NCBI GenBank assembly: GCA_012838545.1
Contig: DUPC01000022.1
Span: 1 to 38,695, forward strand
Length of the DNA stretch: 38,695 nt
Reading direction: 5' to 3'
Source: Acholeplasmataceae bacterium
GTDB taxonomy: Bacteria; Bacillota_I; Bacilli_A; ML615J-28; CAG-313
Part shown: positions 1 through 38,695 of the stretch, piece by piece
Numbering within the stretch: the stretch's first letter is position 1
How the letters are laid out: each line of letters opens with the position of its first letter
Translations under genes and position numbers: made by a program
Notes under the pieces: model-generated
What the model saw: only the letters and a program-made list of their open reading frames with translations
The model's database searches: none
What the model was told of the DNA's origin: nothing

Positions 1-502
1 TTAAGTTGATAATGTCAATACCCATTTTTTGCATATCTGGAAGGGCATTTTCGGTAACCCGTTGGGCAAACAAATCACGGTTTTGCACCAACTCGGTTAA
101 TTTGATTTGACCGATGATTTCCCGCATGTTACCTTCGAGAACTTCTCTGCAAGTATTCTTGATGCCTTCAAGACTTTCTTGCAAAAAGATTTGCGAAGCT
201 TTGGCTAAGGCATCCGGTTCGGAGCTGATTTTAATGTTAGCTACACCATCAACAAAGATATCGATGAATTCGTTTGTCGGAACAGCTGAAGCTGTCTTAA
301 TATCAACTTGGATCAAATTTAGAGGTATTTTGTCAATGCGTTCAAAGAAGGGAATTCTAAATCCGGCTTGACCAATTAACACCCTTTGTTTTCTTGGACC
401 GGTAATAATAAAAGCTGTGTCTGGCGGTGCTTTAACATAGGATATACCAATGATGATAGCAAATGCAACAATAATACCTGCTATTAATAAAAATAAATCC
501 AT
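1..502 (-). CDS. Flotillin-like SPFH-domain membrane protein (5' part; runs off the window)
   Basis: The reading frame starts at an ATG at 502, preceded by a strong AAAGGAG site, and stays open to the window edge, so about 167 N-terminal residues are visible. A hydrophobic segment (residues 1-20, MDLFLLIAGIIVAFAIIIGI) is followed by an SPFH/band-7 domain. Recognisable stretches are ADTAFIITGPRK-like near residue 30 and REVLEGNMREIIGQ plus TELVQNRDLFAQRV near 120-150, typical of bacterial FloT/YuaG flotillins. Flotillins are membrane scaffold proteins that organise lipid microdomains; that role comes from the family. The C-terminal coiled-coil half lies outside the window. It has its own promoter and is separated from the giant gene by that gene's terminator. 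Confidence 0.85.
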   Translation of the reverse strand, partial: MDLFLLIAGIIVAFAIIIGISYVKAPPDTAFIITGPRKQRVLIGQAGFRIPFFERIDKIPLNLIQVDIKTASAVPTNEFIDIFVDGVANIKISSEPDALAKASQIFLQESLEGIKNTCREVLEGNMREIIGQIKLTELVQNRDLFAQRVTENALPDMQKMGIDIINL

Positions 503-533
503 TTTTTTCTCCTTTCAATAACAATGATACTAA

Positions 534-542
534 ATTATATCA
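534..542 (-). promoter_or_regulatory. Extended -10 promoter for the flotillin-like gene
   Basis: The minus strand carries TGATATAAT (TGn plus a perfect -10) about 30 bases before the start codon. No convincing -35 box is present, as expected for an extended -10 promoter. Confidence 0.5.
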
Positions 543-597
543 TATTTTAATTTAAAATAATACTTTTTTAATTTTTTTGCGATATTTTGTTAATTGG

Positions 598-640
598 AAA
601 AAAAAGGTAGAACTTTATACTTAGATAAGTTCTACCTTTT
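598..640 (-). terminator. Rho-independent terminator of the giant-protein gene
   Basis: A perfect 14-bp stem (AAAAGGTAGAACTT pairing with 627-640) with an 11-base loop is followed on the minus strand by a run of T. It lies 15 bases after the stop codon at 655. Confidence 0.9.
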
Positions 641-654
641 GTTTTATTAATCAA

Positions 655-3600
655 TTAGTCCCAACTTGCATATTCATCATACAAACCCCATTTTTTATCC
701 TGGGTTGTCGGCTTGATGACGATGGCAAGGGTCCTGGTGATTGGATCGGCAGTCGGACTAAAGACAAAGTAGTATAGTCCGCTATAACCTTCCGCTACCG
801 TATTCATTGGCGGAAGTTTATAGGCATTGATTTTCCAATCGGTGACACTACTGTGCATGATATACATTTCATAATGATATCTTTCGCCCGGTGTTAAATC
901 TTCGGTTGTGGGACCGGTGTACCTTGGCGTGATAATGTTAAAGTTAAAGGCACCGGTGCTAACCCGACCAAACCGGTAAATTAAGTTCTCATTATCATCA
1001 ATGAAATAATATAACGATGCTTGAATATCGATATTGTCGAACGATTCTTCTGTTATTCCTGCCGGGAAATCATCAACGGTTGGTCCGGTAGTTGCATAAA
1101 CATTATCCAAAATGAAGTTTTTCATTGAAATAAGAAGGACATTTTTGTCGATTGGCGATTCTGACGATGCAGCATCTATAACCGTTCCATCCGGCATTTC
1201 GTAATAGATTTTAAAGCGCAATGTAAGGTTATATTTGATATCTCTTATCGATATGAAATAATGTACTTCTTGTCTATTATTGGTATCCTCGGATATTACC
1301 CGATATTGAACAATTTTGGTTTCGTCCATCTCATTGCCAGTAAAGTCGTCATACAAATCATCTGTCCAAAGTCCTGTCGTTTCATCTTTCCTTTGAATAG
1401 TTGCTCCATAAGGCAAGAAGAAGCGTGGACTGTAATCTTCAAGCATAATATCCGATACTTCTCCGAAAATCCTATAACTTGTTATACCGTTGGAAATCGT
1501 ATCAACATAGTCAATCCCTTCTGCATAGACACGAGGATCATATTGGCTTAAAATATTTCCACTTTCATCCAGTGCTTTTATTTGAGGATAGCGGTATATA
1601 GTTTCCGTATCGCTCAAAGTGAACTTAACATCAAGCAAGTAGGCGCTGGTTCCCGGTAACTTTTCTATTTCAATTTCCCCTAAGGAATATTCCTCTCCTT
1701 CGCGATTTAAAGTGAAGCTGTACATCTTCTGACCTTTATCTAGCAAACCGGTTATGTAAAAGATGAACCTGTCAATATGGTTTCCCTCATAAATTTCCGT
1801 TTCATCAAATTCAAAGTCAACATAACCTACACCTTGAATAAATTCAAAAACATTGAAATTGATTTGTTCATACAACGAATTGTTGTTAAAACGGAAATCA
1901 ATAGCAATTTCCGATAGATTTGCTTCCCTTGTGATAGTAAATGAGTAGGCGGCTTGATAGTTATCGTTCAAGTAAACTTCCATCGGTTGAAGATTCCGTT
2001 CTAGAATAGTATGGGTTTTATTAATTGTTGTTCCTGCTTCGTTTCGAATTCTGTAGGTCAAGATATATTGGAGTTTTCCTTCGCCATTATAATTATACAT
2101 TATATATGCTTCGCTGAGGATTGCAAAAGGGGCAATTCTAATAGTTGCAATAATTTCATTATTAAATATTAATTCATAATATTTATTGTCTACATAGGAA
2201 AGTTCTCCATCGAGTTCAACGGTAGTTATCGATAATTCAAGATTTGAGTTTCTGTTGACACCAGGAATAATATAACCAAATTCTGTATAAGTGGTAAACG
2301 AGTTTGCGCTAGTTCTTTCAAACGAATCAACCATTCCTTCTAAGTCGTTTGAGAAATAATCGTGGTTAACATCGACAATATCATGACTGGTAGAAGAATT
2401 CTTATATATTGCGATATATCGTTTTGCGCTATTGGAATAATAACTGTATTCTATTCGGTAATAACCAGATTGAATTAAATCGCTAAATTCGATTAAAAAA
2501 CCAAATTGATTTGATTCGTTTCTTGGAATAATGGTTAAGGAGTAAAATCGCGGATCTATTTTTTCCGTTGTTGTAGGTTGTGTTGGATGGTCAACCAAAT
2601 AAACATCGTGAACAGTCATCATGTGGTTTAATGGAATCAATTCCCTAACCGTATCGGTTGTACCAGTAAACAACGCTCTAAGCGAACCATTTGGGTTGAG
2701 CTGACGTGATTCACCGGTTATGGAAAAATTATCACTGAAGTTCGCTGGATTATATGTATTTGTAGAATTAATCAAAAATGAGACATTTGTGTCTAAAGCA
2801 GTACTACTTATTTCAATTCGGATTTGATATCTTTCCCGGTAAAGATCCACATCATTAAAAATGTTTTCATCCATGACACTTAATTCAGAATATACCATGA
2901 TATCAAAAGTAATTGTTCTATTTCCTGTTCCTGGTGGTACAGTACCTGTAGCAGATAATTTATATGTTCCTTCGGAAATTATATCGTTAACACGATTCTG
3001 ATATGCCGCTTTGAAATCCTCCCACTCGCTAGGGTCTATATCAATTTTGGAAATAATTGCCTTGTTCGAAAGAACGTTTTGGTTAATTTCATACTTATAT
3101 GTTCCGCTTGTAAAAGCGGAGGTACTAACTTGATAAGTAATCGTCCTTGGAGTTGTGGAATAATCCACCACCCCTCTTGTTAAAATCGGAGATTGATTAT
3201 CGGGGTCATAAAATACCAATTGCGCTATTTTTGTTTGTACGCTTTCATCTTCAGGCAATATTTCGGCCTTATCGTTGTATTTCAATTGATACATATCGAA
3301 ATATTCGCTTCTTACTTTTTTGGCAAACGCATCGCCCTCAAAAGTGATTTTTTGATCGTGAGAAACATTTTCCAAATCAATATATTCAAACTCGGTTTCA
3401 TTGAGCTTGTAGAAATTATTAATGTCAATATTTGCAGGAAGAGCGGTACCGTCCCTGCTTCCGCTTTGGCTGGCAAGAACGTATCTACCATAGAAATTAG
3501 GGTTGGTTGGATCTTTTAATTTATCTGCAATAGCGTCCTGTTTCACCGGATATATATATTTTGGATCATTTTCAGTCATTAACGGAAACTTATGAAGAAA

Positions 3601-6600
3601 AATATATTCTCCATATGTTGCATTATATAATTTAGTTACATCATCAACAACATATACTACCGGATATCTAACCCTATTGTCAGTTGATGGAGTTGAGGTG
3701 CTACCATAATTTTGCGAAGAAAAAAAGTTTGCTGAAGTGTATGTATGATTCTCAATTGTAACATACTGCGTAGATGAAGTATTTGGATTATAATGCGTAT
3801 TTTCAACTAAACCATAGTTAGAGACTGAATATGCTGCATTGGTGTTTATAGAAGTAAACGAAAACAAAACACCGTTTTTAAATGTTCTGCGATAGGCGTA
3901 ATTATCTACCGAACTTCCAGATGTATTGACTACTCTTTTTGTCAACCTTTCTTCTTCAGAAGCAGTATAAGGTTCAGAATTTACTGTTATCTGTGTTACA
4001 TAATAACTTCCTGACCTTCTTTGAATTCTAAAAGTAACATTGGCATCATGAAATGCATAACGTTTTTGAATTCTGTAAAACCATCCTACAACTACATAAC
4101 TTGTTGTATCATTTATTCTTGCGGAATAGTAAGAAGTTTCTTCGCCGCTAGTATGCAAGCGATAATATGTCCGGCTACTCGTAAGGTTATACATATCGGT
4201 TCTTCCGATAAAATCAACATTTGGATCCATGTTTAAAACATTTTTAAATTCAGCGGATTGCATAACCCCCATATAACCACGTTGAAGACGACCAATAAAA
4301 CCGCCAAATCCTCGTTTTTTATTTGGGTAATTTGCTAAATTTGAACTTGATGGAAATAAAATATTATTATTATCAGGATAGTACCAATCGTTGTCTTCGA
4401 ATTGAATTATTAGACCAGTTCGCCCGTTTTCATCTTCCACAACATCATAATTAATATTTTCGAATTCGACTCGGTCCGCTAGTTTTAGCCTTCCATAATG
4501 TACTGCTGTATTAATATTTACTGTGGTTGTTGAGTTACCCATAATAAAGGTTGCCCCAATTACACCCCCAGCAGTATCTGTAGCTGATATAACTCCATAA
4601 TTAATCATTCGAATCATTTTGGTCAAACCATAGGCCACTACTCCTCCAGCACAGGATCTAATTCCTGGTCTTTCAGAATTTGAACGTCTCCTTCCTGTTG
4701 AAGTTCCATCACTTCCGTTATATTCTCCAATTGTTTGCGAAATGGCAAAAATATTACCATAATTTAACCCGCTGGATAATTCACAGTTTCCGATTGGATC
4801 CGCATTTCCTACCACTCCCCTACCGAAAGGGCCTTCTGTAGAACCTGAACTCGTAGATCCATATGTTCCTGCTGAAAGTTCTGCAGAAAGAGCTAGACCA
4901 AGAATTCCTCCGCTTCTAACAAATTGTTTGGCTTTTCCAAATACGTCACCATTATTGATGGTGTCTAAAATTTTGGCATAGATACCGCTCGGAATCTCAT
5001 TTGAATCAAAATAATCTTCAAGTAAAGTCCCCTCAAAATTTCCAAAAGCAGCAGAAATTCCGCCTAAGGTCAAACCTCCTTCATAAACAATGACAAGACC
5101 AGCATAACGTGCATTGTAAGTATTATTTCCCGTTTCTCCTGAAAAACGAGCATTAGCATTTGAATTGCTATTTGTATAAGTAATATTTCCGCTGTTACCC
5201 GCATCCTGTATCAAGTTATAATTGAAAGTCGTAATTCCGCCGACAAATGAATTGGCAGTACCTTCTATGGTAGCTACATTTTCATCCAAATCAGAAGAAA
5301 TATTCCCATAATTAAAGGCGTTGATAATTTCGCCAACATTAATATTAACCAGCCCTGCGACATAAAGATTATTAATTGTAGAGAACGAACCGGAAAAACT
5401 GTTAGTAGAATCGTTATAACTACTTATAGTTGTATTTCCATTAATACCAGCTGTATAAATGTTTCCGTCATTCACAACATTGGTCATAGTATACATTTTA
5501 TATTCTGGATTATCTCCCGGTTTTGACCATGTATATGGTAATATCCAAGAAATACCTGCAACATAAATACCACTATCCTCTGTATTATTTATTTTTAGAA
5601 CTTTAATGTCACCGGAATTAATGACATTTTCATAATCAACCTTTGTAGCTTGGGTAATATTGGAAATTCTTATTTCTCTATTGATTGGGATTGTAGGACC
5701 GCTTCCCGAAATGTTACCTACCGATAGGTCTCCTTTATTTTCAACATATAACAGTTTCGACGGGTATTTGTTTTTTGTAGTTGATGGTTCATCATTTACT
5801 ACAGAAAAGAACGGAGCAATTCTTATAGTGTCTGGGTTAGTTAAACCGGAAATTGATTGAAAATAACTGGTTCCAAACGTATAATCTTGAGTATTGTAAG
5901 CTCTGCTTAATAAAATCCCTTTTTCGCTATTATCAACAACAGTTGATGCGTAATAAATATAACGGTTATGATTTTGATAGTTTAGGTTGGTAATATCAAA
6001 ACCGTTCTGATTTGACATATATGATATTTGGGCTAGTTCTTCTGAAGTATTTGCAACCCCAATTCCTGCCGCATAAAGATATGTCAAAGTATTAACATAT
6101 TGTCCCTTTATCAAACCATTGTTTTCGAAACTTCCGTTATGAACTTCTGAGCCGTTGTTTAATTTAAAGCCATAGCCTTTAACGCTTCCAAAAATGCCCC
6201 CCGCAAATTGATGCACTAAAACAAGCACAATTGGGTTAGTTCTGGAAATTCCATGGAATAAGTTTGCGTCAACGGTTCCAAAATTACTCAAATAAACCAA
6301 TCTATTGGTATTTTCTATAAGGGATGTGGATTGATTATTATTATGAATCTCACCAATTATTCCACCAGTATAAGTTAAAACATCTTCTGGAGAAATATAG
6401 TTATTATCGCTTGATCCAACACCGGTTACATTTCCGCGGTTTTGGGAATATTCAATCGTTAAAGGACCTTGATTTGTGCCAACCAAACCCCCTACATAGA
6501 ATTTAGCATTTAGAAGTTTCCCTTCAAAGTCGTGTAAACCGCCGTCTATTGACCCAATGTTATGAACATAAGAAAGCGTTCCTGATGCAAGACCGACAAC

Positions 6601-8508
6601 CCCACCTGCATAGGTTAAACCAATTGCCTTATTTCCTAAATCAATGTCAAAATCAGTGATTACGTTTCTTATCGAGCCTTCTCCTCTTAATTCACCGGTT
6701 ATTCCGCCGACATAGAAAATCTTACCGTAATGATCAGTGCTATTTGTAACATTAATATTATTATTGAAAAAGTTGATATTCTCAACAGAACCGGTCAAGG
6801 TACTAAATAAGCCCAAATAATACTTGTTACCAACAATATATGGTTCGTTTATGGTTAAGTTAAAAATATAGAGGTTATTTTCTGGAGGTAAATCCGGCGA
6901 CAACGGTTCCTCTGGCTCTTCAATAGATTTTAAAACCCCATCAAACTCCTTTCTTGGCGTTTTAAAACTTTTGAAATTTATCATATTAATATTTTGGGTT
7001 AATTTATAGGTGTGGTTAGCAAAGAAGTTACCGTTTTGGGGAGTATTGAGATTGACTAATTTCGAAAAATAAATAAAGTCAAAATCATTTTCAATTAAAT
7101 ACGCACCATCTTGATACTTTAACCAAATCAATTGGGGATAACCGTCAGCTCCATAGAAGTTCCATTTTAAGATATCTCCAGTTTCTCCGTCATTGATAAT
7201 AATATCTTCTTCTAAACCGCTTGATTTACCTTCCTTGAGTTCACTTGGGGAGTATGGGGTTGCTAATTCCTCGTACTCACTTGGCAATACGACAACAGGA
7301 TAACCAGAACCTCTTTCAAAAGCGCATCCCTCAATGGTTCCTTCATAAACTACATCTTGCAATTCGCCATTTACCAATTCTTGGGTTACCACTTCGTTGG
7401 CATAGACAAACGGCATTATATGCGAGAAACGGAAACGCGATGATGAAATTATGATGTTATTGCTGACAAAATAACAGTTTTTGATTGTTCCGATATTTGT
7501 GTGAACAAAACCGGCCGCTGTGGCCATTTTGTTGGTCGGGTAGTCGAGCGTGAAAGTCATCCCTGAAATATCTTGATTTTGAGCATTTACGCGTCTGTCG
7601 ATAACCCCTATGTTATATACCAAACCTTTGTTTTCTCCAACAAGGTAAGAGAATTTAAAGACATCAAAAGAATCATCCGGAGCATTTAATGTATAACTTG
7701 GGTTTCTTAGAATAAAGTTTTTTACAACTCCGCTTTCACCAATCCTAGCAAACATGGCATAGTTGTTGATGGTGGAAACGATAATCGATGCTGTTGCGCC
7801 GGATGTATCTTCAAATGTGGTTCTGAGATATGTGTATTCCGCAAGATAAAGATTAATGATTTCAAAACCGTTTCCGTTAAAAGTACCGTTAAAGGTAAAA
7901 TGGATTTCATTTTGGAAGGTACCTTCCAAGATAGTGATTTCGGTTCCGATTGGCACAAATTTTTGCGCTTTCCTGGTCGAGTAATCGATATCTGCAAGCA
8001 ATTCATAATCAAGGGACAAAATTTTATTTATGGTATGGGCAAAAATATAAGTGTTTGTTCCCCCGGGACTATCAAAGTTTATTGATTGCGCATTACCGAA
8101 TTGATATAATTCCAAAGCGCTGGAGATTGATACAATCTTCCTAGTTTGTCCTCCTTCTTCCGGATTTTCAATTTCCAGCAAATCATCAATATCGCTGACA
8201 ATATCCAAATCTGCTTGCAATTTTTGTTGGGCTGTTGCATTTTCGCTTAAAGCATTACGATGGGTTTTTATAACTTCATATATTTCGCTCATTGGGACAT
8301 ATTGTTTTACTTGATGGAGATTCGTAGTTGGTTCGGATAAGCTTGGTTCAAAGAAGTTATTGCTTAATAGTTTTATATGGGAATTTACGTAATCGTTCGC
8401 TCCGCTTTTTTGCTTTTGCCCTGTAAGCGGAGATATTGCAAGAACCAATAACAAACTGAAAATTATAACTAAAAAGCCTTTTTTAATGATTTGTTTGGTT
8501 TTCAACAT
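655..8508 (-). CDS. Giant secreted protein with GLUG/beta-helix-like repeats (2,617 aa)
   Basis: The start is taken as the ATG at 8508, one base after the upstream stop; an in-frame ATG at 8541 would overlap that gene and lacks the signal-peptide layout. Residues 1-30 form a signal peptide (K-rich, then IIFSLLLVLAISPLTG) with no lipobox. GLUG-like units appear near residue 209 (GTFNGNGFEIINL) and 520. From about 600 to 1405 roughly 15 degenerate repeats carry a GG[IVL][VIT]G core (VGGITGEL, AGGVVGLA, SGGILGLA, AGGVIGAT, FGGFIGRL), which suggests a right-handed beta-helix stalk. The last 1,000 residues are beta-rich and unrecognised. There is no LPXTG, no terminal membrane helix and no enzymatic motif. 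The C terminus ends in WGLYDEYASWD. An adhesin or surface-layer role is inference; the substrate is unknown. Confidence 0.85.
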   Translation of the reverse strand: MLKTKQIIKKGFLVIIFSLLLVLAISPLTGQKQKSGANDYVNSHIKLLSNNFFEPSLSEPTTNLHQVKQYVPMSEIYEVIKTHRNALSENATAQQKLQADLDIVSDIDDLLEIENPEEGGQTRKIVSISSALELYQFGNAQSINFDSPGGTNTYIFAHTINKILSLDYELLADIDYSTRKAQKFVPIGTEITILEGTFQNEIHFTFNGTFNGNGFEIINLYLAEYTYLRTTFEDTSGATASIIVSTINNYAMFARIGESGVVKNFILRNPSYTLNAPDDSFDVFKFSYLVGENKGLVYNIGVIDRRVNAQNQDISGMTFTLDYPTNKMATAAGFVHTNIGTIKNCYFVSNNIIISSSRFRFSHIMPFVYANEVVTQELVNGELQDVVYEGTIEGCAFERGSGYPVVVLPSEYEELATPYSPSELKEGKSSGLEEDIIINDGETGDILKWNFYGADGYPQLIWLKYQDGAYLIENDFDFIYFSKLVNLNTPQNGNFFANHTYKLTQNINMINFKSFKTPRKEFDGVLKSIEEPEEPLSPDLPPENNLYIFNLTINEPYIVGNKYYLGLFSTLTGSVENINFFNNNINVTNSTDHYGKIFYVGGITGELRGEGSIRNVITDFDIDLGNKAIGLTYAGGVVGLASGTLSYVHNIGSIDGGLHDFEGKLLNAKFYVGGLVGTNQGPLTIEYSQNRGNVTGVGSSDNNYISPEDVLTYTGGIIGEIHNNNQSTSLIENTNRLVYLSNFGTVDANLFHGISRTNPIVLVLVHQFAGGIFGSVKGYGFKLNNGSEVHNGSFENNGLIKGQYVNTLTYLYAAGIGVANTSEELAQISYMSNQNGFDITNLNYQNHNRYIYYASTVVDNSEKGILLSRAYNTQDYTFGTSYFQSISGLTNPDTIRIAPFFSVVNDEPSTTKNKYPSKLLYVENKGDLSVGNISGSGPTIPINREIRISNITQATKVDYENVINSGDIKVLKINNTEDSGIYVAGISWILPYTWSKPGDNPEYKMYTMTNVVNDGNIYTAGINGNTTISSYNDSTNSFSGSFSTINNLYVAGLVNINVGEIINAFNYGNISSDLDENVATIEGTANSFVGGITTFNYNLIQDAGNSGNITYTNSNSNANARFSGETGNNTYNARYAGLVIVYEGGLTLGGISAAFGNFEGTLLEDYFDSNEIPSGIYAKILDTINNGDVFGKAKQFVRSGGILGLALSAELSAGTYGSTSSGSTEGPFGRGVVGNADPIGNCELSSGLNYGNIFAISQTIGEYNGSDGTSTGRRRSNSERPGIRSCAGGVVAYGLTKMIRMINYGVISATDTAGGVIGATFIMGNSTTTVNINTAVHYGRLKLADRVEFENINYDVVEDENGRTGLIIQFEDNDWYYPDNNNILFPSSSNLANYPNKKRGFGGFIGRLQRGYMGVMQSAEFKNVLNMDPNVDFIGRTDMYNLTSSRTYYRLHTSGEETSYYSARINDTTSYVVVGWFYRIQKRYAFHDANVTFRIQRRSGSYYVTQITVNSEPYTASEEERLTKRVVNTSGSSVDNYAYRRTFKNGVLFSFTSINTNAAYSVSNYGLVENTHYNPNTSSTQYVTIENHTYTSANFFSSQNYGSTSTPSTDNRVRYPVVYVVDDVTKLYNATYGEYIFLHKFPLMTENDPKYIYPVKQDAIADKLKDPTNPNFYGRYVLASQSGSRDGTALPANIDINNFYKLNETEFEYIDLENVSHDQKITFEGDAFAKKVRSEYFDMYQLKYNDKAEILPEDESVQTKIAQLVFYDPDNQSPILTRGVVDYSTTPRTITYQVSTSAFTSGTYKYEINQNVLSNKAIISKIDIDPSEWEDFKAAYQNRVNDIISEGTYKLSATGTVPPGTGNRTITFDIMVYSELSVMDENIFNDVDLYRERYQIRIEISSTALDTNVSFLINSTNTYNPANFSDNFSITGESRQLNPNGSLRALFTGTTDTVRELIPLNHMMTVHDVYLVDHPTQPTTTEKIDPRFYSLTIIPRNESNQFGFLIEFSDLIQSGYYRIEYSYYSNSAKRYIAIYKNSSTSHDIVDVNHDYFSNDLEGMVDSFERTSANSFTTYTEFGYIIPGVNRNSNLELSITTVELDGELSYVDNKYYELIFNNEIIATIRIAPFAILSEAYIMYNYNGEGKLQYILTYRIRNEAGTTINKTHTILERNLQPMEVYLNDNYQAAYSFTITREANLSEIAIDFRFNNNSLYEQINFNVFEFIQGVGYVDFEFDETEIYEGNHIDRFIFYITGLLDKGQKMYSFTLNREGEEYSLGEIEIEKLPGTSAYLLDVKFTLSDTETIYRYPQIKALDESGNILSQYDPRVYAEGIDYVDTISNGITSYRIFGEVSDIMLEDYSPRFFLPYGATIQRKDETTGLWTDDLYDDFTGNEMDETKIVQYRVISEDTNNRQEVHYFISIRDIKYNLTLRFKIYYEMPDGTVIDAASSESPIDKNVLLISMKNFILDNVYATTGPTVDDFPAGITEESFDNIDIQASLYYFIDDNENLIYRFGRVSTGAFNFNIITPRYTGPTTEDLTPGERYHYEMYIMHSSVTDWKINAYKLPPMNTVAEGYSGLYYFVFSPTADPITRTLAIVIKPTTQDKKWGLYDEYASWD

Positions 8509-8509
8509 A

Positions 8510-9151
8510 TTACCACTCACCACCCCATGGAGGATTTGCAAGTCCCCAGTTCATTTGAGGACCATTCAAATATTGAACCGCATCAATTACAAACCCGATG
8601 CGTAAAGTGTATTTATTTTCATATATTGGATGATAGTCTTCGGCCGGCAATTGACCGATAAATTCAATTACAGTTGGTTCGTTTTCTGCAACCCGTTTTA
8701 CTTTTTCCATATAGTAAAAGTACCCGTCCTGAATTCGGTTGTCTTGGAAATCCTCTTGGTAATTGAATTTTGCGAAACCTTCTTTGGCAATCGCCACAAC
8801 CGTTTTTTGATTTCCGGTTATATATGTTAAGGTGAATTGTTCAACCACCTGAACACGGAAATAAGTAAGAACACTGCTGTATATTTTAATGTTTACCCGA
8901 AGATTGTTGAAATGGGTCAATTGACTTGGATCGGAAATATTGAGTTCAATTACGCCGTCTTCGGCACTTTCCAAATCAATATCAAGTCTTTCTTGACCCC
9001 TTTGGTAATAAGCTTCAACATCAACCACGACTTCTCCGATAATCTGCTCATCACTGATAGTATTGGAAGAAGTGAGGAATGCAGAAACAGTAGTTGTGAT
9101 TAAAAGGAATAAAACCGAAATAATTAGTAATGAGTACTTTAGAAATTTCAT
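8510..9151 (-). CDS. Small TasA/camelysin-like secreted protein (213 aa)
   Basis: The chosen start is the ATG at 9151, six bases after an AAGGTGA site; an in-frame TTG at 9166 and GTG at 9190 are alternatives that only lengthen the leader. The N terminus is a hydrophobic signal (FLKYSLLIISVLFLLITTTV) followed by SAFLTSSNTISDEQIIGEVV. That is the A-[FY]-x-T...N...G-x-V arrangement of SipW-processed TasA/camelysin proteins. The rest is beta-rich, without cysteines. It ends in NWGLANPPWGGEW, similar to the tail of the giant protein encoded one base downstream. The two genes are almost certainly co-transcribed and their products may be assembled together at the surface (inference). No signal peptidase gene is in the window. 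Family assignment is moderate. Confidence 0.7.
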   Translation of the reverse strand: MKFLKYSLLIISVLFLLITTTVSAFLTSSNTISDEQIIGEVVVDVEAYYQRGQERLDIDLESAEDGVIELNISDPSQLTHFNNLRVNIKIYSSVLTYFRVQVVEQFTLTYITGNQKTVVAIAKEGFAKFNYQEDFQDNRIQDGYFYYMEKVKRVAENEPTVIEFIGQLPAEDYHPIYENKYTLRIGFVIDAVQYLNGPQMNWGLANPPWGGEW

Positions 9152-9237
9152 ACGATTCACCTTTTTCAAGCTAATCACCTTTCTTTTCACTATAATACAA
9201 AAATCTTGATAAGAGAAAATTGCCTCAATTCAAAAAA

Positions 9238-9246
9238 ATTATACCA
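9238..9246 (-). promoter_or_regulatory. Extended -10 promoter of the TasA-like/giant-protein unit
   Basis: Minus-strand TGGTATAAT lies about 87 bases before the start at 9151. The -35 region is poor. It is the best promoter candidate in the 9152-9379 spacer. Confidence 0.45.
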
Positions 9247-9379
9247 TAAATCAATGATTAATTACATTATTATAACAATATTTTTGGCAATATTATTGGA
9301 AATTCATTCCAAAACAAAAAAGAGAACATTTTGATTTTGGGAGATAAATGCCAAAACCAATAGGTCTCCTTTAAGTTTT

Positions 9380-10430
9380 TTATACTTTACATATGGAAAT
9401 ATTTTCTTTCTTTAACATCCAAGCAAGGATGCCAAAGGTTCGAATGCTAGCAAAGGGTATGTCTAAAGCAAACATTATCGCTATCAACATTAAAGTTGGT
9501 TGATAGATATTAAGAAGATAAAGAATGAATAAACTGCCATAAAAAACCGTATTAATCACTACCTCAGATTGAAATAACATATATGATGTTTTTCCGATGC
9601 GAAAAAAGATGATCTCGATAACATTATTATAAGCGAAAAGAATATAGAAACCACTACTAACAACAGCATTTTTTTTAAACATCCAAGTTGTTATCAAGAA
9701 GCAATACAGCTTTTAAGAACGGTTTCCCTAACGGAATTGAGATAAACCAAAAGATTACAATAATTGTGATGATACCAAAATATCCCAAAGTTTTGTCCTT
9801 AATACAATCTTTGTTTTCGCCACAATCTCGTTTAACTAGTTCTCCCAATTGCAATACCGGAAGCAAAATCCATCCCCAAATGAAGGTATTGGCTGCCCAA
9901 AAAGCACCTTGTCCGCCAACAACATTTATCATTCTTAATACCATTAACATGAAAGCAACGTTTCTTACAAAGCTTTCTAGGCCGGAAATACCCCCTATCT
10001 TGGTTAAGTTTTAAATTCAAGCAAATGATAATTTTTCTTTAGAGAAAAAAAATATGTCTTCTTGTTTTAAAATCCCCAAAATAATAATTAATAATATTGC
10101 ATTTACAATAATATTAGCAACGGTGATACCATTGACACCAATATTAAACGATACACTTAAATTGGAACCCCAAAGACATCCAGTAGAATAGTCAAAATCA
10201 TTTGGGCAATAAATAAATAATACAAATATTTTTCCTTTTTGATTACAACAATTGTAACCAAAAAACTTAAACAAAGTATTGAAAATATTGGCTATCATTT
10301 CCAGACAAAAATAAGTTGCGGTTAATTGATTAAAGATGAATTTTGGGCCATTAACTGAATTAAGGGCTTATCAAAAATGATAATTAAAAGAACAAAGTTC
10401 CATATATACCACCAGTAAAAATTAAGCGGG
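9380..10430 (-). pseudogene. MATE-family efflux transporter, N-terminally deleted and multiply broken
   Basis: Splicing frames gives one recognisable MATE sequence: ATYFCLEMIANIFNTLFKF, GSNLSVSFNIGVNGI, GGISGLESFVRNVAFMLMVL, FWAANTFIWGWILLPVLQLG and PTLMLIAIMFALDI. Lesions are: a frameshift near 10305; a compensated frameshift pair near 10260 and 10165; two nonsense codons (TGA at 10017-10019, TAA at 10011-10013) where the frame otherwise continues from EKLSFA into LTKIGGISG; and a shift in an A-run near 9680. The family is about 450 residues long, and here the N-terminal part, including the first helices, is absent: the remnant is fused in frame to an unrelated 5' coding piece at about 10430. 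Intact MATE proteins export drugs or metabolites using Na+ or H+; this one cannot function. Confidence 0.85.
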
Positions 10431-10786
10431 TTCGATTCCCCTCTAAAAATTCTATTTACAAAAAGTGGGGATGAATTAGTAAAATAAATTTTGTAACCAA
10501 GATTGTCGAATTTTTGAATCAATTTAATTTTTGTTGTTTTTTGGCCATTTAAGTATATTTCCCAGTTATCAATATCAATGTTTATTGGGTTAATTGAAAC
10601 CTTGATGTTTTGGAGTTTAAACCTATATTGGGCTTTTGTTCCGTCACTCCTAAGAAAAATAACAAACCAATTTTTTTCAAAGTCGTTAAGATATAATACT
10701 TCTTTTGTAATATCCTCAAATTTTTCCGTTTTACTGTTTAATTTTAAAATTAACTGTTTATATTCGTTGATTCCCCTAATTTCCAT
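10322..10786 (-). CDS. Chimeric ORF: unknown N-terminal domain joined to a MATE fragment
   Basis: The ATG at 10786 has a good AAGGGTGAG site; an in-frame start at 10843 has none. Residues 1-120 (begins MEIRGINEYKQLILKL) are soluble, mixed alpha/beta and not recognised. They may be the N-terminal domain of a larger lost protein. From about residue 120 the sequence becomes FYWWYIWNFVLLIIIF and KPLIQLMAQNSSLIN, a membrane segment that continues by frameshift into the MATE remnant. The reading frame therefore looks like a deletion junction rather than a natural protein. It may be expressed, since it keeps a promoter and ribosome binding site, but the product is probably non-functional. Confidence 0.5.
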   Translation of the reverse strand: MEIRGINEYKQLILKLNSKTEKFEDITKEVLYLNDFEKNWFVIFLRSDGTKAQYRFKLQNIKVSINPINIDIDNWEIYLNGQKTTKIKLIQKFDNLGYKIYFTNSSPLFVNRIFRGESNPLNFYWWYIWNFVLLIIIFDKPLIQLMAQNSSLIN

Positions 10787-10856
10787 TTTTCTCACCCTTT
10801 CCATAGCCTTGAAGTAACTAAAATTATCCCAAAAACACCACAAAACTTTTTTCTTT

Positions 10857-10884
10857 ATTATACCATTAAGGTGATTTTTTCCAA
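10857..10884 (-). promoter_or_regulatory. Promoter for the chimeric ORF
   Basis: TTGGAA (10879-10884), a 16-base spacer and a perfect TATAAT (10857-10862) on the minus strand, 71 bases before the ATG at 10786. Confidence 0.55.
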
Positions 10885-10910
10885 AATAAATGCTATAAAA
10901 TGACTAATCT

Positions 10911-10936
10911 AAAAAAAATTGCAGTTACCTGCAATT
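10911..10936 (-). terminator. Terminator overlapping the APH-family stop codon
   Basis: A perfect 8-bp stem AATTGCAG/CTGCAATT with a 4-base loop GTAA is followed by eight T on the minus strand. The TAA stop of the upstream gene lies at the loop, so the terminator is built into the end of the coding region. Confidence 0.85.
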
Positions 10937-11929
10937 CCTAAAAAACTTTTCCAAATCTAAGTCAATAAACGGAATATTATTAATGATTCTGTCACGATAC
11001 CTATTGATAAAAACTTGGGCAAACCTGTTTTCTTCAACATTCAAAGTCCGATGAATTACAATATAAAGGATTATTTCTCTGAGTTTTAGAAAAAGGGGTA
11101 TTGTTAAATAATCCTTTTTTGGTAAATAGTTTTCTTCGAGGTACCCTTCCATGAAATGAGTCATTAAGCGATTTGCATAATCGTGTTGCTCTTCTTCTTT
11201 TGCCATGAAGATTAGATAATATAATGCTATCGCAATATCGCTCGCAAAATAGTGATAAGCGCAATCGTCAAAATCAAAAACGGTTAGTTGATCATCTTTA
11301 ACAAAGAAATTTCCAAAATGTACATCGGTATGAATCAGGCCATAGTTATCTTTGTTTGTTTCGATTGCTTTGATTGATGCAACCACTTCATCTAATCGCT
11401 TAAGAATGTTTGCATCTTCTTTTGGTAAATATTTATGAGCATTTGTGATAATTAAATCCTTATCCCAAGTGAAACGTTTTTTTATGCCTTTTGATTCCTT
11501 GTATTCTTTGGTTATGCGATGAAACATACCAATGGTTTTTCCATAGTTGTAATAGAGCTTATCGGTTGCGTTTTGCCTAGAAGGCGCTTCGCCTTCTGCT
11601 TTTGTAAAAGCACATACAATAAAATTAGAACCATCATGACAATCGATTTGTTCAACTAACTGCTTGTTGATTGTATATATCGGCATTGATACATTGGCTC
11701 CGTTTTTGGCTAGGTAATATAAAAAATCCATTTCTGATTTTACTTCGTCAATTGTGCGGTGCGAACTGTGCGATATTCTTACGATATATGACTTTTCTCC
11801 TTTGGCAAAACCATATATGTAGTTTTCAAAACCACCGACTGGTTTTAGGTTTTCCTTTGATAAACCATAAAAGTTGGCAGTTTTATCCAGTATTTCTTCG
11901 GTAAATAATTCTTTTACAAACTTTTCCAT
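10925..11929 (-). CDS. Aminoglycoside phosphotransferase/homoserine-kinase-like (APH fold) protein
   Basis: A protein-kinase-like small-molecule kinase of 334 residues. The catalytic loop is HTDVHFGNFF at about residues 199-208 (Asp as base, Asn for metal). The metal-binding acidic motif VFDFDD is at about 215-220. A small N-terminal lobe carries YIVRISHSS with the nucleotide-contacting region. Family members phosphorylate aminoglycosides, choline, homoserine or sugars with ATP; the substrate cannot be told here, and drug resistance should not be assumed. The start has an AGGAG site nine bases upstream. It appears monocistronic, ended by the terminator that overlaps its stop. Confidence 0.85.
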   Translation of the reverse strand: MEKFVKELFTEEILDKTANFYGLSKENLKPVGGFENYIYGFAKGEKSYIVRISHSSHRTIDEVKSEMDFLYYLAKNGANVSMPIYTINKQLVEQIDCHDGSNFIVCAFTKAEGEAPSRQNATDKLYYNYGKTIGMFHRITKEYKESKGIKKRFTWDKDLIITNAHKYLPKEDANILKRLDEVVASIKAIETNKDNYGLIHTDVHFGNFFVKDDQLTVFDFDDCAYHYFASDIAIALYYLIFMAKEEEQHDYANRLMTHFMEGYLEENYLPKKDYLTIPLFLKLREIILYIVIHRTLNVEENRFAQVFINRYRDRIINNIPFIDLDLEKFFRNCR

Positions 11930-11969
11930 TTTGAACTCCTATTATTATTTATATTGTTATTTTAAATGA

Positions 11970-12728
11970 TCAAACTTTGCCACCACTGCAAATACCCACA
12001 ATTAGTTCCGATTTTGTGTTTTTATCAAATAAAAAGTCAATCAACATCTTGTTATGGTCATTGCAACATTGGCACCAGGTCGGTGAAATTGGTTCGTAGT
12101 CCTTAAATTTTCTAAACATCCTGTAAACACATGATGTCAATCTCCAGGTAAAGATATATTCGTTTTCAGATGTTTTTTGGCAACTTCATCCTAGGTGTTT
12201 TGAAAATTCTATTATCCTACTTTCAATATCGCTATACTTTTCTTTGATTTTCAACATTGCTATTTTGTTTTCCTTAGGGATACCACAAGGATGATTCATT
12301 CTGATTTCGATAACAGTATCTCTATCTAGTTTCTTTTCCCAACGTTCCATTAAAACCTTGGCAAATCTCGCTTGCTCTTGTGCGCTCCTTTTAAATGTAC
12401 TCAATTTACCGTTTGACTCATCTACGCAAGAATCACAATAGCGCCTTATTTTGACTTTGTATCCAAGGTCTGCAAACTCAGCTGCAATCTTTCGGTATTT
12501 GGAAATAATTTTTTTCTTTGGAATAAGTATGATATGTTAATGTATCAATCTCTTTGCATTTGGAACACCTAAAGGTCAGTGTTTTGGGAATAAAATTAAA
12601 AGAAATTAAATAACAAGTAATAGATATATCCTCTTTAGGATAAGTTGGTTGGGAACTTCGCAATTTCTTCAAAGCTTCTTCAAGCTCGCTTTTTGCTCAT
12701 TGCCCGCATGGTAATAAAAATCTTTCAT
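11970..12728 (-). pseudogene. Cys-rich (zinc-binding-like) hypothetical protein, broken by two frameshifts and a TGA
   Basis: The original start is at 12728 (AGGAGGGG site, MKDFYYHAGNEQ). The frame shifts near 12690 into a stretch with ISITCYLISFNFIP and FRCSKCKEID. It shifts again near 12505 into IAAEFADLGYKVKIRRYCDS, and meets an in-frame TGA at 12186-12188. The same frame then continues with FTWRLTSCVYRMF and TWCQCCNDHNKMLIDFLF to a TGA at 11970. Paired cysteines (CSKC, CDSC, CQCC) suggest metal binding. I do not recognise the family. It starts 18 bases after the P-loop kinase gene and was probably its operon partner. Confidence 0.75.
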
Positions 12729-12746
12729 AACCCCTCCTATATTTTT

Positions 12747-13238
12747 TTATTGCTTTTTTAAAAACTCTTCTGCATCCCTTCGGTTTTGGAAAATATATAT
12801 CTTTTTATCGAAATACTTTTCCAGCAAATCTAATACCTTGGGTCTGCTAATCGTATTGTAATTTCTTACAAAATCAAGAAAATCAAGATCTACTTCATCG
12901 GTCTTTTCAACCCAAGGAATATCCTGTCTGATTTTCCCTTTTCTTCCTTCAAGACCAGCTAAACACACTTCTAATGGAAAATCCAAGAAAAAGACCGTAT
13001 CACATTTTTTTAAACGTGTTTCCATCGTCGAACCGTAATTGCCGTCGATAATCCATTCTTCTTTTTGAATTATTGATGATAACCTTTCAATAAATTCTTC
13101 TTTTTGCACAGTAGTTCTATCAGGATGCCAATTTATCATATCAAGATGATACAGAGGAAGTCCTGTTCTCTTTTGGAGTTCAATGGAAAAGGTGCTTTTT
13201 CCGCTTCCTGGACAACCTATAACTATTACTTTTTTCAT
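12747..13238 (-). CDS. P-loop kinase of the FlaR/adenylate-kinase-like type
   Basis: A 163-residue P-loop NTPase with Walker A GCPGSGKST at residues 8-16, followed by LPLYHLDMINWHPDR and WIIDGNYGSTMETRL. That layout is typical of the small 'DNA topology modulation protein FlaR'-like family, which resembles adenylate and shikimate kinases. The acceptor substrate of these proteins is not established; a small-molecule phosphotransfer is the likely chemistry. Length and both ends look complete. An AGGTGAT site precedes the ATG. The decayed Cys-rich gene follows after 18 bases. Confidence 0.8.
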   Translation of the reverse strand: MKKVIVIGCPGSGKSTFSIELQKRTGLPLYHLDMINWHPDRTTVQKEEFIERLSSIIQKEEWIIDGNYGSTMETRLKKCDTVFFLDFPLEVCLAGLEGRKGKIRQDIPWVEKTDEVDLDFLDFVRNYNTISRPKVLDLLEKYFDKKIYIFQNRRDAEEFLKKQ

Positions 13239-13267
13239 TTAAATCACCTAGGTAAAATTCTTAAATA

Positions 13268-13276
13268 ATTATAACA
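13268..13276 (-). promoter_or_regulatory. Extended -10 promoter of the P-loop kinase gene
   Basis: Minus-strand TGTTATAAT, 29 bases upstream of the start codon. The -35 element is weak. Confidence 0.5.
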
Positions 13277-13326
13277 TCTTTAAATTAATAAATCTACTCA
13301 TTATGAAAACTTACTAATTGCCAAAT

Positions 13327-13350
13327 AAAAAAGGACCCTTTCGAGTCCTT
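13327..13350 (-). terminator. Terminator of the MFS transporter gene
   Basis: Minus-strand stem AAGGACTC with a GAAA tetraloop and GGGTCCTT (one T-G wobble), followed by a run of T, 12 bases after the stop. Confidence 0.9.
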
Positions 13351-13361
13351 GCAAAAAAACA

Positions 13362-14564
13362 TTAAAATCCCTCTTTCAACAACCTCTTGTTGATAAGCGG
13401 TATTATTGCTAGTATTGCCATTCCAACACCGCTTAACAGAATCATTAAAGATATATCTACGATATCCGATAATGGTCCAAATACCAACATTCCCAGCGGA
13501 AGACTTATGGTGTTCATTAACCCAAATACAGAGAATACTCTTCCTATGAATTCTGGTTCAACTTTGGCTTGAATGAGTCCAACTAATATTGGATTGCTTA
13601 TCGAAATGAATAAACCGACAACTAACCAAACTCCTATATAAAAATAAAAATTAAAAGGTATTCCAAGTCCCATTGTTCCTATTCCGATGGCTATATATGC
13701 TAAGAAAAATGTTATCAATTTATTCTTAAAACCGCCCCAAGTGGTGATTATGATTGAACCAATAAACATACCTGTTCCAAAGAAGGCTTCAAGCAAAGAT
13801 AGGCGCCATGTTTCAGGTCCGAATACTCTTGCAACTTGCAAGTAGGTTAAAAAAGATGGAGCCGCAACCAAAACCATAAACAAGAAACCAAACAAGATGA
13901 TTCTAAAAACCAAATAATGAGAAAAGACATACTTTAACCCTTTCTTGATATCATCCAAATATTTAATTTCTTCTTTGTTTTCTTCCGCTTTGTGTTTTGG
14001 CAGCTTAACAAATTTAAGTAATACAGAGACTGCGATAACCGCGGTAACGACGTCTATCATGAAGACATATTCTATCGGGATAATTGAGAACAACAATCCT
14101 GCAAGCAGCGGTAAAAGGACCATTGACGCAGAACTGATTCCTTGGGATATTCCTTGCACTTTTACTAGAGATTCTTTGGGAACGATTTGAGGATACACGG
14201 CAGATACCGCAGGGTGATGAATGGTTTGACCGATTGATCTGATTACCGTAATTATAAAGATAATCCATATATCTTTGATATCGAAGAAAAACAATACCGC
14301 AATAATCAAAGTCACGAAGGCAATTAATAAGTCAGCAGTAATCATGAGCATCTTCCGGTTTAACCGATCAGCCCACACCCCTGCAAACGGCGACATTATT
14401 AAAGAAGGTATGAAGGTACATAGCACATATATGGTCATCATAAGTGCCGATTGAGTTCCTAAAGTGATATACCACATGATGGTGTACATTACAAGCGTTG
14501 AACCAAGCAGTGATACGGTTTGACTGATTAAAAAAGTAGCTATTTTTTTCTTCCAATTTTCCAT
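13362..14564 (-). CDS. MFS exporter of the macrolide-efflux-like (DHA3) group
   Basis: A complete 400-residue Major Facilitator protein with about 12 membrane segments. The N-terminal layout, a short charged start, SQTVSLLGSTLVMYTIMWY, then FAGVWADRLNRKMLMITADL, matches the DHA3/Mef-type drug:H+ antiporter pattern, with GVWADRLNRK as the loop 2-3 signature. The long middle loop (KLPKHKAEENKEEIKYLDD) separates the two six-helix halves. Substrate is unknown; macrolide export is only a family suggestion. The start has an AGGAG site eight bases upstream. The gene is monocistronic, with its own terminator. Confidence 0.85.
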   Translation of the reverse strand: MENWKKKIATFLISQTVSLLGSTLVMYTIMWYITLGTQSALMMTIYVLCTFIPSLIMSPFAGVWADRLNRKMLMITADLLIAFVTLIIAVLFFFDIKDIWIIFIITVIRSIGQTIHHPAVSAVYPQIVPKESLVKVQGISQGISSASMVLLPLLAGLLFSIIPIEYVFMIDVVTAVIAVSVLLKFVKLPKHKAEENKEEIKYLDDIKKGLKYVFSHYLVFRIILFGFLFMVLVAAPSFLTYLQVARVFGPETWRLSLLEAFFGTGMFIGSIIITTWGGFKNKLITFFLAYIAIGIGTMGLGIPFNFYFYIGVWLVVGLFISISNPILVGLIQAKVEPEFIGRVFSVFGLMNTISLPLGMLVFGPLSDIVDISLMILLSGVGMAILAIIPLINKRLLKEGF

Positions 14565-14652
14565 GTAAATTACTCCTACAGTTTTTTACGTTTAATATTA
14601 TCAATTTTTGAAATATTACGCAAATAATTTGAACAGTTTTTTGTGATTTTGT

Positions 14653-14692
14653 TAAAAAAATAACCAGTTGAGGGTTGTTCAACTGATTATTT
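14653..14692 (-). terminator. Terminator of the DUF4256 gene
   Basis: A 13-bp stem (AATAATCAGTTGA with 14659-14671, one G-T wobble) and an 8-base loop, followed on the minus strand by seven T. Confidence 0.9.
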
Positions 14693-14708
14693 TGCTTATC
14701 CTAATTTG

Positions 14709-15257
14709 TTAAACCAACAATTTTCCCCTGAAACCTCTTACCGAATAGTAGGATTCGGCACCGTTGTGATAAATAAAGACTCTGCCAAACCTACGGTCAC
14801 CAAACAAAGCGCCACCTAGTTTTCTTACCTCCTCGGGAGTATAAATCCAACTGGAAGTTTTGTTATCGAATTCACCGAAAGTTTGTAGATGGTGGTATTC
14901 TACTTCAGTTAGAATTTCAATTCCCATTTCTTTTGCAAGTCCCAAAGCACTTTTCTCGGGTTTGAATTTCTTTCTTGATTCAAGCGCTTCATCGTCATAA
15001 CAAGTGTTCATCCTTCCCTTTGGTGTTTCTTTGGAACAGTCAACAAAAATGATTTGATTTGTCTTTTCATCGAACCCGATGCAATCCGGTTCTCCGCCGG
15101 TTTGTTCCATTTTAAATAGGGAAAATAGTTTTTCGGTTTGGATTAATAGTTTATTTTCAATTTTTTCCCAGGATAAGTTTTTATGCCGTTGCATGTTGGT
15201 TTCAAAGCGATGTTTTAAAGTTATAAGCAAATCTTGAATTTGGTTCTTATTTAACAT
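14709..15257 (-). CDS. DUF4256-family protein
   Basis: A complete 182-residue soluble protein. The stretches GGEPDCIGFD, ESRKKFKPEKSALGLAKEMG and GGALFGDRRFGRVFIYHNGA are characteristic of the DUF4256 family found across Firmicutes and Bacteroidetes. No function has been established for it. The YHNGAESYYSVRGFRG C terminus is the best-conserved part. There are no membrane segments or signal peptide, so it is cytoplasmic. An AGGAGAG site lies upstream of the ATG with a rather long spacing of about 12 bases. A clean terminator follows, so it is transcribed alone. Confidence 0.85.
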   Translation of the reverse strand: MLNKNQIQDLLITLKHRFETNMQRHKNLSWEKIENKLLIQTEKLFSLFKMEQTGGEPDCIGFDEKTNQIIFVDCSKETPKGRMNTCYDDEALESRKKFKPEKSALGLAKEMGIEILTEVEYHHLQTFGEFDNKTSSWIYTPEEVRKLGGALFGDRRFGRVFIYHNGAESYYSVRGFRGKLLV

Positions 15258-15318
15258 TTCGATAGTAATCTCTCCTTTTTATTTTGTTGATTTTAAAATT
15301 TGTTTTATTTATTCGTGA

Positions 15319-16840
15319 TTAATTTAGTCCATTCCTCTCCCAATCAGCCAACTCAATCCGGTTCCTTCCGTTTGCTTTGGCTTTATACAATAATTAATCC
15401 GCTAGATCAATCACTTCTTTCAGTGAATGATTATGCGAGTATTTGACAGTAATGACGCCAAAGGTTGCTATTAGGTATTGGTGCATGTTTGATTTTAAGT
15501 GTTCGATTTTTAAATCTATAATTTTTTGTTAAATGTTTCTGGCAACTTTTAAAGCATATTCCGATTCGGTGCCAGGAAGAATAATCGCAAATTCTCATCC
15601 CCCATAGCGGGCAGCCAAATCGCCAAAACAGCTGATGCAATCATTTAAAACTAGACCGAACTCTCTTAATTCCTCATCCCCTTTGACATGGTCGTAGTGG
15701 TCATTATATTCTTTGAAGAAATCGATATCAAAAAGAATTACCGATAATTTAAGTTTTAATCTATTTAAACGGTTGTATTCTTTTTTGTGGATTTCATCGA
15801 ATTTCCTGCGATTGGCAATACCGGTTAAACTGTCTTTATGGCTTAACTCTTCCAACAAAATTTCCATTTCTTTTCGGTCATGATATCGGTCAACATGGCA
15901 AAGGAACCTGCAAATTTTCCTTCTTCGTTTAGGAGGGGTTTTGCGGGAATAAGGAACCAATGGCGTTGGCCGTCCTTTCTTAATAAAGAGCATTCATAAA
16001 CGGAGTCTTCCCCTTTCTTTCTCAATGTTTTATGTTGCTAATAAACATCTAAGTTTTCTTTTGGAAAGAAAGATATATATGATTTTCCTAACTTTTCTTC
16101 AACGCTTAACCCAAGCATTGAAGAAATGTTGTCATTGCAAAAAGTAATTCCTTCGATTGAGGTTTCAACAATGCGCTAAAATTTGATTTCCTTTTCTTAA
16201 GGATTTGTTGCATTTCCTGTACAAGCATATCGCTTCTTTCCTTGACAAGCATTAAAAGCATAAAGCCGCTAATTAAAAAAATGCAAAAGCTGACTGTGGG
16301 AATTACCCAAAACAAAGCTCTGCTTGCTTCGCTTTCAATATTTCGGAAAGGCAAAACAAACAAATGAGGTTATGAAAAACACTATTCCGGTGACCAAATA
16401 ACAAATACTTAGAAAATTGCTTAAATATGATTTATGGTTTGAATTTATCAATAAAAAAAGATGGTACCATTTCTTGGTGTGCTTTCCAAGAAAAGCGTAA
16501 ACACAACAAAATAATTCTTGAAGAAACAGTTAAATGAAGCCATTTTTTTACCGTGCGTCCGGATAGATTTCTAATAATCCAAGTTTTATAAGCACAACCA
16601 AGCAAAAGAGCGGTATTGGCTAATGACGTAAAAAATCATAGGTGTTTGTTTTGAAAAACAGGATTAAGGAGCTTATGCTTTAAGAGATTTTGCCACAATC
16701 CAATAAGGGATTTCTTGAGCATCGTTGCGTTTAATTTTAAATAGAACCAACAAAAAATCAAGCAAAAAGCGATTCACATCCAAGCATAAGCATCACCGTT
16801 CTTAGATCCTAAAAACCTTAACTTCTTTCTTTTTCTCTTT
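15319..16840 (-). pseudogene. Membrane PAS-GGDEF diguanylate cyclase, extensively decayed
   Basis: Read across frames, the region encodes an N-terminal multi-helix membrane sensor (pieces from about 16840 to 16230), a PAS domain (GITFCNDNISSMLGLSVEEK, then SVYECSLLRKDGQRHWFLIP) and a GGDEF domain (HKDSLTGIANRRKFDEI, LKLSVILFDIDFFKEYND, RYGG*EFAIILPGTESEYAL, LLYKAKANGRNRIEL). In the GGDEF part one frame runs to the end but contains three nonsense codons: TGA inside the GG-x-EF active-site loop near 15596, TAA near 15534 and TAA near 15393. There are more frameshifts upstream. An intact version would make cyclic di-GMP from two GTP at the membrane. The product is certainly inactive, because both the active site and the sensor are destroyed. 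Confidence 0.85.
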
Positions 16841-17016
16841 CACTGCAAGTTTATTTTACTATAAATTTTCCCTATAACCTTTTAAAAAGCAATATTTATA
16901 TGATTTTAATTAAAAAGGGAGGCCAATAATTGAAAATTTCAACCGTCCTTTTTAAAGGTTAATTTTTACGCATTTGGTGCAAAATAGCCGTTTCGGAGGG
17001 TGTAGTTGCCAATTGC

Positions 17017-17550
17017 TTAATTACGCGTTTGCTTTACTTTTAAAATTTTTTCAAACATGGTTTCGAATTTAAAAAACCTATCCCTGATGGTATTGACGAA
17101 ATCATCGGTTTTGATAAACCATTTAAAATTTTCATAGGAAAGAAAACGGAAATCAATGGTTTCTCCATCCTGCAAAATAATCTTTGTTTTGGCTTTATCG
17201 ATAATTGTCGCAAAACTATAATAGATACTGCGAAAATCTTTATTGGGAACAGTGTATATGGGAATTAAATCATCTTCATTAACAACTATACCAGTTTCTT
17301 CTTGTAGTTCTCTTACAGCCCCAAGTTTTGGGGTTTCTCCTTTTAATATAGAACCACCGGTAATTTCCCATTTTAAACCCCAAGGTTTGTTTGGATGCCT
17401 TTGGGTTATCAAAACCTCTTTTTCATTCGTAAAGACATATACCTCAACAATAATATGATAAGTGTCTTCAGGAATTTTTTCGCCACGATAGAGATCAAAC
17501 CCTAGTTTGTTTCCCCTCTTGTTATATGCATCCCACACTTCTTTTGACAT
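17017..17550 (-). CDS. Nudix hydrolase
   Basis: 177 residues. The Nudix box spans residues 66-88 and fits G-x5-E-x7-REL-x-EE-x-G-I exactly (G66, E72, R80, E81, E84, E85, G87), so the Mg2+-binding catalytic glutamates are present. The N-terminal stretch WDAYNKRGNKLGFDLYRGE resembles IPP-isomerase/YfcD-like Nudix proteins (dNTP, NDP-sugar or isoprenoid diphosphate substrates); the actual substrate is undetermined. The start at 17550 has an AAAGGAT site. An inverted repeat, GTGATAA and TTATCAT separated by about 6 bases, lies just upstream (17570-17600) and could be an operator. Isolated gene between two decayed regions. Confidence 0.85.
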   Translation of the reverse strand: MSKEVWDAYNKRGNKLGFDLYRGEKIPEDTYHIIVEVYVFTNEKEVLITQRHPNKPWGLKWEITGGSILKGETPKLGAVRELQEETGIVVNEDDLIPIYTVPNKDFRSIYYSFATIIDKAKTKIILQDGETIDFRFLSYENFKWFIKTDDFVNTIRDRFFKFETMFEKILKVKQTRN

Positions 17551-17642
17551 ATTATTAATCCTTTCATATTTTGTTATGATAATTCATTTTATCACAACTA
17601 ATTGTTTTTCGCTTTTTTTAAACAAACTGGTCAAAAAGAAAA

Positions 17643-17662
17643 AGGGGTGTTTTTGCAACCCT
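17643..17662 (-). terminator. Terminator after the decayed unknown gene
   Basis: Minus-strand AGGGTTG, 6-base loop, CACCCCT with one mismatch, followed by TTTTTCTTTTT. Confidence 0.65.
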
Positions 17663-17691
17663 AAAAAAAGAATTCCGTTTACCAATGTTTT

Positions 17692-18600
17692 TTAATAAGT
17701 TTTCATCCAATCAACCGTGTAACCAATTTCTACATTAATTTCAAAAACAGTCATTTTTTTTCGTCAGAATCGTCATTTCCTGTTTTACTCACTCTTATAA
17801 TTACATTTCCATTAACATAATAATCGTAATAATTAGCTTTCTTTACCCTTTTAAAGCTAAGTTTGAACAGAGTTGTTTTTGCTTTTTCATTTGACATTTC
17901 TAGTTTTATGCCACAAACAGTAATTTTCTCTGAAGTGGTAGAAAAAAGAGTTACATATTTCGTTCCATTGGCGAAATAAAACGAGCTAACTCCATAATAT
18001 TCTTCTTCGGTTTCATTGGAAAGACCATATATAAAGTCCCCGGCTCCGAATAATGTATGCTTTTTATAGTCATTGATGTTGGCAATATTCTCTTCCTTTG
18101 TTCCAAGTTTAATAGAAAAATCGGAATTTTTGTTTACGATGTTAATTGCTTTTGAATTTAAATTGACATTTTTATAAACATAATTCAAGCCATAAGTATA
18201 TATATTGCCTTCAATTTCCAAGGTGCTGACGAATGACAATATTTCCCCGTATTTCCTTGTTTCTTTTTGATAGTAAAGGGTGTGTTCAATACCGTTGTAT
18301 TTTTTTGTATTGAGTAGTTCACCATATTTATTTGGATGACGCCAAAACTCCACTGCATTGCAAGCAACAAAACTATAATATTTTTCGTTAAAGCCTTCTG
18401 AATAGGATCTGATGTACCTATTTCAGCAAAATTTCCACTTTGTATACCGTTATTAAAAAGAATATGAAAATTTTCTTCACCTTTATCCAATACTGTAGAA
18501 ACCCTAAAAGGCAATTGCACGCAAAATTTAGGAGCAAGGCTTTGTCTAAAAGAGTGATAATCCACTTTTTCAAAAAATTCTTTCCCCACATTTTTTTGTT
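17692..18600 (-). pseudogene. Unknown protein split by a central frameshift
   Basis: Two frames join into one continuous protein. The upstream frame gives FFEKVDYHSFRQSLAPKFCV and LDKGEENFHILFNNGIQSG. A shift near 18415 moves to YIRSYSEGFNEKYYSFVACN and FWRHPNKYGELLNTKKYNG, and continues to 17751. At 17754-17761 a run of eight A meets TGA; one more A would extend the protein by about 19 residues to a TAA at 17692. The sequence is beta-rich, without cysteine clusters or a clear signal peptide. I do not recognise the family. The 5' end is uncertain: GTG 18589 and ATG 18591 are both poor. The lesions are at homopolymers, so sequencing error is more possible here than in the other pseudogenes. 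Confidence 0.6.
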
Positions 18601-18836
18601 GTCATTATAGCAGAATAAGTTCTTTTCCACAACAATTATTTTTAATTATTTGCCCGAGTATATCATTAATTATTCAATTTGCAACACTTTTGTTGTGTTT
18701 TCTACAACTGCTTTTTTTATTAGCCCTTAAAACTAGACATCATTTAGTTTTTTGTGCAAAGTAAATAATATTATAAAAGCCCAAGGATTATTTTCGGATA
18801 ACCTTTTTTGTAATTTTTTAACAATAATTTTATTTA

Positions 18837-19260
18837 TTACACTTTCGAAAGAAAATCTTTGGTTTTTTGCTTATTGAATATTTCTTCCAGTGTCCCTTTC
18901 TCAAGGATTTTTCCTTCATCTAAAATGATAATGCGATTGGCGATTTCCTTTGCAAAACCAATTTCAGAATTCAAAGCACTGGTTGGTTCATCAAACAACC
19001 TAACGCTTTGATTTATGCATAGTCTTCTGATTATGGCAATCCGCTGGTTTTGCCCGCCTGATAGTTTATTAATTTAAGCATCTTTTTTGTCGTATAAACC
19101 ATTTTTTTTAAATAGTTCGCTTGCTTTGTTTATCGTTTTTTCCTTGGTAATAAGTTTTAGTTTCACGGTGCTAGAATTATGTTATCCGTAATAGTCAAAT
19201 TATTAAAAAGATAAAAGTGCTGAAAGCACATTCCAATTTTTTTCCTTGTTTGGTTTGTTG
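18837..19260 (-). pseudogene. Remnant of a polar amino-acid ABC transporter ATPase (GlnQ/ArtM type)
   Basis: Visible pieces are GMCFQHFYLFNNLTITDNII (Q-loop region), the ABC signature LSGGQNQRIAI, Walker B VRLFDEPTSAL and the C-terminal GKILEKGTLEEIFNKQKTKD. The Walker A half is gone. A frameshift and two stops follow the Q-loop part, and a TAA at about 19074 stands where the family has Tyr before the signature. Between SALNSE and IGFAKEIANR about 30 codons are missing in frame, removing the D-loop follow-up strand and the H-loop histidine. No partner permease or binding protein remains nearby. The gene is dead beyond repair and probably an old loss. Confidence 0.85.
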
Positions 19261-19316
19261 TTTATTTTAATTCGTGTGTTTTTTTATTGTGAATTTTTTC
19301 CAAAAGCTAAAAATAG

Positions 19317-19353
19317 AAAAAGCCCACTTATATCCTAAGTATAAATGGACTTT
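19317..19353 (-). terminator. Terminator of the ferric-type ABC importer operon
   Basis: Minus-strand 13-bp stem AAAGTCCATTTAT pairing with ATAAGTGGGCTTT (G-T wobbles), followed by T, 14 bases after the permease stop. Confidence 0.85.
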
Positions 19354-19366
19354 GTAAGTTTTTGCT

Positions 19367-21022
19367 TTACAAATCAATCTCTCTTCGGCCCGAAAGTTTA
19401 AAGAACAAGAGCAGCGTTACAATCGATGTAAGCATAAGGATCGATGATAATGCTGATGCTTGACCGTAATCTCCAATTTGAATTTTTAAGTAAATTGATA
19501 TTGTTAAGGTCTTTGTGGCATATGAGTATAGCAAAATTGAAGCACTGAGTTCTGTGATAATGGAAAGCCAACTCATAATGGCCCCGGACATTACACCGGA
19601 AAACATCATTGGCGTGGTTACGCTAAAGAATGTTTTGAAGCGGTTAGCACCTAAACTCATCGATGCTTCTTCAACACTTAAATCGATTTGCTTGAGGATT
19701 GCGGCGGAACTCCTGATGGTATACGGCAATCTTCTGATAACATATGCTATGACGATGATTATAAATGTTCCGCTTAAAGCCAAAGGTTTTTTATTGAAAG
19801 CAAGAAGCAACGCGATACCCAATACCGCTCCGGGAATGATATATGGAAACATCGAGATTAGGTCTAAAACGGATGTAAGTTTACTCTTTCTTCTAACCGA
19901 AGTATATGCAATTACAACACCAATCACAATTACCATGGCAATAGCTATTAGGGAATAGAATAATGTATTGATGATACTGTCACCCATGCTTTTGAATGAT
20001 TGGAGGTAATTGTTGAAAGTAAACTCCCCCGCAAACACAACTCCTTTGGACTTCATGAAAGAATTGATGAAGACAATGATAATCGGAAGAATGGCAAGCG
20101 CGGTAATGATATATACATATGCATGGGCTAAGACGTTTTTGGCGCCTTTTGCTTTTTTTGGTTCAAGCGGATGTAGCGCCGACATTTCAATCATTTTGCG
20201 ATTGCTGATCCAACGTTGCGTTAAGAAGATGATAGCGGTAATCAGGATGACTACCACGCTGATGGTTGCGGCTAGCGGTTCATCGGTAGCAAGGTCGCTG
20301 ATAAAAGAATTATAGATTAAGACCGGAAGCGTCCGATATCCTTCTCCAATTAACATTGGGGTACCAAAGTCGGCCAAGACCCTCATGAACACGAGAATGC
20401 TAGAGGCAAGAATTGTCGGAAGAATCAAAGGTAGAACAATCTGGATGATTCTTTTTAATTTGTTGGATCCTAAACTTTCGCTTGCTTCCAACAAAGAGTT
20501 ATCGATATTCTTTAAAGCGCCGGATACATACAGATAAATTAACGGAATCAGTTTTATAGTAAACACCAAAACAATTCCGTTAAACCCATAGATTCCGCCA
20601 TAATTGATACCTAACAGATTGTTAATTACTTTGGTTATGATTCCCGCCCTACCCAAAAGAATAATCCAAGCGTATGCGCCTAAAAAGGGCGGAGAAACAA
20701 CCGATATCATCAATAGAATATTTACGATATTTCTGAATCTGATTGATACTGTTCTTGTGATATAGGCAAGAAGCGAGCCAAAGATTGTGGTTAGAATCGT
20801 TACTACCACGCATACCCTTAAACTGTTAAAAATGGTATTGGTGTAAAACTTGTTGGAGAAAAAATCAACAAATTTGGAAAAATTAAACGAACGGGTTGTA
20901 GAGTTCCAAACACTGCTAATTAAAATTCTTGTTATTGGATAAATAAAGAAAAAGATGAAATATACTAAGACAACTAACGATATAACGGTCCAACCGTTAA
21001 GCTGCAGGCGTTTGGATCTCAT
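19367..21022 (-). CDS. ABC transporter permease, fused double domain, ferric-iron (FbpB/AfuB) type
   Basis: 551 residues with about 12 membrane helices, made of two tandem binding-protein-dependent permease domains. Each half has an EAA coupling loop: EASESLGSNKLKRIIQIVLP at residues 179-198 and EASMSLGANRFKTFFSVTTP in the second half at about 455. Such fused permeases are typical of Fe3+ importers, whereas polyamine and phosphonate systems usually keep two separate proteins. The start codon overlaps the ATPase stop as ATGA, so translation is coupled. Substrate assignment rests on architecture and the neighbours; 2-aminoethylphosphonate or another anion cannot be excluded. Confidence 0.85.
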   Translation of the reverse strand: MRSKRLQLNGWTVISLVVLVYFIFFFIYPITRILISSVWNSTTRSFNFSKFVDFFSNKFYTNTIFNSLRVCVVVTILTTIFGSLLAYITRTVSIRFRNIVNILLMISVVSPPFLGAYAWIILLGRAGIITKVINNLLGINYGGIYGFNGIVLVFTIKLIPLIYLYVSGALKNIDNSLLEASESLGSNKLKRIIQIVLPLILPTILASSILVFMRVLADFGTPMLIGEGYRTLPVLIYNSFISDLATDEPLAATISVVVILITAIIFLTQRWISNRKMIEMSALHPLEPKKAKGAKNVLAHAYVYIITALAILPIIIVFINSFMKSKGVVFAGEFTFNNYLQSFKSMGDSIINTLFYSLIAIAMVIVIGVVIAYTSVRRKSKLTSVLDLISMFPYIIPGAVLGIALLLAFNKKPLALSGTFIIIVIAYVIRRLPYTIRSSAAILKQIDLSVEEASMSLGANRFKTFFSVTTPMMFSGVMSGAIMSWLSIITELSASILLYSYATKTLTISIYLKIQIGDYGQASALSSILMLTSIVTLLLFFKLSGRREIDL

Positions 21023-22110
21023 TTTGACTCATTCCTTGCCATTAAGGATTTCTCGGTTTTGGCATCAAAAACATTGGCCAAGGATGGGTCAAAACCAAAA
21101 AATATCTCATCTCCCGCTTCATACATTTTGTCTTTGATTTCCTTATGGATTTCGATTAATTGTCCGCTTTCCAGTTTTACTGTGTAGCGAATCTCCGCAC
21201 CCAAAAAGATTTTTTCAAATATTATCCCTTTAATGCCTTCATCGGAAAACTCGATTTCATTGGGCCGAACAACCATTTTTATCGTTTGTTCGTTTTCTAC
21301 CGAATCAATCAAATCATTGATTTCAATCTTGTGTCCCGCATCTAGTTCTAAATACTTTTTTCCCTTTTCAATTTTTATCCAGCCGTTAAAAGTATTGCTG
21401 TGGCCGATAAACGTGGCAACGAAATAATTGCTCGGGTGGCTGTAAACCTCTATCGGCGTGCCGACTTGTTGGATTACCCCAAAATTCATAATGGCAATGC
21501 GATCGGACATGGCAAGAGCTTCTTCTTGGTCGTGGGTTACATATATGGCAGTAATCCCTTTTTGCTTTTGAATTCTTTTAATTGCCAATCGCATTTCGAC
21601 CCTAAGTTTTGCATCAAGATTAGATAAAGGCTCATCCATCAACAAAACATTGGGTTGAATTACGATTGCTCTTGCTAAAGCAACCCGCTGTTGTTGACCA
21701 CCACTCATTTGGGCAGGATAACGGTCTTTCAATTCTTCAATATGCACATCCTGCAAAACCTGATCAACCAGTTCATCATACTCTGGATTTTTGATTTTGC
21801 GTTGTTTTAAACCGTAACCGACATTCCCTTCAACAGTCATGTGCGGAAATACCGCGTAATTTTGAAAAACCATCCCAATATTCCTTTTAAAAGCCGGAAT
21901 ATTGTTGATGCGTAAATCATCAAAATAAAAGTCTCCGCCTTCGATGGTGTTAAAACCGGCTATCATTCTCAACAAGGTTGTTTTTCCACAACCGCTTGGA
22001 CCAAGCAAGGTGAAAAATTCCCCCTTTTTTATTTCCAGTGATAAATCGGGGATAATCGTTTTCTTTCCGAACCTTTTGATTGCATGTTCTATTTTAATCG
22101 ATACACTCAT
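21019..22110 (-). CDS. ABC importer ATPase, FbpC/PotA-like
   Basis: 363 residues. The nucleotide-binding domain has Walker A GPSGCGKTT near residue 38, Q-loop MVFQNYAVFPHMTV, signature MSGGQQQRVALARA, Walker [15 protein letters not shown] and the switch histidine in YVTHDQEEALAMSD. After about residue 240 a TOBE-type regulatory domain follows (VVRPNEIEFSDEGIKGIIFE). It energises the neighbouring double permease at the inner face of the membrane. An AAGGAGTGA site lies seven bases before the ATG. It is second in the operon after the binding protein and overlaps the permease gene by four bases. Confidence 0.9.
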   Translation of the reverse strand: MSVSIKIEHAIKRFGKKTIIPDLSLEIKKGEFFTLLGPSGCGKTTLLRMIAGFNTIEGGDFYFDDLRINNIPAFKRNIGMVFQNYAVFPHMTVEGNVGYGLKQRKIKNPEYDELVDQVLQDVHIEELKDRYPAQMSGGQQQRVALARAIVIQPNVLLMDEPLSNLDAKLRVEMRLAIKRIQKQKGITAIYVTHDQEEALAMSDRIAIMNFGVIQQVGTPIEVYSHPSNYFVATFIGHSNTFNGWIKIEKGKKYLELDAGHKIEINDLIDSVENEQTIKMVVRPNEIEFSDEGIKGIIFEKIFLGAEIRYTVKLESGQLIEIHKEIKDKMYEAGDEIFFGFDPSLANVFDAKTEKSLMARNESK

Positions 22111-22129
22111 TTTTTCACTCCTTAAAATT

Positions 22130-22156
22130 AAACCACCAGAAAATTCCTGGCAGTTT
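22130..22156 (-). promoter_or_regulatory. Intercistronic hairpin after the binding-protein gene
   Basis: Minus-strand AAACTGCCAG pairs with CTGGTGGTTT (10 bp, two wobbles) around a 7-base loop, followed by AATTTT. This is a leaky terminator or mRNA-stabilising element of the kind that raises binding-protein expression relative to downstream genes. The other ABC operon has a similar element at 31743. Confidence 0.7.
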
Positions 22157-22176
22157 AATTTTGGTTATTATTTCAA

Positions 22177-23223
22177 TTAAGCAAAAATCCGTTGATAAAC
22201 TTCAGTATATCTGTTAAGGACATTTTGTTTGTTACTACTTGCCCAAGCAGTCGTGATTGGAATATAATTAAGCGGTGTGTCGGATTTTTTGTAATCCGCT
22301 AGTTTTGCGGTGGCGAGAATTGGATGAGCACCGTCTAGTTTTTCACCGATAACATCTTGTCCTTCTTGGCTTGACATCCAGTCAACAAACTTTTTGGTAA
22401 GATCCAACTTCTTGGTTCCTTTGATTATCGCAACGGAACTGTTTTTGGCAACAACTCCCTCCGACATATATACAACTTCAATGTTTGCATATGCAGTATC
22501 GCCTTCAAGTTTGGCTTTAATGGCTTCATAACCCTTGGTATCCCATGACAACCCCACCGCATACTCTCCATTCACAACACCGGTTAAAGTAACATTGGAG
22601 CTGGTGATGATTTTTTTGTCTAAGTTATTCAAGAAGTCTTCGACAAAATCCCAAGCTTCGTCTGATTCAATTTTTTCATCATTGTTTGCGCCTTCTCCCA
22701 TGGCAAGAATCATGTTTTCCAAATGGTTGTAGGCACTGGAACTGGAAGTCGCATCACCGAATGCGATTTTACCTTTCAATTCTGGTCGCAACAAAGAACT
22801 GTAACCGGTAATCGGATTTGTTACCATATTACTGTTATAAATTAATACCGGAATAGCATAGTTAACATTGGTGGCATAACCAGTGGTGTTCTTGAAAGCA
22901 TCCTCATATAGATTGTTGTTTGACGAAACATAATTTTCAAAATATTGGGTATCCGCCAAGATATTGGCTTCAGGCAACCAAACAACATCAGCTTGGGGGT
23001 TTTCCGCTTCGTTTTTAATTCTCGTAACAATATTTCCGGTTGAATCATATATATAATTCACTTTAATTCCGGTTGCTTTCTCAAATTCAGGTAACAATAT
23101 CTGTAGATTTGTTTCCGAGGTTGACGAATACAAAGTCAATTCCTCTTCGGTTTCCTCACCCCAACAAGCAACACAAACAAACATAAACATAAAAACTGAT
23201 AAAACTAAAAAAATGCGTTTCAT
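22177..23223 (-). CDS. Substrate-binding lipoprotein of the ferric-type ABC importer
   Basis: 348 residues. A signal peptide ends in a lipobox with Cys20 (FMFVCVAC), so the protein is predicted to be lipid-anchored outside the membrane. The mature start ELTLYSSTSETNLQILLPEF and FEKATGIKVNYIYDSTGNIV, then ADVVWLPEAN, match the group of periplasmic iron-binding proteins and their 2-aminoethylphosphonate relatives. Candidate tyrosines for metal binding exist (for example in GYEAIKAKLE), but I cannot assign the ligand. An AGGAGGTT site lies nine bases upstream. First gene of the operon; two TTGGTCCAA dyads lie in its leader region. Confidence 0.85.
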   Translation of the reverse strand: MKRIFLVLSVFMFMFVCVACWGEETEEELTLYSSTSETNLQILLPEFEKATGIKVNYIYDSTGNIVTRIKNEAENPQADVVWLPEANILADTQYFENYVSSNNNLYEDAFKNTTGYATNVNYAIPVLIYNSNMVTNPITGYSSLLRPELKGKIAFGDATSSSSAYNHLENMILAMGEGANNDEKIESDEAWDFVEDFLNNLDKKIITSSNVTLTGVVNGEYAVGLSWDTKGYEAIKAKLEGDTAYANIEVVYMSEGVVAKNSSVAIIKGTKKLDLTKKFVDWMSSQEGQDVIGEKLDGAHPILATAKLADYKKSDTPLNYIPITTAWASSNKQNVLNRYTEVYQRIFA

Positions 23224-23278
23224 GACTTTTAACCTCCTGTCATTAAATTTTGCATTTTAAAAACGCGATAAAATAATT

Positions 23279-23316
23279 TTTTGGTCCAATTGCTAACCAA
23301 TAATATTTTGGTCCAA
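23279..23316 (-). promoter_or_regulatory. Two TTGGTCCAA dyads upstream of the ABC importer operon
   Basis: TTTTGGTCCAA occurs twice, at 23279-23289 and 23306-23316, 27 bases apart, 56-93 bases before the start codon. Each contains the dyad TTGG-T-CCAA. They look like operator sites; the regulator is unknown and the motif is not a Fur box. Confidence 0.45.
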
Positions 23317-23354
23317 AATTTCCGTTTTAATCAAAAAGTTTAATCGTTAAATTA

Positions 23355-23393
23355 AAAACGGTATTACCGATGCAAATTGCATAGTAATACCGT
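23355..23393. terminator. Bidirectional hairpin upstream of the ABC importer operon
   Basis: A 10-bp stem ACGGTATTAC/GTAATACCGT encloses a 16-base loop that itself contains a near-palindrome (TGCAAATTGCA). T-rich tails are present on both sides. It probably terminates transcripts coming from the SRPBCC gene side; an attenuator role for the ABC operon is possible. Confidence 0.7.
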
Positions 23394-23420
23394 GTTTTGT
23401 TTTTTTATTTAGGAAACCTT

Positions 23421-23664
23421 TTATCTACTCTTCTTTACAACTAAAAAACAATCGTGTATCTTCAAGATTACTGATATACCATTTTTAAAAATATCATCTT
23501 GGGTAACCGAATAATAGAAAACATATATTTCATGGTATTTCGTTAACCACGAAAAATGCTTCAAATCAAGCCAAATTAAAAATACCTGTTCGAATAGCCT
23601 TAGTTCATTGATTTATTGGAGAGTAAGAAATAATTGAATTATTATTTGTTTGGTGAAATATCAT
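23421..23664 (-). pseudogene. Small unknown gene with a frameshift (tentative)
   Basis: The ATG at 23664 with an AAAGGTAAAG site opens MIFHQTNNNSIISYSPIN. After a shift near 23608 the frame ELRLFEQVFLIWLDLKHFSW continues through YHEIYVFYYSVTQDDIF to a TAA at 23421. The joined product would be about 80 residues. I do not recognise it. It may be a frame-shifted small gene or a chance open stretch. Confidence 0.3.
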
Positions 23665-23720
23665 CTTTACCTTTTCTTTAACAAAAAAACTACAAATATA
23701 ACCAAAGTTAATCAAATTAA

Positions 23721-24104
23721 CTATGTTAGGCTTTCCACGTACTCTTTGAATTCATCCATTTGACTTTGGGTTTTCTTTTTAAAGTTATCTTCGTTGATTC
23801 CGGATTCATCTTCAAAAACAAATTCCACATCCATTGTGTAAATTACTTTTCCCTTTTCGACATTAAAGCGATTGACGCATCGGTTCCATACTTTTTCAAC
23901 TTCGTAAATGGTAACAATTTCTTCGGGCAAGTTGACCGATTCGATTGTTTCAATCATTTGCAGACGATGGTTTTCATCAATTACATAATCAAGCGAACAT
24001 TTGTTTCCCGGAGTTAGATCTTTGTTTATCACCATTTTTTCCAAAAACAAATCAATCACTTTTTCCAAACTCGCATTTATAATTACTTGACAAACATATT
24101 TCAT
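23721..24104 (-). CDS. SRPBCC/START-like ligand-binding protein
   Basis: A 127-residue protein with the layout of the SRPBCC (polyketide cyclase/AHSA1-like) fold. It opens MKYVCQVIINASLEKVIDLF (first strand plus helix), has central strands and ends in the long C-terminal helix with MDEFKEYVESL. Such proteins bind small hydrophobic ligands; no substrate can be named. No signal peptide, so cytoplasmic. An AGGAGG site is positioned well before the ATG. It is followed by about 300 bases with only a doubtful small pseudogene before the bidirectional hairpin at 23355. Confidence 0.75.
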   Translation of the reverse strand: MKYVCQVIINASLEKVIDLFLEKMVINKDLTPGNKCSLDYVIDENHRLQMIETIESVNLPEEIVTIYEVEKVWNRCVNRFNVEKGKVIYTMDVEFVFEDESGINEDNFKKKTQSQMDEFKEYVESLT

Positions 24105-24221
24105 TTGGTTCCTCCTTGCTTTTGGGTATTGCCTATTTTTTTATTATAACATTTTCCATTCAATTAACCTCTATAACTAATAATTATTTTTTATAAATAT
24201 CAAATACATCACTGTAATAAG

Positions 24222-24247
24222 TAAAAAGGGGGAGAACCTCCCCAAAA
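24222..24247 (-). terminator. Terminator of the VOC gene
   Basis: Minus-strand GGGGAGG-TT-CTCCCCC hairpin followed by TTTTT, 15 bases after the stop. Confidence 0.9.
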
Positions 24248-24261
24248 TACATATATAAAAA

Positions 24262-24669
24262 CTATTGATTTTCTTTAACTTTTTTGGCAAAAGCTAATAC
24301 ATTTCCGTCTGGATCCAAACCATAGGAAACAAAATCGCTCCAATTTCTCAATTTTCCCAGACTAATCTTTTTTCCTCCGGCTTTTACCAACTTTTCCAAA
24401 AATTCATCCGGGTTGTCGACATATAGATATATCTCGCATCTGGGAATCCCGTTCGCTTGGGTGGGATTGGGTATTTTATTTTCCAGAAGTCTCATAATAC
24501 CGGTTTCCGGCATAATACCCAATGAAACATTAGGGGCCAAAGCAAACTCAGTCATACCCGGAACATCTAAAGTTGGTTTATAACCTAATAAGCTTTCATA
24601 AAAATTTTTGGCTTTTTCTTGGTTTTTCGCATAGATGATAAACATCATGCTTTCTTTTGAAATACTCAT
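24262..24669 (-). CDS. VOC-superfamily (glyoxalase/bleomycin-resistance-fold) protein
   Basis: 135 residues with two beta-alpha-beta-beta-beta modules. KESMMFIIYAKNQEKAKNFY opens the first, then ESLLGYKPTLDVPGMTEFAL. The second has CEIYLYVDNPDEFLEKLVKA and ends with SYGLDPDGNVLAFAKK. The DPDGN turn is typical of the superfamily. Metal ligands are not obvious, so enzyme activity cannot be claimed; binding or dioxygenase-like roles also occur in the family. A GAGGT site precedes the ATG, and the gene has its own terminator. Confidence 0.85.
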   Translation of the reverse strand: MSISKESMMFIIYAKNQEKAKNFYESLLGYKPTLDVPGMTEFALAPNVSLGIMPETGIMRLLENKIPNPTQANGIPRCEIYLYVDNPDEFLEKLVKAGGKKISLGKLRNWSDFVSYGLDPDGNVLAFAKKVKENQ

Positions 24670-24737
24670 GGTTTACCTCATTATTGATTAACACCTAAAG
24701 ATACATAAAGTGTTTATCGAATTTAGCCTTTTCTCTC

Positions 24738-25100
24738 TTAGTTTAAAGAAAGTTCCGCTCCAAACGGAAGCAAGGATAGCGAAGCCAATTTAAAACATTG
24801 GAGACCAAATGGGATGCCGATAATTGTAATACACAGTAGTGCCCCTGCAATCACAAATCCCAAAGTTATTTCCCAACCAAAGAAAATTAACCAAATAATA
24901 TTGGCAATCGGATGGGCATCAAAATTGGTTTTGACATTCTTTCTAAAAGGTAAGACCACCAATTCAGCAATCTTGATACATTGAACGCCGAATGGAATTC
25001 CGATAATAGTAAGGCACCACAAAATTCCGCAAATCATCCAAGCAATAAAAAACCACAATCCAACAACAATAAACCACAAAATATTACCTAAAGTTTTCAT
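24738..25100 (-). CDS. YccF-domain inner-membrane protein
   Basis: 120 residues, nearly all membrane. It has two copies of the YccF-type unit: GNILWFIVVGLWFFIAWMIC plus GILWCLTIIGIPFGVQCIKI, and NIIWLIFFGWEITLGFVIAG plus ITIIGIPFGLQCFKLASLSL. The twice-repeated TIIGIPFG[VL]QC motif is the family signature. Function of YccF proteins is unestablished. The start has an AAGGAG site six bases upstream. It runs the same direction as the SdpI-family gene, 87 bases downstream of it. Confidence 0.9.
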   Translation of the reverse strand: MKTLGNILWFIVVGLWFFIAWMICGILWCLTIIGIPFGVQCIKIAELVVLPFRKNVKTNFDAHPIANIIWLIFFGWEITLGFVIAGALLCITIIGIPFGLQCFKLASLSLLPFGAELSLN

Positions 25101-25187
25101 TGTGTACTCCTTTTTAAAAAATCCATTCCCTATTGCTACTGCACGTAAATACCGTTTGCTATTTATTACTCTTTATTTCGTTATTTG

Positions 25188-25574
25188 TTATAAATCAACC
25201 CTACGGTTTCCGTGTCTGTCAAATTTTATTCTTAAAGCAATTTCGGTTGGAATGATTGGAATAATTAAAAATACAACTTGCCCGGTCATGACAAGCGTTC
25301 CTGCCATACCAACTGCTTCTTCTCCCTTGTTTTTGAAAAACAGCATTAAAATAAAAGTGACCGGCAGCAAAACCAATCCGATAATAAACGCAATTTTTCC
25401 AAAAAAATGATGGGCAAATATCCATGTATCCTCATTCTTCATTGAACGAAAGGTGCGATAACCGAAAAAACGATTGATTCTTTTGGGGGATTTTTTATAA
25501 AAAGAATAACCATAGAAAACCATAATTAAAGGAATTAATAAATCCATTATTAACATGATTGTCCAAAAGCCCAT
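25188..25574 (-). CDS. SdpI-family membrane protein
   Basis: 128 residues with three or four membrane segments. The SdpI-family motif FFGYRTFRSMKNEDTWIFAH (residues 36-55) follows the first helix. In Bacillus, SdpI gives immunity to the SDP killing peptide and acts in signalling with SdpR. Many family members stand alone, as here, with no sdpC-like toxin or sdpR-like regulator visible nearby. Immunity function is therefore only a family-level suggestion. A GGAGG site lies seven bases before the ATG. Confidence 0.85.
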   Translation of the reverse strand: MGFWTIMLIMDLLIPLIMVFYGYSFYKKSPKRINRFFGYRTFRSMKNEDTWIFAHHFFGKIAFIIGLVLLPVTFILMLFFKNKGEEAVGMAGTLVMTGQVVFLIIPIIPTEIALRIKFDRHGNRRVDL

Positions 25575-25631
25575 TTTTTTACCTCCGTTTTTTTTGTTAA
25601 CTTTATCTTAACATATATACTTTTAAAAAAC

Positions 25632-25678
25632 AAGAAATTTTCAAATTTATTTTAAAAAAATAAAAGTGAAAATTTCTT
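25632..25678 (-). terminator. Perfect 12-bp inverted repeat, probable terminator
   Basis: AAGAAATTTTCA (25632-25643) is perfectly inverted at 25667-25678 with a 23-base AT-rich loop. On the minus strand it is followed by GTTTTTT. It would end transcription of the pseudogene at 25934. The 25679-25933 spacer shows nothing else I can interpret. Confidence 0.6.
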
Positions 25679-25933
25679 TTAAATGTAGATACCCGTAGAT
25701 TTGACAATGAAAATGCAATTCTCCTTTAACCATTATAATAAATACATTAATTATTCTTTTTACCATGAACGCGATTTTTCGCAGCCGTCACACGGGGCAG
25801 TTTATGATTAGTTATAATTGGTTTCTTTTATACTATTCAAAGCAATATAGTTGTGGTATTTATTTTTATAATCTCCTTTTAGGGGAATTTATAAAGGGTA
25901 ATAAAAAAATATAATGGCTGGCTTTAAACTAGG

Positions 25934-26214
25934 TTAGCGATTTTCGAAGCGATTACGATAGCCTTTCTGGTGTTTTTCATTTGGATTATTATCATATCGC
26001 TTTTTTTGATAAAGTCCAGTCGATATCTTCGTATATTTATTTATATTGAAAGAGAAGGAAATTTCGTTTCGTCTTGGCAAATCAATAGACACTTCACAAA
26101 TAAAATGATAATTAATGGTATCGATTTACGTTTTTTTATCTGCTTTTAACACGATTAAGTAATTTATTCCTTCTTTGTAAAATTCCACTTTTTTTCGCTT
26201 AGTTAACCTATTGT
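25934..26214 (-). pseudogene. Unknown protein with an internal nonsense codon
   Basis: One frame is coding-like across the region: VEFYKEGINYLIVLKADKKT, a TAA at 26126-26128, then IDTINYHFICEVSIDLPRRN, ISFSFNINKYTKISTGLYQK and a basic end (KGYRNRFENR) at a TAA at 25934. The 5' end is lost; a TGA lies at 26215. The sequence is charged and beta-rich, family not recognised. The amino-acid pattern on both sides of the stop is protein-like, which supports a former gene. Confidence 0.45.
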
Positions 26215-26276
26215 TTCAATATGGCGTAGTAAAAGGGAATTAAACTCCAAATTTGATAAAAACTTTTTGAAAACAT

Positions 26277-26306
26277 AAAACAAGGTCCATTTTGATATGG
26301 GCCCTG
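26277..26306 (-). terminator. Terminator downstream of the epimerase pseudogene
   Basis: Minus-strand AGGGCCCAT, 6-base loop, ATGGACCTT (one mismatch, one wobble), then GTTTT. It probably ends the sugar-transporter operon. The 26307-26491 spacer contains no gene. Confidence 0.65.
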
Positions 26307-26491
26307 CTTTTATATACAATTTTTTAAAAAATCAAACTTAACTTTTTCATTCAAAATAAATCTAAAAAGGAATTTCAGCATTTTTTCTCATAAGAGAAAG
26401 TTTAAAAACGATATATGAAGTTTTTTTAAACTATTTTCGATTAAGTTACTTTAACAAAAAAATTTTCTTTTTCCTACATATAATCTATTTG

Positions 26492-27495
26492 CTATTCCTT
26501 ACCGATAGATTTATATCTCGTTATTTCATGATATGGGTTATTATTATCAAATAATCCCTAATTATCTTTTTCTTGATGAATACCATCTGGATGGAACTGA
26601 CATTCAAGGGATTAAGCCAAATATTTTTTTTGATTCCATTATACCCTTCACAATTTAAGGGGGGATTATTTGAATAGAAAACGGTACATAGATATGTTGT
26701 GTAAACTTCTAAATCAATCGATTTTCCTATTACTTTTGTGGCTAAATTATCAACCCCCACATCATCTAGATAATAAGGATAGTCATAACCTTTGGTTTTC
26801 TTTTGAAGCAATCCATCATTGAAAAATTGACCAATTTGTTTGGGTTTTCTAAAGTCTGTCGCTTCATCAACATCAATCTTCTTTTCAACAACTAAATTGT
26901 CATTTAAGTATGTTTTAGATGCATTAATGTAAAGTTTATCATTTAATACATTATTACTTAGATTTCCCGAAAGATTAAAATAAATATGATTTGTTAAGTA
27001 AAGGAAGTTAATGGTAGCACTGGTCGCATCATAAAGGATATCAATAATGTCTAATTGTCGATAAACCCGATAGGTTATACTAATATTACAACTATATAGA
27101 TATCCTGCATCAAGATCAGGAGAAAAGTATGTGAAGATTACATCTTAGTAATCTTCTGTTTCACTAATCGAATAGTTAAAATCTTTCGAATGTAGTTCGT
27201 TTTTTCCGCCATGTAGATTATCGACACCAAAATTATTCTTTTCTAAATATGCTACCCGATTATTTAAAGTATAGGTTGCATTTATGATTCTTCCAGCCGA
27301 CCTTCTGATTGTCTTACCCTGAAAATTACAGGAATCATAATAGATAGTATCATCTAAAGGTTTTAGAGTTAAAAGTTTGTTATCAAAATAAAGATCCTTG
27401 AAGGCAGCGCTATGATTAGTAAAGACAATGTGCATTTTTCTATCATTTCTAACAACAATTAAAACATCGTCTTTCTTCATGACTGATACTATCAT
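26492..27495 (-). pseudogene. Aldose 1-epimerase (mutarotase), inactivated
   Basis: The ATG at 27495 still has an AAGGAG site. The family sequence is clear: GKTIRRSAGRIINATYTLNN, NNFGVDNLHGGKNELHSKDF, then TNHIYFNLSGNLSNNVLNDK with the conserved histidine, and YDYPYYLDDVGVDNLATKV. Lesions are a TAA directly after SETEDY (near 27145), from which the same frame continues; a frameshift near 26625 just before ECQFHPDGIHQEKDN; and a TAG after that stretch. The frame ends with NPYHEITRYKSIGKE at a TAG at 26492. Intact mutarotases interconvert alpha and beta anomers of glucose or galactose. It was the last gene of the LacI-controlled sugar operon. Confidence 0.9.
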
Positions 27496-27536
27496 ATTAT
27501 TTCTCCTTAGCTAAATAATAAATAGTTTTATGTGGT

Positions 27537-28562
27537 TTAGTCTTCTACTTGGTTTAAATCCTTTACTGTACTGCCTTTTTGTAAATGACCTTTGATAGTG
27601 ATGATTTCTGGTTTACAAGTTTTTGGATTTTCAATTATCTCTATTACTTTTTTAGCTGCACTTATACCAATATTTTTAGCATCCTGGACATAAGTTGTAA
27701 ACTCTGGTCTCATCAAACGCGATAATAAGATTCCATCGTATCCAACTACACTTATATCATCAGGGATTTTTAAGCCCCGTTTATTGATTACTGTCATACC
27801 GCCTAATAAGGAATAGTCATCGGGATAGATGATACAAGTTGGCGGATTAGACATATCCAGCAATTCTTGAGTTGCAATAGCAGAATCCTTAGGAACGTGG
27901 TATCTACCTTCTTTAATCATATCTTCTCTAATTTCTATTTTGTATTTTTGACAAGCCTGATAAAATCCCCGCAGCCGCTTTTGGGTAACACTCGTTAATT
28001 CCCCATGAATGAAAGCAATTCGTTTATGCCCCATCTGGGAAACATATTCGATGATATCATGCATACCTTGACTATTATCTGATACAACAGAGGAGCGATT
28101 TTCAAAAACATAGTCAATTGTAACAGTTGGAATATCACTTTCCACTAAATAACTAATTTCGGGATTAGTGAATTCAGCATTCGCGATAATCACCCCATCA
28201 CAATTTCTAAACCTCGTATGTTCATAATAGGTAAGATTTCTCGAACCTATGTGATGAGATATGAAGGTAATATCATACCCCCGAGCTTCACAGCCATCTT
28301 TGATTGCAGAAAGGATTCCTGAGAAATATTCATGTTGAATACCAGATTGGGTTTGATCCTCAAAGAGGACACCGATACTATAGGAATGATTGGTTTTTAA
28401 TACCCTTGCAGAAGCATTAGGAATATAGCCCATTTCTTTAGCAACACTTTTTATATATTCAACTGTTTTTGGATTAATGTCAGAAGCTTTACCACTAAGC
28501 GCTTTGCTGACTGATGCAATAGATAAATCACATTTCAATGCTATATCCTTAATAGTAACCAT
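27537..28562 (-). CDS. LacI-family transcriptional repressor of the beta-glucoside locus
   Basis: 341 residues. The helix-turn-helix is at residues 4-23 (IKDIALKCDLSIASVSKALS), followed by the hinge helix GYIPNASARVLK. The rest is a periplasmic-binding-protein-like effector domain (SIGVLFEDQTQSGIQHEYFS, ISVVGYDGILLSRLMRPEFT). Family members bind CG-centred palindromes such as AAACGTTT, and three such dyads sit at 33242-33380, so it probably represses the transporter operon and the divergent phosphorylase gene until sugar binds (inference). The start has AGGAGTGG upstream. It lies in the transporter operon and also has its own consensus promoter at 28602-28630. Confidence 0.9.
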   Translation of the reverse strand: MVTIKDIALKCDLSIASVSKALSGKASDINPKTVEYIKSVAKEMGYIPNASARVLKTNHSYSIGVLFEDQTQSGIQHEYFSGILSAIKDGCEARGYDITFISHHIGSRNLTYYEHTRFRNCDGVIIANAEFTNPEISYLVESDIPTVTIDYVFENRSSVVSDNSQGMHDIIEYVSQMGHKRIAFIHGELTSVTQKRLRGFYQACQKYKIEIREDMIKEGRYHVPKDSAIATQELLDMSNPPTCIIYPDDYSLLGGMTVINKRGLKIPDDISVVGYDGILLSRLMRPEFTTYVQDAKNIGISAAKKVIEIIENPKTCKPEIITIKGHLQKGSTVKDLNQVED

Positions 28563-28601
28563 AGTACCACTCCTTTTTTATTTTTTGTTTTATTTTGTAT
28601 T

Positions 28602-28630
28602 ATTATATAATAATTTCTGCTAAAATTCAA
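28602..28630 (-). promoter_or_regulatory. Internal promoter for the LacI-family gene
   Basis: TTGAAT (28625-28630), a 17-base spacer and a perfect TATAAT (28602-28607) on the minus strand. The -35 lies in the last codons of the ATPase gene, so the repressor can be made independently of the operon promoter. A palindrome ATTATTATATAATAAT surrounds the -10. Confidence 0.7.
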
Positions 28631-29882
28631 GATTATTTTCCGTTTCTTTACTAAACATATGAACGACATTTCCATTAAATCCAAACTTCAAAATCGATCC
28701 AACATAGTTTTTATAGGTGCCATTATTTTGAATAATGGCAATAATATCATTAGAGGAGGCATCTTTACTAAGCGTATAGTCGTTACCGATAATCTCTGCA
28801 TGGATATGACTGGATGCACCCATCAATTCGGATACCCGTACCTTACATTCGATACCTTCGTCTTTAATCGCAATATGATCTGGTCTTACCCCTAAGATAA
28901 TCCTTTGTCCTTTAACATGATTATTACGTAATCTTGCTTGTTTTTCTTCACACGGAACAACGGTATAACCATTTTTTAAGACCACTTTATATTGACCGGC
29001 TTGGATTAATAATTCAGCGTCAAAGTAATTCATCCTTGGACTTCCGATAAATCCGGAGATAAAGAGATTTCTTGGATGTTCATAAACATCTTGAGGCGTA
29101 TCAATTTGTTGGATAATACCATCTTTCATCACAACAATTCGGTCTCCCAGAGTCATCGCTTCAATTTGATCATGGGTTACATAAATAAAGGTTGTCTTGA
29201 TTTTTTCCCGTAAATTGATTATTTCTGCACGCATTTGGTTACGTAGTTTCGCATCTAGGTTGGATAATGGTTCATCCATTAATAATACTTTGGGATTTCT
29301 AACGATTGCCCTGCCGATTGCAACTCTTTGACGTTGACCACCTGATAGGTGTTTGGGTTTACGGTCGAGTAATTCCTCGATTTCTAAGAGTTTTGCAGCT
29401 TCAAGAACGCGTTTTTCAATTTCTTTTTTGGTTAAGTGCCGAACATTATCCGGTTTATTTGGTAATGGATCCTTATATTTTACAAATTTCAAAGGATAGG
29501 CAATATTATCAAAAACCGTCATATGTGGATATAAAGCATAGCTTTGGAAAACCATTGCGATGTCTCTGTCTTTTGGTTCAATCGCATTACATAACTTTCC
29601 ATCGATATACAGTTCTCCAGAAGTTATATCTTCGAGCCCAGCAATCATTCTTAATGTTGTTGATTTGCCACAACCAGAAGGGCCGACAAGAACGATGAAC
29701 TCTCCGTCTTTAATTTCTATATTAAAATCTTTTACAGCCAATACGCCCTTTTCCGTCAATTGGAGATTACTCTTTTTTGCTTTTTCTTCGACTTGGTTTT
29801 TCAAAGATCTTTTAAAACTTCTCTTCTTCTTTTCTACATAAGGATATATTTTTTCCACATGTTTCAAAACAACATCTGCCAT
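28620..29882 (-). CDS. Sugar ABC importer ATPase, MsmX/UgpC type
   Basis: 420 residues. Walker [10 protein letters not shown] near 69-77, Q-loop [14 protein letters not shown], signature [14 protein letters not shown], Walker [15 protein letters not shown], and the switch histidine in [17 protein letters not shown]-terminal OB/TOBE domain starts after about residue 300. Compared with MsmX there is a charged insertion of about 30 residues before the first conserved strand ([20 protein letters not shown]) and a longer loop after the Q-loop region; similar N-terminal insertions are known in other Firmicute sugar ATPases. It powers the two adjacent permeases. AGGAGA ribosome site; the gene starts 12 bases after the permease stop. 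Confidence 0.9.
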
Positions 29883-29894
29883 AATTTCTCCTTT

Positions 29895-30785
29895 CTAGCC
29901 CTTAACCGATCCGGCTGTGACGCCTTTAATAATAAATCTAGATAAGAATAAGTAAACAATAACAACTGGTAAAATCGATAAGAAAATTGCCATATAGACA
30001 CATCCTAAATCAATATTACCCCATGAGGTGCGTTGTAATGCATTAATCATAACAGGTAAGGTTTTCTTTTCACTATCAGATAACAATAATGATGGCATAT
30101 ATAAATTATTCCAGGAACCGACAAATGCAAAGATCATTTGCACGGCGAGGGCTGGTTTCATAATCGGAAGGACGACCCGATTAAAAGTCATAAATTCGTT
30201 GGAGCCATCGATTCTCGATGATTCAATTAAATCTTTTGGTAAAGTTGCTCTTAAGTATTGTATCATATAAAAGAAGATTGATGGCGCCGCAATCGATGGC
30301 AGGATTAACATCCACCAATTGTTTTTCAAACCATATTTACTTGCCATTTGGAAGAATCCGACCGATGATAATTGTGGAGGAATCATCATAATGGCTAGAA
30401 TAAAAGCTTCCATTAATCGTTTTCCTTTAAAATCATAAGCATAAATACCATAAGCTGTTAAAGCTGAAAAATAACAAGTCAAGACAGCTGAGCTAAAGGC
30501 GATAACAAAACTTGCTCTAAACCCCTTTAATGCATCAAAGTCAGTTTTAAATTTGGAAAACAAATTTTTAAAGTTTTGATTAAAAAACCTACTTAACATC
30601 AAGGTAAACCTACCGCCTTGTAAATCATTGTTCGCTCTTGTGGTATTAACTAATAATAGGTAGAAGAAAAAGATGCACATTACAGATACAAAACATAAAA
30701 AGCTATAACATAAAACTCTTAAGATAATAGCTTTAATAATGGCTCTGCGGTTTTCTTTTTTGTAATCGGTAATGACTCTATTCAT
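29895..30785 (-). CDS. Sugar ABC importer permease (MalG-like)
   Basis: 296 residues with six membrane segments. The EAA coupling motif is in SSRIDGSNEFMTFNRVVLPI followed by MKPALAVQMIF, the layout of carbohydrate (CUT1) permeases of the MalG/UgpE side. The N-terminal 25 residues are basic and cytoplasmic. It heterodimerises with the MalF-like permease encoded just upstream, whose stop overlaps this start as ATGA, so the two are translationally coupled. An AGGAG site lies inside the end of the upstream gene. Confidence 0.9.
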   Translation of the reverse strand: MNRVITDYKKENRRAIIKAIILRVLCYSFLCFVSVMCIFFFYLLLVNTTRANNDLQGGRFTLMLSRFFNQNFKNLFSKFKTDFDALKGFRASFVIAFSSAVLTCYFSALTAYGIYAYDFKGKRLMEAFILAIMMIPPQLSSVGFFQMASKYGLKNNWWMLILPSIAAPSIFFYMIQYLRATLPKDLIESSRIDGSNEFMTFNRVVLPIMKPALAVQMIFAFVGSWNNLYMPSLLLSDSEKKTLPVMINALQRTSWGNIDLGCVYMAIFLSILPVVIVYLFLSRFIIKGVTAGSVKG

Positions 30786-31714
30786 GACATTGATTCTCCT
30801 TTCCTATTGATACTCCTAAAAATAATAAGCGATAGGATTGCGGTTATGATAAATAAGACGACTGATACTGCTCCCGCATGTCCGTAATTGCCCACTTTTA
30901 AGTAATCATTTATCAACATAACGATGGTTCGCGTACTATTGTTTTTTGCTTTTCCAGTTAACACTTCAGCAACATCAAACATTTGCAATCCACCAATCAT
31001 GGAAGTAATAAATACATAAACAGCGATTGGTTTTAATAACGGTAATGTAATATCCCATAAAACATGGACTGAACTAGCACCATCGATTTTGGCAGATTCG
31101 AATACACTATTATCAATACCTTGAATTCCCGCCATTAAAAGAATGGTTGTATTACCAAACCACATCAGAAAATTCATAAAGGCAATTAATATTCGCGCCC
31201 AAGTCTTATCGGAAATAAAGTCAAAGGTTTGGGCAATCCAGCCTTTTTCCACAAACAAAGTATGGAATGGTCCAATCGTACCAAACAAAGCAAGAATCAA
31301 TGATGCAAAGGCCGCAGCCATAATTAGGTTCGGCATATAGAATACCGTCTTGAAAAATCCTGTTCCTTTAAGTCTTAATTTGGAACTGGTAAAGATTAAC
31401 GCTATCAGTAAACCAAAAGACATTTGGGGAATTACGCCAATTAACCAAATTATAATCGTATTGCCTAAACATCTTAATATTTCAATATCGCCACGTATGT
31501 TTCGAGAAAAGAGCATTTTGTAATTCTTTAAACCCGCAAATGACACTTCAGTCTCTAAAGTACCAACAATATCTGTATAATCAAAAAAGGAATCATAGAT
31601 TGTTAATACTTGTGGAATAAAGGTAAACAAAAAATATACAACAAAGAACGATGCTACAAATATATATCCCCATTTAGCGTAACTAGGGTTTTTCTTGTTC
31701 TTGTTTTCTTTCAT
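30782..31714 (-). CDS. Sugar ABC importer permease (MalF-like)
   Basis: 310 residues from the preferred ATG at 31714, which has GGAGG eight bases upstream; the in-frame ATG at 31732 has no ribosome site. Six membrane helices are predicted. The EAA motif is ESAKIDGASSVHVLWDITLP followed by LLKPIAVYVFIT, typical of CUT1 carbohydrate permeases of the MalF/UgpA side. Together with the MalG-like partner it forms the membrane channel for oligosaccharide uptake. It follows the binding-protein gene across a 72-base gap containing a hairpin. Confidence 0.9.
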   Translation of the reverse strand: MKENKNKKNPSYAKWGYIFVASFFVVYFLFTFIPQVLTIYDSFFDYTDIVGTLETEVSFAGLKNYKMLFSRNIRGDIEILRCLGNTIIIWLIGVIPQMSFGLLIALIFTSSKLRLKGTGFFKTVFYMPNLIMAAAFASLILALFGTIGPFHTLFVEKGWIAQTFDFISDKTWARILIAFMNFLMWFGNTTILLMAGIQGIDNSVFESAKIDGASSVHVLWDITLPLLKPIAVYVFITSMIGGLQMFDVAEVLTGKAKNNSTRTIVMLINDYLKVGNYGHAGAVSVVLFIITAILSLIIFRSINRKGESMS

Positions 31715-31742
31715 TAAAAAACCTCCACTCATTTTTTAATAA

Positions 31743-31769
31743 AAGCCATGGTTTTTAAAGCCATGGCTT
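31743..31769 (-). promoter_or_regulatory. Intercistronic hairpin after the sugar-binding-protein gene
   Basis: A perfect 9-bp stem AAGCCATGG/CCATGGCTT with a 9-base loop, followed on the minus strand by TTTATT. It sits between the binding-protein stop and the first permease, as in the other ABC operon (22130-22156). Confidence 0.75.
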
Positions 31770-31786
31770 AAACACTTTACTATGGT

Positions 31787-33169
31787 CTAATCAGGAACAA
31801 CTAAATTAGGGAAAGCTTTTAATAAATCAGCATAGAAGTCAGCTAAAGCTTTTTCTTTTGTGTTGATTTCTGCATCATTCTTTAAGAATTTAACAAATGC
31901 AGTTTGCAATCCTTCATTACAATGTTGATCATAAATTGTACTATATCTAACTACGATATTGTCTGCCATTTCAACCCAAACTTTAGTATCATTTTGACCA
32001 TTTAGTAATCCATTGCCTTTTCCTTCAGCATCATAGTCTGCTGCAACTTTAGCATTGACTTTTTTATTGTTAGAAAATTGTGAATCTTCTTTAACTAGTC
32101 TTTCAAGTATTTCTTCGTTATTTAAAAATGCATTCATTGTCTTAGCAACTAATGTATCGTTAGATCCAGCGCTAGGACATAATAGCCATGTTCCACCCCA
32201 GAAATAAGCTTGAGGACCAGTGATTAGACCCCAATCACCATAAGTTCCGCCAACATGTTCGTCACCTTCGCCCATTGCAGGACCCATGCAGAAATTATAA
32301 TACCAGGCAGGACCAAATGTGCAGAATACTTTTCCGCCTTCCGCAAATTCAATTGTCTTACCGCCATCCCAAACGCCTTCAGTCTTGGTATAGCCTTCTT
32401 TGACAAATTTTTCTGCTTGTTCCATCCAAGTTTGAACCGGAGTAGGGATTTGTACTTGTTTATTTTCATCAACCCATGGTTTATCGGCATTGTTGGAGAA
32501 TACACGATAAGTGTCAGCATATGAACCAGTCATATAGTAACCTTTTTCTTGCATCATTTCTGCAACATCTTCAAATTTTTCCCATGAATCAACCAATGGT
32601 TGAACATCTTCCGGTTCAGATACGCCTAACACTTCTAAAGCGATTGAACGTCTGTAAACCATGCCGGCAGGGCAGCATTGGAATGATGCAGCTTTGATAA
32701 CGCCGGTTCTATCGGTTCCTATATCTACTGTATATTGATAAGCTTGAGAGAAATCATCAACACCAATTTTTTCAATGTCTTTAGTTAATGAAGTGTTTAC
32801 ATATTTTAAGATGTAGTCAGCTTCAGCTAAAAACATATCAACTTTATTTTCTTCGTTTGCTGTTGCATTTTCTCTAAGCGCCATGTCAAGTGCATTTTGA
32901 TAAGCACCATTGTCAGAAGTTACAATAGTCCATTTTACCGGAACACCATCTAGGTGATAAGTTTCAATTGAAGAATCGTTTGCCTTTTCATCAGAAACAT
33001 ATTTGTTGAAAAAGCCTTGGAATTCAGTATTCCATGCATAAATATGGAATATTGATCCACCATCGTTCAATTCATCATCAGAACCATTGGTTTCACCACA
33101 ACCAATAAGAACAAATGTCAAAACGAAAACAAAAGAAACAGCCAAAAATTTTTTTAATAGTTTGTTCAT
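31787..33169 (-). CDS. Oligosaccharide-binding lipoprotein (CUT1 family)
   Basis: 460 residues. The signal peptide ends in the lipobox LIGC with Cys24 and is followed by an acidic linker. The mature protein has the UgpB/CycB-like pattern (FHIYAWNTEFQGFFNKYVSD near the start, later YGDWGLITGPQAYFWGGTWL with many aromatic residues), as expected for a sugar-binding cleft. The neighbouring cellobiose phosphorylase suggests cellobiose or cello-oligosaccharides as ligand (inference). An AAGGAGAG site precedes the ATG. It is the first gene of the operon, transcribed from a perfect promoter with operator dyads. Confidence 0.85.
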   Translation of the reverse strand: MNKLLKKFLAVSFVFVLTFVLIGCGETNGSDDELNDGGSIFHIYAWNTEFQGFFNKYVSDEKANDSSIETYHLDGVPVKWTIVTSDNGAYQNALDMALRENATANEENKVDMFLAEADYILKYVNTSLTKDIEKIGVDDFSQAYQYTVDIGTDRTGVIKAASFQCCPAGMVYRRSIALEVLGVSEPEDVQPLVDSWEKFEDVAEMMQEKGYYMTGSYADTYRVFSNNADKPWVDENKQVQIPTPVQTWMEQAEKFVKEGYTKTEGVWDGGKTIEFAEGGKVFCTFGPAWYYNFCMGPAMGEGDEHVGGTYGDWGLITGPQAYFWGGTWLLCPSAGSNDTLVAKTMNAFLNNEEILERLVKEDSQFSNNKKVNAKVAADYDAEGKGNGLLNGQNDTKVWVEMADNIVVRYSTIYDQHCNEGLQTAFVKFLKNDAEINTKEKALADFYADLLKAFPNLVVPD

Positions 33170-33241
33170 TTTTTTCTCTCCTTTTTAATTTTTTTGTTTG
33201 AGGGCGACCTCATTGAAACAATTAAGTTAAATTTTATTACT

Positions 33242-33251
33242 TAAACGTTTA
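33242..33251. promoter_or_regulatory. LacI-type operator at the transporter start site
   Basis: TAAACGTTTA is a perfect 10-bp palindrome centred on CG, lying around +1 of the minus-strand promoter. Confidence 0.75.
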
Positions 33252-33258
33252 CGTAAAT

Positions 33259-33287
33259 ATTATAATAAAACGTTTTCAATTTGTCAA
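33259..33287 (-). promoter_or_regulatory. Consensus sigma-A promoter of the sugar transporter operon
   Basis: TTGACA (33282-33287), a 17-base spacer and TATAAT (33259-33264): both boxes match the consensus exactly. The leader to the ATG at 33169 is about 83 bases. An operator dyad fills the spacer, so bound repressor would block polymerase directly. Confidence 0.9.
33267..33276. promoter_or_regulatory. LacI-type operator between -35 and -10
   Basis: AAAACGTTTT is a perfect palindrome inside the promoter spacer. The flank GAAAACGTTTT also resembles a CcpA cre site, so catabolite control is an alternative or additional reading. Confidence 0.7.
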
Positions 33288-33324
33288 TAGTTTTATAAAA
33301 AAATTTATTTTTTCTTATTTTAAC

Positions 33325-33352
33325 TTGATTTCAATAAATAATATGGTATAAT
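33325..33352 (+). promoter_or_regulatory. Promoter of the cellobiose phosphorylase gene
   Basis: TTGATT (33325-33330), a 16-base spacer with TGG at its end, and a perfect TATAAT (33347-33352), 58 bases before the ATG at 33410. Confidence 0.75.
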
Positions 33353-33364
33353 TAAAGCATATTA

Positions 33365-33380
33365 CCTTAAACGTTTAAGG
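33365..33380. promoter_or_regulatory. LacI-type operator downstream of the phosphorylase promoter
   Basis: CCTTAAACGTTTAAGG is a perfect 16-bp palindrome, the longest of the three, just after the expected start of transcription. It shares the AAACGTTT core with the dyads at 33242 and 33267. Confidence 0.85.
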
Positions 33381-33409
33381 TTGATTTTTTGGACTTGGAG
33401 TTGATTTTT

Positions 33410-35830
33410 ATGAAGTTTGGACATTTTGACGATCAAAACAGAGAATATGTGATAACCAATTATAACACTCCGTTGCCTTGGATAAACTATTTCGGACAAG
33501 ATGACTTTTTTTCGATAATAAGTAATACTTGTGGCGGTTATGCTTTTTATAAGGATGCCATGCTGAGAAGAATTACTAGGTACCGATATAATAGCGTTCC
33601 TCGCGATAATGGCGGTAGATACTACTACATTAACGATAATGGTTGCATTTGGAATCCAGGGTTTTTACCAACGAAAACAAAACTTGATAAGTATGAATGC
33701 CGCCACGGCTTGGGCTATACAATATTTAATAGTACTAAGAATAACTTAAATGCCAAACTTAGTTGTTTTGTTCCGCTAAAAGATGCCTGTGAAATTAATT
33801 TGTTAACTCTGACTAATCATTCTGATTCAACAAAACACATTACTTTACATGGCGTGGTGGAATTCTGTCTATGGAATGCGTTAGATGATCAAACTAATTT
33901 CCAACGGAATCTAAATATCGGTGAAGTAGAAATTGATGACCATACGGTTTATCATAAAACCGAATATCGGGAACGTCGCAACCATTTTTCTTTCTACTAT
34001 ACCAGCGAAAAGCATGCTGGATTTGATTCTGATTTAGATACCTTTTTAGGATTATACAATTCTTACAATGCACCGGATGCAGTGATGAATAAAACATCTT
34101 ATAATTCGGTAGCTTCTGGTTGGAGTCCCATCGGTTGTCACCGATTTGACATCGCGTTAAAACCACATGAAGAAAAAACCATCATCTTCTTACTAGGTTA
34201 TGTTGAAAATGATGATGACAAGAAATTCGTTTCCCTAAATGTTATCAATAAAGAAAAAGCATATGTTTTACAAACAAAATACAATTCGCTGGAAAAAGTA
34301 GCCAAAGCTTTAAGCGACTTAAAGAAACATTGGGATGAACTATTATCGATTATTAATGTTGATACCGGAAACGATAGGTTCGATCGAACTATCAATATTT
34401 GGAATCAATATCAATGTATGGTTACTTTCAATATATCAAGAAGCGCTTCTTATTATGAGTCCGGCATTGGTAGAGGGATGGGGTTTCGCGATTCATGCCA
34501 AGATTTATTTGGCTTTGTGCACCTAATTCCGAAAAAAGCCCGGGAAAGAATTATTGATATTGCTTCTATTCAGTTTAAGGATGGTTCGACTTACCATCAA
34601 TATCAACCGCTGACTAAACGCGGTAATGCCAATATCGGCGGAGGATTCAATGATGATCCTTTGTGGCTGATTGGTTCGACTGCTCAATACATTAAAGAAA
34701 CAGGGGATTTATCAATTTTAAATGAAATGGTTCCTTTCAATAACGAAAAAGGAACGGAAGTTCCGCTTTTCGAACATTTAAAGGCTTCCATCCATTTTAC
34801 GATAAATAACTTAGGTCCGCACAACCTGCCTTTAATCGGTCGAGCCGATTGGAACGATTGTCTTAACCTAAACTGCTTTTCCAAAACCCCCGGCGAATCT
34901 TTCCAAACCGCCGCAAACTTCGAAACCCGAAAAGCTGAATCGGTGTTTATTGCGGGGATGTTTATCTATTATGGACGCGAATATGTCAAGATAGCCAAAT
35001 TATACGGTCAAGATGAGGAAGCTGATTATATCAATAACGAAATCAAGAAAATGGAAGCAAATGTAATTAAACATGGTTGGGATGGCGAATGGTTCTTAAG
35101 AGCCTATGATTCTTTCGAAAGAAAGATTGGCTCAAAAAAATGTGAGGAGGGGAAAATTTTTGTTGAACCTCAAGGCTTCTGCACAATGGCAAGAATTGGC
35201 GAAAACCTCGGTTTAGGAAAAAAAGCCCTTGATTCGGTGGAAAAATATTTAACAAATGATTATGGCGTTGAACTATTATATCCAACCTACAAAAAATACC
35301 ACATTGAACTGGGGGAGATATCTTCTTATCCACCTGGATATAAGGAAAATGGCTCTGTGTTTACTCACAACAATCCGTGGATCGTTATAGCAAATACGGT
35401 TATCGGCGAAAACGAAAGAGCATTTGATGTTTATAAACGCAATTGTCCTGCCTTTTTAGAAGATATATCGGAAATTCACAAAACCGAACCTTATGTATAT
35501 TCCCAAACGATTGCAGGCAGAGATGCGAAAAATTATGGTGAGGCCAAAAACAGCTTTTTAACTGGATCAGCTTCGTGGTCGTTCGTCGCCGCAACCCAAG
35601 AAATTCTTGGCATTAAACCAGATTATGCTGGTTTAAGGATTGAACCTCATTTGCCAAAAGAAATGACAAACGTTAAAGTGACAAGAATATTTAGAGGAAT
35701 CAAATATAATATTGAAATATTTAATAATAATACGCCTAACCAAATGTTTGTTGATGGTAAAAAGATTGAAGAAACATTAATTCCCTATCATAAATCTTCT
35801 AAGGAAGTTTATGTGAAAGTATATATTTAA
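33410..35830 (+). CDS. Cellobiose phosphorylase (GH94)
   Basis: 806 residues from the ATG at 33410 (GGAG upstream); an in-frame TTG at 33389 is rejected because family members begin M[KR][FY]G[HY]FDD. It phosphorolyses cellobiose to alpha-glucose 1-phosphate and glucose in the cytoplasm. Conserved blocks are TPLPWINYFGQDDFFSIISN, RYRYNSVPRDNGGRYYY, EFCLWNALDDQTNFQRNLNI, SRSASYYESGIGRGMGFRDS and LPLIGRADWNDCLNLNCFS, with the catalytic acid Asp480 in RADWNDC. Length and blocks fit cellobiose phosphorylase better than laminaribiose phosphorylase or cellodextrin phosphorylase, though these GH94 relatives cannot be fully excluded. The enzyme saves ATP by making phosphorylated glucose directly. It is divergent from, and co-regulated with, the transporter. 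Confidence 0.9.
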   Translation: MKFGHFDDQNREYVITNYNTPLPWINYFGQDDFFSIISNTCGGYAFYKDAMLRRITRYRYNSVPRDNGGRYYYINDNGCIWNPGFLPTKTKLDKYECRHGLGYTIFNSTKNNLNAKLSCFVPLKDACEINLLTLTNHSDSTKHITLHGVVEFCLWNALDDQTNFQRNLNIGEVEIDDHTVYHKTEYRERRNHFSFYYTSEKHAGFDSDLDTFLGLYNSYNAPDAVMNKTSYNSVASGWSPIGCHRFDIALKPHEEKTIIFLLGYVENDDDKKFVSLNVINKEKAYVLQTKYNSLEKVAKALSDLKKHWDELLSIINVDTGNDRFDRTINIWNQYQCMVTFNISRSASYYESGIGRGMGFRDSCQDLFGFVHLIPKKARERIIDIASIQFKDGSTYHQYQPLTKRGNANIGGGFNDDPLWLIGSTAQYIKETGDLSILNEMVPFNNEKGTEVPLFEHLKASIHFTINNLGPHNLPLIGRADWNDCLNLNCFSKTPGESFQTAANFETRKAESVFIAGMFIYYGREYVKIAKLYGQDEEADYINNEIKKMEANVIKHGWDGEWFLRAYDSFERKIGSKKCEEGKIFVEPQGFCTMARIGENLGLGKKALDSVEKYLTNDYGVELLYPTYKKYHIELGEISSYPPGYKENGSVFTHNNPWIVIANTVIGENERAFDVYKRNCPAFLEDISEIHKTEPYVYSQTIAGRDAKNYGEAKNSFLTGSASWSFVAATQEILGIKPDYAGLRIEPHLPKEMTNVKVTRIFRGIKYNIEIFNNNTPNQMFVDGKKIEETLIPYHKSSKEVYVKVYI

Positions 35831-35846
35831 CTTTTGCGAAATAATT

Positions 35847-35880
35847 AAAATGGATTACGATTTTGTTCGTAATCCATTTT
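35847..35880. terminator. Bidirectional terminator between the GH94 and GH5 genes
   Basis: A perfect 14-bp stem AAAATGGATTACGA (35847-35860) paired with 35867-35880 around a 6-base loop, with T-rich tails on both sides. It ends both convergent genes; the GH5 stop is three bases away. Confidence 0.9.
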
Positions 35881-35883
35881 GTT

Positions 35884-36906
35884 TTATTTAGTAAGCACCT
35901 TTATCATTTCATTTCTAATCTTATTATAATGCTCTTCATCAATACCAAAATCCATCTTTCGATAGGTCCATAAAGCATAACCAATACCATGATCCTTAAA
36001 TACTTTAACAATATCTTTAAGCCAACGCAAGGAATCATCAACCGGTGCTTGGTCAATCACTCCAAACTCACCACAATAAAGTTTAACATTCATTCGCTTA
36101 GCAGCTTCAATAGCTTCATTAATAATACATTCTAAATACTCAATTCCAATATTGTCATCATCTTTAAAGGCAAATACATCGCTGCCTTGAAAACCTAAGG
36201 ACTTTGATTTTTCTTTATAATAGGCATAAGTTTCGGGGTAATAAACCGGACCGATGTTTTTGATTTGTGGCATCCAGTGGGCATTTTGATGAGTAAATAC
36301 GATTGGTTGATAACAATGGAATGTAAAAATGATATTTTCATCCAGTGGCTTTTCAAGTAATTTTACTGTAGATGCGCTATTCCATAAAATTCCACCGTAA
36401 ATGATAATCTTTTTCGGAGCAATCTTTCTAATTTCCTTAACTGTTTCTTTTATTAATTCATTCCACGCTTTCGCATTATCTTCTTCTACTACTTCATTTA
36501 ATAATTCAAACGCAACATGGTCATATTTAGTAAAGCGGCTGGCAATCTTTTTCCAAAGATTAACAAATCTTATTTGCAAGTTGCGATTTGAAAACAGATT
36601 ATTTTTCTCTTTACTCCCCGCATCATTAAAATCATAACCATAGGCTTTATGTAAATCTAAAATGATATCGAGATTATACTCTTTTGCCCAGTTTATAATT
36701 CCATCGATTCTCTTAAAGCCTTCCCCTTTATCAGTTCCGTCATCTTCTTCCATTACATTGTAGTCAATCGGCAATCTTACATGGTCAAATCCTAATGATT
36801 TAATATAAGAAAAGTCATCTTTAAGGATAAAAGTATCATAATGTTCCTTGGTGTGAACACATTGGCTTAAAAATCCGCCAAGATTAATCCCTTTCTTTAG
36901 TTCCAT
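35884..36906 (-). CDS. GH5-family beta-glucanase/beta-glucosidase, predicted intracellular
   Basis: 340 residues with the (beta/alpha)8 GH5 pattern. GINLGGFLSQ opens the barrel, FDHVRLPIDYNV carries the conserved Arg, the acid/base is Glu138 in FELLNEV, the His/Tyr strand is FTFHCYQP, and the nucleophile is Glu280 in LYCGEFGV. The C-terminal strand is YALWTYRKMDFGI. There is no signal peptide, so it should act in the cytoplasm on imported oligosaccharides, perhaps trimming cellodextrins to feed the phosphorylase (inference); the exact linkage is not known. An AAGGTGA site precedes the ATG. It has its own promoter without an AAACGTTT operator. Confidence 0.9.
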   Translation of the reverse strand: MELKKGINLGGFLSQCVHTKEHYDTFILKDDFSYIKSLGFDHVRLPIDYNVMEEDDGTDKGEGFKRIDGIINWAKEYNLDIILDLHKAYGYDFNDAGSKEKNNLFSNRNLQIRFVNLWKKIASRFTKYDHVAFELLNEVVEEDNAKAWNELIKETVKEIRKIAPKKIIIYGGILWNSASTVKLLEKPLDENIIFTFHCYQPIVFTHQNAHWMPQIKNIGPVYYPETYAYYKEKSKSLGFQGSDVFAFKDDDNIGIEYLECIINEAIEAAKRMNVKLYCGEFGVIDQAPVDDSLRWLKDIVKVFKDHGIGYALWTYRKMDFGIDEEHYNKIRNEMIKVLTK

Positions 36907-36943
36907 TTTTTCACCTTCCTTACTCTATTGATACTGTAACTAT

Positions 36944-36972
36944 ATCATATCTTCTTGTTTTTTTAATATCAA
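36944..36972 (-). promoter_or_regulatory. Promoter of the GH5 gene
   Basis: TTGATA (36967-36972), a 17-base spacer and TATGAT (36944-36949), 38 bases before the start codon. Confidence 0.7.
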
Positions 36973-37011
36973 TACATTTATCAAACTTTTTGTAATCATT
37001 TAATAATATGT

Positions 37012-37029
37012 ATTGTTAACTATAACAAT
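37012..37029. repeat. Inverted repeat ATTGTTA-N4-TAACAAT
   Basis: A perfect 7-bp inverted repeat with a 4-base centre, in the spacer upstream of the GH5 promoter. It may be an operator; no T-run follows, so it is not a terminator. Confidence 0.35.
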
Positions 37030-37131
37030 GGAGTGGTGAAAAAATTAGAGGTTGTCAATTTTTTAATTTTCTTTTTTTTATTTTTGAAAACCTTTCCTTA
37101 ATAAAATAAAAATAATTATAAATCGGCATTT

Positions 37132-37932
37132 TTATAAAGAGCAAATAACGTCCTTTATAAATCTATTGATATCAGATTTCTTGTTTTCACCTTTTCTCCA
37201 ATTATCACTAACAGGAAAGACTACTCCATCTGGTTTAAGACTTGGCATCTCCCATTGGCCGTTACTGTTTCTATTACCATAAAGCCAATCTTTTACAAAG
37301 TCCAGTTCATTTTCTTCTGCATAATCCGCCACCAATTTAATTGCAATCAAATGACTGATTGTGCTTTTTGAATCGAATGCTTTAGGCAACTCATATAAGT
37401 TTTTATCATAAATATAATATATTCCTTTTTCCATTAGGTATTGAAAGTATGCGTTTTTTGCTGAAGGGGTTAGCATATTTTTTAATAAACATACCATATA
37501 AAAATTAGATGGCGATATTTCTCTTAGACCTTTATTGCCGAACAATAATCGATACTGTTTTTTATATTCTGTGTAATCAAACTGATTATCAATTATTGAA
37601 TTTTCAATAACACTTTTCCATTGTAACTGTATAGAAGATACTTTTTCATCTTCGACCTTAAATAAATTAAGCCAGCTGGAAAACATCAATTCTTCAAACA
37701 CATCCCAATTGATGACTTTTTCTCTTCTATCAGGAATAACGATTTCTTTATACAAACACTTCCTGACATATTCCAAACATTTAGAAAGTATAGGATAATC
37801 TTTATTTAGGTTTAAAAACCAAAATCTGCGTAATGCTTTTTCTGTCGTAATAGGACTATTAGTGCTCATGCTGTGAAAACGGCCGAACCCTCCATCGGGA
37901 TTTTGGATTTTTGCTAATTCTTCTTTTTTCAT
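37132..37932 (-). CDS. Alpha/alpha-toroid (prenyltransferase/terpene-cyclase-like fold) protein
   Basis: 266 residues. The N terminus IQNPDGGFGRFHSMSTNSPI carries the NPDGGFG repeat motif of squalene-cyclase/prenyltransferase-like toroids, and NSNGQWEMPSLKPDGVV near the C terminus is a second, weaker copy. It is far shorter than real triterpene cyclases and has no DxDD catalytic motif, so it is not a cyclase; related small proteins in Firmicutes have no known function. Helical throughout, no signal peptide. A GAGG site precedes the ATG. It lies 78 bases downstream of the edge gene in the same direction and might be co-transcribed with it. Confidence 0.65.
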   Translation of the reverse strand: MKKEELAKIQNPDGGFGRFHSMSTNSPITTEKALRRFWFLNLNKDYPILSKCLEYVRKCLYKEIVIPDRREKVINWDVFEELMFSSWLNLFKVEDEKVSSIQLQWKSVIENSIIDNQFDYTEYKKQYRLLFGNKGLREISPSNFYMVCLLKNMLTPSAKNAYFQYLMEKGIYYIYDKNLYELPKAFDSKSTISHLIAIKLVADYAEENELDFVKDWLYGNRNSNGQWEMPSLKPDGVVFPVSDNWRKGENKKSDINRFIKDVICSL

Positions 37933-38010
37933 TGGAACCTCACAATAAACGGTTGAATGTTAATTCAATTTTTTACAAATCACTTGATAAAACAAATCAA
38001 ATTATTTACA

Positions 38011-38695
38011 CTACTGAAAATTTTTAGAAACCCAGCATTTCATTGTTTTTGTTTTAAATAATCTCAACTTAATTTTTGCATTAACAGTAATTCTTATATT
38101 GGGAAAAAAGAATTTATCTGTTTCCAGTTCTAAATTAGTTATTTTATTTTTTAATACAATTTGTTTTTCACCCGCTGGTTTTATAGGAATTGTTGCAATG
38201 ATCCTTTTTACTTTTCCTTCTCCCTGATATTTAACCGATAGATTGAAATTTAGATATTTCTTTTTCGGTCTTAAAAAGCCCCCTCGAAATACAATTCCGT
38301 CCCCCGGTAAAATACTTACGCTAAGCTTTTTGTTTCCGTCTCTTACCGTAAAACTTGAAGAAGAAATATTACTCTTGTCCATTGGAGAAATCCTGCCAAT
38401 TGCTTTTAAGGCTTTCTTGTTTCTTTCTTTTTGTTTGGATCTAACTTTAATTTCCAGTGTAGCCAGAGATGGTATTTCTAGTTTTGCAACCAATGCTTTA
38501 ATAAGACGGTTATATTGTATCAGGCAATTGTTGATATCGATATCAATGTCATCCAAACCGTGTTTTACATCGTTTCCAAAATAGTTGATTCCTGTTGATT
38601 TTAAAGCTTGAAACAATGATTTGTCCTTTAATATCCTTTGGCATAGATATGACATTCCGACATAGCATGTGTCTTCACCTTTCTTTTTGGGGGAA
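38011..38695 (-). CDS. Unknown protein, probably running in from beyond the window edge
   Basis: An ATG is present at 38655, but no ribosome site stands at a useful distance, and the frame stays open to the window end (KKKGEDTCYVG precedes the Met). The 5' end is therefore probably outside. The visible part begins helical (SYLCQRILKDKSLFQALKST, then a long helix with YNRLIKALVAKLEIP). From about residue 85 it becomes a basic beta-rich region (KKKYLNFNLSVKYQGEGKVK, ITVNAKIKLRLFKTKTMKCW). No recognised domain, no membrane segment. Function unknown. Confidence 0.55.
   Translation of the reverse strand, partial: SPKKKGEDTCYVGMSYLCQRILKDKSLFQALKSTGINYFGNDVKHGLDDIDIDINNCLIQYNRLIKALVAKLEIPSLATLEIKVRSKQKERNKKALKAIGRISPMDKSNISSSSFTVRDGNKKLSVSILPGDGIVFRGGFLRPKKKYLNFNLSVKYQGEGKVKRIIATIPIKPAGEKQIVLKNKITNLELETDKFFFPNIRITVNAKIKLRLFKTKTMKCWVSKNFQ

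Follow-up and report, generated by a model that had tools for sequence, protein, structure and literature searches.

The described systems closest to the locus reported here involve SipW or other signal peptidases. TasA subunits join by an N-terminal donor strand, formed by residues 28-38 (PMC9674648). The sipW-bsaABCRSD locus of Clostridium perfringens, as outlined in the portion of its report used here, encodes SipW together with BsaA, which is secreted and forms polymers, and further secreted proteins with an accessory role (PMC7395162). A further association, CoCoPALM, receives a single paragraph in the CoCoNuT paper (PMC11090510, 2024). Its McrB-like GTPases carry fused FtsB-like membrane/coiled-coil segments and are associated with signal peptidases that likely have a role in pilus assembly. 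That paragraph defers study of the association and describes no exported cargo. A literature search for the name CoCoPALM returned nothing relevant beyond this paper and its preprint.

We analyzed a 38,695-nucleotide stretch of DNA from an Acholeplasmataceae bacterium (hereafter the window), which is one entire contig of a 1.71 Mb genome in 65 contigs that is 96% complete. On its minus strand lie two adjacent ORFs, each read from an ATG. The upstream gene, SMALL (8510..9151), encodes a 213-aa exported protein that is a candidate adapter, and the downstream gene, GIANT (655..8508), encodes a 2,617-aa exported repeat protein. The SMALL stop codon ends at 8510 and the GIANT ATG begins at 8508, leaving the 1-base gap described in the original prediction, which had been made from the DNA sequence. 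That prediction also placed signal peptides on both proteins, and a hydrophobic export segment was found at each N-terminus. In SMALL, the AlphaFold2 model and the sequence indicate a hydrophobic helix at residues 2-29 (9065..9148, minus strand), which would be a signal peptide or a membrane anchor. In GIANT, the sequence indicates an export signal at residues 1-26 (8431..8508, minus strand), without a lipobox. A single promoter and terminator had likewise been proposed to flank the genes. The terminator was found: a Rho-independent hairpin with a 14-bp stem followed by a U run (602..640, minus strand; z = -4.4 versus shuffles) lies directly 3' of the GIANT stop codon, and was absent from the automatic scan because its loop exceeds the length that the scan permits. 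A single promoter could not be demonstrated, as a search gave 45 promoter-like sites versus a chance expectation of 39, none of which stands out. Upstream of SMALL, consecutive short membrane-protein-like ORFs without a Pfam match (9380-10014, minus strand) resemble decayed gene remnants. Farther along the window, a sugar-use cluster (27537-36906) encodes a LacI-type regulator and an ABC transporter, both assigned by sequence, as well as a GH94 phosphorylase and a GH5 cellulase, a content that suggests beta-glucan use.

SMALL was located beside GIANT at 47 of 47 GIANT 5' ends examined, representing 46 loci from several families of the class. This count takes the loci with the GIANT 5' end inside the contig; those lacking SMALL ended at a contig edge. 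Among the 47 pairs, the first usable GIANT start codon falls between 40 bp upstream and 48 bp downstream of the SMALL stop codon, and the two reading frames overlap or abut in every pair. GIANT homologues were present in 52 of 395 sampled genomes of the class. Of the 43 genomes in the window's order, GIANT is present in 14 and SMALL in exactly those 14, and one genome of the order has two copies of each. In the family (15 genomes), the pair recurs in one further genome with its adjacency and gene order kept, at approximately 40% identity. A scan of named genomes with a two-row GIANT profile yielded 11 loci, mostly from Acholeplasmataceae and unclassified Bacillota. Recurrent pairing in related genomes, which the original prediction had put forward as supporting evidence, was thus borne out by both the adjacency and the identical genome distribution, and the contrary case that it had named, GIANT homologues regularly occurring without SMALL, was encountered at none of the 47 GIANT 5' ends. 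The pairing is well supported, and the two genes are a conserved unit.

Several individual loci deserve comment. The free-standing locus of the window recurs, neighbours included, in a second genome. On contig C172 of a close relative that apparently belongs to another family (G020), SMALL is 88%, GIANT 59% and the neighbours 72-98% identical to those of the window; we rejected horizontal transfer as a reading of this likeness, since the bin is 6% contaminated and the contig may come from a relative of the window organism. Locus L011 (JAKOVX010000105.1), labelled Acidobacteriota, has a neighbourhood similar to that of G042 from the window's order, and is probably mislabelled or misbinned. A second weak match in the window genome (C35, E 0.077) is a lipoprotein-like gene and was dismissed as a member of a pair. 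At L010:11913-11977, one in-frame stop codon (TGA) splits a GIANT gene whose reading frame is otherwise intact, by mutation, sequencing error or recoding. A SMALL homologue at L113:14141-15712 (plus strand) contains large internal and C-terminal insertions (>500 residues).

Scans of SMALL and GIANT against Pfam and NCBIfam at E<=1 produced a sole match, which was weak and irrelevant. SMALL was assigned to no family in these scans, including the curated TasA/camelysin and SipW-dependent models, and had no match to TIGR04088; GIANT was likewise assigned to none, and had no Pfam GLUG match. Therefore, 'TasA/camelysin' and 'GLUG' are not database calls for these proteins. Of 10 SMALL homologues, 2 gave a match to the BsaA-family model TIGR04090, with a best E of 0.038 that is far below the cut-off. 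In profile-profile comparison, SMALL matched the SipW-dependent proteins of the relatives' operons with 97-98% probability over about 160-170 columns. Of these 11 operon proteins, 6 touch the SipW-dependent signal model TIGR04088, one of them shown above the cut-off; in the PDB they have weak matches, among them the two TasA sequences, whose E of about 1 falls short of significance. Judged by these profiles, SMALL is homologous to the SipW-dependent proteins of the relatives' operons and is no demonstrated TasA. The original description of SMALL as TasA/camelysin-like thus stands as a profile relationship and not as membership of a curated family.

The structural comparison had a similarly divided outcome for the TasA-like fold that had been anticipated. 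The AlphaFold2 model of SMALL (pLDDT 80) has an N-terminal helix followed by a beta-rich part, but a fold search with this model against the PDB gave no match at E<=1e-3, and TasA was absent from the best 50. PDB sequence searches with the SMALL and GIANT profiles likewise returned nothing significant. Just past the helix, residues 28-36 form a low-confidence stretch (9044..9070, minus strand; pLDDT < 50), which by analogy would correspond to the TasA donor strand and serve as the joining strand.

The most conserved part of SMALL in the homologue alignment is its C-terminal tail, NWGLANPPWGGEW (residues 201-213; 8513..8551, minus strand). Its pattern is N-W-x-L-x3-P-W-...-W, with N, W, L, P, W and W invariant in 10 homologues, and the W-G/L motif occurs in 42 of 47 loci. 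The tail codons include the purine-rich GGGGTGGTGA (8517..8526, minus strand), a probable Shine-Dalgarno sequence for GIANT, and an SD-like sequence is present within the last 36 nt of SMALL at 30 of 47 loci. The TGGGGAGGT-like coding sequence of part of the tail probably doubles as the GIANT ribosome-binding site. We therefore rejected conservation of the tail for the protein alone, as the SD-like sequences speak for a second role. At 8 loci, the PW tail is kept without an SD-like sequence inside SMALL, and thus the protein sequence of the tail is also constrained.

The N-terminal half of GIANT is repetitive. Residues 1-1450 contain 11 GG-type cores (GG[IVL]xG) and 17 NxGx[IVLF] motifs, versus shuffle means of 1.7 and 4.4, respectively, and a motif scan found no GLUG-like cores in the C-terminal half, beyond residue ~1,450. 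These counts delimit a GLUG-like repeat region at residues ~130-1440 (4189..8121, minus strand) that is a probable beta-helix. The GLUG/beta-helix assignment made originally was therefore upheld by the motif counts and not by Pfam, the helix being read from the motifs. Residues 1426-1436 (4201..4233, minus strand) form a signature block, NMDPNVDxIGR, that is near-invariant in all homologues covering it.

The C-terminal 1,000 residues had been said to match nothing known, but a resemblance was found. The C-terminal 1,197 residues were modelled poorly overall (pLDDT 54), with the best-modelled part, a credible array of beta domains, at residues ~1750-2170 (1999..3261, minus strand; pLDDT mostly 65-90). 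A fold search with this model matched multi-Ig, cadherin and S-layer proteins, including EA1, Sap and HPI, with E down to 6e-8 and low TM-scores. The C-terminal half is probably an array of tandem Ig-like beta domains, which is a fold class and not a family. GIANT ends in the tail KWGLYDEYASWD (658..693, minus strand), and a W/Y-G-L/F...W tail is kept in most homologues. This tail resembles that of SMALL, through either shared function or coincidence. In agreement with the absence of an anchor motif noted originally, the tail KPTTQDKKWGLYDEYASWD contains no C-terminal LPXTG, hydrophobic segment or charged tail as in a sortase-type anchor. Compared with the closest relative, dN/dS is about 0.08 for both SMALL and the N-terminal half of GIANT, with GIANT synonymous sites near saturation, which shows purifying selection on both. 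In the same comparison, the two ends of GIANT are the most conserved and residues 1501-2000 the most variable, as would be expected of a protein with anchored ends and an exposed middle.

In many relatives, SMALL and GIANT are the last two genes of a long operon. It begins with SipW-dependent/TasA-like proteins, a SipW-like peptidase, an AAA protein and a DUF2357 protein, and continues with a second peptidase and more TasA-like proteins (and a third peptidase in some) before SMALL and GIANT. The first peptidase matches NF046067 (SipW) at 4e-18 and TIGR02228 above the cut-off. The AAA protein has an AAA_5 match, a weak McrB match and an N-terminal membrane/coiled-coil segment, and the DUF2357 protein (PF09823, 2e-12) is McrC-like with a coiled-coil-like part and no match to a nuclease domain. 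A compact form of the operon without the AAA and DUF2357 genes also occurs, as do free-standing pairs. There are at least 13 free-standing loci, the window included, each with at least ~5 kb of sequence available upstream, a count that omits L072, whose contig ends 0.5 kb upstream. Operon genes too divergent to reach the profile threshold may have been overlooked. Since these pairs stand alone, a fibre shaft is not obligatory. In the SMALL homologue of L072 (16823-17665, minus strand; G020 contig C136), the W-G tail is followed by a rubredoxin domain at the C-terminus (PF00301, E 5.6e-16), which is unexpected in an exported protein.

Neither a SipW-like peptidase nor an McrB-like partner was found in the window genome (96% complete). 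All 14 other family members have a SipW-like peptidase, as do all 12 of the other pair-bearing genomes that were tested. The peptidase search proposed originally thus succeeded in the operons of many relatives and failed in the window genome, which encodes an ordinary signal peptidase I. It also encodes two transpeptidase-domain proteins, and the organism therefore probably has a cell wall.

The invariant adjacency of SMALL and GIANT makes it most likely that both belong to a single surface device, related to the TasA/SipW systems that build biofilm fibres in Bacillus, and we consider it reasonably probable that this device comprises an adapter subunit and a giant adhesin of a SipW/TasA-type fibre. 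GIANT would leave the cell by the general secretory route and form an extremely long and slender adhesin or matrix protein, with a GLUG-like beta-helix followed by an Ig-like beta-domain array. SMALL would come from the SipW-dependent (TasA-like) lineage and serve GIANT as a dedicated minor subunit, by capping it, anchoring it or handing it over. Because the pair ends a SipW/TasA-type operon in relatives, GIANT is most likely a tip or side adhesin and SMALL its adapter; the window's lineage would have retained the pair as a free-standing module, without the fibre. From these comparisons we infer a cell-surface location, contact between the two proteins, joining of the donor-strand type and an adhesive role. 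Arguments for such a device come from the relatives, in which SipW-like peptidases, TIGR04088 signals and TasA-like neighbours recur in a conserved order. Against it are the lack of a named family, the lack of a significant PDB match for SMALL, the missing SipW-like peptidase and McrB-like partner in the window genome and the pairs that stand alone.

Some of the same observations could be read otherwise. SMALL might act outside the final structure, as a chaperone dedicated to secretion or as a partner in export that keeps GIANT competent for assembly or guides its release. Its strict adjacency, its translation before GIANT and its greater conservation (88% versus 59% identity) would fit such a role, and TapA has been reported as a TasA chaperone (PMC10151520) and CapP, on the TasA/CalY side, as chaperone-like (PMC13082335). 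However, the SipW-dependent proteins that SMALL resembles in the relatives' operons are presumed to be structural subunits, and the alike W-G tails of the two proteins may point to a common structural role; we regard a chaperone as unlikely. Somewhat less likely still is a coat that is anchored to the membrane or wall and involves no fibre, in which SMALL would be an uncleaved membrane anchor and GIANT a cell cover. The pairs without fibre genes, the window among them, the failure to find a SipW-like peptidase in the window genome and the S-layer proteins among the GIANT fold matches are consistent with a coat. Those S-layer matches nevertheless reflect generic Ig-like similarity at low TM-scores, many relatives have the pair within a SipW/TasA-like operon, and the ordinary signal peptidase I is present in the window genome. 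That the adjacency reflects translational coupling of separate surface proteins, the SMALL tail codons merely supplying the GIANT ribosome-binding site, appears very improbable: the SD-like sequences at 30 loci agree with it, but the 8 loci with a PW tail and no such sequence inside the gene do not, and 47 of 47 adjacency over several families with perfect co-occurrence would be left unexplained.

If the adapter-adhesin reading is correct, giant adhesins may be a load of SipW/TasA-type systems. At the least, the analysis adds a surface unit of two genes that family databases do not detect and that is conserved across many uncultured Bacilli and Acholeplasmataceae-related bacteria. The unit also offers the CoCoPALM association candidates for its exported products. 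A more speculative and rather doubtful possibility is that this McrBC-derived AAA machine was turned from restriction to surface-fibre assembly, with SMALL-GIANT as its first recognised cargo and the free-standing pairs as escaped modules. Whether a restriction-type AAA motor helps build surface fibres has thereby become a testable question.

Comparison with known systems places the locus as follows. Similar to CoCoPALM, as sketched in its single paragraph, the relatives' operons combine a membrane/coiled-coil AAA protein, a nuclease-less DUF2357 protein and signal peptidases; this gene set is present beside the pair in relatives, whereas the window genome lacks it. The sipW-bsaABCRSD locus shares SipW with secreted subunits, and 2 of 10 SMALL homologues touch its BsaA family model (TIGR04090, E 0.038), but that match is far below the cut-off and the portion of the report used here mentions no giant partner. 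In sister genera, three operons encode SipW-like peptidases and small TasA-like proteins and then end in a 2,336-2,607-aa repeat protein (L042:1253-8263, L043:2430-9473 and L044:558-8381, the last on the minus strand). These giants, however, share only short GLUG-like segments with GIANT, without significant full-length profile similarity, which suggests repeated origin of giant adhesins or divergence beyond recognition, and no SMALL homologue was found in their genomes. With tapA-sipW-tasA of Bacillus subtilis, the systems have in common a SipW-type signal peptidase, small secreted beta-rich subunits and an accessory small protein. They differ in that a ~2,500-residue protein is here always paired with one small subunit, that there is no Pfam/NCBIfam TasA match and that the window locus is without SipW. 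The SMALL-GIANT pair has no family name in the databases searched, and it is a variant among SipW/TasA-type systems rather than a separate category.
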